Part shown: positions 1-64,000 of the stretch, in pieces | How the letters are laid out: every line of letters starts with the position of its first letter | Position numbering within the stretch: the stretch's first letter is position 1 | Assembly (NCBI RefSeq): GCF_029626155.1 | Contig: NZ_JARUBL010000001.1 | Location: 2,542,001-2,606,000 of the forward strand | Reading direction: 5' to 3' | DNA length: 64,000 nucleotides | Origin: Solwaraspora sp. WMMD1047 | GTDB lineage: Bacteria; Actinomycetota; Actinomycetes; Mycobacteriales; Micromonosporaceae | The notes under the pieces: generated by a model | Told to the model about the DNA's origin: nothing | Databases searched by the model: none | The model's input: only the letters and a program-made list of their open reading frames with translations | Program-made: the position numbers and the translations under genes

Positions 1-387
1 GTGGACGAGGCGTGGAAGCTGCTGTCCGGCGGGCGAGGCGGCGTGTTTCTGGAAACCCTGGCCAAGTCCGCCCGCAAGTACGGGGTCGGACTGACCGTCG
101 TCACTCAGGACGCCGCCGATGTGCTCGCCACGAAGACTGGCCGCGCCGTGGTCTCCAACGCCGCCACGCAGGTGCTGCTGCGGCAGGCGCCGCAGGCGAT
201 CGACGCCGTCGCTGATGCGTTCGGGCTCACCGACGGCGAGCGGACGTTCCTGCTGTCCTGCCAACGTGGCGACGCGCTCCTGACGGCCGGGTCGGCGCGG
301 GTGGCCTTCCACAGCCACGCCTCCGCCGCCGAGCACGAGTTGATCGTCACCGGCCCGGTCACCGCCTCGTCTGGCCGCCGCCGCTGA
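1..387 (+). CDS. VirB4-like conjugation ATPase, C-terminal fragment
   Basis: Only the last 128 codons are in the window; the gene is open at the left edge. The fragment starts at the Walker B region (DEAW) and carries the family stretches around GLTVVTQDAADVL and LLRQAPQAIDAVADAF, which are characteristic of actinobacterial VirB4/TraE-type ATPases that energise type IV secretion. No internal start codon is implied: position 1 simply falls inside the ORF. It is followed 35 bp later by a membrane protein and then a VirD4-type ATPase, so it belongs to a conjugative-transfer operon. Confidence 0.85.
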   Translation: MDEAWKLLSGGRGGVFLETLAKSARKYGVGLTVVTQDAADVLATKTGRAVVSNAATQVLLRQAPQAIDAVADAFGLTDGERTFLLSCQRGDALLTAGSARVAFHSHASAAEHELIVTGPVTASSGRRR

Positions 388-422
388 TCCGGCTCGTCTC
401 ACATCACCGATCGGAGTTCCCG

Positions 423-1763
423 ATGGTCGCCTCGTTCACGCTGTCCCCATCCCCGCCGTCTCCTGCGGACCCCGCCGGGTGCGTACCGGGCCACGGCGAC
501 GTACCCGACTCCGTCGTAGGCGAGCTGCTGTGTGGTTCCTGGGGCGACGAGGCGACCGCAGCCGTCCGCGACCGGTGGCCGTTGCTGCTCGCTGCTGTGG
601 CGGCGTTCATCGGCGTGCGGGTCGGGTGGAGGCTGTGGCGGCGGCACATCTGGCGGCGGCACGCCGCCGCCGCGCGGTGGCTGGAGATCACCCCGCCGGT
701 GACCGCCACTCCGGCCGCGACGATCGGCTTGTGGCGGCTGCTGGCCACCGTGTTGCCCGCGCCGCGTCGGTGGGCGCTGCGCCCGGTTCGGCTCGTCTGG
801 GAAGTCGCCGCCGACCCGATCGGGATGCGCTGCGGGCTGTGGCTGCCACCGGGTGTCACCCCGACCGCCGTCGTGCGGCTGCTGCAACGCGGCTGGCCCG
901 GCGCACGCGCCGAACAGACCCGCCCACCGGCCGTCCCGACGACCGGTGCCGTCGCCGCGCTCGCGGTCTGGCCGACCCAGCCGGAATGGCTGCCCCTTGT
1001 CGAGAACACCACACTGACGTCGCGCCGAGGCATGGACGCGGGCGCTCCCGAGGAGGACAGGCTCCGGGCCGTCTACGGAGGGCTCGCCTCGGCCGGGCGC
1101 ACCGGCGGCGCGATCCTGCAAGTCCACCTCGGCCGGGCGCCAGCCCACCGGCTGCGGCTGCTCCGCCGCGCGATGACCAACCCGCAGCGCGCCCTCCGAC
1201 CACGGCGGACCGCCCACGGCGCCGGGCTGCTCGGCGAAGCAGTACGCGCCGGGATCCTCACCGTGCTCAACCTGGTCACCCCCGGCTCATCGGCCCCGAA
1301 GCGGAACACCGGACCAGCCGACCCGTACAGCGCCGAGCTGGCCCGGCAGGCGAGGACCAAGTTCGCCGACGCACCGCACCTCCTCGTCGCCGTTCACACG
1401 GTTGCCGCCGGCCCGACTCGGGCTGCCGCGTCCGCTGCCGCCGCGGATGTCAGCTCCGGGTTCGGATTGCTGTCGGCGCACTTCATCCGCCGCAGACTGC
1501 GGCGCGGTGCGCGCGCGGCGGCAGACCGGTGGGCGCCGCAGGACCGGATGAGCCTCGTCTCCATCACCGAAGCCGCCGCCCTCGCCGGACTGCCCACTGA
1601 ACCGGCCGCCTACGGCCTGCCCGCAGCGGCGTCGCGCCGCCGAGCGGCCACTCGCGACGTCTTCCGGACCTTCGGCCAGCAGGCCAACCCCGGCGAGGTG
1701 CCGCAGGCAGACCCCGGCGCGGGCGACGACGAGGAACCGCCGACCGCATGGAGCACGCCATGA
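423..1763 (+). CDS. conjugation-locus membrane protein of unknown function
   Basis: A 446-residue protein with one clear hydrophobic segment near residues 57-77 (WPLLLAAVAAFIGVRVGW) followed by a basic, Arg-rich stretch, so a membrane anchor with a cytoplasmic remainder is likely. I recognise no catalytic motif. It sits between the VirB4-type and VirD4-type ATPase genes and its stop overlaps the next start (ATGA), the usual place of a transfer accessory protein in actinobacterial elements. The function is inferred from position only. Confidence 0.75.
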   Translation: MVASFTLSPSPPSPADPAGCVPGHGDVPDSVVGELLCGSWGDEATAAVRDRWPLLLAAVAAFIGVRVGWRLWRRHIWRRHAAAARWLEITPPVTATPAATIGLWRLLATVLPAPRRWALRPVRLVWEVAADPIGMRCGLWLPPGVTPTAVVRLLQRGWPGARAEQTRPPAVPTTGAVAALAVWPTQPEWLPLVENTTLTSRRGMDAGAPEEDRLRAVYGGLASAGRTGGAILQVHLGRAPAHRLRLLRRAMTNPQRALRPRRTAHGAGLLGEAVRAGILTVLNLVTPGSSAPKRNTGPADPYSAELARQARTKFADAPHLLVAVHTVAAGPTRAAASAAAADVSSGFGLLSAHFIRRRLRRGARAAADRWAPQDRMSLVSITEAAALAGLPTEPAAYGLPAAASRRRAATRDVFRTFGQQANPGEVPQADPGAGDDEEPPTAWSTP

Positions 1764-3352
1764 ACACGATCGACACGACAGCGTCCGCGCGCAGCATCGG
1801 CCCGGCCGACGGGAGGCTGAACCTGGTCCCGGTCGACCAGCGGCACGGACTGGGCGGCAAGGTCATCGGCGTCGCCAACGCCGGACCCCCGGTGAGGGTC
1901 GGGATCTCCCTGGCCGATTGCCGGTACCACGTCCACGCCATCGGGCCGACCGGCACGGGCAAGACGACCCTGCTGATGCGGATGATCCTCGACGATGTTG
2001 AGGCCGGACGTGGAGTGGCCGCTTTCGACCCGGCCAAAGGCGACCTCATCCGTGATCTTCTCGCCCGGTTTCCCAAACAGTGCGGTGACCGCCTGGTCCT
2101 CATCGACCCCGACGAGCGGGACGGCCCCCCGGCGATCAACCTGCTCGACCCGGCGATACATGGCGGCAGCCCGCACGATGTCGCCGCGAACCTCACGGCG
2201 GTGATGGCGAAGGTGTGGTCACGGTGGTGGGGCCACCGCACCGCCGACATCTGCTACCACGGACTGCTCACCCTCGCCCACCTCGACGGCGCCACCCTGG
2301 CCCACCTACCACGTTTGCTGTCCGACGCGGATTGGAGAGCCAAGCGGGTCGACGCCGTCACCGCACGGCTGAACGCCTGGGAGGGCAACACCCTCGGCGA
2401 GTTCTGGGAAGGGTTCAACGAACTGCCCGCCGGGCAGCGCTCGGGCCTGGCCGCTCCGCTGCTGTCCCGCCTGCGCCTCGTATTGGCGCATCCGATGGCG
2501 ACGTCGCTGTTCGGGGTGCCGGCCACCACGTTCTCCTTCGCCGACATCCTCGACGGCGGCGTCCTGCTCGCCCGGCTACCCAAGGGAATCCTCGGCGAGG
2601 ACGGCACCCGCCTGGTCGGCTCCCTGCTGCTCGCCGGGCTGTGGCAGGCCACCACCGCCCGCGCCCGCATCCCCGAGGACGACCGCCCGGACGCGATGAT
2701 CGTGCTGGACGAGTGCCACAACTTCCTGCACCTGCCCATCGGGATCGACGACGCCCTGGCCGAGGCCCGCGGCCTGCACACCAGCTTCGTCCTCGCTCAC
2801 CAGTACCTCGGCCAGCTGTCCGGGGACATGGTGGAGGCGATCGACGCCAACGCCCGCAACAAGGTGTACTTCGCCCTCGCCCCCCGCGACGCCATCGACC
2901 AGGCACGGCACCTGCGCCCATACCTCGATGACGGAGACCTGATCCGTCTCGGCGGCTACGAAGTCGTCCTGCGTCCCGTCGCGGGCGGGCGGATCGTCCC
3001 GCCGGTCACCGCCGACACCGAACCTCCACCACCGGCGATCCCAGGGCGTGCCGTCGAGCTGCGCCGCGCGGCACGCAACCACACCGGCCTTGCGGTGAAG
3101 CAGCGTCGGCGGCTACTCGGCGAAGCCGCCACCGCCTCAGCCGAGTCGTCAATCCCGGCCGACGCCGCGGTGGCGAACCTGGTTGGTCGTAACACCTTCA
3201 CCGTTCAAGGCGAGTGGTCAAGCGAGACCTCTAACGAGCGGTCCAACGAGCAGCGCAACGACCCCGAACCACCGGGTGAACACGCCCCCTTGAACACGTC
3301 GTACGCGCAGGTCGACGGCGGTGAGGAGGACCCGTGGACCGGAACCGACTGA
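1760..3352 (+). CDS. VirD4/TraG-type coupling ATPase
   Basis: The P-loop GPTGTGKTT lies at about residues 62-70 and the Walker B segment MIVLDECHNF near residue 313, followed by a sensor-like region (ANARNKVYFAL). This is the DUF87/TraD-like arrangement of type IV coupling proteins that bring the DNA substrate to the transfer channel. I chose the ATG at 1760, which overlaps the upstream stop and has GGAG about 7 bp before it; an in-frame ATG at 1748 is the alternative. The C-terminal 100 residues are polar and look disordered. There is no N-terminal membrane segment, unlike classical VirD4, so membrane contact may come from the upstream protein. Confidence 0.85.
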   Translation: MNTIDTTASARSIGPADGRLNLVPVDQRHGLGGKVIGVANAGPPVRVGISLADCRYHVHAIGPTGTGKTTLLMRMILDDVEAGRGVAAFDPAKGDLIRDLLARFPKQCGDRLVLIDPDERDGPPAINLLDPAIHGGSPHDVAANLTAVMAKVWSRWWGHRTADICYHGLLTLAHLDGATLAHLPRLLSDADWRAKRVDAVTARLNAWEGNTLGEFWEGFNELPAGQRSGLAAPLLSRLRLVLAHPMATSLFGVPATTFSFADILDGGVLLARLPKGILGEDGTRLVGSLLLAGLWQATTARARIPEDDRPDAMIVLDECHNFLHLPIGIDDALAEARGLHTSFVLAHQYLGQLSGDMVEAIDANARNKVYFALAPRDAIDQARHLRPYLDDGDLIRLGGYEVVLRPVAGGRIVPPVTADTEPPPPAIPGRAVELRRAARNHTGLAVKQRRRLLGEAATASAESSIPADAAVANLVGRNTFTVQGEWSSETSNERSNEQRNDPEPPGEHAPLNTSYAQVDGGEEDPWTGTD

Positions 3353-4227
3353 TAAGAGATATCCCTCCTACCCGCAGATCAGCCAAAGGCAGCTTCCGCC
3401 TGACGGCGTCCGTCGTGGCCGCCGAACTCGGCCGGCTCACCCCCCGAGACCGGCTCCTGCTCGACCTGCTCGACCAGCACCGCACCTTCACCACCGACCA
3501 ACTCGTCGACCTCGCCTTCGGGTCGATCGGCCGAGCCCGCAACCGACTCAACACCCTCCACGATCGAGACATCCTCGACCGGTTCCGCCACTACCACCGG
3601 CCCGGCTCGCAGGCGTGGAGGTGGACCCTCGGCCCGGTCGGCGCGGCCATCCTCGCGGCCGGACGAGGTGAGCCGCTGCCCCGCCCGGCCGCCGTCCGCG
3701 ACGCCACCGCCCGCCTCGCCATGTCCCCGACCCTGGCCCACCTGATCACGGTCAACGGCTTCTTCGTCGCGCTCACCGGGCACGCCCGCACCCACCCCGG
3801 CGCGCGGCTGGTGCGCTGGTGGAACGAGGCCCGCTGCCGGGAAGCGTGCGGCAACCTGGTACGCCCGGACGGACACGGCGTGTGGGCCGACAACGGCCCG
3901 GCGGTGCCGTTCTGGGTCGAAGTAGATCTCGGCACCGAGACGTTGCGGCGGGTGGCGGGCAAACTCGCCGGCTACGCCGCGCTACCGCCCCGGCGGGCGT
4001 ACCCGGTCCTGTTCTGGCTACCCACTACCGCCCGGGAGACCAACCTGCACGCCCACCTCCGACAGGCCGCAGTGCCGGACGGGGTGACAGTGGCCACCGC
4101 CGCCGCTGACCACGCCGCGCCATCCGGGCCCGCGGGGCCGGTCTGGCGCATCGTCGGGCACCCCGACCGACTGCGCCTGACCGACCTACCCGAACAGTCC
4201 GGGGGTGGTGCGTCGTGGGACGGGTAG
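3334..4227 (+). CDS. replication-relaxation family protein
   Basis: A 297-residue protein of the Replic_Relax type: an N-terminal winged-helix region (LTPRDRLLLDLLDQHRTFTT, then RNRLNTLHDRDILDRF) and a middle domain with WWNEARCRE and FWVEVDLGTET, which resembles the restriction-endonuclease-like part of these plasmid proteins. GTG start with GAGGAGG just upstream. It overlaps the coupling ATPase by 19 bp and the M23 gene by 13 bp. Family members are encoded next to conjugation genes and probably act at the origin of transfer or replication; the exact activity is not established. Confidence 0.8.
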   Translation: MDRNRLIRDIPPTRRSAKGSFRLTASVVAAELGRLTPRDRLLLDLLDQHRTFTTDQLVDLAFGSIGRARNRLNTLHDRDILDRFRHYHRPGSQAWRWTLGPVGAAILAAGRGEPLPRPAAVRDATARLAMSPTLAHLITVNGFFVALTGHARTHPGARLVRWWNEARCREACGNLVRPDGHGVWADNGPAVPFWVEVDLGTETLRRVAGKLAGYAALPPRRAYPVLFWLPTTARETNLHAHLRQAAVPDGVTVATAAADHAAPSGPAGPVWRIVGHPDRLRLTDLPEQSGGGASWDG

Positions 4228-4850
4228 CCCTCTGGGCTGCGGTCGGGGCCGCCGTGGCGCTGGTGCTGCTCACCTCCGCCACCGCCGGAGTCGTCTCGTC
4301 GGTGTTCGGCGCCGGAGGCGGGGGTAGCTGCGTCGGACCGGCGTACACCGGCGGCACACTGCCCGAGTGCGGCGGCGCACCGATCAGCTCCTCCGGGTGG
4401 ACTCGTCCCGTGGCGGGGGCGGTCGGTTCCGGGTTCCGCACCGCCGACCGCCCCGGGCACGACGGCGTCGACATCGCGGCCCCGAAAGGAACCGTCATCC
4501 GGGCCGCATCGGGCGGGGTGGTGGTGCGCGTGCGGTGCAACACCGGGGGCGACTCGTGGGAACCTACCGGCGGGCCGATGCCGTGCGACCGTGACGGCTA
4601 CCCCGGCCTCGGTGGGTGCGGCTGGTACACCGACATCAGCCATGCTGGCGACATCGTGTCGCGCTACTGCCACATGGTCCGACAACCGACCGTAACGGTC
4701 GGGCAAACGGTGATCGCCGGGCAGCCCATCGGCCACGTCGGAAGCTCCGGAAACTCCTCCGGACCCCATTTGCACTTAGAGATCCACGAAGGCGCCAACA
4801 ATGCGGTTGACCCGGTGTCGTTTATGCGCCGACAAGGCGTCGCCCTGTAG
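4215..4850 (+). CDS. M23 family metallopeptidase, exported
   Basis: 211 residues with an N-terminal hydrophobic signal or anchor (residues 4-30, VALWAAVGAAVALVLL). The LytM/M23 zinc site is complete: HDGVD supplies the first His and Asp, YCHM and HLHLE the later His residues. Such enzymes cut peptidoglycan cross-links; beside VirB4 and VirD4 genes this is probably the wall-opening hydrolase of the transfer apparatus. Six or more Cys residues outside the active site suggest disulphides after export. It is the last gene of this operon. Confidence 0.88.
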   Translation: MGRVALWAAVGAAVALVLLTSATAGVVSSVFGAGGGGSCVGPAYTGGTLPECGGAPISSSGWTRPVAGAVGSGFRTADRPGHDGVDIAAPKGTVIRAASGGVVVRVRCNTGGDSWEPTGGPMPCDRDGYPGLGGCGWYTDISHAGDIVSRYCHMVRQPTVTVGQTVIAGQPIGHVGSSGNSSGPHLHLEIHEGANNAVDPVSFMRRQGVAL

Positions 4851-5282
4851 ACCCGTGAAGTGATTTTCCGCACCATCCGAATTCGCTTTCACAGAGTGCG
4901 GCGACCGTCGCGTGTCGGCCCGTCGGACCGCGCGGCGGTCGCCGTTGACGCCCCGAAAACCGTGAGCCCGTAGGGCAGCGCGTGCGGTTCGTGCTGTGCC
5001 GACCCTATGGTAGGGGTAGGGGGCGTGCCGAAAGTGGCCCAGCGGTGAACAGGGGCCGTTAAACAGTGTCCGTGCGGCTATAGCGGTTGCGGAAACGGAG
5101 GAGGGAATCGGCGTGGCGCCGGGCGGGTAAAGAGTCTTGGGCGGCGGGGTTGACAACCATCGGGTATCGAGCGTCCATGGACGTAGGCAACAACAAACGC
5201 CCCGGCGGACCGCCATACGAAAGCGCATTAGGCGCACGCGGAATCGCCAATTGTCGACCCCTTGTACGGAGGTGTATTCGCC
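4851..5282 (+). promoter_or_regulatory. intergenic region with possible promoter
   Basis: About 430 bp without a convincing gene. TTGACA at 5150-5155 is a good -35 match, but the -10 is not clear. A GGAGGTG ribosome site at 5269-5274 precedes the ATG at 5283. Overlapping short ORFs here have no coding signature. The region probably holds the promoter of the 5283-7471 genes. Confidence 0.3.
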
Positions 5283-6443
5283 ATGACCGCGAACATCAAC
5301 CTGACCCCCGGCACCGACGAGGCCCGGTCCGCCGTCGCCGCCGCGCTGTGGGACCACCCCGGGCTCACCAGCCGCAAACTCGCCGGACAAACCAACCTGC
5401 CGCTGCCCGTCGTCACCGAGGCGCTGTCGGTCATGGAGGCCGCCGGAACCGCCACCCGCACCCCCGACCCGAGCAAGGGCAACCGCAGGGCCGCCGACAC
5501 CTGGGAGCCCGTCGCCGCAACCGACGACACCCCGGCCACCACCGACGAGGCGACGCCCGACCCCGCGAACGGTGACGCGACCCCGGACACCGACGACGCC
5601 ACCACGGACCCGACTCCCGACCCGGCCAACGAGCCCACCACCGACGACGCCCCGACCACCGCCGGCAAGGCGACGCCCGACGCCGACGCCTCGGCGGGCA
5701 CGCCCGACGAGGCGACGCTGTCCGAGGCCCCGGTCTCCGGTGCACCCGTGTCCGGGGCGCCGGCCGCCGTGCGTCAGCCCGACCTCAAAGTATTGATCAT
5801 GGCCGGTGTGCTGGGCGGGCACCCGGACGGGATCACCGCCGACAAGGCGATCAACGAGAGCGGCCTGTCCGTCGCGATGGGTGACACCATCCTCGCCGCG
5901 ATGGAGGTCGCCGGTGCCGCCCGCCGCCTGCCCGTCACCGAGGACGGCGACGAGTTGTGGGTCATCGCCGACGGTGACCTCACCACGGTGGACCCGGCCA
6001 ACGCCCCGACACACACCACCTGCCCGACGTGCGGGCACACCCGCAAGATCCGCCGCCCGTCGGCCCGCCGCACCACCGGCACCGGCCGCCCGAACGGTGA
6101 GATCAACAGCGACGGGTCGGCCAAGTTGGGCAAGAACGAGTTGCGCAACCGGGTCGAGGCGTTCATGCGCGACCTCGGCCCCGGCCACGACGTTACCCCC
6201 GGCACCGTCGCTCGTGAGGTCGGTGGGCGCAGCCCCGGCGCGGTCCGCAACGGCATGGCCAAGCTGACCGGACTCGGCGTGCTGGTCCTGACCCGTGAGG
6301 CTCCAGAAACCTACGCCCTGGCCGACGACGCGCCCGCCCCGACCGCCGAAGTCCGCGCGTTCATGACCCCGCCGCAGAACAACGACATCCCCGCCGGTGA
6401 CGAGGCCGGCACCGACGAGGCCGCCGTGCTGGTCGCGGCCTGA
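5283..6443 (+). CDS. triple winged-helix protein with acidic linker and zinc ribbon
   Basis: 386 residues. N-terminal winged helix (about 10-65, EARSAVAAALWDHPGLTSRK), then a low-complexity Asp/Thr/Ala/Pro linker (about 75-155), a second helical HTH-like unit (about 165-215), a short CPTCGHTRK zinc-knuckle half near 245, and a third winged helix (about 280-340, HDVTPGTVAREVGGRSPGAV). It looks like a DNA-binding regulator or structural protein of the mobile element. The linker bases are strongly skewed to GAC/ACC codons. The start is set by GGAGGTG 9 bp upstream. No close named family is recognised. Confidence 0.7.
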   Translation: MTANINLTPGTDEARSAVAAALWDHPGLTSRKLAGQTNLPLPVVTEALSVMEAAGTATRTPDPSKGNRRAADTWEPVAATDDTPATTDEATPDPANGDATPDTDDATTDPTPDPANEPTTDDAPTTAGKATPDADASAGTPDEATLSEAPVSGAPVSGAPAAVRQPDLKVLIMAGVLGGHPDGITADKAINESGLSVAMGDTILAAMEVAGAARRLPVTEDGDELWVIADGDLTTVDPANAPTHTTCPTCGHTRKIRRPSARRTTGTGRPNGEINSDGSAKLGKNELRNRVEAFMRDLGPGHDVTPGTVAREVGGRSPGAVRNGMAKLTGLGVLVLTREAPETYALADDAPAPTAEVRAFMTPPQNNDIPAGDEAGTDEAAVLVAA

Positions 6444-6455
6444 CCTACCGCCCCG

Positions 6456-6484
6456 CCGGGGCCGGGCATCACGCCCGGCCCCGG
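6456..6484 (+). terminator. GC-rich hairpin, 12-bp stem
   Basis: CCGGGGCCGGGC at 6456-6467 pairs perfectly with GCCCGGCCCCGG at 6473-6484 around the loop ATCAC. It lies 12 bp after the 5283-6443 stop. There is no T-tract, which is common for actinobacterial terminators. Ten bases of the same arm recur in the hairpin at 10444-10469. Confidence 0.6.
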
Positions 6485-6528
6485 CACCCGCATGCCCCCC
6501 CCACAACCGCCACGGGAAGGAACCGATC

Positions 6529-7194
6529 ATGACCACCCCCCACAACCACCACCACCCCGACCGCGACCACGCCGGCCACGCGCCGGCGGGCGCGTCGGGG
6601 TCGCTGCGTTGCCCCGAGTGCGGGGCAGCGGCCCGCATCGTGCCGCCGCGTGACTGGCCCCTCGACGCAATCGCCTCGCGTCCGGTGGCGTCGCACCGCG
6701 ACGGCACCCCGGTGTGTGCGGTGCCGGGCCCGGGCGGGTCGCGACCGGCCGACCCGGTCGGCGTACCGGCGCGGTTGACCATGTGGCAGGCCGTCCGGCA
6801 GTCCTGGCTCATCCACCCCGATTGGACGGTCGCCGATCACCTCGCGTGGCTCGACGGCGAAGGCCTCGACACCGGCGCCCTGACCGGCGACCCCGCCGAG
6901 GTCATCGACCGGTGGCTGACCGAACACCGTCGCACCGCCCCTACCGCTCCGATGGTGCGGCCAGCCGACGAGGCGCGCGTGTACGTGGTCGCCGGGGGCG
7001 ACATGGTCGCCGTGTTCGACTCGGTGGAAGCGGCCGACCTCATGGCCGTCACGATGGCCTTCGCGAGTCTCGACCCCGTCACCCGGTGCCTGACCGAGGC
7101 GCAATGGCAACAGGCGCGGGCGGTGTTGCGGTCCCAGCAACCGCACGTCACCGTGACCGACGCCCGGCCCGGTCGTGCGGCCGGTGCGTCGTGA
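6529..7194 (+). CDS. hypothetical protein with His-rich N-terminus and zinc knuckle
   Basis: 221 residues. Residues 5-18 are rich in His and Asp, followed by CPECG (about 28-32). The rest is a mixed helical domain (MWQAVRQSWLIHPDWTVADH) and a second block (ARVYVVAGGDMVAVFDSVEA). No family is recognised. ATG with GGAAGGA about 7 bp upstream. The next reading frame starts in its stop codon (GTGA). The conjugative-element context suggests element cargo. Confidence 0.65.
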   Translation: MTTPHNHHHPDRDHAGHAPAGASGSLRCPECGAAARIVPPRDWPLDAIASRPVASHRDGTPVCAVPGPGGSRPADPVGVPARLTMWQAVRQSWLIHPDWTVADHLAWLDGEGLDTGALTGDPAEVIDRWLTEHRRTAPTAPMVRPADEARVYVVAGGDMVAVFDSVEAADLMAVTMAFASLDPVTRCLTEAQWQQARAVLRSQQPHVTVTDARPGRAAGAS

Positions 7195-7471
7195 CCGACC
7201 CATCGGACAACGGCCCGGCCGCAGCTGTGCCCGACATCCCGGCATCGCTGGCCGCGCGTCCCCATGACGCGCGGCGCGGCCTGCCCATCTCCAACCCGAC
7301 CCGGCCGGCTACAGGTCGCACGTGGACTTCACCACCATCAACACCACCGTCTCGACCCGCCTCGCTGTCGAACGGAGGTGCTCGTTGTGCGGCCAACCGA
7401 TGGGGTACTGGGTGAACCGAGGACGCGGCAACGTGTCGCAGGCTGAGCCAGCAGCCCGTCCGAACAAATGA
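7191..7471 (+). pseudogene. frameshifted small zinc-knuckle protein
   Basis: The GTG at 7191 opens a frame ending at 7415, but the conserved part of this actinobacterial/phage-type family (DFTTIN, then RRCSLCGQPMGYW) is read in the frame ending at 7471. The change of frame must lie near 7285-7300, where ARPHDARRGLP in one frame meets HLQPDPAGY in the other. The recognisable part also stops soon after the CxxC, so the C-terminus is probably lost. Alternatively a very short protein starts at GTG 7322. Confidence 0.5.
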
Positions 7472-8788
7472 TCAGATAGGTGCGGACGATCTGATCGATT
7501 CGGCTTCAGCGTGCGCGGCGGCGGCCTCTGAGTGGTGACCTAGGACAGTGAGGATATCGGCGAGTGACTCAAGCGCCTGAGCAAGGTGCCGCAAGTGCCG
7601 GTCCGGCCGCTCCTTGGCGAGATGACGGTATAGCGTCACCTGTTCGCGTGCGGGGGCAAGAGCAGTCTGGTGCTGCCCGGCCTCGACGAGCTGGAGCCGG
7701 TATAGCCCGACTGCGGTCGCGAACCTCCAGAGGTCGCCGGGCGCAAGCAGACCTGCCTCACTCAGTGGCCGATACCGCACGATCGCCTCACCAATCACCT
7801 GCGCAACCTGCTCGGGCCGCCCTGCGTCACGCAGTGCGGACGCTAGATCGTGCAACGCCCCGGCCAACCGAACGGCGTCGTGTGTCCCCTCCCGCGCCGG
7901 CAGCCGGCGTCGCACCGCGACCGCCTCCCGGCAAGCGGCGACCGCCTCAGGCCACGTCTCGGCCATTGTTGTGTAGTACCCCAGGCTGTCCAAAGCGTCA
8001 GCCAAGATGTACTGCGCGTCGGTTGATCCCTCGGACGCAAGCTGCCGAAGGAGCGCAGCCGCCTCCTGCATTGCGGTTGCCGCCGCCGAGTATCTCTCGA
8101 GATCTCCCAGGCGGGAGGCAAGGTCGGTGAGGGCTTCCGCGAATCGGGTTGGGTCGCCTGTGGGATCTACAAGTCGCAGTTGCGCCTCCACGCCCACCGC
8201 CTCCTGGGCCGCAGCGAGCGCCTCCTCGGACCGAGCCACTGAATACAGGCAACGTTGGAGGTTCGACAGGTTGTCAGCGAGTTCGCGCAGGGCTGGATGG
8301 CCAGCCGCGCTGGCCTCCCGGACCTGAGCTACAGCCTCTTGCGCGGCGGCCAGCGACTCATGGTGCCGGTTGAGTACGCTGAGAGTGCGGCTTAGCTCCG
8401 CAAGAGCGCGGGCCTGTTTGACGCGGTGCTGGGGATCTGCGGAGGCGGCCGTGAGTGACCGGCGGATCGCGACGTGTTCCTCGGCCAGTGGAAGAGCTAC
8501 TTCAGCGCGGAGGTTCCGCCGGTGAACACCAGCGAGGACGTCCAGCAGGGTCGCAAGGATCGGCACGGCCTGGTCGTGGCGCATCGCTAGGCGCCTGATC
8601 ATGCTCACGGTGTCGCTGAGTAGACCTACAACGAGGTCGTCGTGCGCCTCGTCATCGCCGAGCGCCTGTGCGAGGTCGTTCAGCGCAACCACGGTCTCGT
8701 TTGACAACGCGCCATCCAAGCCGACGGCTTCAATCGCCTGTTGCAATCGTGACGCAAGAGCGACCGGATGACCCTGCACGGATGCCAA
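7472..8788 (-). CDS. tetratricopeptide-repeat protein
   Basis: 438 residues, almost entirely helical repeats of about 40 residues with the TPR pattern (ESLAAAQEAVAQVRE, EALAAAQEAVGVEAQL, AVAACREAVAVRRRL, ALAPAREQVTLYRHL, EAAAAHAEAESIR). No N-terminal enzyme or HTH is present, so it is a free TPR scaffold, the type often fused to NTPase regulators in actinobacteria. It is convergent with the element genes to its left and its stop abuts the broken gene at 7191-7471. No partner is evident. Confidence 0.75.
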   Translation of the reverse strand: MASVQGHPVALASRLQQAIEAVGLDGALSNETVVALNDLAQALGDDEAHDDLVVGLLSDTVSMIRRLAMRHDQAVPILATLLDVLAGVHRRNLRAEVALPLAEEHVAIRRSLTAASADPQHRVKQARALAELSRTLSVLNRHHESLAAAQEAVAQVREASAAGHPALRELADNLSNLQRCLYSVARSEEALAAAQEAVGVEAQLRLVDPTGDPTRFAEALTDLASRLGDLERYSAAATAMQEAAALLRQLASEGSTDAQYILADALDSLGYYTTMAETWPEAVAACREAVAVRRRLPAREGTHDAVRLAGALHDLASALRDAGRPEQVAQVIGEAIVRYRPLSEAGLLAPGDLWRFATAVGLYRLQLVEAGQHQTALAPAREQVTLYRHLAKERPDRHLRHLAQALESLADILTVLGHHSEAAAAHAEAESIRSSAPI

Positions 8789-9442
8789 TAGACAACTCCT
8801 GCCCTACCGCCGCCACATAACCAGCCCGACGGATCTCGCCCTCTGCGCCCGTCTAGGGCCTAGCCCTTCGTCCCAATCGCCAGCCATGAGAATACCGCAA
8901 GCCCGGAATATACCCCTGCCCCAGTAGCGTTTCTCGGCGGACCTCGGCGGACCTCGGCGGCCGAGTTGATGCGCTACGTGGACCCTGGCATCCCGAGTGC
9001 ATGACCGCCGCGCTGTCGCTGTGTGCGCATCTGGCGCTGGGCCGGCGCCGCCGCGCCTGCGCCGACCGGCCCGGGGGGGCATCATCCCGCTGGGGTCGCA
9101 TGGGGACAAACCCGACCGGTACCTGTTGGGCATCACCCGCGCCTACCGGACCCGGTTCATCCCCGAACATGGGTTCACCCGTGTACCTACCGGCCCCGTT
9201 CACAACGGTCCGCGCGTACCTGTACGGGCCGGACGGGCGACTACGCCCGGCCGGCGACACCCGGTAGGCCCACCCCAGGCGGCGGGCGTCAGATTCGCCG
9301 CAGAAACCTTCATCGACTCCACCGGATCGCCTTGATCGACCTGTGGAGGTAGGAAACATTGTTAGTGACGGCGTGGCCGGGGGTCGTAGCCCCCGGACCC
9401 GCCGCCCACCCGAACACCACACGACCGGAAAGGAGTGCCGCC
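8789..9442. other. 650-bp region without a convincing gene
   Basis: Several overlapping frames are open on both strands between 8800 and 9350, but none has a family motif or a good start, and they contradict each other. A short tandem repeat (CGGCGGACCT units) occupies 8936-8963. The end of the stretch holds AAGGAG at about 9430-9434, the ribosome site of the DUF932 gene. Confidence 0.4.
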
Positions 9443-10429
9443 GTGGCACACCAACTCGAAACGCTCGCTAATGGACAGACGGCCTTCGCCTCCGCGCGGC
9501 TGTCTGCCTGGCATCAGCTCGGCACGGTCACCGAGGCGTGCATGACCGCGCAGGAGGTCATGAGCAAGGCGTGGCTCGGCGGCTGGGAGGTCCGCAAGAT
9601 CGCCCTTCAGGGCATTGAGGTCACCGAGCGGGGGGTGACGAAGGTCGACTGCGCCGACAAGTACATGACCGTGCGGACCAACCCGGCCACCGGCGACACC
9701 GAGTACCTCGGCGTGGTCGGCGAGGACTACAGCGTGGTCCAGAACGAGCAGGTCGCCGAGACCCTCAACCTCCTGGTCGACGCCTCCGGCGCGCACTTCG
9801 AAACCGCCGGGTCGATGCGCAAGGGCCGGTCGGTGTTCGTGACCATGAAGCTGCCGCAGGCGATGCGGATCGCCGGGGTGGACGACATGGACCTCTACCT
9901 CGCGGCCACCACCAGCCACGACGGCACCGCCTCGCTGCGCCTGGACGCGACCCCGGTACGGATCGTGTGTGCCAACACCCAGGCACTGGCCTACCAGCGC
10001 TCGCGCAGCTCGTACACGTTCCGGCACACCTCGAACGTCACCAGCAAGATCGCCGAGGCCCGGCAGGCCCTCGGGCTGATGTGGAAGGCGTTCGACGCCT
10101 TCGAAACCGAAGCCGAGAAGATGATCAACGAGTCGTTGACCATGGGCGAGTTCGAGAAGATCGTCGCGCAGGTGTGGCCCCTCGCGGACGACGCCTCCGA
10201 CACCGCGCGCAACAACGCGAAGCAGCGCACCGCCACGCTGCGGTACTTGATCCGCGACGCGGACACGCAGAAGGCGATCACGGGCACCCGGTGGGCTGGA
10301 TTCCAGGCCATCACCGAGTACGTGGACCACTTCGCCCCGGCCAAGACCGACCTCGTCCGGGCGACGCGGGCGCTGTCCGGTGCCGGTACGGACATCAAGG
10401 CCCGCGCGTTCGAGCTGCTGGCGGTCTGA
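9443..10429 (+). CDS. DUF932 phage/plasmid-like protein
   Basis: 328 residues. The signature is clear: LSAWHQLG near the N-terminus, VGEDYSVVQNEQ (about 95-106), GRSVFVTMKLP, then LRLDATPVRIVCANTQALA with the conserved RIVCANT box. DUF932 proteins are carried by phages, plasmids and conjugative elements; the biochemical role is unknown. GTG start at 9443 chosen for the AAGGAG 9 bp upstream. Confidence 0.85.
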   Translation: MAHQLETLANGQTAFASARLSAWHQLGTVTEACMTAQEVMSKAWLGGWEVRKIALQGIEVTERGVTKVDCADKYMTVRTNPATGDTEYLGVVGEDYSVVQNEQVAETLNLLVDASGAHFETAGSMRKGRSVFVTMKLPQAMRIAGVDDMDLYLAATTSHDGTASLRLDATPVRIVCANTQALAYQRSRSSYTFRHTSNVTSKIAEARQALGLMWKAFDAFETEAEKMINESLTMGEFEKIVAQVWPLADDASDTARNNAKQRTATLRYLIRDADTQKAITGTRWAGFQAITEYVDHFAPAKTDLVRATRALSGAGTDIKARAFELLAV

Positions 10430-10430
10430 G

Positions 10431-11042
10431 GTGGGCCGGCACGGGGGCCGGGCCGCCGCGCCCGGCCCCGGTACCGGCGGGCACCCCGTCGCCGGGACCG
10501 CACACGTTCCCACCGACCCCACCACGTCGCCGCTGCAGGTACCGGCGCCGACCGCCGAGGCGGTGATCGCACTGGCCAATCAGATGTGCGTGACCTTCGC
10601 CGCGGCCGAGGTCGCCCGCGCGCTGGCCGAACACTCGGCCAGCGAGGCCGAACACGCCGTCCTGGCCGCTCGCGCCGCCCAGTGGGATGTCCTCGTCAAC
10701 GCGCGGTGGCCGGAGTTGGTCGAGGCGATCCGGCAGGCGCTACCGGACGCGGCGCAGGTGGAGCGGTTCCTGCCGGTCCGGCCGCTGGCCAACGGCCACG
10801 TCGAGCTGCACGTGCACGACACCTCGGCCCGCCGCCTCGCCGTGCTGCTCACCGGCGCGCAGGCCCTCGCCGTCGGGGCGCACCTGACCGCCAACGGGGC
10901 GATCGTGCTCGACCGGATCGGCCAGAAACTCGACGCCGGCCTGCCCCCCGTAAAGGCCGCACCACCATTCGCCACCAACCGGGCCACCGGCCACCAGGCC
11001 ACCCCGGACGGTTACACCGCACCACCGCCCGCCCACCCCTGA
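10431..11042 (+). CDS. hypothetical helical protein
   Basis: 203 residues if read from the GTG 1 bp after the DUF932 stop. The first 45 codons are Gly/Pro-rich and contain a strong hairpin, so the true start may be later, for example GTG 10563 (VIALANQM). The well-behaved part is a helical segment rich in Ala/Glu (AAAEVARALAEHSASEAEHA) followed by a beta-type segment (NGHVELHVHDTSARR). No family recognised; element cargo by context. Confidence 0.55.
   Translation: MGRHGGRAAAPGPGTGGHPVAGTAHVPTDPTTSPLQVPAPTAEAVIALANQMCVTFAAAEVARALAEHSASEAEHAVLAARAAQWDVLVNARWPELVEAIRQALPDAAQVERFLPVRPLANGHVELHVHDTSARRLAVLLTGAQALAVGAHLTANGAIVLDRIGQKLDAGLPPVKAAPPFATNRATGHQATPDGYTAPPPAHP
10444..10469 (+). terminator. 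GC-rich hairpin, 10-bp stem
   Basis: GGGGCCGGGC (10444-10453) pairs with GCCCGGCCCC (10460-10469) over a 6-base loop, 15 bp after the DUF932 stop. The arms are identical to the inner ten bases of the hairpin at 6456-6484. It overlaps the first codons of the next ORF if that ORF starts at 10431. Confidence 0.5.
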
Positions 11043-11052
11043 CCGCCGCGAC

Positions 11053-11094
11053 GTGCCGCGCCGGCCGCGGGTCCGACCCCCGGCCGCGCGGCAC
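11053..11094 (+). terminator. GC-rich imperfect hairpin
   Basis: GTGCCGCGC (11053-11061) pairs with GCGCGGCAC (11086-11094), and the inner bases pair further with bulges. It lies 10 bp after the stop of the preceding gene; a terminator is likely. Confidence 0.5.
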
Positions 11095-11168
11095 ACCGGG
11101 CCACCGCTGCCTGCCCCGCTCCGATCCCTGGCCCAACGACCAACCTGACACGAAACGGAGAACCTCTG

Positions 11169-11642
11169 ATGCCGCCCACCCCCTCGGCCAGCGGCCCACC
11201 CACCACCGCCGAGTGCCGTGCCACCTACTTCGAGACCCTGCACAATCAGCACGCCTTCGTCTTCCGCGTACCGCTGAGCGCCACCCGCTTCACCGTCTAC
11301 TCGGCCCGGCCTGACCGGTACGAGATCGGCCAGACCTACACCCTGACCCTCACCGACGCCGACACCGTGCCCGTGACGGTGCCCGCCGACGAGTGGGACT
11401 TCCTGATCGGCTGCCTGCACAACGCCGCCCACCGCTGGCGCGACGCCATCACCGACGCCGAGGCAGCCGCCGCGCGACCGCGACCCGAACCCGCCGCGCT
11501 GCCCGGCTTCGTCAACGCCGAGCCCACCCCCGCCGGCTACCGGCTCATCGGCGAACGGTTCCGCGACGAACTAGTCCGCGTCGAGCAGCTCATCACCACC
11601 CTGTCGGCCGTCCGGCCCCGCGACGAGGACGACGACCGGTGA
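11169..11642 (+). CDS. hypothetical protein
   Basis: 157 residues, no recognised family. The N-terminal half is beta-like (HAFVFRVPLSATRFTVYSARP, TYTLTLTDADTVPVTVPAD), and the C-terminal half carries an Ala/Pro-rich turn and helices. ATG preceded by ACGGAGA. The stop overlaps the GTG of the next gene (GTGA), so the 11169-12657 genes form a three-gene operon. Confidence 0.6.
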   Translation: MPPTPSASGPPTTAECRATYFETLHNQHAFVFRVPLSATRFTVYSARPDRYEIGQTYTLTLTDADTVPVTVPADEWDFLIGCLHNAAHRWRDAITDAEAAAARPRPEPAALPGFVNAEPTPAGYRLIGERFRDELVRVEQLITTLSAVRPRDEDDDR

Positions 11643-12271
11643 CCGCCCCCGACAACCCCGCCACCACCCCGGGCAAGAAGTTCGAGGGCGAACCGGTGGT
11701 CTTCTACTGCCGGACCTGCCGTCGGGCACTCAACCAGCACACCTCGGCCGGTCGGCTCACCTTCCACCACGCGGCCGAGATGCGCGGCGGCACCGTCGAC
11801 CACCCGGCCGTCCCGGTCCCGCTGACCGAGCTGGCCGACCCGCTCATCGAGTGCGACTTCTGCTCCGCACCGGATGCCGCGTGGATCTACCTCACCGCCG
11901 ACCGCGCCACCGACGTCCGGAAGGTCACCTCGGTCCGCGTCAACGCCGCCGACTACCGCGACCGGCACCGGGCCGCCCGCGTGCACCGGGTCGACACCGC
12001 GCACGCCTTCACCCAGCAATGGGGACAGCGATGGACCGCCTGCCACGGCTGCGCCACCCTCATCGACCAGCGTGACCTCTACGCACTGATCAGCCGAGTC
12101 AGCGACGCCATGCCCGCGAAGATGCGGCGCGGCAACCGCCTGGCCCGGCTACGGGGCCAGCTGCACAGCCTCTACAGCGACCTGTTCGCCACCCTCACGC
12201 CCGGCCGAGGCGGCATCACCCCCGGCCACCCGCTCGGTATCTGGCCCGACCCGTCGGACGGAGCCCCATGA
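11639..12271 (+). CDS. hypothetical zinc-binding protein
   Basis: 210 residues with three CxxC pairs: CRTC (about 24-27), CDFC (about 73-76) and CHGC (about 134-137), suggesting one or two structural zinc sites. No catalytic motif is recognised. GTG start within the previous stop; its own stop overlaps the next ATG (ATGA). This is small element cargo. Confidence 0.6.
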   Translation: MTAPDNPATTPGKKFEGEPVVFYCRTCRRALNQHTSAGRLTFHHAAEMRGGTVDHPAVPVPLTELADPLIECDFCSAPDAAWIYLTADRATDVRKVTSVRVNAADYRDRHRAARVHRVDTAHAFTQQWGQRWTACHGCATLIDQRDLYALISRVSDAMPAKMRRGNRLARLRGQLHSLYSDLFATLTPGRGGITPGHPLGIWPDPSDGAP

Positions 12272-12657
12272 CCGCCCCGCAGTACTCCGGGTGGCCGCCC
12301 TTCACCCACGAGAAGGCCCCCCGCCGTGGATGGCCGAGATGCGGTGCCGCCGACGTACCGTCCAGCCGCATCACCGAGGACACCCACCTCGTGACCTGCC
12401 CCGACTGCGAAACGGCGGCCGAGATCGAGATGATCCCCGACGACGCGACCGCAGGCGACCCCCGCGTCATCGAGCTGCTGCGCGAGGCCAGGCGCGGCAT
12501 GTCCCGCAAGATCGACGGGGTGATCTTGGACCCGATCACCGCCGCCATCCTGACCGTCTACGACGCGATCAAACCCGCCACCCAGGCCAAAATCGCAGCC
12601 CTGCCCATCCACACGATGGCGCAGGTCGCGTGGAAGGTGCTCCGCCCGAAGGGGTAA
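12268..12657 (+). CDS. hypothetical zinc-ribbon protein
   Basis: 129 residues. CGAADVPSS and CPDCETA give a CxxC-type ribbon in the first 50 residues; the rest is helical (IELLREARRGMSRK). It is translationally coupled to the preceding zinc-binding gene. No family recognised. Confidence 0.6.
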   Translation: MTAPQYSGWPPFTHEKAPRRGWPRCGAADVPSSRITEDTHLVTCPDCETAAEIEMIPDDATAGDPRVIELLREARRGMSRKIDGVILDPITAAILTVYDAIKPATQAKIAALPIHTMAQVAWKVLRPKG

Positions 12658-12669
12658 CCGGGGCGGGTC

Positions 12670-12719
12670 GGTGGCCGGCGGGCACACCCGAGGGTGCGCG
12701 TAGTTCCCGACCGGCCACC
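12670..12719 (+). terminator. nested hairpin after 12657
   Basis: GGTGGCCGG (12670-12678) pairs with CCGGCCACC (12711-12719); the loop contains a second short hairpin (GCACACCCGAGGGTGC). It lies 13 bp after the stop of the three-gene operon, so a terminator is the simplest reading. Confidence 0.5.
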
Positions 12720-12862
12720 TCGCCCACCCCGGGCCACCTGCGGACCACACCGCCGCATTCGCCCGGGCCGGGGCGTACCGCCGATCCTACGGGCGCAAGC
12801 CACACCCGCCTCAACTGGAAGCACGGCGCCGGCGGTGAGCAACCGGAGGGGAGAATGGCGGC

Positions 12863-13510
12863 GTGGCACGATGCACGATCCGCGGACGGACCGCACTCGA
12901 CCGGGCAGGAGTTGCCGCGCACACCGGCGCGGCGAACTCGACGGTTAACCACTGGCACCGCCACCGCTCCCGCTTCGGCTTCCCCGAAGGCTTCACCCAC
13001 GACGGCCGCGAGTGGTTCTGGCTCGACGACATCAACGCCTTCCATACCGCCCACCAAGCGGCGAAGCGCGCCGAGCTGACGAAGGTCGACCGCCGTGGCG
13101 AGCCAACAGACCTGATCGGGTCTGGGGAGGCGGCCAGGGTCCTCGGGTACGGTTCGTACCGCAACCTGCCGGACACCCTCCTCAACCGCCCCGACCGCGT
13201 CGACGTGCTGCCGGACGGGAGACGCCGCCGCTTGTGGTACCGGCGCACTGTCTGGGCCGTTGCTGACGCCCGCACCGGCCGGCAATCCACCGGCCGCACC
13301 CCCGGCACCACCGGCGCCCGCAAACCGCACCCCTACGCCGACGACCCCCGACTCCCCGCCGCCGTCACCCTCCTGACCGAAGCCGACCGGACCGGACGTG
13401 ACCGGCGCGGCCTCGGCGTCGCGCTCGCCTACCAGCTCGGCATCACACCCCGCACCGCGCAACGGCTGCTCGCCGTCGCGAAGGCAGCAGACGGTATTTC
13501 TCCTGGTTGA
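12863..13510 (+). CDS. helix-turn-helix DNA-binding protein
   Basis: 215 residues. The N-terminal block (VAAHTGAANSTVNHWHRHRS) is a helix-turn-helix, a second lies around TDLIGSGEAARVLGYGSYRN, and the C-terminus (GLGVALAYQLGITPRTAQRL) is a third, so this resembles a multi-HTH excisionase or plasmid regulator. GTG start with GGAGGGG about 10 bp upstream. A decayed copy of its last third is at 54527-54820. Confidence 0.7.
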   Translation: MARCTIRGRTALDRAGVAAHTGAANSTVNHWHRHRSRFGFPEGFTHDGREWFWLDDINAFHTAHQAAKRAELTKVDRRGEPTDLIGSGEAARVLGYGSYRNLPDTLLNRPDRVDVLPDGRRRRLWYRRTVWAVADARTGRQSTGRTPGTTGARKPHPYADDPRLPAAVTLLTEADRTGRDRRGLGVALAYQLGITPRTAQRLLAVAKAADGISPG

Positions 13511-13569
13511 GTGCCGGCGGGTGCCGCCGAGGCCGGTTGGACTCGACGACACCCTCCTGGGCTGCTGGG

Positions 13570-13734
13570 TCAGTCCTCGTCGTCGTCCGCAGCGGCCGGG
13601 GCTGATGGCACGGCAATCAGGTAGTGCAGTGCACCGTTGATGTCGGTTCCCCGGGTGGAGGCGGTCCGTTCCAGCACGTCGTACACGTCGGCGTCGACCT
13701 CGATCGTGCGCAGCGCATGTGTCCGGTCGGTCAT
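13570..13734 (-). CDS. small ribbon-helix-helix-like protein
   Basis: 54 residues from an ATG preceded by AGGAGGAACA, an unusually strong ribosome site that decides the start (a longer frame to 13908 exists). The sequence RTIEVDADVYDVLERTA resembles the N-terminal dimerisation/RHH part of SeqA-type and antitoxin-like regulators, ending in an acidic tail (AAADDDED). Probably a small DNA-binding regulator; function unproven. Confidence 0.6.
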   Translation of the reverse strand: MTDRTHALRTIEVDADVYDVLERTASTRGTDINGALHYLIAVPSAPAAADDDED

Positions 13735-13994
13735 GGATTGTTCCTCCTGACAGTGTTCGGGACGGTGCCCGGTCAGGCACCGGGCCCTATCCACGCCGGC
13801 CTCAACGCGGCGGTCAAGACCCGCCCGCGATCGTGGGTCGCCGTCAGGGCCGGCCGTTGCGGCGGGAGGTTGTGGTCGACCGGCAGTCCCGAAGCCGCGC
13901 ATGCGCAACGAGGGCGACGGGCACTTTCACCGCCGCAGAGCTGGGCGTTGCCGGTGGGCTCGTTCGTGCCCTGGCGACGGCTTACCCTGGCCTG

Positions 13995-14606
13995 ATGCAG
14001 CCGATTCGCGTGGTGCTCACCGCATCAGCCGACGGCGGTTGGACGGTCAGCGTGCCGAACACCGGCCAGGCGACGATCGACGATCCGAGCGCCGCCGAGT
14101 TCGAGGCGCGGCAGCTGGTGGCACGCCAGCGTGACCTGACCTGGTCCGACGCCGAAGACCTGGATGTCACCGTCGTTGACGAGCGAGGCAACGACCTGTA
14201 CGTGTTCGACCTGCTGTTCACCGCAGCACCCGTCGAGGAGCCTGGTACAGCAGCGTCGTTGGCAGCCTTGGCCACCGCGCCTCCGACCGGCTGCCGATTC
14301 ATGGACTTCGACGGCCACCCGGGGCTGCGCTGCGTTCGCCCCGGCACCAGCCGCTTCGAGGCCATCAGCACCCTGATCACGCACGTCCGCGATCGCTACG
14401 GCCTCGACGGCAACGATCTCGGCTTCGAGAAGCTGTGGGAATGGGCGGGTAACCGCGACTGGCAAGAGCGGATGGTCGCTCACCTGCTCCTGATGGCCAC
14501 CGACCGGGCTCGGCAGGCGGGTGTACCCGTCGATGATGTGCTCACCTTCGTCCGCACCCTGATGACCACTCCGCCGGAAACCTCGAACCTGAACCCTTCG
14601 CAGTAA
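13995..14606 (+). CDS. hypothetical protein
   Basis: 203 residues from the ATG at 13995; the in-frame region upstream to 13719 is not supported. The N-terminus (MQPIRVVLTASADGGWTVSV) has the strand pattern of HicB-like domains with a DDPSAAEFEARQLV helix; the C-terminus is helical (WQERMVAHLLLMATDRARQ). There is no HicA-like partner beside it. Unknown function. Confidence 0.55.
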   Translation: MQPIRVVLTASADGGWTVSVPNTGQATIDDPSAAEFEARQLVARQRDLTWSDAEDLDVTVVDERGNDLYVFDLLFTAAPVEEPGTAASLAALATAPPTGCRFMDFDGHPGLRCVRPGTSRFEAISTLITHVRDRYGLDGNDLGFEKLWEWAGNRDWQERMVAHLLLMATDRARQAGVPVDDVLTFVRTLMTTPPETSNLNPSQ

Positions 14607-14608
14607 CC

Positions 14609-14623
14609 ACCTCCTCGGGAGGT
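14609..14623 (+). terminator. short hairpin after 14606
   Basis: ACCTCC-TCG-GGAGGT immediately follows the stop codon; six paired bases. A weak terminator candidate. Confidence 0.35.
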
Positions 14624-14640
14624 TCGCGACGCCCAATACA

Positions 14641-14841
14641 TCACGACTCATTAGGAGCATTCCTGATTCGTGCCGTGAGCAGGCAAGACGTGGCTGCTTG
14701 ACCATACCGAAGGGCTGGCAGAGTCGTTGAGGAGGAAGGACGAAACCACCTGGACCCGACCGGCCACGACACACCCACAGCCTCCGCGGCCTCCAGCGTC
14801 GTTACTCTCCACGCAATGCGCCGCCAGAAGTCCCGCTGCAC
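14641..14841 (-). pseudogene. IS30-like transposase N-terminal relic
   Basis: The minus-strand frame gives FWRRIAWRVTTLEAAEAVGV and VGSRWFR, which resembles the N-terminal helix-turn-helix of some actinobacterial IS30-family transposases, then loses similarity. Nothing else of the element is present. The rest of 14607-15179 holds no gene I can support. Confidence 0.35.
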
Positions 14842-15179
14842 CGCACGAGACGGCTCCGGGTGATCCGGTCGGTCAGCTCGGCGTCGTCACGCTCACACTG
14901 GGACGGGCCGGTGCGGTGCTGTTAGTAGCGCACGCCCGAGGGTTTCGAGCGGGTTCCCTCAGTCCGAAGGCCGATGAGGGACGCGATCGTTCCCAGAACG
15001 CTGCTCGGGCGAGCCTTCGAGTCGGTGGTGGCGCCGTCGCGCAAGCACCGCGGCTGGTCGACAAACAGCGCGTTTCCACGCCCAGTGTGTCGGTGAAGCT
15101 GAAGTCGAATACATGGCCGGCCCGCCCGTTGACTTTCGGCGGTACTCTGCGGCGACTACCTCGGCGTGAGGAGGGCTCG

Positions 15180-15621
15180 GTGCGCCGGAAGTTAGATGTG
15201 CAGTCTGTCGAGCGCAGGGCACTTCTGATCTCACTGCCGGTGGTCGTCGGCAGCTCGGTTTTGGCCAACCTGCTCGCATGGGACGTCAAGTGGCAGATCC
15301 CACTGATCTTCGCCGCGCTCTACATCGTCCTGTCGCTGCTGATGGAGATCCGGGATAACCAGAAGCCGTCCAGCTTCACCCACTACAATCACAGCGACGA
15401 GTTCTTCACCTCGTTCAGCCGACTGGTGCAATCAGCAGAGCGGCGCATCTACACCAGCTATGTACGCAAGACCCCACCGCCGAGCTTCCAGTCGCCTGCG
15501 GCGAAGCAGTACTTCCGGGACGTTGTGCAGTGGATGAGGCGCAACCCTGGGGCCTCGTTTCACCGGATCATCGGCGTGCCCTCGGCTGAGCCTTATCGCG
15601 GTGAGATGCTTCGGTGGCTAG
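15180..15621 (+). pseudogene. membrane protein, 5' part, cut by an IS element
   Basis: GTG start with GAGGAG 6 bp upstream. Two hydrophobic segments (ALLISLPVVVGSSVLANLLA; WQIPLIFAALYIVLSLLM) precede a soluble domain beginning SDEFFTSFSRLVQSAERRIY, reminiscent of phospholipase-D-like domains of membrane-anchored stress or defence proteins (no complete HxK motif is visible). The frame is cut in the codon at 15621 by the IS at 15622-17029 and continues at 17034-17347. Joined, the two halves give an uninterrupted 251-residue protein. Confidence 0.75.
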
Positions 15622-15640
15622 TACTCCAACGTCATTTGGC
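15622..15640 (+). repeat. left terminal inverted repeat of the IS701-like element
   Basis: TACTCCAACGTCATTTGGC. It also contains the stop codon of the transposase gene (15632-15634). Confidence 0.9.
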
Positions 15641-16951
15641 TTGTCTGCGCTGGTAGTGGGCTCGTCGGGCGCGGGCTTGGGATGTTCGTCGCCAGATCGA
15701 CCAGTGCAGGGTGTGCGCTGACGGTAGCGATGTGGCGAGGAGGAAGGCGTTGAGGAGTCGGCGGATCTCGGCGACCGTCAATGCGATGATCTTCGGATTG
15801 GGGTCGGGGTCGGGCTGTTGTGCGGCGAGGATGGTCAGGACGGCCAGGGCGAGCATGGCCAGGGTGATGTGCCGGTGCCAGCCGGTCCAGCCGCGGACCT
15901 GGTAGTGGTCGAGGCCGACTTGGCCTTTGCCGGTCTGGAACAGCTCTTCGATGCTCCAACGGGAGCCGGCGACGGTGACGAGGGTGTGCAGCGACACTGG
16001 GCGGGGTGACCAGCACAGGTAGAAGGCCATTTCGCCGGTGGTGCGGTTGCGGCGAATGAGCAGCCACCGGTGCTCGTCTGGCCGGGTGGCGGTGGTGATC
16101 CACGCCCACAGGTAGTCGCGGGGACCTTTCGCCCCGGGACCGCAGCTGTGCTGCTGCCACTCGCGGGTGGGGATCCGCCCAGCGAGGTCGTCGACGCGGA
16201 TCAGAGTCCGACCGTCGTTAACGGTCACACGCCGGTCGCAGCCGACCGCCAGGACGTAGCCGATCTCGCGGTGTTCCAGGTCAGCGCGCAGGCCAGGGTC
16301 GGCGCCGTAGACCTCGTCACCGGTCACCCACCCCACCGGGACACCAGCCTCGACCGCGGCGGCGATCATCTGCCGAGCCAGGGCAGGCTTCGTGGCGAAC
16401 CCGACCTGGTCGGGGACGCCGGCGACGGCCAGCCGGTCGGGCTGGTCACACCAGGTCGCCTCCGGCAGGTAAAGCCGACGATCGATCAGCGCCCGCCCGT
16501 GCGGAGTGACGTAGGCCAGGAACACCCCGACCTGACTGTTCTCGACACGGCCGGCGGTGCCGGTGTACTGCCGCTGCACCCCGACCGAGCACACACCCTT
16601 CTTCAAGAACCCGGTCTCATCGCAGACCAGCACGGCGTCGGGGTGGCCGAGCTGCTCGACCAGCCACGAACGCACGTCGTCGCGGACGGCATCGGCGTCC
16701 CACACCGCCGTACGCAGCAGCCGCTGCATCGCCTGCGGATCAGTGTGCCCCGCCCGTTCCGCAAGCGACCAGCAGGTCTTCCGCTCGGTGTCTGACAGCA
16801 GCCCTTCCACGAACTGCCCAGCCGTCGCCCGCGGCTCGGCCCGCACGAACCGGTCAGCGACACGCGTCACCGCCTCGTCCAAGATGAGCCGCCACCGGGC
16901 GGGGTCTACGCTGTGGCACGCGGCCACTGCACGATCTTCGGTTGTCCTCAC
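15632..16951 (-). CDS. IS701 family transposase
   Basis: 439 residues. DDE-type transposase with the family blocks LVCDETGFLKKG (first Asp), VGVQRQYTGTAGRVENSQVG, GWVTGDEVYGADPGLR (second Asp) and RWSIEELFQTGKGQVGLDHY (the Glu helix). The length is normal for IS701 and I see no frameshift, so it is probably active. Start codon ATG at 16951, about 78 bp inside the right end. Confidence 0.92.
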   Translation of the reverse strand: MRTTEDRAVAACHSVDPARWRLILDEAVTRVADRFVRAEPRATAGQFVEGLLSDTERKTCWSLAERAGHTDPQAMQRLLRTAVWDADAVRDDVRSWLVEQLGHPDAVLVCDETGFLKKGVCSVGVQRQYTGTAGRVENSQVGVFLAYVTPHGRALIDRRLYLPEATWCDQPDRLAVAGVPDQVGFATKPALARQMIAAAVEAGVPVGWVTGDEVYGADPGLRADLEHREIGYVLAVGCDRRVTVNDGRTLIRVDDLAGRIPTREWQQHSCGPGAKGPRDYLWAWITTATRPDEHRWLLIRRNRTTGEMAFYLCWSPRPVSLHTLVTVAGSRWSIEELFQTGKGQVGLDHYQVRGWTGWHRHITLAMLALAVLTILAAQQPDPDPNPKIIALTVAEIRRLLNAFLLATSLPSAHTLHWSIWRRTSQARARRAHYQRRQAK

Positions 16952-17010
16952 AAACCATCGATGATCAACACAGTGGCCGTCCTCATGCCCGCGCCACGCC
17001 CAACGCCGAA

Positions 17011-17029
17011 GCCAACTGACGTTGGAGTA
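17011..17029 (+). repeat. right terminal inverted repeat of the IS701-like element
   Basis: GCCAACTGACGTTGGAGTA, the reverse complement of the left repeat with one mismatch. Followed directly by the CTAG duplication. Confidence 0.9.
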
Positions 17030-17033
17030 CTAG

Positions 17034-17347
17034 TGCAGCACCAGCAGGAGATGCGCGGCGTCGCCAACTACCACGCCCGCGTCGTCCCGCTCGACGGTGA
17101 CGTCGACGCGATCAACATTGCCATCATTGACGAGAAGGCTGTCCTGATCCTTCTGACGTCGGAAGGATCCTTCATGAGCGGTCACCGGCTCGACGCGCCC
17201 TCGTCTGTGAGCTCGTTTCGGGACTACTACAGCTCCTGGTGGACGTCCGCCGAGCCGCTTGAGGCGTTCCTGATACGCGTACGAACACAGAACCGTACGG
17301 GCGTTGACCTGTCCGCTCCTTCGCACGACCCTGCCCCACCTAGCTAA
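17034..17347 (+). pseudogene. membrane protein, 3' part, cut by an IS element
   Basis: Continues the frame of 15180-15621 after the IS: the joined codons read LRWLVQHQQEMRG across the junction. This half is the rest of the soluble domain (VDAINIAIIDEKAVLILLTS, then FRDYYSSWWTSAEPLEAFL), the fold end seen in PLD-like domains. It has no start of its own. Stop TAA at 17345-17347. Confidence 0.75.
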
Positions 17348-17502
17348 GGCCAACACGCCATGGGCCAGTTGGGGGGTGGTGCGGAGGCGCCCGCGGTCCG
17401 TGTCCGCTCCAGCACCTCGTCGAGCTCGAGCAGTTCGGCATCCTTCGCCGGAGCCGTCACGCCCGAAAGCATGGACGCTCGGGCATTGGGTACCCACCGG
17501 GC

Positions 17503-17724
17503 ATGGGTAGCCAAAAGCGCAACAAGCATGACAGCGGTGGCGAGTCGGCGCGGGGCCGCCGGCACCCGGGCGGCGGAGCACGGGGCCGGCAGGGGGCCAC
17601 GGTGGAGCACTCGCCAGTCCAGCGGCATGAGCGCACCGCGACCGGATCGGCCGGCACCGAGCGCGCCCATGGCCGGTCAAAGGCGGCCGGCCAGGGGCGG
17701 GTCAACCGCCAGGGTACGGCCTGA
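17503..17724 (+). CDS. possible small basic protein
   Basis: 73 residues, very hydrophilic (MGSQKRNKHDSGGESARGRR), with high G+C in third positions as in real genes here. No good ribosome site and no family. Competing minus-strand frames overlap it, so it is only a candidate. The rest of 17348-17929 shows no other gene. Confidence 0.3.
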   Translation: MGSQKRNKHDSGGESARGRRHPGGGARGRQGATVEHSPVQRHERTATGSAGTERAHGRSKAAGQGRVNRQGTA

Positions 17725-17860
17725 CCCGCGGTTACCCCTCCTCCGCGCGCTCGTCGGTCAGTTCCGCGCCTGCGGCTGCGGCGGACAGTAGATGCCGTAC
17801 CGCCGGCCGGCGCCCGGCGATGCTCCAGGCGCCATCCGGACAGTGGAATCCGTGTATTCC

Positions 17861-17880
17861 TATGCAAGAATCTATGCAAG
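17861..17880 (+). repeat. direct repeat TATGCAAG, 12-bp period
   Basis: TATGCAAG at 17861-17868 and again at 17873-17880, followed by TTGCAACT. This AT-rich pair in GC-rich DNA looks like a tandem operator for a regulator bound on one face of the helix. No obvious start codon is nearby on the plus strand; on the minus strand it lies about 30-50 bp upstream of nothing recognisable. Confidence 0.4.
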
Positions 17881-17929
17881 TTGCAACTCGTGACCGGCAT
17901 CACTGCCAGCGGCTACTGGAGCGGTAAGG

Positions 17930-20707
17930 CTACGGGGTCTGCGACGGTGGTGGCTTGGGGTCGAGTTGGCGCTGGGCGACCCGGCGGGTGGTGTCGGAGA
18001 CTTCGGCTTCGCCGAGGTCGGTGAGCCGTTCTTCCAGGAGCCGGAGGGTGCGTCGGACGGCGTCGGGGCGGTGTTGGCGTCCGTGGATGCGCATGATGCG
18101 CTGGTACAGCTCCTCGTTGACCGGGTCGTGATCGATGGCCTTCTCCAGCGCGGCGATGGCTTGGTCGGGGTGGTCGGGTTCGAGGAGTTCGGCGATGCGC
18201 GCGTAGACGTTGAGGATGTGGTGGCGGTGAGTGGTGGCGTGGTCGATGGCCCAGTCTTGGTCGGCGCCGAAGTCCCCGCCGTACAGGTCGGCGGCCTCGT
18301 GTAGTGCCGTCAGGCAGCTGGTGTCGTCGGTGGCTTTGTTGGCGCGGTCGATCGCGTTGAGCATGCGCCACAGGTCGACGTCGATCAGGGCGGGGTCGAG
18401 ACGGTAGCGGGTCGTGGCGCTGTCGTAGGTGATGAAGTTGCCTTTGCCGGTGATGCCGGTGCTCTTGCGCAGGATGGTGCGGGCGGCGTTGAGGTCGGTG
18501 TGGACCCGCCGCGCGGCCGTGGTGGGTTCGGTGTCGGGGTGCAGGGTGGCGGTGAGGTGGTCGAGGGTGCGGCCGGCCGGGTGGGCGGCGAGGACGGCGA
18601 GTACGGCGTAGGACCCGGTGCGCACGCCCGTGGTGATCGGTGCGCCGTTAACGGTGAGGGTGATCGGGCCGAGGACCGTCAGCGTGACCGGTGCTGGTTG
18701 ACTGCTGACCGATGTGGGGATCGCGGTGACGGTGGCGGTGTTGCTGGCCGTCTCGGGTTCGGACTCGATGTGGTGTGGCGTGACGTCGGTGCCGGGTTCC
18801 GGTCGTGGTGCTGCTTCGCGGAGGAGATCCAGGACGTCGGTGAGGTCCGGTGCGGTGAGGGTGGACCACCGAGCGACGGGCGAGGCGGCGTCGTCGGTGG
18901 GGGTGCCGTCGGCGTCGATGTGGTACCCGGGTGTCGCGTCGAGGTCGCCGAGGATGAGGGGATGAAGGTGCAGGGCGCGCCGGTGGGTGGCGACGGCCGC
19001 GATCCGTGCCGCGTGCCGACGGGCGTCGTCCGCGGCGAGGATGATCACGTACGGCGGTTGGAGTTCGGCGTGGTCGCCGCGGGCGTTCACCTCGGCCACG
19101 TTTGACGCGTCCATGGTGTCGAGTAGCCGCCGCCGGTGGATCATCTCTTCTTCCAGATGGGTCACGGCGTTGCTGGCGTCGGCCAGGACGATGAGGCGGT
19201 CGTCGTCGAACGCGGTGCGGTCGGGGTCGAGGCCGGCGGGTTCCACGCCGGTGGGCAGGAGCCGGCTGAGGGTGCCGCCGGTGGTGACGACGATGGGTCG
19301 CGCGGCAGCGTGGTCGACGACGCCGGTGGACAACGCGGCGGCGAGGATCGCCCGGACGGTCGAGAGGGCTCCGACACCGTTCAGCGCTACTCCGGCACCG
19401 GGCAGATCAAAGAGGCTGACCTCCTGGCCGTGCGTGTCGTGTCCGACCGGAGCGGGTGTCGGCGGCGGCGCGGGCATCACCTCGGATGCGGAATGGCGCC
19501 CGGGACGTGGGGTCAGCAGCCGCCTGCCGGCCGCATCGGCCACACGCAGTGACGAGGGCAGGGGCGTAGCGGCGGGTTCGGTGCGGATCGGGATGGGTGT
19601 GGTGGCCAGTGGGGTGCGGCGGCGGCGTTGCAGCCGCAGCAGCGCGGCGGTGGCGGCGATGAGGGCGGCGAGACCGAGGCTGACCCAGGCGTGGGACGGC
19701 AGCCGGACGCCGTCCGAGTCGACCGGCGACTGGTGACCATCGTCCCGCTCGGAACCCGGGTCCTCCAGCTCTCCGGCGGACGGTGTGGCCTCGGGCGTGG
19801 GAGCCGTCGTCGGGCCGTCACCGGGAAGGGTCCGGTCGGGTGCGGGAGAGTGGGTCGGATCCGGGTCGGCCGGCGGCGCCGGAGGTGACACGTCCGGGGT
19901 GGAAGGTCGGGGCGGAGTTGCCTGCCGGGCGGGTAGGCCGAGGACCCAGCCGGTGTGCAGAACGTCCGGGTCGGTGAGTGCGTACCCGTTGGACTGCTTT
20001 CTGCCCTTGTTCAGTGCGTAGATCTCCGGCCATCGGCGTGGATCGTCGAGCCTGCGGTCGGCGATGTCCCACAGCGTGTCCCCTCGCACCACACGATGGG
20101 CACCACCCGGCGCCGTGGCAGCCCAACCCGGTACCGGGTCGGCGCGCGGTGGTGACAGCACCGGCTGCGGTATGCGCTGCTGCGGCACCGCCGGCTGCGT
20201 TGCGGGAACAGCCTGCGGCGCGGCGGCGTGGACGACGCTGCTGCCCGCCGTGACGCTCAACCCGGCGATCAACCCCGTGACCAGACTCTGAACCGTCGAA
20301 GGCAGTGGGATCCGAGGCAGCCGCCACCGGGTAGCCCTGGCGATGACCTCGCCCAGGACGACCAGGACGAGCCCGGCCCACAAGACCCACAGGACAACCG
20401 CCGCGACCTTGATCAGAACGTCGATGGTGATCAGACTCGGCTGGCCGAGCCAATCCAGTACCTGCCCGCTCGTCGGCCACGTCGTGGGCAGCGGCCACCC
20501 CACGACCGATGCGAGGAAGACCGGCGGGCCGCACAGGAGAACCACGAGCGTGCTGATCGAGAAGGCCAGCCGCCCGGCCGACCGCGAACGGCCGCCCCCG
20601 CCCGGCGGACCAGGCCGGGGGGACGCTCCCGCTGGCCAGATGGCATCGAGCCCGGCCGACTGGACGGGCGGCGACGATCGCGGCCGATCAGATGAAGCCG
20701 GCAGCAC
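17930..20707 (-). CDS. membrane LysM protein with C-terminal BTAD regulator domain
   Basis: 925 residues. Three N-terminal hydrophobic segments (about 45-65, 95-125, 140-160), a LysM domain (about 205-250, HRVVRGDTLWDIADRRL then WPEIYALNKG), a Pro/Thr-rich stretch, another membrane segment (about 345-365), and a C-terminal winged-helix plus bacterial transcriptional activation domain (about 685-905, LTVLGPITLTVNG, AVLAVLAAHPAGRTLDHL, ALEKAIDHDPVNEELYQRIM). The layout suggests a wall-sensing membrane protein with a SARP-like inner domain. GTG start with GGGGAGG. Divergent from the Hsp70-like gene. Confidence 0.85.
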   Translation of the reverse strand: MLPASSDRPRSSPPVQSAGLDAIWPAGASPRPGPPGGGGRSRSAGRLAFSISTLVVLLCGPPVFLASVVGWPLPTTWPTSGQVLDWLGQPSLITIDVLIKVAAVVLWVLWAGLVLVVLGEVIARATRWRLPRIPLPSTVQSLVTGLIAGLSVTAGSSVVHAAAPQAVPATQPAVPQQRIPQPVLSPPRADPVPGWAATAPGGAHRVVRGDTLWDIADRRLDDPRRWPEIYALNKGRKQSNGYALTDPDVLHTGWVLGLPARQATPPRPSTPDVSPPAPPADPDPTHSPAPDRTLPGDGPTTAPTPEATPSAGELEDPGSERDDGHQSPVDSDGVRLPSHAWVSLGLAALIAATAALLRLQRRRRTPLATTPIPIRTEPAATPLPSSLRVADAAGRRLLTPRPGRHSASEVMPAPPPTPAPVGHDTHGQEVSLFDLPGAGVALNGVGALSTVRAILAAALSTGVVDHAAARPIVVTTGGTLSRLLPTGVEPAGLDPDRTAFDDDRLIVLADASNAVTHLEEEMIHRRRLLDTMDASNVAEVNARGDHAELQPPYVIILAADDARRHAARIAAVATHRRALHLHPLILGDLDATPGYHIDADGTPTDDAASPVARWSTLTAPDLTDVLDLLREAAPRPEPGTDVTPHHIESEPETASNTATVTAIPTSVSSQPAPVTLTVLGPITLTVNGAPITTGVRTGSYAVLAVLAAHPAGRTLDHLTATLHPDTEPTTAARRVHTDLNAARTILRKSTGITGKGNFITYDSATTRYRLDPALIDVDLWRMLNAIDRANKATDDTSCLTALHEAADLYGGDFGADQDWAIDHATTHRHHILNVYARIAELLEPDHPDQAIAALEKAIDHDPVNEELYQRIMRIHGRQHRPDAVRRTLRLLEERLTDLGEAEVSDTTRRVAQRQLDPKPPPSQTP

Positions 20708-20720
20708 GCCTCCCCGTGAC

Positions 20721-20741
20721 GTGAGTGAATACCTGACTCAC
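20721..20741. promoter_or_regulatory. palindrome between divergent genes
   Basis: GTGAGT and ACTCAC form arms around nine bases (20721-20741), in the 160-bp gap between the LysM-BTAD gene and the Hsp70-like gene. Its place suggests an operator or hairpin serving one or both promoters. Confidence 0.4.
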
Positions 20742-20867
20742 TCTCCTCTACACGCTCCGATGGCGATCTCCAACCCCGTTATCGAGGAATGTTCACCATC
20801 CGTAGGAGTGCACCAAAAGGGGTCGAATCATGTTGACGGTGATCGCCGGGTAGAGGAGAACGGCCGC

Positions 20868-22805
20868 ATGGCAACGGCGCATTCCCGGCTGGGTGTGGAC
20901 ATCGGCGCCACCACCGCAGCGGCGGTCCTCGCCATCGACGCACAACAGACGATCGTCATGCCCGACGGCACGCCGGTAACCCCCAGCGGCGTCTTCGTCG
21001 ACCCCACCACCGGTGCGCTCATCCCCGCAGCCGCCGGCCTCGGCCGGGCCCTCGACCGTCCAGACTGCTACCTCGCCGACCCCATCACCGGCCTCACCGC
21101 CGGACCCACCACCATCGCCGGCCACTGCGTCGACCCGGTCGATGTTCTCGCCGCCGTCCTGCGGCATATCAACACTGAAGCGTCCCGCCTTGCCGGCGGA
21201 CCACCAACCGCAGTGGCCGTCGCGATCCCACCGACCTTCGGCCCGCGGCGACGCGACCTCGTACGAGAAGCCACCCAACGCGCCGGCCTACCCGCCCCCG
21301 ACCTCGTCGCCGCTCCCGTCGCCGTCGCCGCCCACCTCACCGCCGCCTCGCCGCCACCGGCGGCGGGAACCTGCGTGCTGGTCTGCGACGCCGCAGCACA
21401 CACCCTGCAGCTCACCGTCCTGCAACACACCGACACCAGCGTGCAAATCCTCGCCACCGCAGCCGTTCCCGGCGCCGCCGGGGCCGACATCGACGCCATC
21501 CTCACCGAACACGCAGGCCAGCCGATCCGCGACGCCGACCCGCAGCGCTGGTCCCGACTCACCACCCCCCACACCCTCGACGACCTCCGCGACCAACGCT
21601 CCCTACAGAACGCCGTCCGACGCGCCAAAGAAGACCTCCGCCACGCCCCACGCGCCGCCGTCGCCCTACCCGACCCCTACCCGCCCACCGTGCTGGACCA
21701 ACGCCACCTCGCCGCCGCCACCCAACCCGCCCACCAGGCCCTAGCCGCCGCCGTCGCCGAGGTCCTCGCCGCAGCCGACCTCGACCCCGCCACCCTCGCC
21801 GCCGTCATCCTCATCGGCGAAGGCGCCCACCTACCGCACCTCACCAACGTCCTCCACGAGACGACCGGCCACACCCCGATCATCCCCACCCGAACCGACA
21901 TCGCCGCAGCCGACGGAGCCCTCCACGCCACCCACAGCCTTACGACCACCCGAGCCGGACAGATTCACCTGCCCCGCACCCGACTCACCCCCCGCCACCT
22001 CATCGCCCCGATCCTCACCGCCGCCGCCTCCTTCGCACTGCTCATCCACACCGTCGCCACCGCCGACATCTACTTCGGCAGCCGCCTTGAGGTCCGGGTC
22101 GGCGTCGAAGAAATAGGCGCCGCCGCCATCATGGTCCTCCTCTGCGCCTACACCATCGCGAACCTCGCCCCCACCACCTACCTACACGGCCTACCCCACG
22201 ACACCGACCCCACCACCGGAAGCCTCATCCGCCGCACCTACACAGCCGCCGCACTCCTCGGCCTCGTCATCGCAACCCTCTACGGACTCGCGATCGGCTC
22301 AGCCGTCGACTTCGCCGACAACACCTACCCACGCTGGGCAATCCTCTCCGCCGCACCACTAGCCGCAGCGTTCCTCCTCATCGCCGCCATCGGACCCCAC
22401 CTCCCCGCCAACGCCATCCCCACCTGGCTACGCCGCACCCGACTACCCCTCACCGCCACCCTCCTCGCCGCCACCGGCATCATCGCCATGCGCTACGCCA
22501 CAACCACCGGCAGCAACCTCATCCCCGGGGGCGCCGCGTCCGCCACCCGTATCGGCGCCGCCATCACCGGAATCGGCATTGCCCTCACCATCACCCGCCA
22601 CGCACTATCCCGAACCGGCCTGGCGCTCATCCTCGGCATCGGCTTCGCCGCGGTCGCCACCGCAGGCAACGTCCCAACCCTCACCATCGCCTACACCATC
22701 GCCATCACCTGGTGGGCACTCACCATCACCGCAACCACCATCACCACCGCCTACCCCCAACTCTCCAACACCTTCCCGATCCTCCCCCGCGAGCAGGGCC
22801 GTTAG
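20868..22805 (+). CDS. Hsp70/actin-like ATPase fused to a membrane domain
   Basis: 645 residues. The N-terminal third has the Hsp70 phosphate-1 loop (GVDIGATTAAAVLAID, residues 8-23), PTAVAVAIPPTFGPRRRD and a degenerate phosphate-2/adenosine part (VILIGEGAHLPHL, about 305). After residue 370 comes a long polytopic part with about eight hydrophobic segments. Normal Hsp70 substrate-binding domains are absent, so this is not a DnaK chaperone but a membrane-tethered ATPase. ATG chosen with AGGAGA 8 bp upstream. It is probably functionally tied to the divergent LysM-BTAD protein. Confidence 0.8.
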   Translation: MATAHSRLGVDIGATTAAAVLAIDAQQTIVMPDGTPVTPSGVFVDPTTGALIPAAAGLGRALDRPDCYLADPITGLTAGPTTIAGHCVDPVDVLAAVLRHINTEASRLAGGPPTAVAVAIPPTFGPRRRDLVREATQRAGLPAPDLVAAPVAVAAHLTAASPPPAAGTCVLVCDAAAHTLQLTVLQHTDTSVQILATAAVPGAAGADIDAILTEHAGQPIRDADPQRWSRLTTPHTLDDLRDQRSLQNAVRRAKEDLRHAPRAAVALPDPYPPTVLDQRHLAAATQPAHQALAAAVAEVLAAADLDPATLAAVILIGEGAHLPHLTNVLHETTGHTPIIPTRTDIAAADGALHATHSLTTTRAGQIHLPRTRLTPRHLIAPILTAAASFALLIHTVATADIYFGSRLEVRVGVEEIGAAAIMVLLCAYTIANLAPTTYLHGLPHDTDPTTGSLIRRTYTAAALLGLVIATLYGLAIGSAVDFADNTYPRWAILSAAPLAAAFLLIAAIGPHLPANAIPTWLRRTRLPLTATLLAATGIIAMRYATTTGSNLIPGGAASATRIGAAITGIGIALTITRHALSRTGLALILGIGFAAVATAGNVPTLTIAYTIAITWWALTITATTITTAYPQLSNTFPILPREQGR

Positions 22806-22886
22806 GGACCGGATCAAGTGCCCGAAATGGCTCATTTAGGGCTTGCTGTGACATACGGCGGATGCTCCTGGAGGTCGACAGGAAGA

Positions 22887-22933
22887 GGGCCAGCGGCGGT
22901 GATGATCAATCATCGCCGTAACACCGCTGGCCC
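22887..22933 (+). terminator. strong two-step hairpin
   Basis: GGGCCAGCGG (22887-22896) pairs perfectly with CCGCTGGCCC (22924-22933); the loop contains a second stem, CGGTGATGA with TCATCGCCG (one mismatch). It lies about 80 bp after the Hsp70-like stop. It could be a terminator or the remains of a small mobile element end. Confidence 0.5.
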
Positions 22934-23058
22934 GGCGGTCGAGACCGGCGCCTCGAGCACCACCCAGAGTCGAAGACCACCCTGTCCCACCGAAGGCGAA
23001 GATCAAGCGCTGCGACTGGCTGAACTCGCCGTTGTCTCCTCGTTGTACCGTCGCGCAG

Positions 23059-23955
23059 ATGCCGAGTCATATACCGAGGCGCCTGCGCCACCAGATAGAC
23101 AAGCAGGGATGGAAAAAGCAGCACACCAACATCCGCCTCCACGTCGAGGGTGGGGGCGCCGCTGTCTTCGGTGACGCGTCTACGATCAGCACCACCACGG
23201 TCAACTCGTCCGGCGAACGCGCGACACTTGCCGATGACGTGATGCCGGCAACGCTGACCACACTGCCGATCCTTGTCGTCATCCTCTTGCTGGCCTTGAC
23301 CGATCAGACGATTCTGCTCCGATCCATCGTGCAAGAAGGCAACCCGCTGGGCCTTGCCGTCCAGTTCATGCCACTATTCTCGCCGACCATCGTGGCTTCT
23401 CTTGTCTATTTCGCGAAGGCTCGCGGATGGCTTCGCCTCAGTGCGGGCTGGACCAACCTGCTGGCGCTGGTGCCGGCCGGACTCCTGGGGTTGTTCGTGC
23501 CGCTGAACTATCTCGGACTGCAATTGGTCGTTTTCGGTGTCAGCCTCACCTGGTTGCGCGTACGGCATCGCCGTCCGCGCTGGCGGATCGTCGTCCTGGC
23601 GTTGGTGATTACCGGATCGTTGGCGGGGCTGGGCGCCGTAGCGGAGTGGAGGTGGCGTCGGATCGACCATTTCCCCAGGGTGGCTGTCGGCCGCATCGTC
23701 GATGGTCTAACTAGGATGAATGTGGACGATCGGCCACAAAGCCGCTCCGTTCTCGTTATCAGCGTGAACGATGCGTACGCCCTCGTCGCGTCACAGAGTT
23801 ATCCGCCGACTGTGGAGGCCATCCCGGTCGAGACACTGCAAAAGGGTCGGGTCTGCCAGCTCAAGCCTCGCTGGAACCAGGTCAGCCTTATCAGACACCT
23901 GACCGGTGGCGCCGACGAGCTGGCCAACTCCGTCGAGGTCTGCATGAACCAGTAG
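23059..23955 (+). CDS. hypothetical membrane protein
   Basis: 298 residues from ATG 23059. Four to five hydrophobic segments between about residues 65 and 205 (TLPILVVILLLALTDQTIL; VPAGLLGLFVPLNYLGLQLV; WRIVVLALVITGSLAGLGAV) follow a 60-residue polar N-terminus; the last 90 residues are outside or cytoplasmic and contain two Cys. No family is recognised. It stands alone, 250 bp after the Hsp70-like gene. Confidence 0.6.
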   Translation: MPSHIPRRLRHQIDKQGWKKQHTNIRLHVEGGGAAVFGDASTISTTTVNSSGERATLADDVMPATLTTLPILVVILLLALTDQTILLRSIVQEGNPLGLAVQFMPLFSPTIVASLVYFAKARGWLRLSAGWTNLLALVPAGLLGLFVPLNYLGLQLVVFGVSLTWLRVRHRRPRWRIVVLALVITGSLAGLGAVAEWRWRRIDHFPRVAVGRIVDGLTRMNVDDRPQSRSVLVISVNDAYALVASQSYPPTVEAIPVETLQKGRVCQLKPRWNQVSLIRHLTGGADELANSVEVCMNQ

Positions 23956-24044
23956 CCCACGCGATGTGCGCCCGTGCGGATACAGGACGGCAGCGAACGT
24001 GCTTCCCCCATTCGGTGCGCGCCGTGGTTGGCGTTGAGGAACGG

Positions 24045-24638
24045 TCAAAGATCCACCTGAGGCATCGGCAGCTCACCTTGCACCTCCTGGCCCGGGCCGA
24101 CGGATGCGCCTGTCGTGCATCGGACCTCGCGAAGGACGCCAGACACGATCTCCCACTGGAACGGTCCGTCGGGGGCGACCGGTCGCAGGGCATCGGTGGC
24201 GGTGAACCGGACGCCAGCGCGGGCGAGTAATTCGAGGTTGCGCTGAAAGGCTGGATGCGCGGCGAGCACAGCCTTGGCGTACGGCGAGGCGACGATCGGC
24301 GTGTTCGCTCCCAGCGCCTCGTTGAGAATGCCCAGCGCCGCCGTGTTGTTGATCCCAGCGGCCCACTGGTTGATCGTGTTGAAGGTCGCGGGCGCGACGA
24401 CGATGGCGTCGGCTCTAGGCAAGGACTTCGACTCCTGCGGTCCACGGAGTTCGCGCTTGACCGGGTGACCCGTGGCCCGCTCGAGGGCTGCCGGTTCGAT
24501 CCATGCGGTGGCAGCATCGGTCATGACCGGGTACACGTCCCAGCCGTCGTCTTGGAGCCGTTCAACCAACTCGGCTACCTCGGCGGCCGGCGGTGCCGCG
24601 CACACGACGAGCAGGACGACTTTGGCGGCATCGGTCAT
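24045..24638 (-). CDS. flavoprotein of the HFCD/PPC decarboxylase family
   Basis: 197 residues. Rossmann-like N-terminus (KVVLLVVCAAPPAAEVAELV) and the family signature ADAIVVAPATFNTINQWAAG (FMN site, about 78-97) with an ANTPIVASPYAK segment. The catalytic context of phosphopantothenoylcysteine decarboxylase is only partly kept, so the substrate is unknown. Its start overlaps the stop of the upstream regulator by 4 bp, a pairing common in actinobacteria. Confidence 0.85.
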   Translation of the reverse strand: MTDAAKVVLLVVCAAPPAAEVAELVERLQDDGWDVYPVMTDAATAWIEPAALERATGHPVKRELRGPQESKSLPRADAIVVAPATFNTINQWAAGINNTAALGILNEALGANTPIVASPYAKAVLAAHPAFQRNLELLARAGVRFTATDALRPVAPDGPFQWEIVSGVLREVRCTTGASVGPGQEVQGELPMPQVDL

Positions 24639-26050
24639 GAGTCCTGCACTCCGGCTCGGTGGGCCAGGGCTCGTAGCCCCGGCGTGTGGCTGCGGCGTTC
24701 CCGCCGAAGCAGCTTCGCGATGAGCTCAGCGGCGGTGGCGTTGAGCTTGATTGCCTCGGGTACGAGCCGCTCGTACTCCAATAGCTGGAGCATCGCCTGG
24801 GCGTCTGAACTGCCCGTAGCGCTGTGGGCTACGGCAAGGTCGAGGTGTACTCGGGCGCGTCGGCTGGTCAGCGCTGCTGGAAGCTGCGAGGTATCAAGCT
24901 GGTCGGCGTCGTGGAGCGCCTGCCGGTTGTCCTGTAAGGCGACGGCAACTGAGATTCGGTGGAGCTGGACGTTGGCCGGCCCGAAGGCGGTCCACAGCTC
25001 ATTGCCGTTGCGGCCGAGTTGCTCGGCGGCTGATCCAGCGGCCTCTAGGTGGCGGTTCGCGCTACGGCCGTCACCCTGACGAGATGCCGCCACGGCTGCG
25101 TGTAGCAGGAGCGCTCCGTATGCCGATAGGTAGGAGGGCGTGCGATGTAGCTGATGTCGTGCGATGGCTTCAGCGGCAGCTACCGCTTCCTCTTCAGCAT
25201 CCGCTGCGCGCCCGGGCTGCTTGGCGAGAGCGCACGCGGTCTGGTAGGCAGCGATAGCGGTCAGCGCGGGGTCAGCGGCGATCAGTCCGAAGCAACGGGC
25301 GCGATCCGCAGCTCTCCATGCGAGCTCGCCGTCGCCGAGCTTGGCGGCCAATTTCGACACCAGGAGGTATACACCGTTGACGGCTCGCGCGACCCTGGGG
25401 ACATCCACGGTTTTGGGCTGCTCGGCGGCGAACAAGGCTTCGGCCCCGCCGATAAGGAGAGGCAGTTTACGCAGTTTGCTGTACCGAGCACCTTGGTAGG
25501 CGAGATTGCCGTGTCGCAGGGCAGCCTCTAGCTTGTCAATCGACAAGATGTCCTGCCCGCGATCTCGGGAAAGGACGCCCCGCCACAACCATGTTCGCCA
25601 TCTGCTGGGAGAGTCGAAGCCTTCCTGCGTTTGTCCGAACCGGGATGAATTGGGCTCATGGTCGGTCCGCCAGCGAGTTAAAGCTGTCTCCGGGCGCTGT
25701 TGGTGGAGGGCTGGCCCCGCAGTTCCCGACTGCTCGCCGGAGTCAGCGTTGATGGGTCGGTCAATGTACAGCCCTAATGAGGTTTCGTCGGTTCGCAGGA
25801 CCATACATAGCGCCCACCGGTAGTCCTCGTTGGGCCACCGGATTTCGCCGCGTTCGAGCGCGCCAATAGTCCTCTCGGTCAGCCCTGCCCAGCGGTTCCT
25901 ACGACCTTGCTTAGCAAATCTTGAAGCCAGCTCTGCGTTACACACGTCGGCCAGCTCTTGGCGAGACATTGGGCGGCCGGACCCGGAAGGGGAGGTTAGT
26001 GCCTTGCGGGCAGCCCTGAGGCGGTTGTTCGGGACGATCTCCCTCCCCAC
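24635..26050 (-). CDS. XRE-like regulator with TPR-type repeats
   Basis: 471 residues. The HTH region is MSRQELADVCNAELASRF followed by LTERTIGALERGEIRWPN; the remainder is TPR-like helices (AAEAIARHQLHRTPSYLSAY, NRHLEAAGSAAEQLGRNG), ending in LQLLEYERLVPEAIKLNATA. I chose GTG 26050 because GGAGG sits 6 bp upstream; the frame extends to an ATG at 26095. Coupled to the flavoprotein gene. A decayed copy of its last 55 codons is at 45160-45325. Confidence 0.8.
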   Translation of the reverse strand: MGREIVPNNRLRAARKALTSPSGSGRPMSRQELADVCNAELASRFAKQGRRNRWAGLTERTIGALERGEIRWPNEDYRWALCMVLRTDETSLGLYIDRPINADSGEQSGTAGPALHQQRPETALTRWRTDHEPNSSRFGQTQEGFDSPSRWRTWLWRGVLSRDRGQDILSIDKLEAALRHGNLAYQGARYSKLRKLPLLIGGAEALFAAEQPKTVDVPRVARAVNGVYLLVSKLAAKLGDGELAWRAADRARCFGLIAADPALTAIAAYQTACALAKQPGRAADAEEEAVAAAEAIARHQLHRTPSYLSAYGALLLHAAVAASRQGDGRSANRHLEAAGSAAEQLGRNGNELWTAFGPANVQLHRISVAVALQDNRQALHDADQLDTSQLPAALTSRRARVHLDLAVAHSATGSSDAQAMLQLLEYERLVPEAIKLNATAAELIAKLLRRERRSHTPGLRALAHRAGVQDS

Positions 26051-26246
26051 AATCTGCCTCCAGGATTGGTCCATCGATGGCGCGCCGCACCGCACGCCCC
26101 GGCACTACGTTCCCACATCGTCCCAGTGCGCCCCTGCGCAGATCAAGCCGAGGACTTTGATCATCTTGCGGGCCTGGCGCACTGGTGTGTCCCGCTGGAC
26201 GAAGCCTCCGATCCCGGAGAGCGGCCCTCGGCCCGCTCGCTGCCTG

Positions 26247-26447
26247 TTAAGCATCGACCTCGCCGTTGCGCAGACCCTCGATGAAGGCGGACCAGCTATC
26301 CGGGTCGAACACCAGGACGTTGCCGCGAGGGCTCTTGGAATCTCGGACACCGACGTGTAGGTCGGTGGTGGCTGCGACTTCGACGCAGTTGTCAGCACCG
26401 CCGCTTCGGGTGGATTTCAACCATGTGCCGAACTGCCGGTCATTCAT
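26247..26447 (-). CDS. DUF397 protein
   Basis: 66 residues with the DUF397 hallmarks: TWLKSTRSGGADNCVEVA near the start, GVRDSKSPRG and FDPDSWSAFIEGLR at the end. DUF397 proteins are encoded directly after XRE/DUF5753 regulators and act with them (the BldB/WhiJ-type pairs of actinobacteria). The start ATG lies inside the upstream regulator gene (8-bp overlap). Confidence 0.88.
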   Translation of the reverse strand: MNDRQFGTWLKSTRSGGADNCVEVAATTDLHVGVRDSKSPRGNVLVFDPDSWSAFIEGLRNGEVDA

Positions 26448-27315
26448 CGTGAAGGTCCCTTCTGATCTTTTGGGCCGTCGCGGCGAGGAAGTCGAGGCTG
26501 TCTCCCGGCGCCATGGAAGCCTCCTGCAGTTTGGCGTACAAATCAAAGTATCGGTTAACGTCCGCCTCCTCTGTCAGCACGAGGTCGTCTGTGACCGTGT
26601 CGACCGCGACGACCACGGGGTCATGAGGGTCCGGGTATCGGTAGACGAAGAACGCTGAGCGAGGGACGGTGTAATGTCGGATCTTGGCTGATAACGGAAG
26701 TACTCGGATGGTTGTGGCACTGCGGTCGTGCCCGACGAGCGCAAGGTGGTCCAGCTGGTCGGCAACCACAGGCGCCGGTGCGGCGAAGCGGCGGATAGCC
26801 AGCTCGTCGATTATCACTTCATACCGTGGGCCGCCTGGCCGCTCCAGCATGCGTTGGCGCCCGGCGCGGGCTTCCAGCGCCCTTGCATGGCTGAAGGTGG
26901 CACCATCCGGACGATCGATCCGCACGCGCGCCTCGGTGTACGAAGTTATCTGCAACAGACCCGGCAGATAGACCATCTGGTACTCGCGGATCTCGCTCGC
27001 ACCCGCCTCAAGGTTTGCGTATAGAGCTTGCCGGCTACCCATCTCGTCCGCGTACTTGGCCCACCACCCACGCTCCTGCGCCTCGCGGGCGATCAACATG
27101 ATCTGCTGCCATCGCTGTTGGTTGACTCCGAACAGCTGGAGTATTCGCATGATCTCGTCGAGGTCAGGGGCAACATGTCCGTTCTCCAACCGCGAGATCC
27201 GTTGGCGTGCGACGCCGATCTCTACAGCGACGCGGGCCGACGAGTACCCGCGCTCGTCGCGCAGACGGATCAGCTCGGCCGCGAGCCGTCTGCGACGCAC
27301 AAACGGACTGATCAC
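26440..27315 (-). CDS. XRE regulator with DUF5753 domain
   Basis: 291 residues. Helix-turn-helix at about 20-45 (SSARVAVEIGVARQRISRLE) and a DUF5753 domain with the typical YLPGLLQITSYTEARVR and VIIDELAIRRF blocks. GTG 27315 chosen because GGAGG stands 7 bp before it; the frame continues to 27447. Paired with the DUF397 gene as a likely developmental or stress regulator couple. Confidence 0.88.
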   Translation of the reverse strand: MISPFVRRRRLAAELIRLRDERGYSSARVAVEIGVARQRISRLENGHVAPDLDEIMRILQLFGVNQQRWQQIMLIAREAQERGWWAKYADEMGSRQALYANLEAGASEIREYQMVYLPGLLQITSYTEARVRIDRPDGATFSHARALEARAGRQRMLERPGGPRYEVIIDELAIRRFAAPAPVVADQLDHLALVGHDRSATTIRVLPLSAKIRHYTVPRSAFFVYRYPDPHDPVVVAVDTVTDDLVLTEEADVNRYFDLYAKLQEASMAPGDSLDFLAATAQKIRRDLHDE

Positions 27316-27684
27316 GACGCACCTCCGAGAGCGGCCATCAACGGTGGTGGGCTTATGCGCCCGGGCACGGGGGAGCGTAACCCCGGTCTCCGCTGCAGCC
27401 CTGGGCGGACATTCACGGTCCGGCGACGAGGTGCTGGTCAGGGACATCTGAGCATCAGAACGGGCATCGGATCAGGCAGTAAACAGGGATTACCGCAGTT
27501 GTGGACTGTCCGTGATGGTGGACCTACCACAAGCCACTTGTCGATTCGCCCGCCGAGCGCTGGCGGACACGGCGGGCGCTTGAGGATCGCTCAGCACCGT
27601 CAGGAAGAACTCAGTCTCGGAACCGTTTGCGACAAGCACCAACGAAGTCTTATGACCACATCGAGATAGGTCGGGAGGTAGGCG
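27316..27684. other. divergent intergenic region
   Basis: 370 bp between the XRE/DUF5753 gene (minus strand) and the GPP34 gene (plus strand). It must hold promoters for both directions, but I see no clear -35/-10 pair. Frames that cross it lack motifs. GGGAGGT before 27685 is the GPP34 ribosome site. Confidence 0.4.
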
Positions 27685-28323
27685 ATGGTGAGTTTGGCGT
27701 TGGCTGACCAGTTCTACCTTATCGGCCACCACGAAACCACAGGCCGCGGCCGACTGGCCACGCGGTGCCTCGGATTGGGATTGGCATCGGCTTTGCTGGG
27801 CGAGTTGCTCTACGCCGGCAACGTGTGGCTTCAGGATGGGAAACTTCGGCTGGTCGGCCGCACGGTGCCGCAGGACGCGTTGGCCCACGCGGTGTTCGAT
27901 CAGCTCGCGGCTCAGCCGGGGCACTCGGACGTGCGTACGTGGGTGCAGTTCTTCAGCGGTTCCGCGTCCGGGCTGGTGGCGGAGCGCTTGTGGCGGGCCG
28001 GCTACTTGCGCCCGGAGAGCAGCCGCAGGTTCTTCGGGGGCAAGAGCGTGGTGTACGTGCCGGCGGACTCGAACCGGGCAGCGGTGCCGTCGGCGTTGCT
28101 GTCGATGAAGCTGCGTCGGCGGCATCCGCTTTACCCGGACGAGTCGTTCCTGGTGGGGCTGTGCATGGCGACCGGGTTGGACCGAATCCTGCTCGACGGC
28201 GTCCCGGCCGAGGTCCGCCGGTACGCCGACGAAGCGGTGGCCTCGGTATGGGTGCCGGCGTACGAACTCGTACGGGCGACGCAAGCTGCTGTCGGAGACG
28301 TGGTCCTCACTGCCCGTGGCTGA
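27685..28323 (+). CDS. GPP34 (GOLPH3-like) family protein
   Basis: 212 residues. LALADQFYLIGHHETTGRGR at the start, a central ALLGELLYAGNVWLQDGKLR segment and the C-terminal helical part fit the bacterial GPP34 family, whose eukaryotic relatives bind phosphoinositides on Golgi membranes. In actinobacteria the role is unknown. It is followed 44 bp later by a permease, so it could assist a membrane process. Confidence 0.8.
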   Translation: MVSLALADQFYLIGHHETTGRGRLATRCLGLGLASALLGELLYAGNVWLQDGKLRLVGRTVPQDALAHAVFDQLAAQPGHSDVRTWVQFFSGSASGLVAERLWRAGYLRPESSRRFFGGKSVVYVPADSNRAAVPSALLSMKLRRRHPLYPDESFLVGLCMATGLDRILLDGVPAEVRRYADEAVASVWVPAYELVRATQAAVGDVVLTARG

Positions 28324-28367
28324 GCCCCACCCTTCCTCATTCTCTTTCCCCCTTGGAGGCGATCCTG

Positions 28368-29900
28368 ATGGCGCTACCTCACCCACGGTTCGATCCGGTG
28401 ACCGACCGGCTGGCGGCGGGCCGGTTGGGTGTGCCGGCGGTGGTGTTCTTCGTTATGTCGGCGGCGACGCCGTTGACGGTGGTGGCGGGGGTGGTGGCGA
28501 CCGGGTACGCGACGACGGGGCTGATCGGTATTCCGTTGGCGTTCACGGTGGTTGGTGTGTTGTTGGCGGTGTTCGCGGTCGGGTTCGTGGCGATGGCCCG
28601 GTACATGGCTAACGCGGGCGCGTTCTACTCCTACATCGCGCAGGGAATCGGCCGGCCGGTGGGGGTGGGTGCGGCGTGGGTGGCGTTGGTGGCCTACAAC
28701 CTGTTGCAGGTCGGCTTGTACGGGGCGGTCGGCGCGGCGGCGGGTCCGGTGATCGAGTCGTGGTTCGGGGTGTCGCTGTACTGGTGGCTGATTGCCCTGG
28801 TGGCGTGGGCGGTGACCGCGACGCTCGGGGTGTTGCGGGTGGAGGTCAACGGTCGGGTTCTGGCGGTGTTGCTGCTGGCCGAGGTGGCAGTGATCGTGGT
28901 GTTCAGCCTGGCCAGTCTCGCGCACCCGGCCGGCGGCACGATCGCACTGGATGGGCTGGTGCCGGGGAATCTGTTCGGGGCGGGTGTCGGGGCGGTTCTC
29001 GTGCTGGCGCTGCTGGGGTTTGTCGGGTTCGAGGCGGCGGTGGTGTTCGCTGAGGAGGCGAAGGACCCGAGCCGGACGATCCCGGCCGCGACGTTCATCG
29101 CGGTGGGCGTGACCGCCGTGCTGTACACGGTGGGTGCGTGGGCGATGGCGGTGGCAACCGGCCCGGACCGGATCGTGGCGCGGTCGCAGGACGAGTCCAC
29201 CGGTCTGGTGTTCACCCTCGCCGGCGAGCACCTCGGTTCGCTGGCGGTGACGGTCGGGCTGGTGTTGTTCGCGACCTCGATCGCGGCGGCCCTGATCTCG
29301 TTTCACAACACGGTGGCCCGGTACATGTTCGCCCTGGGCCGGGAGCGGGTCCTGCCGGCCGGGCTCGGCCGCACGACGATGCGGGGGAATGCTCCGGCGG
29401 CGGCGTCGCTGGTGCAGTCGGGGATCGGCCTGGTGGTGATCGTGGTGGTGGCGGTCGGGGGGTGGGATCCGTTGGTGCACCTGTTCTTCTGGGCGGGTAC
29501 CAGCGGCGGCCTCGGCGTCCTGTTGTTGATCACGGTGACGGCGGTGGCGGTGCTCGGGTTCTTCGCCCGGCACGTGCATGTGGAGACGGTGTGGCGGGCG
29601 CGGGTCGCCCCCGCCATCGCGTTGGCGGGGTTGGCCGGGGTGGTGGTGGTCGCGGTGGACACCTTCGGTGTCCTGCTCGGCGTACCGCCTGGCCATTGGC
29701 TGGCCACAGCGGTCCCGGCCGGGTATCTGCTGGTCGGCGTCGCCGGCACGCTGTGGGGGTGGTGGCTGCGCCATCGACGACCTGAGGTGTACGCGGCGAT
29801 CGGGCGGGGAGCGAAGGCCGCCCTGCCAACCGGGAGGACTCCGAGGGCGACGGCCGGCACCCGCTACACCAGCTCCGTCCGGCGGGAGGTCAGCCGGTGA
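28368..29900 (+). CDS. APC-family amino acid permease
   Basis: 510 residues with about twelve hydrophobic segments. The first contains the APC-type substrate loop (MSAATPLTVVAGVVATGY), and FEAAVVFAEEAKDPSRTIP is the classic cytoplasmic loop of APC transporters. ATG with GGAGG 8 bp upstream; the in-frame part before 28368 overlaps the GPP34 gene and is not real. The substrate cannot be told. The stop overlaps the acetyltransferase start. Confidence 0.88.
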   Translation: MALPHPRFDPVTDRLAAGRLGVPAVVFFVMSAATPLTVVAGVVATGYATTGLIGIPLAFTVVGVLLAVFAVGFVAMARYMANAGAFYSYIAQGIGRPVGVGAAWVALVAYNLLQVGLYGAVGAAAGPVIESWFGVSLYWWLIALVAWAVTATLGVLRVEVNGRVLAVLLLAEVAVIVVFSLASLAHPAGGTIALDGLVPGNLFGAGVGAVLVLALLGFVGFEAAVVFAEEAKDPSRTIPAATFIAVGVTAVLYTVGAWAMAVATGPDRIVARSQDESTGLVFTLAGEHLGSLAVTVGLVLFATSIAAALISFHNTVARYMFALGRERVLPAGLGRTTMRGNAPAAASLVQSGIGLVVIVVVAVGGWDPLVHLFFWAGTSGGLGVLLLITVTAVAVLGFFARHVHVETVWRARVAPAIALAGLAGVVVVAVDTFGVLLGVPPGHWLATAVPAGYLLVGVAGTLWGWWLRHRRPEVYAAIGRGAKAALPTGRTPRATAGTRYTSSVRREVSR

Positions 29901-30517
29901 CCACCGACCTTCTTCCCCGGGTCGTGGCGGGTGGGTGGAACGACCTCAACACCGCCGCCGAGCTGATCGCCGACGCGTTCACCCCCTTGGCCGTCGCCCG
30001 GTGGCTGGTGCCCGACCCGGGCCGCCGGACCCGGGTGCTGCGGGATCAGATGGCGATCCTGGCCGAGCATGCCCTGTTCCACGGCCGTGTCGATCTGCTC
30101 GCCGACTTCAGCGGGGTCGCGGTCTGGTTCGACCGCACCCGGCCGGTCGCCCCACCGCGCGACTACGACCGGCGGCTGCGGGCGGTCTGCGGCCCGGACA
30201 CCGACCGGTTCACCACTCTGGACGCCCTGCTCGATGCCCACTATCCGCACGGGCAGGCGCACCACCACCTGGCGCTGCTCGCGGTCGCCCCGGATCTGCA
30301 GGGCACCGGCCGCGGTAGCGCGCTGCTGCGTCACGGGTACGCCGTCGCCGACCTGGCGGGTGTGCCCACCTGCCTGGACGCCAGCAGTGGGGGTAGTCGT
30401 GACCTCTATCTGCGGCACGGCTACGAGGCGGGTGAACCTTTCCACCTGCCCGACGGTCCGCCGTTGTGGCCGATGCGCCGTCCGCCCCGGCCGGTAGGCC
30501 GCGACCCGGGAAGCTGA
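29897..30517 (+). CDS. GNAT family N-acetyltransferase
   Basis: 206 residues. The acetyl-CoA motif A is visible near 130-150 (LLAVAPDLQGTGRGSALLRH, Q/RxxGxG/A type), followed by VPTCLDASSGGSRDLYLRHG and YEAGEPFHLPDGP, a common end in this subfamily. Translationally coupled to the permease, so it may acetylate the transported amine or an export product. Substrate unknown. Confidence 0.85.
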   Translation: MTTDLLPRVVAGGWNDLNTAAELIADAFTPLAVARWLVPDPGRRTRVLRDQMAILAEHALFHGRVDLLADFSGVAVWFDRTRPVAPPRDYDRRLRAVCGPDTDRFTTLDALLDAHYPHGQAHHHLALLAVAPDLQGTGRGSALLRHGYAVADLAGVPTCLDASSGGSRDLYLRHGYEAGEPFHLPDGPPLWPMRRPPRPVGRDPGS

Positions 30518-30723
30518 ATCACCTGCTCGACCCCGCCTCGACCGGCTGCAACTTTCGGGCAGGAAACGAGGTAGGGGAGCGGCGGCCCGCACCGCTCACG
30601 CCCCTCACGGGTGCGGGGTCCGCGCGCCGGTGGTGTGCCGCCGGACCTCCGGCCGGCGGCACACCACTCCCACCACCCCCGGCACCCGCAACCCTTGTTC
30701 GCCCTTCTAGAGCGGAGAATCGC

Positions 30724-31473
30724 GTGCAGCCGCACGTTCCTGACCACCTGCGGCCGACGAGGCCAGCCCAGGATCCACTGCGGCGGCGGCCGAGCCAGGA
30801 GCGCAGTTTCCTGCGCGTGCATCTGATCCTGGACGCCTGCGTGGAGTTGGCTGAAGAGGTCGGTTACGACGGGTTGAACACCAGGGTGATCGCCCAGCGG
30901 GCGGGGGTTTCCACCGGCTCGCTCTACCAGTTCTTTACCGACCTGCGGGCGATCCTGCGGGCAGCGCGTCGACGTAACACCCAGGTGTACCTGGATCGGC
31001 TCAGCGACCGGTTCGCCGCTGAGACACCTGCCCACTGGTGGGAGGGGGCCGAGGCTGCCCTCGACGAGTACATCGCCGTGCACCGCGATGTGCCCGGGGT
31101 TCGGATCCTGCGTTTCGGGGACGTGGGCGAGGCGGAGCTGCTCGCCGAGGAACGCGTCGACACCGGCGACCAGATCAGCAGGGAGTTGGCGCAACGGTTC
31201 GGAATCGACGACGCGGGCTTTCGACGCGCGGTGCAGATCGCGGTGGTGGCAGCCGACGCCCTGATCACCCTTGCCTTCCTCCGCAACCCCGACGGGGATG
31301 AAGTCCTCCTGGCCGAAGCCAAGGTGCTGTTCGACCTCTACCTGAGGCGGCACGGGACGCCACCCGGGCCGGCCGGTCGACCCGACGGTGCGGTACACCC
31401 GAGCGCACCCGACAGGCGAGGCGGCCGACCTAGGCAACAGGCAACCCCGATCCCCGCCGGTGGCCACCAATGA
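30724..31473 (+). CDS. TetR family regulator
   Basis: 249 residues from GTG 30724 (GGAGA 5 bp upstream). TetR-type HTH at about 55-85 (NTRVIAQRAGVSTGSLYQFF) preceded by an amphipathic helix (LILDACVELAEEVGYDGLNT); the C-terminal ligand domain is of usual length, with a Pro/Gly-rich tail. It follows the permease and acetyltransferase genes by 200 bp and may control them. Confidence 0.85.
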   Translation: MQPHVPDHLRPTRPAQDPLRRRPSQERSFLRVHLILDACVELAEEVGYDGLNTRVIAQRAGVSTGSLYQFFTDLRAILRAARRRNTQVYLDRLSDRFAAETPAHWWEGAEAALDEYIAVHRDVPGVRILRFGDVGEAELLAEERVDTGDQISRELAQRFGIDDAGFRRAVQIAVVAADALITLAFLRNPDGDEVLLAEAKVLFDLYLRRHGTPPGPAGRPDGAVHPSAPDRRGGRPRQQATPIPAGGHQ

Positions 31474-31612
31474 CGACCTTCGACCCGTCGAACGGCCGCG
31501 GGCGAGCGATCCACGATCCGGGTCGGAGTCCGACAAGCCCGGTGGTGCTGGCCCTTGGAGGGTTCAGCGAGCACCACCGCTGGGACGGCAGCGTTGCAGC
31601 GCCGCCGCCCCA

Positions 31613-31667
31613 CCCGCCCGCCGGCCACACCCCGGACTGCGCCCCCGGGGCACGGCCGGCGGGCGGG
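31613..31667 (+). terminator. perfect 14-bp hairpin
   Basis: CCCGCCCGCCGGCC (31613-31626) pairs perfectly with GGCCGGCGGGCGGG (31654-31667); 27-base loop. It separates the TetR gene from the long operon starting at 31698. Either the TetR terminator or a leader structure of the operon, since it ends 31 bp before the first GTG. Confidence 0.6.
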
Positions 31668-31697
31668 CACCAACCTCTCCACGGTTAGGAGCATTCA

Positions 31698-31931
31698 GTG
31701 ACGACCGCACCGCCCTCACCGCCGGCACCAGCCTCCGCACCTGCAGTGGTCGAGTCACCGGCCTGTCTCGCGGCCACCGCCGCCGCCGTGAACGCCCTGC
31801 ACACCCCGAACGAGGACGGCATGTGCGCCCAGTGCCTCGCCGAGGGACGACTCACGTTTTACCCGTGCAGCAGCCGCCGGTGGGCCGAGGCGGTCACTGC
31901 CGTTCCGGGTCTGCACGGGGTTGTTCGGTGA
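31698..31931 (+). CDS. small zinc-knuckle protein
   Basis: 77 residues; GTG with TAGGAG 6 bp upstream. Pro/Ala-rich start, then ACLAATAAAVNALHTPNEDG and CAQCLAEG with a further Cys. Unknown function. Its stop overlaps the next start (GTGA); it appears to be the first gene of the tightly packed run that leads to the preQ0 genes. Confidence 0.65.
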   Translation: MTTAPPSPPAPASAPAVVESPACLAATAAAVNALHTPNEDGMCAQCLAEGRLTFYPCSSRRWAEAVTAVPGLHGVVR

Positions 31932-32788
31932 CCGTGATGGGGCCCGCGACCGCCGGTCGACGCCTGCGCGTCACCCTGCGCACGATCCGCCTCGACGCGG
32001 GACTGCCGCTATCGACGGTCAGCGGGGACCTCGGCTGGCCGCCAGCACGGCTGCCCTCCATCGAAACGGGCGCGACCGCTATTGGGCTTGGCGCCCTGCG
32101 GATACTGCTCGCCCACTACCGTCTCACCGACACCGACCGCGTCGACCACCTCGTCGCCCTGCAACGGCTCGCCCGCAGGCGGCACTGGGCCGACACCTAC
32201 CGCCACATCTACCCGCGCTCGTTCCTGGAGTTCCTCCGGTACGAGACCGACGCCCGCACCCTTCGGTGCGTCCACCCACGCGCGGTACCCGGACTCCTGC
32301 AGACCGAGGCGTACGCCCGCGCCATCATCCAATCCACCGCCCCGCACCCGATGTCCGACCGGGACGTCGAGGCGCGGGTGAAAGCGCGGATGCGACGCCA
32401 ACACGCCATTCTCACCGGGAAGCGGCGCATCCAGGTCACGCTCACCGAACCGGCACTACGCCGCCCGGTCAGCACCGACCCTGCCGTCATGATCGGGCAG
32501 TTCGACCACCTGATCGCGCTCGCTCAACAGCCCTGGCTCGACCTCACCGTCCTACCCGCCGGCAGCGACACCGGCACGGGAGTCGGACCGTTCGTCATCC
32601 TGCACTTCAACTCCGACCAGGACCCGGACCTCGTCTACCTCGACGACGCCCCCACCGACACCGCCCTCAACGACAACCCCGACATCGTCAAGCGGTACCA
32701 GACAGCCTTCACCGGCCTACGCGCCTGCGACAGCAGCGACCGGCACGCGGCCACCCGGCTGGCCGACATCCGGAAACAGACCCGATGA
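31928..32788 (+). CDS. XRE-like regulator with DUF5753 domain
   Basis: 286 residues. N-terminal HTH (LRTIRLDAGLPLSTVSGDLG, then PARLPSIETG) and a DUF5753 domain with PRAVPGLLQTEAYARAI, IGQFDHLIALAQQP and VGPFVILHF. Unlike the pair at 26-27 kb it has no DUF397 partner. Start GTG 31928 overlaps the previous stop; ATG 31937 is possible. A likely regulator of this operon. Confidence 0.85.
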   Translation: MTVMGPATAGRRLRVTLRTIRLDAGLPLSTVSGDLGWPPARLPSIETGATAIGLGALRILLAHYRLTDTDRVDHLVALQRLARRRHWADTYRHIYPRSFLEFLRYETDARTLRCVHPRAVPGLLQTEAYARAIIQSTAPHPMSDRDVEARVKARMRRQHAILTGKRRIQVTLTEPALRRPVSTDPAVMIGQFDHLIALAQQPWLDLTVLPAGSDTGTGVGPFVILHFNSDQDPDLVYLDDAPTDTALNDNPDIVKRYQTAFTGLRACDSSDRHAATRLADIRKQTR

Positions 32789-33594
32789 CACGCTTCGCCG
32801 AACCGGCCACCCGCGAGGCCGCAACCATGACCGCGAACGCCCCCGCACCTCCGACCCCCGCCGGTGTTCACGCCGTCCCCTACCGGCTACCGACCCCGCT
32901 GGCAGTCCGGCCCCCGGTCGCCTCCACGGGCCCTCACGCCCGCGCGCTTGCGGCCGGTTTGACAGCTGGGACCCGCAACGCGGTCGTGGAACGGGCCGCC
33001 CTGACCGCCGTCCACACCCGCGCCGCCGCCCGGCAGCTCCAGCAGCTCACCGGACACCTCACCGGCCCGCTCGACGCGGCGATCGACGCCTGCGAGCAGG
33101 CCGCCGACCACTGCGACCACCTGCATCACCTTCTCCACGCCCCGGACCGGCCCGCTCACCGGCTCATCCCGATCGCCGTGCTCAGTGCAGCCGTCACCGC
33201 CGTGACCCTCGGACTGCAGCATCGCCGGTCCCCGACGACCGTGGTCCTGGCCGTCGCCGCCGGCGCGGCATGCGCCCTGACCGCCGTCATCGGCAACCGA
33301 CGCAGACCACGGCCACCCCGCGCCGCAACCACCCCCGCGCGCCAACCGCGAACCCCGACCCCGGCGGCTCTCGGCCGCTGGACCCGCGACCAGATCCGCG
33401 CGACAGCGATCCACCTAGAAGCCGCCGCCGGCCTCGTCGACCAGGTGACCACCCTGCTTTCAACCATCCACGCCCCAACACCGATGGACCTCGTCACCGA
33501 CGAGGCCCACAGTCGGGCGGTCCGGATCCGGCTCCACCTGCACACCGCGTCGAACACGGTCCACCAGCTCGCCGCCGATCGGGAGGGTTGGTGA
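32785..33594 (+). CDS. hypothetical membrane protein
   Basis: 269 residues. Two adjacent hydrophobic segments (about 130-150, LIPIAVLSAAVTAVTLGL; about 158-172, VVLAVAAGAACALTAVIG) between two helical regions with coiled-coil character (RQLQQLTGHLTGPLDAAIDA; RIRLHLHTASNTVHQLAAD). ATG overlaps the regulator's stop (ATGA). Similar small membrane proteins accompany regulators in actinobacterial elements; function unknown. Confidence 0.65.
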   Translation: MTRFAEPATREAATMTANAPAPPTPAGVHAVPYRLPTPLAVRPPVASTGPHARALAAGLTAGTRNAVVERAALTAVHTRAAARQLQQLTGHLTGPLDAAIDACEQAADHCDHLHHLLHAPDRPAHRLIPIAVLSAAVTAVTLGLQHRRSPTTVVLAVAAGAACALTAVIGNRRRPRPPRAATTPARQPRTPTPAALGRWTRDQIRATAIHLEAAAGLVDQVTTLLSTIHAPTPMDLVTDEAHSRAVRIRLHLHTASNTVHQLAADREGW

Positions 33595-34004
33595 CCACCA
33601 TGACCAACCAACCGCCTCCCCGTCCCTGGGAATCTGCGTCAACCGGGCCGCTTCCTCCAGCGGATGCCAGGCCCGCCACCGTCGAGCCCGCCATCGGCCC
33701 AAACAAGGAGCAGACCGCACAACCAGCGCCGGGTGAGTCTCACCGGTCCCGGGGAGTGCTGCGTCCTGGTCAGCTCCTCGTCGGTCGAGCCGACTACGGA
33801 CTCCGCCGGCTCCGCACCCACCACCGGGGAACAGAGCACCTGCTGTCAGCCCAGCCGTTCACCAAGCCCGCCCACATGACCCCCTCGAAGACCCGACCTG
33901 CTGCCTGGGCCGTGCCGATCCGCACGGTCTCGCATGCGACCAGCAACCCGAGCTTCCGAACACCCACACCCGCGCGCCGTGCCGAATTGACGGAGGACCA
34001 ATGA
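33591..34004 (+). CDS. hypothetical disordered protein
   Basis: 137 residues, Pro/Thr/Arg-rich and without hydrophobic core, probably disordered. GTG start overlaps the previous stop, and its own stop overlaps the next ATG (ATGA), which is the main support that it is translated. No family. Confidence 0.5.
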   Translation: MTTMTNQPPPRPWESASTGPLPPADARPATVEPAIGPNKEQTAQPAPGESHRSRGVLRPGQLLVGRADYGLRRLRTHHRGTEHLLSAQPFTKPAHMTPSKTRPAAWAVPIRTVSHATSNPSFRTPTPARRAELTEDQ

Positions 34005-34225
34005 GCAGAAACCAGCCACTCGAATCCCGCCGGCGGATCGTCGGCCCGGAACGCGCCGCGCTGACCAAGGACTTCCTCCGCCGCTACCAGCAGGACAAAC
34101 ACTCGATCCGCCAGATCGTGCGTGACACCGGCCGCTCCTACGGATTCGTACACCGAATCCTCGCTGAAGGCGGCGCGACCATGCGCACACGAGGCGGACC
34201 CCACCGGCGCCGGGCCGCCCAGTAG
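34001..34225 (+). CDS. small helix-turn-helix protein
   Basis: 74 residues. DKHSIRQIVRDTGRSYGFVH is a clear helix-turn-helix of the type found in short actinobacterial regulators; flanks are basic (RTRGGPHRRR). Coupled to the preceding gene. It lies 133 bp before folE and may bind that gap. Confidence 0.75.
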   Translation: MSRNQPLESRRRIVGPERAALTKDFLRRYQQDKHSIRQIVRDTGRSYGFVHRILAEGGATMRTRGGPHRRRAAQ

Positions 34226-34358
34226 CCCCACCGCGTCTTCTCGCGTCCGGGTGGCCTCGGCTTCGCTCGGGCGCACGGACAACCACGAACAGTTCGACCT
34301 CGATACCGGTACTCCGCGGCGCGTGCCGTCGTGGACCTTTCGACTGAAGGGAAGGCCG

Positions 34359-34991
34359 ATGAGTACTCAGCTTCTCGAACCTGGAGACGCGCGACCGCTA
34401 TCGGATCGCAGCGCAGGGGTTATCAGCAGCGACGACGTTGTGGAACGCGCCGCTGCGGCGTTCCTGGCCTCGCTGGGGATGCGCCTGGACACCGAGTCGA
34501 CGCGGCGTACGGCGGAGCGGATGGCCGCGGCGTACATCAGTTTGTTCACCTCGCGGCCGTTTGAGTTGACGACGTTCCCGAACGAGACCGCGCATCGTGA
34601 TCTTGTGCTGGCGCGAGCGGTGCCGTTTGTGTCGGTGTGCGCCCACCACGTTGTGCCGTTCGTGGGGACCGCGCACGTGGGGTACCTGCCCAAGGATCGG
34701 ATCGTCGGCTTGTCCAAGCTGGCACGGCTGGTGGACCACGTCGCCCGGGGCCCCCAGATTCAGGAGGAGATGACCCAGCAGATCGCCGGGTGGCTTGACG
34801 AGAACCTCGCCTCGCTGGGTGTCGGGGTGGTGGTTAAGGCGGAGCACCTGTGTATGACGCGCCGGGGCGTCAGGGCCCACGGCGCGACGACGGTGACGGT
34901 GGCGTGGCGCGGCCGGTTCGTCGACGACGCCGCGGCGCGGGCCGAGTTCCTGATCCTGGCGTCCGTCGATGATCCGGAGGTGTCCCGGTGA
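34359..34991 (+). CDS. folE: GTP cyclohydrolase I
   Basis: 210 residues. It converts GTP to 7,8-dihydroneopterin triphosphate, the entry step for preQ0 and folate. Zinc ligands C94, H97 (VCAHHVVPF) and C165 (HLCMTRRG) are present, with the RGVRAHGATTVT end of the active site. ATG 34359 is preceded by GGGAAGG. The stop overlaps the queC start, so here the enzyme serves the deazapurine route rather than folate. Confidence 0.95.
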   Translation: MSTQLLEPGDARPLSDRSAGVISSDDVVERAAAAFLASLGMRLDTESTRRTAERMAAAYISLFTSRPFELTTFPNETAHRDLVLARAVPFVSVCAHHVVPFVGTAHVGYLPKDRIVGLSKLARLVDHVARGPQIQEEMTQQIAGWLDENLASLGVGVVVKAEHLCMTRRGVRAHGATTVTVAWRGRFVDDAAARAEFLILASVDDPEVSR

Positions 34992-35731
34992 CCGGCATCC
35001 CCGTACCGGGCGGTCCGGGTCTGGCGGGGAGCCATCCTCCGCCTCGGCACGCGGTCGTCATCGTGTCGGGTGGGCTGGACAGCACGGTGGTGACCTACTG
35101 GCTGCACCAGCTCGGGACCCGGTTGAGTCTGCTGTCGGTCGACTACGGGCAGCGGCATCGAATCGAGCTGGAGCACGCCCGCCGTACCGCCGCCGCTGTC
35201 GGCGCGGCTCACGATCTGGTGGACCTGTCCGGGATCGGCGCCGTGCTCACCGGGTCGGCCCTGACCGACGACGCCGTGGAAATGCCGGACGGGCACTACA
35301 CGGACGCCTCGATGCGTTCCACCGTCGTGCCGAACCGCAACGCGACCATGCTCGACATCGCCGTTGCCGTGGCCGTGGCGCGTAGGGCTGACGCGGTTGT
35401 CTTCGGCGCTCACGCCGGTGACCATCCGATCTACCCCGACTGCCGGCCGGAGTTCGTGACCTCGTACGAGCGGACCGCCCGGACGGCCAACGAGGGATTC
35501 CTGGTCGACGGGTTCCGGGTGTTGGCGCCGTTCGCGGCGATGTCCAAGGCCGATATCGTCACCCTCGGCGCAACGCTCGGCGTGCCGTTCGCCGAGACGT
35601 GGTCCTGCTACCGGGGCGGCGAGCGCCACTGCGGGAGGTGCGGGACATGCGTGGAACGCCGGGAAGCGTTCGACCTGGCCGGGGTTCCCGATCCCACCCT
35701 CTACGTCGCCTCCGACCGTCGGGGGGTGTAG
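34988..35731 (+). CDS. queC: 7-cyano-7-deazaguanine (preQ0) synthase
   Basis: 247 residues. It turns 7-carboxy-7-deazaguanine into preQ0 with ATP and ammonia. The N-terminal PP-loop is SGGLDST (27-33), and the C-terminal zinc site is formed by the Cys residues of CYRGGERHCGRCGTC. FGAHAGDHPIYPDCRPEF is the family's substrate segment. All catalytic parts are present. GTG start inside the folE stop; queD follows after 3 bp. Confidence 0.95.
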   Translation: MTGIPVPGGPGLAGSHPPPRHAVVIVSGGLDSTVVTYWLHQLGTRLSLLSVDYGQRHRIELEHARRTAAAVGAAHDLVDLSGIGAVLTGSALTDDAVEMPDGHYTDASMRSTVVPNRNATMLDIAVAVAVARRADAVVFGAHAGDHPIYPDCRPEFVTSYERTARTANEGFLVDGFRVLAPFAAMSKADIVTLGATLGVPFAETWSCYRGGERHCGRCGTCVERREAFDLAGVPDPTLYVASDRRGV

Positions 35732-35734
35732 CGG

Positions 35735-36124
35735 GTGTTCCGGATCAGCAAGGAGTTCCGGTTCGAAGCGGCTCACTGGCTGCCGGATCTGCCCGAGGGG
35801 CACCAGTGCGGGCGGGTCCATGGCCACTCCTACACCGTTCGTATCCTGCTGGCCGCTGAGGTGCTGCGCCGGCCGGGGTTCGTCGCCGACTTCGCCGACC
35901 TGTCACTGGTGAAGGCGTACATCGACAGCACGCTCGACCACCGTTTCCTCAACGAGGTGCTCGACGTCGCCCCGACGAGCGAGCTGCTGGCCCGGCACTT
36001 CTACCACTGGTGCACGGCGAACCTGGTGTTGCCCGGCGGGGTGTGGGTGGAGTCGGTGCGGGTGTCGGAGACGCCCACGACGTACGCCGAGTACCTGCCA
36101 GCGTCAGGGGGCGGCGATGGTTGA
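35735..36124 (+). CDS. queD: 6-carboxy-5,6,7,8-tetrahydropterin synthase
   Basis: 129 residues. It converts dihydroneopterin triphosphate to CPH4. Zinc ligands H14, H29 and H31 (FEAAHWLP, VHGHSY) and the catalytic C25 (QCGRVHGHSY) are all present. GTG start after a short spacer; the end overlaps queE by 8 bp. Second step of preQ0 synthesis. Confidence 0.93.
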   Translation: MFRISKEFRFEAAHWLPDLPEGHQCGRVHGHSYTVRILLAAEVLRRPGFVADFADLSLVKAYIDSTLDHRFLNEVLDVAPTSELLARHFYHWCTANLVLPGGVWVESVRVSETPTTYAEYLPASGGGDG

Positions 36125-36827
36125 GCGCGCCGCGCGGCCCCTGCTGGTCGCGGAGATGTTCGGGCCGACGGTGCAGGGGGAGGGGCCATCGACCGGGCAG
36201 CAGGCGGTGTTCGTCAGGCTGTCGCGCTGCAACCTGTCCTGCCCGCCCTGCGATACCCCGTTCACGTGGGACACCTCACGGTACGACCTCCGGACGGAAA
36301 CCCAGCGGCTGCCGGGGGAGCAGGTCGTCGCGTGGGTGCTGGCCCAGACCGCCCCGCTGGTCGTGATCACCGGTGGGGAGCCACTGTTGCAGCAGGAGGT
36401 GCTTGTTCCCGTCGTCGCCAGCCTGACGGCCGCGGGTCGGCGGGTCGAGATCGAGACCAACGGCACCATCGCCCCGACGGCCAACCTCCAGCGGCTGGTC
36501 AGCGCCTTCAACGTCTCACCGAAGCTGGCAACCTTCGCCGCCGCCACCGATGACCACCGCCGCATCAACCCGACTGCGTTGGGCGCGTTGATGGCCGGCG
36601 GGAAGGCGGTGTTCAAGTTCGTCGTACACGGAACGGACGACCTGGCAGAGGTCGACCAGCTCTGCACCGCGTACGGGTTGGGTCCGGTCTGGGTGATGCC
36701 CGAGGGGACAACGGCGCAGCAGGTGGTCGCGGTGTCCCAAGCGGTCGCCAACGACGTGGTCCGACGCGGATGGAACCTCAGTAGTCGGCTGCACGTGCTG
36801 TGCTGGGGTGATCAACGTGGCCGGTGA
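36117..36827 (+). CDS. queE: 7-carboxy-7-deazaguanine synthase (radical SAM)
   Basis: 236 residues. It rearranges CPH4 to 7-carboxy-7-deazaguanine. The 4Fe-4S motif is C38-x3-C42-x2-C45 (CNLSCPPCD), preceded by the family's MFGPTVQGEGPSTGQQAVFV; ITGGEPLLQQ is the GGE motif. Overlaps queD upstream, and its last 20 bp overlap the RT-like gene. It completes the set folE-queD-queE-queC; no queF (preQ0 reductase) is seen in the window. Confidence 0.95.
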   Translation: MVERAARPLLVAEMFGPTVQGEGPSTGQQAVFVRLSRCNLSCPPCDTPFTWDTSRYDLRTETQRLPGEQVVAWVLAQTAPLVVITGGEPLLQQEVLVPVVASLTAAGRRVEIETNGTIAPTANLQRLVSAFNVSPKLATFAAATDDHRRINPTALGALMAGGKAVFKFVVHGTDDLAEVDQLCTAYGLGPVWVMPEGTTAQQVVAVSQAVANDVVRRGWNLSSRLHVLCWGDQRGR

Positions 36828-37776
36828 CCAGGAAGTCCGGGTGATCGGGCCTGGACGGGGCCGTCGTTCCCGCCCTGCTCGGCCGCGGGTGTGGGGTAGC
36901 GGCTCCGGTGACGCTGTGGCGGGCGGGATCGTTCCTGCCGTCCAGGCTGACCAAACGGTAGCGCACGGTGCGCCCGTAGCGCACTCCCTGATGCCGTACC
37001 TCCTCGACCAGCCGCACCTCGTCCGCGCCGCCCGCACCTGCATGAGACGCGGCGCGTCGCCCGGCGCAGACGGACTCACCTGGGGCCAGTACCGCAACGG
37101 CATGCACGCCCGCCTGACGGCGCTGGCGGACAGGCTCCGCCACCGGGTGTGGAAGCCGAGCCCACTGCGGACGGTGGACCTCACCACGTACACCGGCAAG
37201 ACGTTCCCGGCCGTGATCCCGACGGTCGAGGACCGGATCGTCCATCGGGCGATGCGCGCGGCGCTCGAGCCCGTCCTGGAACGCCGGATGCTGGCCGACT
37301 GGGTCTCGGGATATCGGCCCGGACGCAATCGGATCACCGCCGTCCGCCAGGCCACCCACCACGTCAACGCCGGTAAACGGTGGGTCGCGGATATCGACGT
37401 TGCCGGCGCGTCCGAGGGCGGCACCGCCGACCAGTTCGTGGACTGGCTCGCCCCGCACGTCGCCGACGGCTCGTTCCTCGCCCTGTTCCGCACCGCGCTG
37501 GACGGCCTGCCCACCCCGTTGGCGCCGGGGTCCGGCCTGTGGCCGGTGCTGTTCCACCTGCGCCTGGCCCACGTCGACCAGCACCTGAACGTCCCGGTGG
37601 TGCGCTTCGCCGACAACTACACCGCGTTCACCCCCGACCGTGACGCGGCGCTGACCGCCTACCGCCAGATCACCGACGCGCTCGCCTCGACAGGGCTACG
37701 ACCGAACACCCGCAAGAGCGCGGTACGGCCACCACACCTCGCGAACCCCGAAGACCTCTTCCTGATCGACGGCTGA
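36808..37776 (+). CDS. reverse-transcriptase-like protein with altered active site
   Basis: 322 residues. Group II/retron-like RT blocks are readable: SPGADGLTW (84-92), VIPTVEDRIVHRAM (136-149), GYRPGRNRITAVRQ (168-181), the motif-A strand VADIDVAG (193-200) with D195/D197, and motif C, where the expected YADD is FADN (267-270). So the first Asp stays and the second is Asn. The protein ends soon after the palm: there is no thumb, maturase or endonuclease domain. The start is uncertain (36808, 36817 or 36841). It is inside the preQ0 operon. Probably not a normal polymerase. Confidence 0.8.
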   Translation: MINVAGDQEVRVIGPGRGRRSRPARPRVWGSGSGDAVAGGIVPAVQADQTVAHGAPVAHSLMPYLLDQPHLVRAARTCMRRGASPGADGLTWGQYRNGMHARLTALADRLRHRVWKPSPLRTVDLTTYTGKTFPAVIPTVEDRIVHRAMRAALEPVLERRMLADWVSGYRPGRNRITAVRQATHHVNAGKRWVADIDVAGASEGGTADQFVDWLAPHVADGSFLALFRTALDGLPTPLAPGSGLWPVLFHLRLAHVDQHLNVPVVRFADNYTAFTPDRDAALTAYRQITDALASTGLRPNTRKSAVRPPHLANPEDLFLIDG

Positions 37777-37793
37777 CACGCCTTGGAGAATCC

Positions 37794-38369
37794 ATGATCG
37801 ACAAGCTGGTGACGCCCCTGCGGTGGCGAGCCGTCGCAGGGGGGACCTGCCGCTACGGCGACACCCAACGGCCCCGCCTGGTCACGGACCTCCTCGTGAC
37901 GATCACGCCGCTGACCCGCGGGCAACTCGGGTGGCCCACCTCGGCCCCGGACCTGCCGGTCACCGGCGTCGACTTCGCCGGGGCCACGGACCTCGCCGCG
38001 CAGCACGGCGGCCGGCTGCCCACCTCCACCGAGTGGGAATGGATCGCAGCCGGCGCCCAGCAACGCCGCTACCCGTGGGGCGACGAGCCCTGGACACCGG
38101 CGCGAGCGAACCTCACCAGCTCCGACACCTCACCGACCGGGCCGGTTCCGGTCCGCAGCCACCCCGACGGCGCCACGCCCGACGGCGTGCATGACCTGGC
38201 AGGCAACGTGTGGGAGTGGACCGCCACCCCCGTCATGGGGCAAGGACATGTGATCCGGGGCGGCTCCTACGCCTCCCGACCCCTCTACGCGCGCTGCACC
38301 TTCCTCAACGCCGCCCCGGACGACCTGCGCTCGCCCGGCATCGGTATCCGGCTGGTGAAGACCCCATGA
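37794..38369 (+). CDS. short FGE/SUMF1-like (C-type-lectin-fold) protein
   Basis: 191 residues, about two thirds of a usual formylglycine-generating enzyme. It has RLPTSTEWEW (74-83), YPWGDE (93-98), GVHDLAGNVWEW (131-142) and RGGSY (155-159). The copper-binding Cys pair of true FGE is missing: only C168 lies in that part. It therefore resembles the non-FGE members of the fold (binding or oxygenase-like proteins, or retroelement target proteins). ATG with GGAGA upstream; directly after the RT-like gene, and overlapping the next gene. Confidence 0.8.
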   Translation: MIDKLVTPLRWRAVAGGTCRYGDTQRPRLVTDLLVTITPLTRGQLGWPTSAPDLPVTGVDFAGATDLAAQHGGRLPTSTEWEWIAAGAQQRRYPWGDEPWTPARANLTSSDTSPTGPVPVRSHPDGATPDGVHDLAGNVWEWTATPVMGQGHVIRGGSYASRPLYARCTFLNAAPDDLRSPGIGIRLVKTP

Positions 38370-38869
38370 AAGACACCACCCCGACCCAGAACCCGACCGT
38401 CACCGCTGCGCCGTTCGGCGCGGACCCGACGAGGCGACTCGTGATCGTCGGATGCAGCGCGGAAAAGCGCACCACAGGGCAGCCGCAACCCGCGCTGGAC
38501 CTCTACGACGGAGGCTGCGTACCCCCGCTACGCGCGCGACTGGGCGACGCGCCGGCCAGGCGAGCGAGGATCCGCATCCTGTCCGCGCAACACGGACTCG
38601 TCACCGCCGACACCCCACTCGCCTGGTACGACCGACCACTCGACGCGCCACGCGCCGCCGAACTACGGTCCGCCGTCCGGCACCGCCTTGTTGCTGAATT
38701 CGACGTGGACGGCACCCCGGAGGAGATTCTGATCATCGCCGAGCCGCTCTACCTCGTACCGCTGGCCGACCTCCTCGCACTACCCGCACGACCACCTATC
38801 CACTGGATACCCGACCACGCCGACGGATGGCCGCACGCCGCCACGATCCTCGACCGGTGGGGATGGTGA
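38366..38869 (+). CDS. DUF6884-like protein
   Basis: 167 residues from the ATG in the previous stop. The core RLVIVGCSAEKRTTGQ, ALDLYDGG and RIRILSAQHGLVTADTPLAW is the pattern of DUF6884-type proteins known from actinobacteria and actinophages. From memory, some phage members are annotated as queuine/deazaguanine transglycosylase-like, which would fit the preQ0 genes here, but I cannot confirm that from this sequence. No metal site is evident. Confidence 0.7.
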   Translation: MKDTTPTQNPTVTAAPFGADPTRRLVIVGCSAEKRTTGQPQPALDLYDGGCVPPLRARLGDAPARRARIRILSAQHGLVTADTPLAWYDRPLDAPRAAELRSAVRHRLVAEFDVDGTPEEILIIAEPLYLVPLADLLALPARPPIHWIPDHADGWPHAATILDRWGW

Positions 38870-39903
38870 CCATGGGCCACACCCTCGCCGACGCGCTGCG
38901 CGAGCGCGGCAACGACTACCGACCCCACATCCAGCGGTTCACCGACCGCACCGCCCTCGACTGGCACGCCCTCACACCACCCGGGCCCGACCGGACCGCC
39001 CGCCTGTCCATCGTCATCCCCACCCACAACAACGCCCACAGCCTCGGTCCGGTCCTCGACGCGCTGGCCGCCGCGAACACCGCCGCCTCGGTCGAGGTGA
39101 TCGTCGTTGACGACGCCTCCACCGACCACACGCCCGCGATCATCGCCGCGCACCACACCGTCGACACCGCCGTCAGGCTGCCCCACCAGGTCGGCGCCGC
39201 CACCGCCCGCAACCTCGGCATCGCGATCGCCGAAGGCGACACCATCGTGCACCTCGACGCCGACATGGTGCTGCCCGACCACGTCCTCGCCGACATCGGC
39301 GCACGCGCCGCAGACGATCTTGTCCTCGTCGGCTTTCGCCACAACATCGCCTACCAACCCGATGCCAGCGGCAGGCCAACACTGCCCCCGGGTGAACCCG
39401 ACCTCGAACAAGACCACCGGGTCAACTGGCGCGCCCCCGCCAACCAGCCGATGTTCTACAGCGGCCAAACCTACACACGCCCCATCCACGGGCGTCCTCT
39501 CGACCACACCCGCGACTGGATCGACCTCGGCAACGCAGCCATCTACCACGACTGGGACCTACCCCGGATGGTCGTCACCGCACTCGTCGCTGTGCCCCGG
39601 GCGGTGGCACTCGACGTCGGCGGCTTCGACACCGGCTTCGGCATCGGCTGGAGCACCGAGGACACCCACCTCGGCGCGGCACTCATCGCCGCCGGCTGCA
39701 CAGTCGTCCCCCTGCGCCAAGCCCGCGGCTACCACCTCGACCCACCCCACCCCGGCGACGCGTGGAAAGCCAAATTCGCCACCGCCGCGCCGCGCGTCGC
39801 GTACTACCGGCGGCTGCTGGCTCAGCCACCGCCAACCGGCCGCCGCGCCGCGTTCCGCGCCGCCACCCACCAGCTGCTCGCCCGGACCCGGAGGCTGCGA
39901 TGA
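38866..39903 (+). CDS. family 2 glycosyltransferase
   Basis: 345 residues. GT-A fold: LSIVIPTHNNAHSLGPVLDA (about 43-62), VEVIVVDDASTDHTPAI, GAATARNLGIAIAEGD and the metal-binding HLDADM (DxD). C-terminal acceptor region with VGGFDTGFGIGWSTEDTHLG. Start GTG 38866 or ATG 38872. Coupled at both ends. It transfers a sugar from a nucleotide donor; acceptor unknown. Confidence 0.88.
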   Translation: MTMGHTLADALRERGNDYRPHIQRFTDRTALDWHALTPPGPDRTARLSIVIPTHNNAHSLGPVLDALAAANTAASVEVIVVDDASTDHTPAIIAAHHTVDTAVRLPHQVGAATARNLGIAIAEGDTIVHLDADMVLPDHVLADIGARAADDLVLVGFRHNIAYQPDASGRPTLPPGEPDLEQDHRVNWRAPANQPMFYSGQTYTRPIHGRPLDHTRDWIDLGNAAIYHDWDLPRMVVTALVAVPRAVALDVGGFDTGFGIGWSTEDTHLGAALIAAGCTVVPLRQARGYHLDPPHPGDAWKAKFATAAPRVAYYRRLLAQPPPTGRRAAFRAATHQLLARTRRLR

Positions 39904-40832
39904 GGCGGACCTTCGGCGCCCACGGCCACCTCATCCACGACCCGGCAACCGGCCTCACCCACCGTGCACCCCGCCCGGCGCCACCCGGACGCCTCACCCT
40001 TGACGACCGCGACGTCACCACCTGGCCGATCGCCCCACCCGCAAAACAGAACCGGAGCACACCGCTGAGCATCTGCTGGTCCCCGCTGGTGCGCTGCAAC
40101 CTGCACTGCCCCCAATGCCTCGACGACACCAGCCTCCCCGAAGCGGGCCGGCCGGAACGGCACCGCATTGCCGGTGTCCTCGCCGACGCTGACATCCTCG
40201 GCATCGACATCTCCGGCGGCGAACCACTCCTGCTACCCGATCTCGCCGACCTCGCCCGCACCGTGACCGCAGGCGGCAAAGCGGCGCTCTCGGTCACCAC
40301 GAACGGCTGGCACCTCGCCCGCCGCGCCGACGAACTCGCCGAGGTCATCGACGCGATCCGGGTCAGCCTCGACGGCCCCGACCCGCACAGCCACGACACC
40401 ATCCGCGGCGCGGGCAGCTTCACCCGCGCCATCGACGGCATCCACGCAGCTCGCGCCGCCGGCCTGACCGTACAGACACAGATGGTCCTCATGAACTCCA
40501 CGAAGACACACGCGCAACGCGCGATCGACCTCGCCGCACACCTCGGCGTTGGGGGAGTGACCTTCCTGCAGATGCTCCCCATCGGCGCCGCAGCGGACCT
40601 GACCGCAGAGATGCTCACCGACGCGGAAGCGACCGACATCCTCAACCGCCTCGACGCCCCACCCGACCTGCGAGTACGCCTACGGAGCCGTGAGGCCGCC
40701 AGCGGGTTCACCGTCATCCGCGCCGACGGCCGCGTCTGGCGCAACTCCCCACACGCCGCGCAGATCACCGGCCTGCGCCCGCTACACCAGGCCACGGACC
40801 TCACCCTGACCGGGAAGGACGGATCAGCATGA
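39900..40832 (+). CDS. radical SAM protein
   Basis: 310 residues. The cluster motif is C66-x3-C70-x2-C73 (VRCNLHCPQCLDD), then GIDISGGEPLLLPDLADLAR (GGE motif) and LSVTTNGWHLA. The organisation resembles MoaA/SPASM-type enzymes, but no C-terminal auxiliary Cys cluster is seen. Product unknown. ATG inside the glycosyltransferase stop; overlaps the phosphoribosyltransferase by 4 bp. Confidence 0.88.
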   Translation: MRRTFGAHGHLIHDPATGLTHRAPRPAPPGRLTLDDRDVTTWPIAPPAKQNRSTPLSICWSPLVRCNLHCPQCLDDTSLPEAGRPERHRIAGVLADADILGIDISGGEPLLLPDLADLARTVTAGGKAALSVTTNGWHLARRADELAEVIDAIRVSLDGPDPHSHDTIRGAGSFTRAIDGIHAARAAGLTVQTQMVLMNSTKTHAQRAIDLAAHLGVGGVTFLQMLPIGAAADLTAEMLTDAEATDILNRLDAPPDLRVRLRSREAASGFTVIRADGRVWRNSPHAAQITGLRPLHQATDLTLTGKDGSA

Positions 40833-41404
40833 ACCACCACCCGGCCCACCCACAACGCGTCTTCGCCCATCAACGGATCCTGCGACTCACCCAGGACGTC
40901 TTCCAGCACGGCGCCCGGATGCTGGCCGAGGCCGCCACCGACCGGATCGGAAACATCACCGCCGTCGTCGGGATCGCCAACGGCGGCCTCACCCCGGCCG
41001 CCACCATCGCCCACGCCCTGCGGACACCGACCTACCAGGTCACAGCGAAGCACAACACCACCGACGACCCCTACCACCAAGCCACCGGAACGGTGAGCCA
41101 CGACCTGCACCCGCTCGTCGTACGGCTACGCGGCCGACGGCTACACGGCAACGTCCTACTCGTCGACGACATCAGCGGCAGCGGAGCCACCTTCACCACG
41201 CTGCTACCCGCCCTCGCCCCGCACCTAGCCGCCACCTGCACCGTTCACACCGCAGCCCTCTGCCGCAACACCGGCTCCGACCACAACCCCCGCCTCTGGC
41301 TCTGGGACGTCAACGACTGGGTGCGCTTCCCATGGGAACACCCCATCCCGCACGGCCACCCGATCGAAGACCTCACCCTCCCGCACCGAGTACAACCCGC
41401 ATGA
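40829..41404 (+). CDS. phosphoribosyltransferase
   Basis: 191 residues, type I PRTase. The PRPP-binding loop is NVLLVDDISGSGATF (108-122); GIANGGLTPAATIAHAL is the flexible N-terminal part, and the C-terminus has DWVRFPWEHP as in xanthine/guanine-type PRTases. It could attach ribose-5-phosphate to a purine or to preQ0, as PRTases in 7-deazapurine nucleoside clusters do. The base preference is not readable. Confidence 0.85.
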   Translation: MNHHPAHPQRVFAHQRILRLTQDVFQHGARMLAEAATDRIGNITAVVGIANGGLTPAATIAHALRTPTYQVTAKHNTTDDPYHQATGTVSHDLHPLVVRLRGRRLHGNVLLVDDISGSGATFTTLLPALAPHLAATCTVHTAALCRNTGSDHNPRLWLWDVNDWVRFPWEHPIPHGHPIEDLTLPHRVQPA

Positions 41405-42501
41405 CCGCCATCGCCTTCGTCCTGGCGTCCTGGCGACCCGACGCCCCCGCCGGAATGGAACGCGCCGTCGCCGCCACCGCCGCCGGCCTCCGCGCCCTCG
41501 GACACCACCCCGTCATCATCACCGCCGACCCCACCGCCGGCACCAGCTACACCGGCATCCCGATAGCGCACATCAACGCCCTACACATCCCCACCCCGAC
41601 CACCGACGACACCCTCCGCACCGCCATCAACCAAGCCGCCAAACCGCTACAACACGAACTACTCGCGATCTACAGCCGCCACCAGGTCGACATCGCCATC
41701 TACGTCGACGGGCTCTGGGGACTCGGCCGGGTCATGCCCACCAACGCCCCCAGCCGCCGGATCCTCGCTATCCACGTCGTCGGCCACGACGCCGACCTCC
41801 ACGCCGCGCTCGCCCGCCACCCCACCGCGGTCATCGCCCCGTCCACCGTCGTCCTGCACCGCGCCACAGCCCGGGGCTACGACACCACACGATGGCGAGT
41901 CGTCCCCAACCCGCTGCTGACCGACCCCGCCGCCCCCGACACCGAACACCGCGAACACCTCCGCCAACAAGCCCCGATCAAGATCCTCGCCCGACTCGGA
42001 CCCGAGAAAGGCGTCCACGAACTCCTCACCGCCACGCCCCCCATCCACCGGCCCACTCACGTCGCCCTCGCCGACGCCGGATTCGAACCGCAAGCCGGAG
42101 ACCAGACCCGTCTCCTGCAAGCCTGCCGCGCCGAAGCGGCCACACACCGCCAGCTCACGATCCTTCCCGGCCTACCATGGCGCTCAACAGCAGGCTGGCT
42201 CGCCGACGCCAGCGCCGTCATCGTCCCCTCCCTGGCCGAAACATTCGGCCTGGTCGCCCTCGAAGCCCTCTCCGGCGGCACACCCGTCATCGCCTACGAC
42301 GTGGACAACCTGCCCGCACTCATCGGACAAGGCGGAGTCGTCGTACCCCGCCCACACGGACCAGGAGCACTGTGGCGAGCCGCCCACGATCTGCTCGCAG
42401 ACCCGGTAACGTACGGCCGAACCTCACGGGCCGGCTACTACCTTTCGCGGGACTATCGGCCCGCCCAGATCGCTGACCTGCTCGTGAAGGTGGTGAGCTG
42501 A
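41401..42501 (+). CDS. family 4 (GT-B) glycosyltransferase
   Basis: 366 residues. N-terminal GT-B half (FVLASWRPDAPAGMERAVAA), donor half with RLGPEKGVHELL, and the E-x7-E signature VPSLAETFGLVALEALSGGT followed by PVIAYDVDNLPALI. ATG in the preceding stop. It uses a nucleotide sugar; partner of the GT2 in the same operon. Confidence 0.88.
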   Translation: MTAIAFVLASWRPDAPAGMERAVAATAAGLRALGHHPVIITADPTAGTSYTGIPIAHINALHIPTPTTDDTLRTAINQAAKPLQHELLAIYSRHQVDIAIYVDGLWGLGRVMPTNAPSRRILAIHVVGHDADLHAALARHPTAVIAPSTVVLHRATARGYDTTRWRVVPNPLLTDPAAPDTEHREHLRQQAPIKILARLGPEKGVHELLTATPPIHRPTHVALADAGFEPQAGDQTRLLQACRAEAATHRQLTILPGLPWRSTAGWLADASAVIVPSLAETFGLVALEALSGGTPVIAYDVDNLPALIGQGGVVVPRPHGPGALWRAAHDLLADPVTYGRTSRAGYYLSRDYRPAQIADLLVKVVS

Positions 42502-43412
42502 TGGGCGGTCACCCGCGCATCCAGCAACACATGCTCCCGATAGCCGACGCCGCACCCCCAGACGACCGACCGCCGCCGCTGCTCCTCGTCGACGGCCACA
42601 ACCTCCTCTGGGGAGCCACCTTCGGCTTCCCCGCCCCGATCTACTCCCGCGACAAAACCCGCACCCTCACCGGCCTGTTCGCGTTCTTCGCGCTGCTACG
42701 CGTCGCCGTACGCAACGAGGTACCCGGCGGCCGACCCGAGATCATCGTCGTCTTCGACGGCGAACACGGCAGCACTGCACGCAAAGCAGAACACGACGGC
42801 TACAAGGCAAACCGACCCACCGACGCCGCAGCCCTCGAACCACTCCAATACCTGCCCGACGTCCGCCGAGGCCTCGACAACCACGGCATCAAATGGATCG
42901 AAATCGACCACGAGGAAGCCGACGACGTGATCGCCACCCTCGTCGCCGCCACACCACCTCCGCGACCCGTGCTGATCATGTCCCGAGACCGTGACTACTA
43001 CCAGCTCGTTACCGAACGCGTCCTCGTCCTCAACACCAGATTCCGCGCCGGCAAGCGCCATGTTGACCCGGCCCAGGTGTACGAACGGCACCAGGTCACA
43101 CCCGCCCAATGGGCCGACTTCCGCGCCCTAGCCGGCGACCCCGCCGACGAAATCCCCGGCATCCCCGGCATCGGCGCCAAAACCGCAGCAACGCTCCTCA
43201 CGGACGGCCTCACCCTCGACGACCTACCTCAATCCGGACGCCTCACTACCGGACGCGGCCGAACCGTCGCCGCACAACTCGACATCGCCATCAAATGGCG
43301 CACCATGATCCGCCTCAACCCCACCGTAGCCCTACCACTAATCCCGACCGCCATACCAAGCCCGGCACTGCCGGCACCCGCCCAGATCGTGGAAGAACTC
43401 GGCCTGTGGTAG
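42501..43412 (+). CDS. 5'-3' exonuclease (FEN-like)
   Basis: 303 residues. PIN/FEN catalytic residues: LLLVDGHNLLWG (first Asp), IIVVFDGEHGSTARK, DHEEADDVIATLVA, LIMSRDRDYYQL, and the helix-hairpin-helix DEIPGIPGIGAKTAATLL. It is like the N-terminal domain of Pol I but stands alone, in a biosynthetic operon. ATG overlaps the GT4 stop by 1 bp. Confidence 0.88.
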   Translation: MGGHPRIQQHMLPIADAAPPDDRPPPLLLVDGHNLLWGATFGFPAPIYSRDKTRTLTGLFAFFALLRVAVRNEVPGGRPEIIVVFDGEHGSTARKAEHDGYKANRPTDAAALEPLQYLPDVRRGLDNHGIKWIEIDHEEADDVIATLVAATPPPRPVLIMSRDRDYYQLVTERVLVLNTRFRAGKRHVDPAQVYERHQVTPAQWADFRALAGDPADEIPGIPGIGAKTAATLLTDGLTLDDLPQSGRLTTGRGRTVAAQLDIAIKWRTMIRLNPTVALPLIPTAIPSPALPAPAQIVEELGLW

Positions 43413-44023
43413 CCGCCCCGTCCATTATGACCATCATGGCCCACGCCGACGACGCCGAACTGTGGGCAGGAGGAACTCTTGCGCGCCACGCCCGAGACGG
43501 CTGGGAGATTACCATCGTCACGCCCCGCCATGACGAAACACGCGACGACGAAGCCGAGGCAGGAGCCACGGTTCTCGGCGCCCAACTCCGTCAACTCGAC
43601 TACCTAACCATCGAGGCCATCCAGACAGTCCTGAAAGAAAGTCAACCCGCTGTGGTGATCACTCACCCAACAGACGACATACACCCCGAGCATCAGCACG
43701 CCGCCCACGCTGTGCTCGCAGCAATCCCCGAGATCGTGATTTCTGCCGGCCGCCCACAACGCCTATATACCTCTGACGGCTACAACAACCTCAACAGACT
43801 CGGCCATCCCCTTTACCTACCCGCCATCATCGATATCACCGAGACATTCGAAATCAAAATGCGTGCATTACGATGCCATCGGTCTCAACCGATCAATGAA
43901 CACTTCGGCCCCATGACTGAGGCGCTCGGTAGGTTGCACGGACAGCGGATAGGCGTCCGGCATGCCGAAGCATTCCGGCCAATTCCGATTCTCGGCCGCC
44001 TGTTCCCGGCCATCGGTCTCTAG
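43406..44023 (+). CDS. PIG-L family deacetylase
   Basis: 205 residues from GTG 43406 (ATG 43427 is the alternative). The zinc motif AHADDAELWAGGT corresponds to HPDDAEL of the LmbE/MshB family, and THPTDDIHPEHQHAAHAV gives the second His group. These enzymes remove acetyl from N-acetylglucosamine-type sugars, so it may act on the sugar added by the GT genes. Last gene of the operon. Confidence 0.85.
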   Translation: MVAAPSIMTIMAHADDAELWAGGTLARHARDGWEITIVTPRHDETRDDEAEAGATVLGAQLRQLDYLTIEAIQTVLKESQPAVVITHPTDDIHPEHQHAAHAVLAAIPEIVISAGRPQRLYTSDGYNNLNRLGHPLYLPAIIDITETFEIKMRALRCHRSQPINEHFGPMTEALGRLHGQRIGVRHAEAFRPIPILGRLFPAIGL

Positions 44024-44525
44024 TTGTTCTAACGCGAATTGTCACCGGCGCCGAAATTCCATACCATGTTTTGCTCCGCAGTCGAACCACCTCCGATCGC
44101 GGAAACGGCCAACAGTCGACGGAGTCGAATTGCTCAACATCGCGTTAGTCCGGTCACTCGGTACCGGTACTGCGGCAGCGAGATCCCCCCAGGCCCTGGG
44201 CGGCATCGAACTACGCCTCACGGCGGTCGTGGAGGGGCCCGCTGCGGGGTCCGGCGCGGCGGTTCGGCGAGCGGCCTGGGGAAAACGGACCAGGGCAATC
44301 CCTACACCACGGCCCAGGCCGACTCAACCAAACGGCTATCTCTACTCGGGTCTACCGGATAGGCGATATGTTGCCGACGGACATGGTGTCCGTCTCGGTT
44401 GCCCCAAGTTGATCAAAAAATATATGAATGAAAGTCGCATAGAAAGCCCAGGGTTTTGTGGCTAAGTCCGTTGCGTAACCAGAGTGCCGATCGTGTCGTT
44501 AGAGGGAGGTAGCGTACAGACCTCT
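44024..44525. other. 500-bp gap after the preQ0 operon
   Basis: No supported gene. An AT-rich stretch at 44408-44445 stands out from the GC-rich surroundings and may hold a promoter for the 44526 gene. GGAGGT lies about 15 bp before ATG 44526. Short frames on either strand here are without motifs. Confidence 0.4.
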
Positions 44526-44993
44526 ATGGAGATCATCGATGACCCCCTGCGTTTGTACCCCCATCACCCCGATCCAGAGGTCGAGAGGGTGTTCGCGATC
44601 CTGTACGTCCGTGGGTTCACCTTCGAAGTTCACTCGAAGAGCTGCGACGTGATCTGCCCATGCAAGGAGCACTCTCGGCAGGCCCACTTCAAACCCACCA
44701 ATCCTTTGGACTACGGCCAGCAATTGTTGAGGTGGGCACGGAAACTCCGGTGTTGGCCAGAAATGAGGGACGGGAAACTGTCATGCGGGTTCGCGTCACG
44801 TTGCAGGTCGCCCCGAGCGATCGGCCCGAGGGGCGAATACCCGCAGACCGGCTCCGGAAAGAAGCCAACCGCATCCTGGAGGCGCTACTCCTCGCAGAGG
44901 AGGCAGGGGATCTTGAAAACGTCTCCACCGAGACCGATGCATCAGAAAGTTCGATCACGGCTGAAGCGGCCATCCCGCCTGCAACCGACATAG
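44526..44993 (+). CDS. hypothetical protein, 3' end probably read-through
   Basis: The first 85 residues look like a real small protein (LRLYPHHPDPEVERVFAILY, a SCDVICPCKE Cys group). After about residue 86 the composition changes to Ser/Arg/Pro-rich and the frame overlaps the next gene by 211 bp, as expected when the natural stop has been lost just before 44783. Possibly a two-gene unit with the 111-residue protein. No family recognised. Confidence 0.5.
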   Translation: MEIIDDPLRLYPHHPDPEVERVFAILYVRGFTFEVHSKSCDVICPCKEHSRQAHFKPTNPLDYGQQLLRWARKLRCWPEMRDGKLSCGFASRCRSPRAIGPRGEYPQTGSGKKPTASWRRYSSQRRQGILKTSPPRPMHQKVRSRLKRPSRLQPT

Positions 44994-45118
44994 AGGTTGC
45001 GAGCGAACTCCTTACTTCGCTGTTGTTGGAGGCGGCGGTCGCCCCTGACGGAGACGCACAAGTTGCATGCCAGCTAACTTACGAGGTGCGCGGTTCGGAG
45101 ACTGAGGTATTGGAGTGA
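44783..45118 (+). CDS. hypothetical acidic protein
   Basis: 111 residues from ATG 44783: MRVRVTLQVAPSDRPEGRIP, then a helical acidic middle (NRILEALLLAEEAGDLENVS) and a beta-like end (DAQVACQLTYEVRG). No family. It is immediately downstream of, and overlapped by, the 44526 frame. Confidence 0.55.
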   Translation: MRVRVTLQVAPSDRPEGRIPADRLRKEANRILEALLLAEEAGDLENVSTETDASESSITAEAAIPPATDIEVASELLTSLLLEAAVAPDGDAQVACQLTYEVRGSETEVLE

Positions 45119-45154
45119 ACGCTTGTCCCGCGAGACGTGCCCAGCGCCACTCCT

Positions 45155-45330
45155 CCATCCAGTCCTGCACTGCGGCGCGGTCGGCCAGGGCTCGAAGCCC
45201 TGGCGCGTAGCTGCGACGTTCCCGTCGAAACAGCTTTGCGATAGCCCTGCGCTGGCGGCGTTGAGCTTGATCGCCTCTGGTACGAGTCGCTCATACTCCA
45301 AGAGCTGGAGCATCGGCTGTCGGCCCAGAC
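45155..45330 (-). pseudogene. relic of the XRE/TPR regulator C-terminus
   Basis: In one minus-strand frame PMLQLLEYERLVPEAIKLNA matches the end of the intact regulator at 24635-26050 (AMLQLLEYERLVPEAIKLNA); the following residues match only after a frame change. The DNA aligns over about 165 bp with 24640-24805. The upstream part of the gene is absent. Confidence 0.7.
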
Positions 45331-45334
45331 GCTT

Positions 45335-45735
45335 ACAGGAACGGCGCTCGCGTCGCAGCCGTCCGCAGCGGGGTCGGGTCACTCGCCGTGTGCCAAAACT
45401 GCACGGGCCGGTCACCGGGACGTCGTCGTCAGCCCATTCCATGAGAACGAAGTCGTTCTCCCCGATGTTGACTCCCGTCGCGTTCCGGCCCCGACGTTCC
45501 GCAATACGTATAGTTGTCCGGCGACATAGTTGATGCGCCATGCGACTTGTGGTGGCGGAGGAGGGATGGCGGACTCGGCGGCTTCCGCTTGCCGTACGGC
45601 GGCCCGGGCGGACAGTTCGGCGGCAAGTGGCTGCGCGCCGTGCTTCCCTGAGTGAGCGGTTCGACACGATCAGGGCGGCGATTGAGACGACGACCGAGGC
45701 TGCGACCCGACTGAGGCGGCGATGTCTCCTCCGTC
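45335..45735 (-). pseudogene. frameshifted membrane-anchored protein relic
   Basis: Pieces in different minus-strand frames join into one plausible protein: a membrane segment (ASVVVSIAALIVSNRSLREA), then an Ala/Arg helix leading to PPPQVAWRINYVAGQLYVLR, then TGVNIGENDFVLMEWADDD. At least two frameshifts separate them. This resembles small actinobacterial proteins with one N-terminal anchor and a beta-rich outer domain. Confidence 0.45.
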
Positions 45736-45737
45736 CA

Positions 45738-45929
45738 TCACGGCTCGACACGCGCTTCGGTGGCCTCGGCGGCGGCGAGCCGGGCGACCTGGTCCAAGGT
45801 GAGTCGGGGTACGCCGTCCTCGCCGGCCAGGGCGGGCCAAGCGGTACTGAAGGTGCCGCGCTCCTGGGCGTAAAGCGCACTGGTCAGACGGGTCTGAATG
45901 CGGGTGGCGAGGTCCTCTGTGGCGGCCAT
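45738..45929 (-). CDS. possible small protein
   Basis: 63 residues from ATG 45929: MAATEDLATRIQTRLTSALY then QERGTFSTAWPALAGEDGVP. Good codon pattern, no strong ribosome site, no family. It lies just upstream, on the same strand, of the broken membrane protein and may have been its partner. Confidence 0.4.
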   Translation of the reverse strand: MAATEDLATRIQTRLTSALYAQERGTFSTAWPALAGEDGVPRLTLDQVARLAAAEATEARVEP

Positions 45930-46314
45930 GGTGTTGAGGGTACGACCGGACACGCCGGTCGGTGTGTCCCCCAGGGATGACCCGCGCGACTGATGATGTC
46001 GTGGCCCTTGGCGGTCTCCCGCTCCGGGTTCTACCCCCTGGGCCCGCGCCCGGCCGGACTAGGGCTGCGATGACCCTCGGCCACGGCGCCGCCGGTTCGG
46101 TCAGCAGGGACCGAGTTCGCCGCCGACAAACCCCGGCTTCACTTCCCGTGGAGTGAACGCACTCCAGGCAACGAGACAGCAACCAGCCGATCAACAGCAT
46201 CCTCACCCCCCCGGGTGTGCCCGAAGCGCTGTGGGGTCGGTGATGATCACATCGAGAGTCGCTAGAGTCGCGGTTGCCTCGCGCCGTGCCTAGCTGACGG
46301 AATTGGTGGTCTCG
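45930..46314. other. gap before the EACC1 gene
   Basis: About 385 bp with no supported gene; a plus-strand frame to 46156 has no motif. The sequence just before 46315 lacks a strong ribosome site. Confidence 0.35.
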
Positions 46315-46683
46315 ATGGATCAGGTTCACATGTCTGTACTCGTGGTGTGCGCCGGTCTCGATGCCGACGGTGTGGCAGAACTAGTTTCTGAGCTGCAACG
46401 GGAGGTGCTCGCCACCGACGTGGACAACGCTGAGTTGGCTGACTCTGGGACGGCTCCGGAGGGCGCGAAGTCCGGCGGCCTGGTCGCGTTCGGGGCGTTG
46501 GCGATCACTTTGGCGCCGATGGTGGTAGAGAGTCTCATGGGGGTCATCGCCTCGTGGTTGAGCCGTCAGCCATCCGACGTTGAGGTCGAGATCGGTGGCA
46601 ACCGGTTTCGCGGGCGGGTGTCGAAAGCACAACGCGACGAGCTCGTGAGCGCTTTCCTGCGCAGCGTGAACGATGCGTCATGA
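46315..46683 (+). CDS. effector-associated constant component 1 (EACC1)-like protein
   Basis: 122 residues. An N-terminal beta strand (SVLVVCAGLDADGVAELVSE), a central hydrophobic helix (FGALAITLAPMVVESLMGVI) and a short C-terminal strand-helix (VEVEIGGNRFRGRVSKAQRD) give the EACC1 pattern known beside caspase, peptidase and other effectors in actinobacterial conflict systems. ATG 46315 is chosen (GTG 46303 possible). The stop overlaps the caspase start. Confidence 0.75.
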   Translation: MDQVHMSVLVVCAGLDADGVAELVSELQREVLATDVDNAELADSGTAPEGAKSGGLVAFGALAITLAPMVVESLMGVIASWLSRQPSDVEVEIGGNRFRGRVSKAQRDELVSAFLRSVNDAS

Positions 46684-48092
46684 GGGAGAGATCCCGGCGG
46701 CGCAGGGCGTTGCTGATCGGATGCGGCACGTTCGCCGACGACTCTCTGGCGCAGCTGCGGTCGCCTCGGCACGATGTCGAAGAGCTGGGCCGGGTTCTGC
46801 ACGAAGCCGGGTACACCGAGGTGTCGCCCCGGGTGGACTGCACCGCGCGCGAGGCGCAACGCGCCATTGAGGAGTTCCTGCAACAGGCACGCGTCGATGA
46901 CGCCCTCAATGTCTTGTACTTCTCCTCTCACGGGCTGCCGGACAGGCACGGCAAGCTCTACTTCGCGTTCTCCGACACCGAAAAGCAGTATCCGAGCGCG
47001 ACCGCGGTTGCTGCCGAGTGGGTACGTGACCGCGTCTATGACAGCCGTTCCAAATCTACGGTGGTGCTGGTCGACTGCTGCTTCAGCGGTGGCTTCATCG
47101 CCGGTATGCAAGCCCGGACCACCGTAGAGCCCGACGTCGATGTCCTCGTCCGGGGCCTGCCAGAAGGCAGCGGGGTCGCGGTGCTGACGGCGTCCGGCGA
47201 GCGGGAGGCCAGCTTTGAGGACGTCAACTCAGCAATCATCCGGCCGTCCTACTTCACCGAAGCCGTCGTCGCGGGCATCGGGACAGGCGCGGCCGACCTT
47301 GACCGGGACGGCCGGATCACCGTCGACGAACTCTACGAGTACGTCTACCACCGTGTGGTGAGCGGGCCATCACCGCAGCGCCCTCGGAAGCTTGGCATGG
47401 GCGAAGGTTCGTTGGTTGTAGCCGACACCACGGCGATCGCCGCACCAGTCGGCCCATCACCCGTACCGCAGGCGAGCCCGCCGCCCATACCGCAGGTGAG
47501 CCGTCCGGCAGCCGACGCCGAGACCAAGCCGTTGCGGGCGCGAGGTGTGCTCGGCTACGCAGCCTTCGACGGGCAGTGGATCACTATCGGCAAGAACGGT
47601 ATGGGTCCCGCCCTCAAGGGCGAACGGCAACTGCACATCAGCGAAGTAGCCGCGGTGGCGCTCAAACCGGCAACCATGCTCCACTACGGCTACCTGCAAA
47701 TAATCCAGAAAGGCGTCGAGCCGGCGCCGATCAGCCGCTACGGGCCAGGCGCCGGACGGCCCCCGATGGACGATCGGGCCTCAGTATCGTTTGCCCGGGC
47801 CGTGAACGATCAGATGCGACAGATCCGAGACGCGATCGAGGCGGCCATCGGCGTCCCGCCCGAACCACCCGACCTGGCCGAACGTAATCACAGCAGCTGG
47901 GCGGCCTTCGGACGTGGCCTACTCTGGACCCTAGGAATCGTGGCAGCGATCCTCGAAGTAGTGGTAGTCGCCATTACTGTCACCGGGAGCTGGGAAGACC
48001 AGAGTGCAGGCACTGCCATCGTGGGAAACCTGCTCTCCGGCTTCGCGGTTCTAGTTATCGGCCGCGTACTGTACGTCAACTACCGCCGGTGA
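46680..48092 (+). CDS. caspase-family protease with PH-like and membrane domains
   Basis: 470 residues. Caspase p20 core with both catalytic residues: His in LYFSSHGLPD (about 76-85) and Cys in VVLVDCCFSGGFIAGM (about 128-143). ALLIGCGTF is the first strand. Next come a Pro-rich linker, a DUF4429/PH-like domain (about 285-375, FDGQWITIGKNG) and two C-terminal membrane segments (WTLGIVAAILEVVVVAITV; LLSGFAVLVIGRVLYV). Coupled to EACC1, so a membrane-tied effector of an immune-type module is inferred. Confidence 0.85.
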   Translation: MRERSRRRRALLIGCGTFADDSLAQLRSPRHDVEELGRVLHEAGYTEVSPRVDCTAREAQRAIEEFLQQARVDDALNVLYFSSHGLPDRHGKLYFAFSDTEKQYPSATAVAAEWVRDRVYDSRSKSTVVLVDCCFSGGFIAGMQARTTVEPDVDVLVRGLPEGSGVAVLTASGEREASFEDVNSAIIRPSYFTEAVVAGIGTGAADLDRDGRITVDELYEYVYHRVVSGPSPQRPRKLGMGEGSLVVADTTAIAAPVGPSPVPQASPPPIPQVSRPAADAETKPLRARGVLGYAAFDGQWITIGKNGMGPALKGERQLHISEVAAVALKPATMLHYGYLQIIQKGVEPAPISRYGPGAGRPPMDDRASVSFARAVNDQMRQIRDAIEAAIGVPPEPPDLAERNHSSWAAFGRGLLWTLGIVAAILEVVVVAITVTGSWEDQSAGTAIVGNLLSGFAVLVIGRVLYVNYRR

Positions 48093-48880
48093 CCGATATA
48101 CACAGTGCAGGCCATCAACCGCATGCCCTCGGGCCATACCTCAGCGAGGGTGAGCAGTCCAGCGACCTCAGCGACGTGGACGCCGCGGCGGACCTGGCCG
48201 CCGAGGGTCAACGCCGCCTCGGACAGCACAGCCACGTGGCCGACGGCCGTGTTGGAGCCCGAGTTCCCAGGCCGCAGCACCTAGAGGATCTCGCCGGGGT
48301 CCGCGCAGGACACGACAATCGGGCGCAGCCCGAACACGTGCTTCTTGTTACGTGCCCGTGGCGCCTTTCCGTGTCGGAATGCGACTCCACCAGCGAGGCG
48401 TCCACGTCGAGCACGATCCAGCCGGTCCAGTCCTGCTCGGCCACCCGCAGCCACGGGAATCCGCCGGGCCGGGCAGCCAGCCTGGTACACGTCGCCCGCC
48501 GGTGGGCAGGGCGGGCCTTCGCGACCAGGGCCAGGGCGGCCCGCGTCGAGTTCGGTCAGCGCCGCCACGTGGTCGGGGTCGAGGCTATCTGACCCAGCAC
48601 CGCCCGCGAGGCCGACAGCAGGTTCGTGGCCCCGGCCACCGACACCGCGCCCACCCAGCACCACCGCCACGTAAACGAGGACCTGGCCACGGTCGTGGCC
48701 GGAGACGAAGTCCGGCCTCAGACGCCCCAACGCCGTTGACAACCCCGAGCGCAGCCCAGACCCGATCAGCCAAAGGTCGCAGCAACGGGCGCCGACCGCG
48801 CAGATCAGCCCAGACGCCCCGGTGGTTAACGTCAGCCCGCGGAGACCGTTACTCACTGCTGCCACCGGATGTGAGCCAGG
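48093..48880 (-). pseudogene. IS1380-like transposase relic
   Basis: Family pieces appear in three minus-strand frames: LRSGLSTALGRLRPDFVSGH and GHDRGQVLVYVAVVLGG at the start, LDVDASLVESHSDTERRHGH in the middle (first catalytic Asp block) and MLRPGNSGSNTAVGHVAVLS later. Several frameshifts, internal loss and no C-terminus, so it is dead. No terminal repeats recognised. Confidence 0.75.
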
Positions 48881-49093
48881 GCGGTTGTTCTTACAGACCC
48901 CATCGGTGATCTATTGCTTGATGACCTGCCCGTCTTCGGGCTCGGCTTCGCCTCCGTAGGTCCAGCGAGGGTGGCTGGAGTACCGGCTCGGTCGAGGTTG
49001 GGTGGCTTTGAGAGATTTATGTTCCTGGGCGCTGTTGCGATGCGTGGCGGTCTGCATGCATCCTGTAGGGCTGGGCTAGCCCGAGGAGGCAGT

Positions 49094-52000
49094 GTGTCGG
49101 AGTCCGTGTCACTAACGAGTCCCGACGTGAAACGACTAACCCGTGACCTCGTGGCCTACCTGCTGGAGCAGGTCAAGACCTACCGCCAACAGGATCGCAA
49201 CCCGGTCGATGATGACGCTGCCTACTGGTTGGGCGACTCGCAAGGACCCAGTCCTCGATCAAGCACGTCCGTGCTCTTGGAGGTTGAGTATCACCCACCG
49301 TCCGACCCTCCAGTTCTGCCGACGGCCATGCAAGGGTTGATCACCGAGGCGGAGTGGAGTGACCCTGAAGGATCCCCGCCGCAGTTGGGCAGTGTGTCCA
49401 GCGGTATGACGCCTGCTGATCCTGTCGAACCCGACTCCGCGAAGCGGATCTATGACAGCTTGCTCCCCCAGTGGTTGACATGGGCTGAGCATGAGCGTGG
49501 CACCCGTGCAAAACGTGCGGTGTACGACCGGCTGGAGCGGCTCGAACGTGAAGCCTCCCAGCGGATCGACACCGACGAACTGGTCCTCGGCGCTGGCCTT
49601 ATCAGCTCCTGCGTCGAGGGGCGTTGGATGATTCGGCGCCATCTACTCATCTGGAGCGCGAAGATCGCTCGCGATCCGGAAACGGACGCACTGCGGGTCG
49701 TGGTGCCCGTCGATCAGCGGGTGAGGATCGAACATCAGGACTTCCTCACCGCCGATGACGGCTACAGAGCCAGCCGGGGCCGTCTTCCCTGGTCCGACAC
49801 CGACACCACGGGGCTGCACCCCTTCTCACCGCAGTTGTCTCGGTGGTTGGAGGAGTGGAAGCGGCGATTCTGGAACCGGCCGCTGCAGCTCGCCACGGAT
49901 CAGCGGGAGCCGCCGGCCCTCATCGAGGGGGACGAGACTCGGTTGACGCTGGCCCCTGCTCTGTTCTTGCGTCCTCGCGACCGCAGCGGGCTGGAGAGGT
50001 TCTACAGCGCGATCGCGGACAGCCTCGATGGTCAAGACAGTCCGGCGCCTCTTGGGCTGGCACAACTGGTTACCTCCATTGAGCCGGAACATCGTCTGGC
50101 CATGCTGAAGAACGAAGGCAGGGGTGATCGTCCGAGCGTCAGCGGCGATCCGTTGTTCCCCCTGGCCAGTAACCGCGAGCAGCGTAGGGTGCTCGAAAAG
50201 CTGAATGCTGACACGACGGTCGTTGTGCAGGGACCGCCGGGAACGGGAAAGACCCACACGATCGCGAACCTGATCTGTGCCCTGCTGGCCGACGGTCAGC
50301 GGTTGTTGATCACAAGCCAGAAGGATCAGGCACTTCGGGTACTGCGTGATCAGCTTCCGCCGGCCGTGAGACAGCTCTGTGTCCTCATGACGGGGACGCA
50401 GCGCAGCGCCGGCGACGAACCTGAGCGCAGCATCACCGCGTTGTCGGACCTGACCGCCACCGTCAGCACAGATGAACTCCGCCGAGACATCGCGCACCTG
50501 CGGGTTCGGCGCAACGAGCTCGTTGCCGCGCTGGCCCAGGCAGTCCGAGACCTGCGATCGGTCCGTGAGCAGGAGTATCTGACGCACCCCCCGGTAGCGC
50601 CCGGCTACACCGGCACCTTGGCGAGGCTGGTCCAACTGATCGCTGCAGGACGGGACAGGTATAGCTGGATCGACCCCTTGCCCGCCGGGGCCGCTGCGGG
50701 TGTGCCGTTGTCCGGCGGCGAGGCCCGAGAGCTGTGGCACTTGCTAACCTCAGCCACGCCGGCGCGCGTTGCCCGTGCTGGGCAACGTATTCCGGGAGCC
50801 GACTTGGTCCCGCCTGCGGCTGATGTCGCCGCGATGCTTGACAAGATCAGCCGAGCGGAGCGGATCCTCGGCCCCTACCACACCAGCTCCCGTTGGGTCA
50901 TGGCGACCCTCGACGATGCCACCCTGGCCGATATCGAGCGGCATGTCGACGCGGCAGCCGACGCTCTCGCTACCTGCGGCTTACCCGACCTCATCTCGGA
51001 CTGGGGGCCTTCGGACTGGCGGCGCAGCGCCGCTGACGCGCTCCTCGCCCGCCGTAGCCCCGCATACTGGCATGCACTGTTCATGGAACTGCGAGACGTC
51101 GAGCCGCACGTCGGCGCACTGGCCGCGCTCAGTAGCAGTGAGATCGATCTGGGTAGCACACCGCTGACCACAGCAAACCTGACCCGCCTTGCTGGCCAGG
51201 CCAAGCGCCTACGCAGCCACTTCTCCCGGGGAGGCCGGCTCCGCAGGTATCTACCTGCCCGTGCGCAAGTCAACGCTGCGGATCTGCTCGAGGTGTGCAC
51301 AGTCGACGGCGCCCCACCGGCGACGGCCAGGGACCTCGCCGCGCTGATCACCGTTCTGAAGGCCGAGGCCGCCGTAACCGCCGCGCTGGAGGCATGGGCG
51401 TCAGTCGGTGCACCCGTCGTACCCGGGCCGCTTCGCCGACGGGTGGCGCACCTCAACGACGTCTCGCAGACCGCCGCCGCCCTGCGGTCACTCACCGCCG
51501 CCCGCGACGCAATCGAGCAGGTGCTGCGCCGCCACGGGGTCAGGTATGCGGTCCGCAGCCCCGAGGACTGGGATCTCCTGGTCCGCGTCGCTCGTGGACG
51601 ATCCGTCATTGCTGGGGCACGGCACGCCACGGAAACCCTGTCCCGCACGATCGACGCCTTGCACTCATGGTCCGTGCAGGCCGACTCCGCCCCCGAGGTC
51701 GCCAAGGTCGCTGCCGCGCTGCGGCACCGGGACGTTGGACACTACATCGACGCTCGAGCGGCCCTCGATCGCGCCAGGGACGACAAATGCGCTCAAGACC
51801 GCTGCGACGGCTTCTACCGCCGGCTCGCCGACGTCCATCCAACCTTAGCCCAGCAGCTGACCGACAGTCTCAGCGACCCGACCTGGGGACAACGGCTCGA
51901 CGACATCGAGGCGGCGTGGGCCTGGGGGGCGGCAGTCACCTACCACCGACTCGTCCGGGAACCCGGCGCCGATCGCGATCACGAGCAACGCATCGACGAC

Positions 52001-53416
52001 GTAGAGACCCAGCTCAGCACCACGACCGCCGAACTGGTAGGCAAACAAGCCCTCCTTCAATGCCTGACCCGCATGACGGAGCGGCAGCGGCAAGCGCTGC
52101 AGGCATACAGGAACCACATGGGCAGTCTCGGCCGAGGCAAAGTCAAGAGCAAAGATCGCTACCTCGCGGCAGCACGCGAGGCGATGCAGGACGCCCAGCA
52201 GGCCGTCCCCGCATGGGTCATGCCCCTGGCGGCCGTCACCGACACCATCCCGCCGCAGCCGAATGCGTTCGACGTCGTCATCGTCGATGAGGCCAGCCAA
52301 GCCAGCATCGACGCTCTTTTCCTCCTGTGGCTTGCGCCACGAGTTATCGTGGTCGGAGACGATAAACAATGTGCCCCCGGCCTCAGATCTCACAACGAAC
52401 TGAAGACCATCGAAGAAAGCCTGGACCGCCACCTCAGCGAGATGCCCCTAAGCCGCCGCAACGGCTTCAGCCCTACCTCCAACCTCTACGAACTACTATC
52501 CACGCACTTCCCTGACGTGATCCGGCTATCCGAACACTTCCGATCCATGCCCGAGATCATCGGTTGGTCCTCAGCGCAGTTCTATGACAACCGCCTGATA
52601 CCCCTACGCCAGTTCGGCGCCGACCGACTAGACCCACTTAAAGTGATCCACGTAGAAGGGGCCACGGAGATAGGACGCAACTTCACCCTACGTAACCAGG
52701 CCGAAGCTGAAACGGTGATCGACCACGTAAAGAAAATCATCGACGATCCCATGTACCGGAATAAGAGCATCGGAATCATCGCCTTACAAGGTGGCAAACA
52801 GGTACAAATACTCGACAAGCTGCTCAACGAGCGCATTGACTCCACTGAGATCCGACGACGAAGAATTCGAGTTGGCCAACCACCCGAATTTCAAGGCGAC
52901 GAACGCGACATCGTGATGCTCTCGATGGTCGTCACCAAGGCCAAACGAGCCCTGACCAGCCGCACCGAGCAACGCCGGTACAACGTCGCCGCGACCCGCG
53001 CCCGCGATCAGCTGTGGCTGTTCACCTCCGTGCCAGTCAACAGCCTCAACCCCACGGACCTACGCCACTCTTTACTGACCTACATGATGCACCCACCAGC
53101 CACCCTCTCCATCGACCCGGACCTCGACGACATCACCGCCGACATCCGTGCAGAACCCTTCGACTCGCTACTGCAGCAGCGAGTCTTCCTAGAACTCCGC
53201 CGTCGTGGATACGCCGTCGTGCCCCAGTACCCAGTCGACCACCGCACCATCGACCTCGTCGTCGTCGGCGACAACGGACGACTCGCCGTCGAATGTGACA
53301 CACCGAGCCGACCCCTACAGCCCGACCAGGTCGAGCAGGAAACTCCACCGCGAACGCGAGCTGCGCCGAGCCGGCTGGCAGTTCATCCGCATCCGCGACA
53401 GCGAGTACCTGCTTGA
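49094..53416 (+). CDS. SF1 helicase with C-terminal nuclease-like tail
   Basis: 1440 residues from GTG 49094 (GAGGAGG just upstream; the frame extends to 48914). UPF1-like SF1 motifs: Walker A VVQGPPGTGKTHTIANLI (about 376-393), a long alpha-helical insertion, DEAS-type Walker B VVIVDEASQASIDALFLLW (about 1060), GDDKQCAP (motif III), QGDERDIVMLSMV, and RRYNVAATRARDQLWLF (motif VI). The tail begins a DUF559/Vsr-like nuclease (VFLELRRRGYAVVPQYPVDH, IDLVVVGDNGRLAVECD), then the frame is lost near 53340. A defence-type helicase-nuclease. Confidence 0.85.
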   Translation: MSESVSLTSPDVKRLTRDLVAYLLEQVKTYRQQDRNPVDDDAAYWLGDSQGPSPRSSTSVLLEVEYHPPSDPPVLPTAMQGLITEAEWSDPEGSPPQLGSVSSGMTPADPVEPDSAKRIYDSLLPQWLTWAEHERGTRAKRAVYDRLERLEREASQRIDTDELVLGAGLISSCVEGRWMIRRHLLIWSAKIARDPETDALRVVVPVDQRVRIEHQDFLTADDGYRASRGRLPWSDTDTTGLHPFSPQLSRWLEEWKRRFWNRPLQLATDQREPPALIEGDETRLTLAPALFLRPRDRSGLERFYSAIADSLDGQDSPAPLGLAQLVTSIEPEHRLAMLKNEGRGDRPSVSGDPLFPLASNREQRRVLEKLNADTTVVVQGPPGTGKTHTIANLICALLADGQRLLITSQKDQALRVLRDQLPPAVRQLCVLMTGTQRSAGDEPERSITALSDLTATVSTDELRRDIAHLRVRRNELVAALAQAVRDLRSVREQEYLTHPPVAPGYTGTLARLVQLIAAGRDRYSWIDPLPAGAAAGVPLSGGEARELWHLLTSATPARVARAGQRIPGADLVPPAADVAAMLDKISRAERILGPYHTSSRWVMATLDDATLADIERHVDAAADALATCGLPDLISDWGPSDWRRSAADALLARRSPAYWHALFMELRDVEPHVGALAALSSSEIDLGSTPLTTANLTRLAGQAKRLRSHFSRGGRLRRYLPARAQVNAADLLEVCTVDGAPPATARDLAALITVLKAEAAVTAALEAWASVGAPVVPGPLRRRVAHLNDVSQTAAALRSLTAARDAIEQVLRRHGVRYAVRSPEDWDLLVRVARGRSVIAGARHATETLSRTIDALHSWSVQADSAPEVAKVAAALRHRDVGHYIDARAALDRARDDKCAQDRCDGFYRRLADVHPTLAQQLTDSLSDPTWGQRLDDIEAAWAWGAAVTYHRLVREPGADRDHEQRIDDVETQLSTTTAELVGKQALLQCLTRMTERQRQALQAYRNHMGSLGRGKVKSKDRYLAAAREAMQDAQQAVPAWVMPLAAVTDTIPPQPNAFDVVIVDEASQASIDALFLLWLAPRVIVVGDDKQCAPGLRSHNELKTIEESLDRHLSEMPLSRRNGFSPTSNLYELLSTHFPDVIRLSEHFRSMPEIIGWSSAQFYDNRLIPLRQFGADRLDPLKVIHVEGATEIGRNFTLRNQAEAETVIDHVKKIIDDPMYRNKSIGIIALQGGKQVQILDKLLNERIDSTEIRRRRIRVGQPPEFQGDERDIVMLSMVVTKAKRALTSRTEQRRYNVAATRARDQLWLFTSVPVNSLNPTDLRHSLLTYMMHPPATLSIDPDLDDITADIRAEPFDSLLQQRVFLELRRRGYAVVPQYPVDHRTIDLVVVGDNGRLAVECDTPSRPLQPDQVEQETPPRTRAAPSRLAVHPHPRQRVPA

Positions 53417-53552
53417 CCCGATTGCCGCACTCGAACCCCTGTGGCAACAGCTACAGCAACGAGGCATCGAACCGCGTTCCCTGCCCGCGGCTCCCCGTCA
53501 GCAAGCACGGTGGAAACCCGCCCTCCTGTCCGACGATGAAGACGACTCCTAG
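53340..53552 (+). pseudogene. nuclease tail of the helicase in the +1 frame
   Basis: The frame ending at 53552 reads LHRERELRRAGWQFIRIRDS then EYLLDPIAALEPLWQQL, the usual end of DUF559/Vsr-like domains in such helicases. One extra A in GGAAACTCC at about 53338-53342 would explain the shift: deleting it joins VEQE to LHRERE. Sequencing error or real mutation cannot be told apart. Confidence 0.7.
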
Positions 53553-53560
53553 GAGACGCC

Positions 53561-54376
53561 GTGCTCGAAGGCATCGACGACAACACCCTCGACGAAATTG
53601 CCCGCGTCGCCTGCGGGGGAGACGACTACCCCATCTACCGGCGCGGCGGAGAACTCCCAAAACTGCTACAGCAAGCCGGCTGGGACAACGTCGCCCGATA
53701 CAACAACGAACCACGGCGTGCCTGGCTCACCGAACAACTCCGCACTCGCCGGCACGTGCCAGGGGCAATCGACTCGGTCGTCTGCCGACTCGCCGATCGG
53801 CGAGAATACGTTCACCGCAACGAACCCCTGGCCGCGGCGGAAGTCACCCAGCTACTCAACACGATCCTTGCTACCGAAGGCTTCGAGATCGCGCACAGCC
53901 AAGGACGACCCATCATCCGACCCTACAAGCGGCCAAACGACCAGGAACAACCACCAGACGTATCCCTGCACGTAACCATGGCTGACCTCGTCCGCGACAC
54001 CGATCTTGCCACCGTGCTTGAAGGCCGGCTTAACGAAGCACGCATCTGCGACCGCAACGGCGCGTACGTCAGCGCGCTCATCATGCTCGGCAGCCTCCTC
54101 GAAGGTGTCCTGCTCGATGCGGTGAAAACCCGCATGCTGGGCTCCGAAAAAAAACCAGAAAAGTGGACGCTGCACGACCTCATCGAGACCGCCCACCGGG
54201 AACAGTGGATTCAAGCCGACGTCCGCGGCTTCGCCGGCAAACTACGGGAGTATCGCAACCTCGTCCACCCGAACGCGCAGGTAAGGATTGGCCACGCTCC
54301 AGACCAGGACACGGTCAGTATGTGCTGGCCCGTCATCAACGCGGCACTCAACGATTTAGCGGCGACCGCCACCTAA
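53561..54376 (+). CDS. Abi-C domain protein (abortive infection-like)
   Basis: 271 residues; GTG with TAGGAG 6 bp upstream, 8 bp after the helicase tail. N-terminal helical part (DEIARVACGGDDYPIYRRGG), C-terminal Abi-C domain (about 150-265): LNEARICDRNGAYVSALIML, GSLLEGVLLDAVK, LREYRNLVHPNAQ. The R-x4-H-like RNLVHP is typical of HEPN-related domains and may be the RNase site. Same operon as the helicase, so a joint anti-phage unit is likely. Confidence 0.8.
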   Translation: MLEGIDDNTLDEIARVACGGDDYPIYRRGGELPKLLQQAGWDNVARYNNEPRRAWLTEQLRTRRHVPGAIDSVVCRLADRREYVHRNEPLAAAEVTQLLNTILATEGFEIAHSQGRPIIRPYKRPNDQEQPPDVSLHVTMADLVRDTDLATVLEGRLNEARICDRNGAYVSALIMLGSLLEGVLLDAVKTRMLGSEKKPEKWTLHDLIETAHREQWIQADVRGFAGKLREYRNLVHPNAQVRIGHAPDQDTVSMCWPVINAALNDLAATAT

Positions 54377-54525
54377 CTAAGGCAGCGCCGGCGCCGAGCC
54401 CTGCAGGTAGTAGGCGGAGCATGTGCGGCTGCGCCAAGTAGCGCGTGACCAATGGCCCATACGTAGCTGTAGTTGAGGATTGCACCGCAGGCCACGCCCA
54501 GGAACGGCACCGCCTGGCCGAAGCT
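54376..54525 (-). pseudogene. short membrane-type relic
   Basis: The minus frame reads AVPFLGVACGAILNYSYVWA then IGHALLGAAA, which recalls the C-terminal hydrophobic end of EcsC-like proteins. Too short to be a gene, and joined abruptly to the plus-strand HTH relic at 54527. Confidence 0.3.
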
Positions 54526-54526
54526 G

Positions 54527-54820
54527 CCAGACGGGCGACTTCGCCGCCTGTGGTACCGGCGCACCGTGTGGGCAGTCGCCGACGCTCGCACCGGCCGACA
54601 ATCCACCGGCCGCACCCCCAGCACGACCGGTGCCCGTAACCACACCCATACGCAGACGACCCTCGGCTGTCGGCCGCTATCGCACTCCTGACCGAGACCC
54701 ATCGCACCGGGCGTGACCGGCGCGGCCTCGGCGTGGAGTTGGCGCGGAAGCTCAGCATCTCGCCGCGCACCGCACAGCGGTTGCTGTCGGAGGCGCGCGG
54801 CGCGGCCGAACGCGGCTGAT
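54527..54820 (+). pseudogene. relic of the 12863-13510 HTH gene
   Basis: LPDGRLRRLWYRRTVWAVAD and RTGRQSTGRTP match the intact gene's LPDGRRRRLWYRRTVWAVAD and RTGRQSTGRTP. After one or more frame changes the end matches too (GRDRRGLGVELARKLSISPR against GRDRRGLGVALAYQLGITPR) and closes with TGA at 54820. The DNA aligns with about 13212-13490; the first two thirds are missing. Confidence 0.8.
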
Positions 54821-54891
54821 CACGTGCCACTATCGACCAGCCGCCGATAACGGCTGAGCTTTCGTCGGCGGTCGCGTCTATTGTTACTGCC

Positions 54892-56226
54892 GTGGTTCTC
54901 CAGATCGATACCTCCGCACCGCTGCTGCGTCCGAGCCAGCTCACCGCTCTAGTTCGAGCTGTCGAGGGCGCCGATCCTCACGACGAGCATCGCTGGATCG
55001 AGTGGAAGTCGACCCTTGACCTGACCACAACGGCTGGTCTAGCTCACATCGTCAAGCACATCATCGGGCTGGCCAACCGTCAGCCCGCCGCCGCTCAGCG
55101 GGCCGGCGGCTTCGGCTACCTCCTCGTCGGCGTCGAGCCCGGCGCGATCAACGGTATAGCGACGATCGACCCGGAGACCCTGATCGGTCGGGTGCGTCCG
55201 TACGCTGGCGACGTGGTGCGGTGGACGCCGGAGTACGTCACGGTCGACGGAAAACAGGTCCTCGTCGTGATCGTGGACCCGCCAAAGCCCGGTGACCCCA
55301 TCCACTGCCTCCGCAAGCACATCGAGAAATTCCAAGCCACCACCATCTTTGTCCGCCACACCGGCCGTACCGATCCAGCCAACCCCGGCGATCTCGACCT
55401 GCTTCAGGCTCGTTTGCTCGAACGCACCCCGAGTCTGCAGATGACCGTGGCAGCGACCCCGCCGACCATCGAAGAGTCGCCCGACATCCACGATGTGGTG
55501 AGCAGGTGGGTAGGACAGCGACGCCCCGCTCTCCTTGCCGCGCGCCACCGGCCCGCTCGTCATCCCGGCGTGGACATGGTGGGCGTACGCAGCGGGTTCC
55601 TACGGCCAGTCCCAGACACTCGTACCGAAGAGCAGTACACCGAGGAAGTTGAAGAGTTTCTTGACGGGGCACAGGAAGTTCTCGTGCATCGTGGAGCTTG
55701 GGACCTGTTCCGGCACAAGCGCGCCTCGTTGACTCTGACGGTGACCAATCCTACCGACATTGGCTACACCGCCATTCGGCTTGTCGTGCATGTCCCTGGG
55801 CAGGTGCAGGGCTACCCCGAGGAACTGGTCGAGGCACTGGACGGAGACCGCCCTGATGCCCCGCGCCCCCCGAAGCCACTCGGCGCGCCCACCGTTCGCA
55901 ATCTCGTCCCAAGCCTTCCGGCTTTCGACTTCGCACCGCACATCCCCACGCCCGTGTATCCCGGCCCAGGTCCCTCGTTCACAGTGCGAGACAGCGGCTC
56001 GGTCACCATCGAGTACGACGACTTCGAGCTGCGTGCGGAAGACGCTGTGACCTTGGAGCCGGTGCCGCTGCTCGTACAGGAAGAACCGGGCGCCACGCTG
56101 ACCGCAACATGGTCCGCAACCGCTGCCGAAGTCCGGGGGCGCCTCACCGGCGAGTTCACCATTACGGTAGGTGCCAGCACGCTTGACCTGGAAAACCTGG
56201 ACGAGGAGCGCGATCGCGAGAAGTGA
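54892..56226 (+). CDS. AlbA_2 (Schlafen-type) domain protein
   Basis: 444 residues. N-terminal AlbA_2/Schlafen-like domain (about 20-150): RWIEWKSTLDLTTTAGLAHI, GGFGYLLVGVEPGAINGI, and VTVDGKQVLVVIVDPPKPGD. The rest is beta-rich (SLTLTVTNPTDIGYTAIRLV; GSVTIEYDDFELRAEDAVTL), like an immunoglobulin-type accessory domain. AlbA_2 proteins bind nucleic acid or cut tRNA in some relatives. No partner gene; in the defence island by position. Confidence 0.8.
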   Translation: MVLQIDTSAPLLRPSQLTALVRAVEGADPHDEHRWIEWKSTLDLTTTAGLAHIVKHIIGLANRQPAAAQRAGGFGYLLVGVEPGAINGIATIDPETLIGRVRPYAGDVVRWTPEYVTVDGKQVLVVIVDPPKPGDPIHCLRKHIEKFQATTIFVRHTGRTDPANPGDLDLLQARLLERTPSLQMTVAATPPTIEESPDIHDVVSRWVGQRRPALLAARHRPARHPGVDMVGVRSGFLRPVPDTRTEEQYTEEVEEFLDGAQEVLVHRGAWDLFRHKRASLTLTVTNPTDIGYTAIRLVVHVPGQVQGYPEELVEALDGDRPDAPRPPKPLGAPTVRNLVPSLPAFDFAPHIPTPVYPGPGPSFTVRDSGSVTIEYDDFELRAEDAVTLEPVPLLVQEEPGATLTATWSATAAEVRGRLTGEFTITVGASTLDLENLDEERDREK

Positions 56227-56406
56227 TCGCTGCGCCTCTCGTCGAGCGGCGTGTGGCGCTGCCATCTGACTTGGCGCTCCGCCGTTCTCGGGCCGGGCGG
56301 CGCTCGCCTCACTGTCACTCTTCGTCATCGGCCGAGGATGTCACCGGGGTCTGCTGCACCGGTAGGTGATATCTGAGATGGCTTGCCCCGTGGGCGGCCT
56401 GGAAGG

Positions 56407-56540
56407 ATGTCGCTGTGCCTAAGCCTCCGCGATGAGGTCGGGCGGGTTGCCCGTGACCGCGACCCGGGTGTAACGGTCGAGGAGATCGCGAAGGACTTCG
56501 GGGTCCAGTCGATGACGTTGTTCAAGTGGTGTTCTAGGGC
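56407..56540 (+). pseudogene. IS3-family OrfA relic
   Basis: RDRDPGVTVEEIAKDFGVQS and MTLFKWC correspond to the helix-turn-helix of IS3-type OrfA (VARNREPGVT.EQIAKDFG-like). The start of the family (VPKPP) is read in another frame 9 bp away, so it is frameshifted; the rest is gone. The remainder of 56227-56700 is empty. Confidence 0.6.
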
Positions 56541-56700
56541 AGGCCGCTCGACATTGGGCACGGATTCGGCACCTCATGGGTCATACCGTCCGCCCGCTCC
56601 GTGGGGGCGGCACCCCCGTACGTTTGGCTACTTTCGTGGCGGCTGGCGATGGAGTAGAAGCGAGTAGGCCAAACAGTCGGGACAGGTTGGAGGGACAGAC

Positions 56701-58062
56701 ATGGTCGTCGAGGGTCAGTTCTGGCTAGCCGGCACTGAAAACAAGGTGGCCGGCAGGCTCGACCTAGCGGGCGAGGCGCCCGTTCTTGAACTGGCTGGTG
56801 TCCTGACAGCGTTCGGTAGACCATCGTCGGCCCGGATGACAATTCATGGCAATTTGGACAAACTTGGAAATGTAACGCTCCTTGATGCGTACGTCGCCCG
56901 CCAAACCTTCTCGTCAGTGGGGGAGAGGGAACAGATCCGTGCGAGATATGCGTTGACGGCGATGGGACTCCTTGCGGACGCGGATGATCAATATGTCGGT
57001 ATCCGCATCGAGCTTACGGGTCTTGAGGGCTGGAGCGGGCAGGAAGGGCTGGCGTGGAACTTCGGGCCGCAGGGCGTTTCTGCGACCGTTCATAGTCCGA
57101 AGGTTGATCCCGTTGAAATTCCGAGTGGAGACGGAAGGCTGACCTTTTTTGGCTCGTACGGCAAGCGGGGATCGGGTCCGTTATCGTTGGAGCTATGGCG
57201 CGCCGTGTCGTATTGGGTTAGTGATCTAGCGCCAAGAAATCTTGATGCGATAGTTGCTGACCATGTTGATCCGCTTAGGGTTCTCACCACAATATGCGCG
57301 GATGGCGAATGCGACGTGCGAAGCGTTTACGTGGCACCGGCGGACATGTCGGAGAGATGGTTTCGCGTTTATGGTCCGACGGTTTGGGGAAAATTGCGCG
57401 ATGACGAGGAGCGGCGTGCCGCCCATTTCATCGAGTTCTCTGCAGTCGGTTTGTCGCGAATTGCTAAGTGGATCTCCATGCATGCAAAGCTAGATCCGCT
57501 TGGTTCGGCGGTAGCCGCCGCGAGGTTTTTACGAGAGCAGGACCTGTCTACGACGGTCTTTCAGTTGGCGTCTGCGGTAGAAGGTATGCATCGAAGGTTT
57601 TACGACGATGAGCCACGCATGGCTAAGGATGTGGCAAGAGTGGTTCGTCGAGCTGGCCGCCGCATATTTGGTCGCTTCGGTCCGGACGTGCTTAAGGCGG
57701 TTAATGACGGATTGTCATTTATTGGTCAGCCCACATTTGGTCATCGACTTTTGCGGATAATTAGAGAGATGGGCGAAATTAATCAGGAAGTATTTGGCCG
57801 AAGGCCGGATCTGTGGGTAGGTAAAGTTAAAGCGGCCCGTAATCGGATGGCGCACCAGTTACACGGAGATACCCCGATTTCTGAGCAGGAACAGTTGATC
57901 CTCGCAGAGTCTCTGTACTGGACCCTGGTCGCCCTAATGCTCCGCGAAGCTGGCGTAGCAACCAAGGACATCGCTGATGCGCTTATGCGGGAACGGCGCC
58001 TTGAATTCTTTCTCTTGCGCGCCAAATCCTGGATGCCTGACGTGTATGGCGATTCACCTTAA
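56701..58062 (+). CDS. ApeA/HEPN-like protein
   Basis: 453 residues; ATG with TGGAGG 8 bp upstream. The N-terminal half is beta-rich (FWLAGTENKVAGRLDLAGEA) and resembles ApeA N-terminal domains. The C-terminal half is helical with RNRMAH (about 380-385), an R-x4-H HEPN ribonuclease motif, preceded by LASAVEGMHRRFYDDEPRMA. Known ApeA proteins are single-gene anti-phage HEPN effectors. The DNA is clearly more AT-rich than its neighbours, suggesting recent transfer from another host. Confidence 0.75.
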   Translation: MVVEGQFWLAGTENKVAGRLDLAGEAPVLELAGVLTAFGRPSSARMTIHGNLDKLGNVTLLDAYVARQTFSSVGEREQIRARYALTAMGLLADADDQYVGIRIELTGLEGWSGQEGLAWNFGPQGVSATVHSPKVDPVEIPSGDGRLTFFGSYGKRGSGPLSLELWRAVSYWVSDLAPRNLDAIVADHVDPLRVLTTICADGECDVRSVYVAPADMSERWFRVYGPTVWGKLRDDEERRAAHFIEFSAVGLSRIAKWISMHAKLDPLGSAVAAARFLREQDLSTTVFQLASAVEGMHRRFYDDEPRMAKDVARVVRRAGRRIFGRFGPDVLKAVNDGLSFIGQPTFGHRLLRIIREMGEINQEVFGRRPDLWVGKVKAARNRMAHQLHGDTPISEQEQLILAESLYWTLVALMLREAGVATKDIADALMRERRLEFFLLRAKSWMPDVYGDSP

Positions 58063-58150
58063 GGTAGAGGTATACCGCGTAAGTCGCCTGATGGCTGTTC
58101 GCCGTACACTGCGACGGGTCAGATCAGACTGGCAGCGATCTTGATCGAGG

Positions 58151-60562
58151 TTATTCCGGAGGGAGTAGTCCTACCTGTCGCAATGGCTCACGCATGGTGT
58201 CGTCGTTCATCGTGTGTCCGTGTTCGAGGCTTTTGAGAACGACGTCGCTGTTCTGCGGCGTCAGGTCGACATGAAACGTGGACCACTGTGTGCACGTGGG
58301 GCAGTTTCTTCCAATGAGAAACGGGCGGAGTAAGTGCAGGCTGCCTTCCGCGTCCATTATGTAGAGACTTCCTCGTTCCAACTCATTGCTCGGGTACTCG
58401 ATCACCGTCGCCGGAACGACGGAGTGGTCGCCCATGAGTTCCTGCAGCGACACCGTCGCCGACCTTCGCAGGGCATCCCACCGGACACTTGACAAGTGAA
58501 CGAGACGTAGGTCGCTGAGGAACTCCGCACCCGCTAAGAGGACCCTGAGTCCTGCGTAGGCATCCGGCAGCAGCTCGGCCAGGTCGCCGCGACGTAGGTG
58601 TGCTCGATCGTTGCGATGCTCAGCCAGCCGAGCGCAGGCGTCCCTCATCTCTTTGGCGGCGAGCATTCGGCGCACCTCAATCAGAGGCTGGTCGTTCGGG
58701 AGACGCTTGAACTTCTTGCCGGTCACCTCGGTGAGGACTGCGACCCAGTCACCGAACGTGGGGCCGGCTCGGCCGCCAGCGAGTTTGTCGCGAACGCCTC
58801 TCACCGTGGAGATCTCGACGCCAGCATGCCTTGCCATCACGATGGCGATGATCGCCGTGTAGCTCAGCAGTACTTCGGCTGCCTCCAACACGGCATCGTA
58901 TGCGTGCAAGGACGGCTCGCCGCTCAGCTCGGCTTCAACTTGACGCCACCGGTATGCGATGGGGTGTGGATACCTGGTGCGTATGGCGTGCCCCTGGTCG
59001 TCGAGCAGCGCGGCTGCCTCCGTCCGCATCCGCAGGAGGCGGCCCGAACGGAGCAGCCGAGCCCTAGCTCTCTGCGGCTCCTCCGCCAGCGCCGACTCAA
59101 CAAGGCTGACTGCTTCGGCCCGCCACTCGTCCAGCCGTTCAGCCGCTCTGGTGAGGTCGATCAATGCCGAGGAGAGCGTCTCGTCCGGTTGAGGCACGGG
59201 CAATTCGCACAGGGCGCTCCTGAGGATACGAGCCCCGCCACCATAAGACGCCAGCGTCTTCGCCAGAGGCGTATTCAAAAACTGCCGTGCAAACGAGAGC
59301 TCGTATGGTCGCAGCGAGGTGCCCGGGCGCAGCACGATCACCGTGTCACCCGCAACGGCGGGCAGGTCGTGGGCCTTCACCTCGGCGACGACCAGTCCGC
59401 TCCGGTCGTGGGCTTGGTAAATCGACCGGACCAGCAGATCACCGGGGCGCAGGCAAGGATCCAGTGGCACATCAGCCCATTTGGTCTTTTCATCAGGCGG
59501 CGCGATGATCCCGTTGGGCCGGACATCTCGGCCCGTGATCACTCGAACGCTGCCGCTGGTGGGATCGTTGTGTAGCAACTGACGGTCATGCGTCGGATGG
59601 ATAGCCGATGCCGGCAGGTCGAAGATGTCCCCGAGCGTCACGGTCCGGCCGAATTCTGACAGCGCTGTACGCCGGTCCAGTACCGCAGGGTCGTGTCGGT
59701 CAAACGCCAGACTTTCACCGGGTGGTAGAGGATCGCGGATGACGTAGCCGAAGGTCCGTCTTCCACCCGCCATCTTCAGCAGGCGGGTGAAGTCCGCCTC
59801 CACGACCTTGGCGTCCTCGTTCATTGGAACGCGGAAGATCCGCGATGGCCTCGGTTCCAACGTGCGTCGGCGCAGCAGCATGGCGGCGACCTCGAAGGTG
59901 GCATGTATATGCGGCAGGAACCCGCGGGCGAACACCACGAGCGTCGCCTGCCAGTCCTGTGCGATGACTGCCCGTAGTTGACTGCGTCCCAGGTCCGTCA
60001 TAGTGCTCGCCGGGACAAGCGTGAGAAGCACTGGGTCATCCCCTGCTGGGCGGCAGTTCGCCAGCACCAGTTCGTGGGCGTTTCGTACCGCGATTCCGCG
60101 TTGGTGCAGCGTCGCTACCTCCGGTCGGAGCCGATCCCAAGGTGGCACTAGGACCACTGGGCCGTCAGGCAGCCGCCGGTGGACGACATCCACCATGTCC
60201 TCTAGCGAGACAGCCTGCTCATGCTCCCACCCTGCGATCGCTAACGCAGATAGAGGATCGCCTTCCATGTCTACGACCACCGGGACGCCCGTACCGGACA
60301 AGTCCATAGCCTGCGTGAGGAGCCGTTCCAGCAATGCCCATCCACCGGTCCACGTGGACTGACCCGGCATCATCAAATGGATCTCCGATCTCATGTGCCG
60401 CAACATGTCGTCGGCCGACAATGGTATCGCTCGCTCAAACCTGCTACGCCTACCTGCCACACGAAGCCGCCGCTGGCAGCTCCCACGCACCCGCCCCAGC
60501 GTCCAGGTACGGTCCGGGACGGGACTGGGCCGAGCGCTCCGCGCCACGTCCGTCAACGGCAC
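58151..60562 (-). CDS. TRD-like and HEPN-like defence protein
   Basis: 803 residues. The first 50 are Arg-rich and doubtful (ATG 60394 possible). Residues about 60-240 look like a degenerate N6-methylase half (PVVLVPPWDRL, LVVFARGFLPHIHATFEVAA). About 290-470 resembles a type I specificity-type target-recognition domain (TLGDIFDLPASAIHPTHD, VITGRDVRPNGII, LRPGDLLVRSIYQ). The C-terminal helical part carries RNDRAH (about 649-654), an R-x4-H HEPN motif. The decayed helicase gene ends 3 bp upstream, so they were one operon. Confidence 0.65.
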   Translation of the reverse strand: MPLTDVARSARPSPVPDRTWTLGRVRGSCQRRLRVAGRRSRFERAIPLSADDMLRHMRSEIHLMMPGQSTWTGGWALLERLLTQAMDLSGTGVPVVVDMEGDPLSALAIAGWEHEQAVSLEDMVDVVHRRLPDGPVVLVPPWDRLRPEVATLHQRGIAVRNAHELVLANCRPAGDDPVLLTLVPASTMTDLGRSQLRAVIAQDWQATLVVFARGFLPHIHATFEVAAMLLRRRTLEPRPSRIFRVPMNEDAKVVEADFTRLLKMAGGRRTFGYVIRDPLPPGESLAFDRHDPAVLDRRTALSEFGRTVTLGDIFDLPASAIHPTHDRQLLHNDPTSGSVRVITGRDVRPNGIIAPPDEKTKWADVPLDPCLRPGDLLVRSIYQAHDRSGLVVAEVKAHDLPAVAGDTVIVLRPGTSLRPYELSFARQFLNTPLAKTLASYGGGARILRSALCELPVPQPDETLSSALIDLTRAAERLDEWRAEAVSLVESALAEEPQRARARLLRSGRLLRMRTEAAALLDDQGHAIRTRYPHPIAYRWRQVEAELSGEPSLHAYDAVLEAAEVLLSYTAIIAIVMARHAGVEISTVRGVRDKLAGGRAGPTFGDWVAVLTEVTGKKFKRLPNDQPLIEVRRMLAAKEMRDACARLAEHRNDRAHLRRGDLAELLPDAYAGLRVLLAGAEFLSDLRLVHLSSVRWDALRRSATVSLQELMGDHSVVPATVIEYPSNELERGSLYIMDAEGSLHLLRPFLIGRNCPTCTQWSTFHVDLTPQNSDVVLKSLEHGHTMNDDTMREPLRQVGLLPPE

Positions 60563-60565
60563 CGG

Positions 60566-62624
60566 TCAGGTCGACGGGAAGATGACGGCTACGTCGTCGA
60601 CAGTGACGAGCTTCCCGAGCGACGGCCTGAGTAGCTTGCCAAGCCAGCCGTCTTCTTGAGGTAGGCGTGCCTCGATCCTGGTGCGGGCTTCACCGCGCGC
60701 TTCGGCGTTGCCGTTGCCGCACAGCGCGTCGTACTGGCGCAGCCTGTCAGCAAGCATGTCGTAGAGCCGGACAGCCGCGCCGTGGTTGACCAACACGACC
60801 TTGTCGTGGGCCGCCTCCGCGGCGTCGTCCGTGGTGGTGCTCGCCGGGGTAAGCAAGCAGCCGTAGACGCGGGTCTTCGCCGAGCGCCTGTTCTCGACCT
60901 CGATTTGCCCGAGCAGTTGGTTCACGTCGCCGCGCGTGAGTGGCTTGGGATTGCCCTTGGCAATGGTCTTGACCTCCCAGACCCGACGTTCGGCGCGCTT
61001 GACCGTGGACCAGGTCCAACGACAGTCCGTGGCGCTCTGCTCGGTCTTGGGTGGGCGTTCTCCGCTGGCGCCCACGAGGCGGGCGAGCATCTCAGCCCTT
61101 CGCACTGTTCGTCGTGGCTGCCGGTGAGTAGGGCGCGACCCGTGGACAGGACACGGTCGAACCGAGCACCGGCCTCGCGGCGCCAATCGTCCCAGGCGAG
61201 GAAGAACCGGTCGGTGTCGTCGGCTGTCTGCTCGTAGCCTTCGAGGTCGGCGACGGTGCGGGCCAGCCGGCGGAACCAGGTGGTGCGCGGGCCGTTGGAG
61301 GTGGCGTCCTCTAGCGCCTTGCGTGCGGCGGCCAGGTCCTGCGGGCGTCCTCGGTCGAAGTGTGCGTGGGCCTCAACGTAGCGCCAGAACGCGGCGTGCT
61401 CGGTTTCTCCGGCGGCAGCGAGTTGGGTCGCGGCTTCGCTAGCCCTCTTGGCTGCTCCCGCGTGGTCGCCGAGCCAGAGGTCGGTCGCCGCTGAGACTTC
61501 AGCGTCGGCACTGGATACGTCGCCGCTTCCACCAGTGTTGCGGCCAGGTCGCGCCTTGCGTCGAGAACCCGCCGCGTCGACGGGCCGGGCCGAGGTTAGG
61601 GTGTGCCCGGCTGGTTGCCAGAATGCAGAGCACGCGCGCAGGGTGCCGTCCCAGCCCTGGTCATAGATTTCTAGCGCGGTGCGGATGGTGGGTTCGGTGC
61701 CGGCGGGGATCGACTTGCGGACTGCCGGGTCGGCGAGCATATGGGCGAAGGTGGGGTCCAGGCCGAGGTAGAGGGATCGGTCGGTGGCGTCGCGGTTGGC
61801 GCGGCCGAGGGCCTGGGTGACCCGCTGGCCGACGCGGTGACGCATGAAACTGGCGTCGCCGAGGTAGGCGACGACGAACCGTTCGAACTCGCTGCTGGCC
61901 TGCGGGACGGCGGTGATGATGACCAGATCGCAGACATCGCCCGCGAGGTCGAGTCCGTCGTAGCGGCCCGCGGTGATCAGGTGCCCGTTCGCGACTCGGC
62001 TCCAGGTGTCGACCATCGCGTCGTCGCCGGGGCGAAGGCGGTAGACCTGCTGGCCGTCTGTGGTGAGAATCTCCTGGAGGGTGTCGGCTTCGGCGTGGCT
62101 GCCGCACAACCAGGCGGCCCGGCCTCCCGCGGCCTGGGCTTGGTTGAGTGCCCAGCCGAGGACGTCCTGGTCGAAGGGCTGCCCCGCGCTGGGGTTAAGT
62201 ACCAGGAGTCGCTCGCCCGTCGCGCCTGGCGGCAGCGGTTCAGCGGTGGTCAGGCGGGTGACCGGACGGCCACCGACGCGCCGTTGTAGGTCGTCCATCG
62301 AGCCGAGGGTGGCGGATAGGTAGATCCGGACGACATCCAGTCTCAGCGCTTCAGCTTCCTCCTCGACACGTTCGGCGAGTTGGCGCGTGCCGGTCAGGTA
62401 GGCCACCGACCATCCGCGCGGTCAAGGGCGTTGTCGGCGATCGGCAAGGCCAGCAGCGTCTTGCCCTCGCCGGTCGGCATCTCGATGGCCAGGTCTGCGG
62501 TGTCGAGGTGCTGCTCGGCGTACGCGGCCAGCACTTGGCGCTGGCCCGGCCGGAGCTGAGTGAACCTCGCCGAACCGAAGTCGACGAGGCGCTGTTCGAA
62601 GTCCGGTACCGCTGCGTGTGCCAC
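60566..62624 (-). pseudogene. DEAD/DEAH-type helicase, decayed
   Basis: Starts with RPGQRQVLAAYAEQHLDTAD and the Walker A region EMPTGEGKTLLALPIADNAL, then shifts frame near 62410 to VAYLTGTRQLAERVEEEAEA. The DExH region is missing: the text jumps from EEEAEALRLDVV to RIYLSATLGSMDDLQRRVGG (motif III onwards), so several hundred bases are deleted. A second shift near 61090 moves the C-terminal part (EVKTIAKGNPKPLTRGDVNQ) into the frame ending at 60566. Non-functional. Confidence 0.8.
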
Positions 62625-62849
62625 CGTCTATTCCTCCGTTCGCGCGGTCAACTCTACGACGCGGGGCGCTGGCGACCTGTCCGGCGACGGCCCTCGCGGG
62701 CCTGCGCCTACTTCGGGGTGCTCGCCGCGACACCGGCGGTGTCGTACCCCTGCGCCATGCTCGTAATGCCGCGGCCGTCCGGCCCCGCCGGGGCAGTACG
62801 CGGTACGGGACGCAGATAGATAGTGAGGCGGCGAGGTCGTGTCGCGAGG

Positions 62850-63504
62850 CAAGACGGTCACGTCCACGATCGACCGAACCGTACCGGGGCGCCAACCGGA
62901 TCTGCGTGGCGAAGGTGCCTACGAAGGCCGCCGCTGGCGCCGAGACCCGGCCGGTTCCACCGATCGCAAACTCTCGGTCCCACACCAGGGTCCTGGGGGC
63001 ACCCGCTCGATCCCGGAGATCAGCTGCCACATCCCGGACAAGATGTCCCCGGCCTGCCGCGACGGGATCATCACCGCGGTCATGAACCGGGAGAACCCCA
63101 GCGTCATCACCAGCACCGGCAGCTTCGTGCTGGGCTCGTGGACCGTCCGGTCGACCGGATCGATACCGGCATGCTCCGGCCGGATGACCGCCAGCCGCCT
63201 CCGCAACGGCGGCATGGAGTGCGGCCACTTGATCCGTTCAGCCACGACCGGCCGGGCATCCGCGGCCGCTCCGCCAGCAACGCTCTGATCTGCGGCTTGT
63301 ATGCATCCACGATCGAACCCTGCGGACGGCGTCGTACTTCGGCGGCCGGTGAGAAGCCAACGCAGCCCGCACCGTATCTCGGGCCACCCCGAGCCGCCGA
63401 GCGATCTCCTTGATCGGCACGCCCTCCGCACGACGCAAACGGCGGATTTCCGCCCAATCCTCCACTTTCAGCACTCTCTTCAAATACCGCAGAGGATCTG
63501 TCAA
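62850..63504 (-). pseudogene. IS21-family IstA transposase relic
   Basis: Begins MTDPLRYLKRVLKVEDWAEI with the HTH GVPIKEIARRLGVARDTVRA, continues in other frames with GSIVDAYKPQIRALLAERPR, RRRLAVIRPEHAGIDPVDRT, VLVMTLGFSRFMTAVMIPSR, and ends around WDREFAIGGTGRVSAPAAAF. At least three frameshifts and an internal loss; no istB. It directly precedes the decayed helicase, so it may mark how that operon was damaged. Confidence 0.8.
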
Positions 63505-63740
63505 AATTCGGAGACTCCTGGGGGTCAGTCTTTAGGAGGCTGTGACATCAGAACGGCTATGCTGTCGGACGGCAGCTCGCGCCTGCCGACCTTCCGGTCC
63601 AGCCTTCGCCCGCGTGGGGGCTGTTTGTGAGGAGGGAAAGGGTCTCCGACTCGCGTGGTCCTAACTTCGTCGTGCCCGGAATCGGGCTGTCATTGTCGTG
63701 ACGGCGGGGGTGCGCGGGGCTCCGCCGGTTGGGGAACGCG

Positions 63741-64000
63741 ATGACACGTCACAAGGCCCGCAAGCGTGCCGCCCGTCAGCGAATGGTTGAGCAAGACCAG
63801 CCGTACCTTCATGCCGCCGTCATCGTGCCAGTGCCGGACGAAGCGGACGAGGCGGATGAGGCGGATGAGGCGGCGCGAATCCGACGAGACGCAGAAGAGG
63901 CGTGGTGGTTCGTCCGCTGGCCATGCCCTGACGGCTGCCAGTCCGAGTACCGGGTATGGCAGGTCCCAGCTGGGTCGATGGTGAGCTGCGCTTCCTGCGG
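63741..64000 (+). CDS. hypothetical protein, 3' end outside the window
   Basis: 86 codons visible, open at the right edge. Basic start (MTRHKARKRAARQRM), a DEADEADEADEA repeat, then WWFVRWPCPDGCQSEYRVWQ and a CASC pair: a small zinc-ribbon type protein. No family named. GGGGAACGCG upstream is only a weak ribosome site. Gap 63505-63740 shows nothing else. Confidence 0.5.
   Translation, partial: MTRHKARKRAARQRMVEQDQPYLHAAVIVPVPDEADEADEADEAARIRRDAEEAWWFVRWPCPDGCQSEYRVWQVPAGSMVSCASC

Follow-up and report, generated by a model that had tools for sequence, protein, structure and literature searches.

A window of 64,000 nucleotides from Solwaraspora sp. WMMD1047 contains, on its plus strand between positions 34359 and 44023, a cassette in which genes for preQ0 synthesis are followed by a set of quite different type, in the order folE-queC-queD-queE-RT-FGE-DUF6884-GT2-rSAM-PRTase-GT4-5' nuclease-PIG-L. 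The genes and families named here by a first-pass annotation were all borne out by Pfam. The features are as follows:

34359-34991, plus strand: folE, GTP cyclohydrolase I (PF01227, 1.7e-54)
34988-35731, plus strand: queC, preQ0 synthase (PF06508, 4.7e-63)
35735-36124, plus strand: queD (PF01242, 7.2e-32)
36117-36827, plus strand: queE, 7-carboxy-7-deazaguanine synthase (TIGR03365, 9.9e-26, below the curated cut-off)
36817-37776, plus strand: RT-like protein (PF00078, 2.7e-11), with the conserved RT domain at 36982-37776
36847-36947, minus strand: predicted structured RNA, a hairpin of ~100 nt (covariation and covariance models R1/R2)
36955-36962, minus strand: predicted -10 box of the RNA, GCTACCGT (GNTANNNT) (TANNNT conservation)
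37794-38369, plus strand: FGE/EgtB-like (C-type-lectin-like) protein (PF03781, 2.1e-25)
38366-38869, plus strand: DUF6884 protein, of the family annotated for DpdC (PF21818, 2.9e-9)
38863-39903, plus strand: GT2 glycosyltransferase (PF00535, 1.7e-22)
39900-40832, plus strand: radical SAM enzyme, MoaA/viperin-like (PF04055, 8.6e-17; MoaA, 2.8e-22, below the curated cut-off; PADLOC pVip, 1.4e-15)
40829-41404, plus strand: phosphoribosyltransferase (PF00156, 2.4e-14; PRPP loop DDISGSGAT)
41401-42501, plus strand: GT4 glycosyltransferase, MshA-like (PF13692, 4.4e-16; MshA, 3e-12, below the curated cut-off)
42501-43412, plus strand: 5'-3' exonuclease/flap-endonuclease-type nuclease, acidic residues intact (PF02739, 1.5e-28; PF01367, 6.6e-15)
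43427-44023, plus strand: PIG-L deacetylase, BshB1-like, zinc motif intact (PF02585, 4.8e-12; BshB1, 7e-17, below the curated cut-off)

The catalytic residues noted at first pass in the preQ0 enzymes are retained in up to 15 loci: the PP-loop of QueC, the zinc/HGH residues of QueD, the CxHH of FolE and the CxxxCxxC of QueE, a motif also present in the radical SAM enzyme. The DDxxGxGAT of the PRTase, the acidic residues of the FEN-type nuclease and the HxDDxE of the PIG-L protein are similarly intact (up to 15 loci), and the EX7E motif of GT4, checked within the window only, is present there. Ten of the 12 junctions between cassette genes overlap or touch if the PIG-L gene begins at the start of its frame (43412); with the ATG at 43427, the more likely start, nine overlap and the other gaps measure 3, 17 and 14 nt. 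A single predicted transcript for the whole cassette, as the first-pass annotation had proposed, is therefore likely. The next genes in the window form a defence island, encoding caspase/EACC1, helicase-nuclease, Schlafen-like and ApeA HEPN proteins.

The cassette is a real conserved unit of 12-13 genes in soil actinobacteria. Its tailoring genes keep the same order in another 27 intact loci, drawn from several actinobacterial families, and two additional genomes have a rearranged version; the order queC-(queD-queE)-RT-FGE-DUF6884-GT2-rSAM-PRT-GT4-FEN-PIGL is found again in several families at about 36-75% identity, and pairwise distances are correlated between genes (mean 0.81). Far from lying only seldom beside preQ0 genes, the RT-to-PIG-L genes of the intact relatives adjoin queC and/or queD-queE, and the association of the two sets is far beyond chance, which upholds the earlier proposal that they form a unit. 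The cassette has probably spread by horizontal transfer. Its composition varies: folE is missing from the locus in some relatives, the PRTase is absent locally in Embleya, and two loci have gained DegT aminotransferase and Gfo/Idh genes. The rearranged form has lost GT2 and rSAM and retains the RT, 5' nuclease, DUF6884, FGE, GT4, queD-queE and the RNA; the RT, nuclease and RNA, the nucleic-acid module, are thus part of the core rather than peripheral.

The complete preQ0 module is dedicated to the cassette. Each of the 12 cassette genomes tested has exactly one queE, located in or near the cassette, and queE is absent from four control genomes. The queC gene is found in 11 of the 12; its absence from the remaining genome (G244) suggests that CDG takes the place of preQ0 as the starting compound there. 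Neither TGT (PF01702) nor QueF (PF14489) is encoded in any of the 12 (0/12 for each), using searches that detect both in controls, one of which (G095) has TGT and a distinct queC 15 kb away. The queuosine tRNA pathway requires TGT and QueF in the genome, and with both lacking, the preQ0 made here is not for queuosine, nor for dpd-type DNA marking. The first-pass annotation, which had remarked on the missing queF and supposed that preQ0 was destined for something undescribed, holds good in all 12 genomes.

The structured RNA is located between queE and the RT gene and is predicted to run from 36947 to 36847 on the minus strand, with its 5' end at about 36947. It comprises a 10-bp closing stem (P1), conserved internal loops, a variable stem (P3) and a hairpin (P2) with a 12-nt loop. 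The first-pass annotation did not notice it. Covariation across 33 sequences is 0.392, compared with 0.169 when shuffled, both arms changing together across loci, and single sequences mostly fold into the consensus structure on the minus strand. A TANNNT box is found at position -13 in 32 of 33 loci, and in each of 14 loci it is the only such box within 45 nt (background 0.0007 per nt). Pairing asymmetry, folding and the -10 box are the grounds on which the RNA is assigned to the minus strand: the operon (plus) strand is disfavoured by mispairs (18 A.C vs 7 G.U on plus), all 110 P1 cells are paired on the minus strand, and the consensus folding energy is -45.2 on the minus strand against -36.0 on the plus, although a held-out copy from G244 scores only slightly better on the minus strand (69.0 bits vs 67.0). 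No Rfam family matches the RNA in a search of the whole window at the gathering threshold, and identity with a known riboswitch or other RNA was dropped for that reason. It is, on covariation, a new and strongly covarying family with a predicted minus-strand gene.

The RNA is closely associated with the RT. The two co-occur perfectly across 395 genomes, and a search with the RNA only placed 34 of 35 copies with the RT or its pieces and recovered the cassette in further genomes. The RT frame begins at a GTG overlapping the queE stop and runs through the RNA gene, remaining open throughout, and in the 13 loci read the distance to the RT core is divisible by three, so the RNA stretch is probably also translated. 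An N-terminal extension of the RT protein was nonetheless rejected as the whole explanation for the conservation of 36847-36947, given the joint changes in the arms and the codon third positions, which are unusually conserved and A/T-rich (about 33% vs about 15% in the RT core). Whichever the arrangement, the RNA marks the point where a preQ0 gene gives way to the first tailoring gene; in the rearranged form this puts it upstream of FGE and two genes from the RT, and the pairing of RT and RNA is therefore not forced by position.

Group II RTs work together with an RNA partner, and the cassette RT is a group II intron RT domain without its thumb. The RT-domain model (264 aa, AF2 pLDDT 89) superimposes on the GsI-IIC RT with a TM score of 0.85, the match to 5hhj is 3e-35, and fingers-palm sequence and fold are shared with class IIC group II intron RTs and group II-like RTs (G2L4). 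Unlike these, the cassette protein is fingers-palm only, its frame ending after RT7, and it sits in a metabolic operon. No group II intron ribozyme was matched by Rfam, either in the window at the gathering threshold or in 36700-37100 at E<=5. Every member keeps the motif A Asp and the leading Asp of motif C. Motif C itself reads FADN almost throughout, with FADD in one member and TDN in another. Polymerase activity is doubtful, given Asn as the second motif C residue in almost every member and the lack of a thumb.

Of the tailoring proteins, the FGE-like one stands as originally annotated at the level of the family (PF03781) but is not a formylglycine-generating oxidase, because the copper-binding cysteine pair (CxxxxC) is found in none of 15 loci. 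No SPASM domain is seen in the radical SAM enzyme, whose similarity to viperin is weak. MshA and BshB1 are among the nearest named models for GT4 and PIG-L, and such a GT4-deacetylase pair is common to the MshA/MshB and BshA/BshB thiol-cofactor pathways; the cassette differs from these in having no genes for the ligase step and in being joined to preQ0 synthesis. Because the similarities to MshA, BshB1 and MoaA all fall below curated cut-offs, substrates proposed for GT4, PIG-L and the radical SAM enzyme are guesses. The DUF6884 protein has four invariant residues (C30, K34, S73 and G77) within the motifs CxxxK and LSAxxG, and fold comparison gives weak matches only, including SMUG1-type DNA glycosylases and AF0587 (E 0.02-0.1), to which no weight was given.

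The reading we prefer, and hold tentatively, is that the cassette makes a 7-deazaguanine-based nucleotide glycoconjugate around a nucleic-acid core of RT, ncRNA and 5' nuclease. FolE, QueD, QueE and QueC would supply preQ0 (CDG in the genome without queC), and we infer that the PRTase then couples the base to PRPP to give a 7-deazaguanine nucleotide, the 7-substituent being the proposed target of the DpdC-related DUF6884 protein. By analogy with MshA/MshB and BshA/BshB, GT4 would add GlcNAc for PIG-L to deacetylate, with further tailoring by GT2 and the radical SAM enzyme. Together with the hairpin RNA, the RT-like protein may make up a ribonucleoprotein whose processing enzyme would be the 5' nuclease, and the modified nucleotide might be assembled on this particle or incorporated by means of it. 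In a more specific version that we consider doubtful, the particle, with the RNA as template or carrier, would assemble or hold a short stretch of nucleic acid in which glycosylated 7-deazaguanine is present, and the nuclease would trim or release it. The end product would be either a nucleotide made on RNA or an oligonucleotide with hypermodification. If true, the glycoconjugate reading would add a further fate of preQ0 to tRNA and DNA marks and free nucleoside antibiotics. To our knowledge this would, if the reading is right, be the first metabolic operon to have a domesticated group II intron RT, together with that RT's own non-coding RNA, at its centre; no published description of an RT/ncRNA cassette with preQ0 genes was found in the open-access literature, which is weak evidence of absence.

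The folE-queD-queE-queC module is shared with the toyocamycin/sangivamycin and huimycin clusters, and in the toyocamycin pathway a PRTase follows it. The huimycin cluster has a glycosyltransferase at this point, huimycin being methylated preQ0 plus N-acetylglucosamine (PMC7439116); as described, that cluster is without RT, 5' nuclease, DUF6884, FGE-like, PIG-L or ncRNA, whereas no huiC-type methyltransferase is seen in the cassette. An ordinary secreted nucleoside antibiotic in this mould, with the RT, nuclease and RNA serving regulation or self-protection outwith synthesis, is a serious if somewhat unlikely explanation: the preQ0 genes, PRTase, glycosyltransferases and PIG-L suit a glycosylated deazapurine, amino-sugar genes accompany two loci, and the patchy distribution agrees with secondary metabolism. 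However, few parts of the cassette are as well conserved as the RT, nuclease and RNA, which persist where GT2 and rSAM are lost, and the cassette was found to contain no conserved exporter gene. Even with such a product, there would be a new covarying RNA family and a group of unexploited natural-product-like clusters in actinobacteria, together with the question of what use a small-molecule pathway has for an RT, a 5' nuclease and a structured RNA. Overlapping with this account, and unlikely in our view, is that the RNA acts only in cis, as an antisense RNA or operator controlling the tailoring module, the RT being an inert leftover or an RNA-binding regulator. The RNA's position at the preQ0/tailoring boundary in both arrangements and its overlap with the start of the downstream frame accord with this, but complementarity would be enough for a pure antisense regulator, which has no need of a hairpin of 100 nt that covaries and carries a 12-nt loop and conserved internal loops.

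Insertion of preQ0/ADG derivatives into DNA or RNA by a non-TGT route, in the manner of the dpd islands, is improbable. Those islands likewise combine preQ0 genes with a DUF6884 protein, this being the family given for DpdC (PMC11888242), which is described as an amidohydrolase (PMC6884629), and the cassette also encodes polymerase-like and nuclease proteins. It has, however, no dpdD-K and no restriction operon, and instead an RT, an ncRNA and sugar enzymes. The PRTase and glycosyltransferases would be left unexplained. The absence of DpdA/TGT from the 12 genomes rules out the known way of insertion into DNA or tRNA, but the RT, 5' nuclease and RNA leave a nucleic-acid role open. Equally improbable is an anti-phage RT-ncRNA system using a toxic or signalling 7-deazaguanine nucleotide. 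In retrons and DRT systems, too, the RT comes with a structured ncRNA of its own, of which a locus normally has one, the radical SAM enzyme has its weak similarity to viperin, and the defence island directly follows the cassette in this window. Against this, retrons require a retron-clade RT and a same-strand msr-msd RNA, whereas here a minus-strand RNA, opposite to the RT gene, accompanies a dozen metabolic enzymes and an RT that groups with group II RTs rather than UG/retron families; the general RT model far outscores those specific to DRTs (PADLOC, 3e-32; best UG model 8e-6), and defence neighbours were not seen to recur beside other copies, few of whose flanks are fully annotated. Least credible is a diversity-generating retroelement with the FGE-type (C-type lectin) protein as its variable partner and the RNA as template. 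The FGE-like gene does directly follow the RT gene, which the RNA adjoins, but this candidate was rejected because no template/variable repeat pair was found in 34300-46500; moreover, the RT is nearer to a group II RT (28% identity, TM 0.85) than to a DGR RT (17%, TM 0.77), and the 3' end of the FGE-like gene is conserved rather than hypervariable.

The cassette in the window comprises 13 genes, most of which overlap their neighbours by 1-11 nt, the gaps between the others being 3, 17 and 14 nt (the last figure assumes an ATG start for the PIG-L gene):

34359-44023, plus strand: folE, queC, queD, queE, RT-like, FGE-like, DUF6884, GT2 glycosyltransferase, radical SAM (rSAM), phosphoribosyltransferase (PRTase), GT4 glycosyltransferase, 5'-3' exonuclease of the flap-endonuclease type (FEN), PIG-L deacetylase

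The catalytic motifs tested are retained in up to 15 loci compared, and the cysteine pair of true FGE is found in the FGE-like protein at none of 15 loci. Upstream of folE lie genes for an amino-acid permease and a GNAT acetyltransferase (28569-30517), a pair also seen in Actinocatenispora (L003, 3504-5644); the same permease is nearby in two Micromonospora loci.

The first-pass annotation had tied the preQ0 genes to the RT-to-PIG-L genes, a link upheld by nine further genomes (G132, G634, G694, G702, G661, G535, G697, G530 and G505) that share the order queC-(queD-queE)-RT-FGE-DUF6884-GT2-rSAM-PRT-GT4-FEN-PIGL. The genomes searched were drawn samples. A scan of genome contigs identified five relatives of the RT, each in an identical gene order, with one of the five contigs starting within the RT itself. 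In whole-genome searches the cassette RT subfamily scores above 200 bits, against about 130 bits and below for ordinary group II RTs. Variation is seen: in one family of cassette genomes (f3), queD-queE lies several to about 25 kb downstream, whilst G244 and Embleya sp. NBC_00888 carry a rearranged form, queD-queE-DUF6884-(PRT)-PIGL'-WbqC-folE-RNA-FGE-GT4-RT-GT4'-FEN, from which GT2 and rSAM are missing. Inter-locus distances correlate between cassette genes (mean 0.81), and the cassette is a conserved unit. Just upstream of queC in f3 is a conserved protein of 157-160 amino acids, family unknown (L054 11379-11861, L057 11698-12180, L058 7647-8120). Some cassettes are flanked by an XRE-TPR-like regulator and a small SLOG-like protein with no Pfam match (L013 3740-5591 and 14905-16879; L056 560-2127), and in G132 this pair is present on both sides.

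The supply of preQ0 is dedicated to the cassette. Each of 12 cassette genomes has a single queE, within or near the cassette, and none was found in four related genomes lacking it. No TGT was detected in the 12, the same family being found in all 14 control genomes. QueF is likewise absent from all 12. Eleven of the 12 have queC; G244 has none anywhere in its genome and its pathway should therefore stop at the precursor CDG. A relative without the cassette, G095, encodes a TGT-family protein and a different queC-like protein (41% identity) about 15 kb apart (C1:4520333-4536414), probably a dpd-type DNA modification island.

In profile comparison the RT matches the RT domains of group II maturases (5hhj, 3e-35; GsI-IIC, 1e-31). 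Its predicted structure (pLDDT 89, pTM 0.85) aligns with the GsI-IIC RT at a TM score of 0.85, and less well with DGR, DRT9 and retron RTs, but the cassette protein terminates before the thumb. The motif A aspartate is invariant, whilst motif C reads FADN in most cassette RTs, TDN in G244 and FADD in one; RT activity is uncertain.

A stretch separating the RT core from queE (or queC) shows DNA conservation in excess of what codons explain, and contains a conserved structured RNA (36847-36947 in the window). An alignment of 11 sequences backs a 28-pair hairpin, with a covariation score of 0.277 compared to 0.137 +/- 0.020 when shuffled and at most 0.128 when slid. With a covariance model, 12 cassette genomes gave a single hit apiece and eight others gave none; among 395 genomes of the class the RNA occurs only in the four holding the cassette RT. 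Held-out copies in G244 (69.0 bits) and Embleya (62.6 bits), both between folE and FGE, were recovered. Searches of further genomes were positive in 7 of 220 and 16 of 201. Surroundings were read for 20 of the new hits: 15 lie in a complete cassette, four (L119, L122, L125, L129) in partial or broken cassettes with the RT or pieces of it still present, and one (L128) beside queC pieces only. Across all loci read, 34 of 35 RNA copies share their locus with an RT or RT pieces. In the alignment of 33 copies, 30 of which are distinct, base pairing holds in 91.2% of cells and both partners have changed in 17 pairs; covariation scores 0.392, compared to 0.169 +/- 0.012 shuffled.

We infer strongly that the RNA is encoded on the minus strand, because the asymmetry of mispairs, the folding and an upstream box agree. 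Plus-strand mispairs are more often A.C (18) than G.U (7), and A.C becomes G.U on the minus strand, where the 10-bp closing stem P1 is paired in 110 of 110 cells of the 11-sequence alignment. RNAalifold energies are -45.2 for the minus and -36.0 for the plus strand; single minus-strand sequences mostly adopt the consensus fold, whereas plus-strand folds vary by species. In 32 of 33 loci the RNA 5' end is preceded, at a distance of exactly 13 nt, by TANNNT, usually in the form GNTANNNT, and none of the 14 loci first examined has a second TANNNT within 45 nt (background 0.0007 per nt).

On the plus strand of canonical loci, the RT frame starts near or overlapping the upstream stop (GTG 36817 in the window) and is open throughout the RNA region. 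The distance from the RNA to HSLM, conserved in the RT, is a multiple of three in all 13 loci read, and in two rearranged loci an in-frame GTG overlaps the folE stop and the frame crosses the RNA into FGE. Given such an open frame, the RNA region is probably also translated, preserving the coupling of neighbouring genes.

PRTases of this kind convert a base and PRPP to a nucleotide, and GT4/PIG-L pairs such as MshA/MshB and BshA/BshB add GlcNAc and then deacetylate it; the nearest models to the cassette GT4 and PIG-L proteins are of these kinds, with scores below cut-off. At two loci the operon is extended directly after PIG-L by genes typical of amino-sugar synthesis:

L005 13752-15994 and L004 17241-19417: DegT aminotransferase and Gfo/Idh oxidoreductase, in Thermomonospora echinospora and a MAG

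DpdC, reported to be a dpd-pathway amidohydrolase (PMC6884629), is a DUF6884 protein (PMC11888242). What the data show is a supply of 7-deazaguanine dedicated to the cassette, the conservation of the cassette and that of the RNA. We propose that the RT and RNA may assemble into a particle and that the 5' nuclease would act together with it, since all three are kept where GT2 and rSAM have been lost. Either a free glycosylated nucleotide or one joined to nucleic acid could be the product. The novelty of the system rests on its combination of genes and RNA, and would be less were the product a free nucleoside and the RNA regulatory.

Horizontal transfer of the cassette is likely, judging from a 14.4-kb block with the cassette that is 97.1% identical between two genera (L120 and L121). 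Other pairs have very high identities, 99.99% for L123/L124 and 99.8% for L119/L121, which might stem from mislabelling or contamination of assemblies. Two or three copies, not always intact, are present in some genomes; broken or partly deleted copies are found at L119, L122, L125, L128 and L129, and genomes G1300, G1245 and G1264 have an intact copy too. In the window, the cassette is followed by a defence-island-like stretch (46303-58062):

46303-48092: EACC1-like and caspase-like genes
48914-53416: 1500-amino-acid helicase resembling PDC-S37/Mokosh models and ending in an MTES_1575 nuclease
54892-56226: Schlafen AlbA_2
56701-58062: ApeA HEPN
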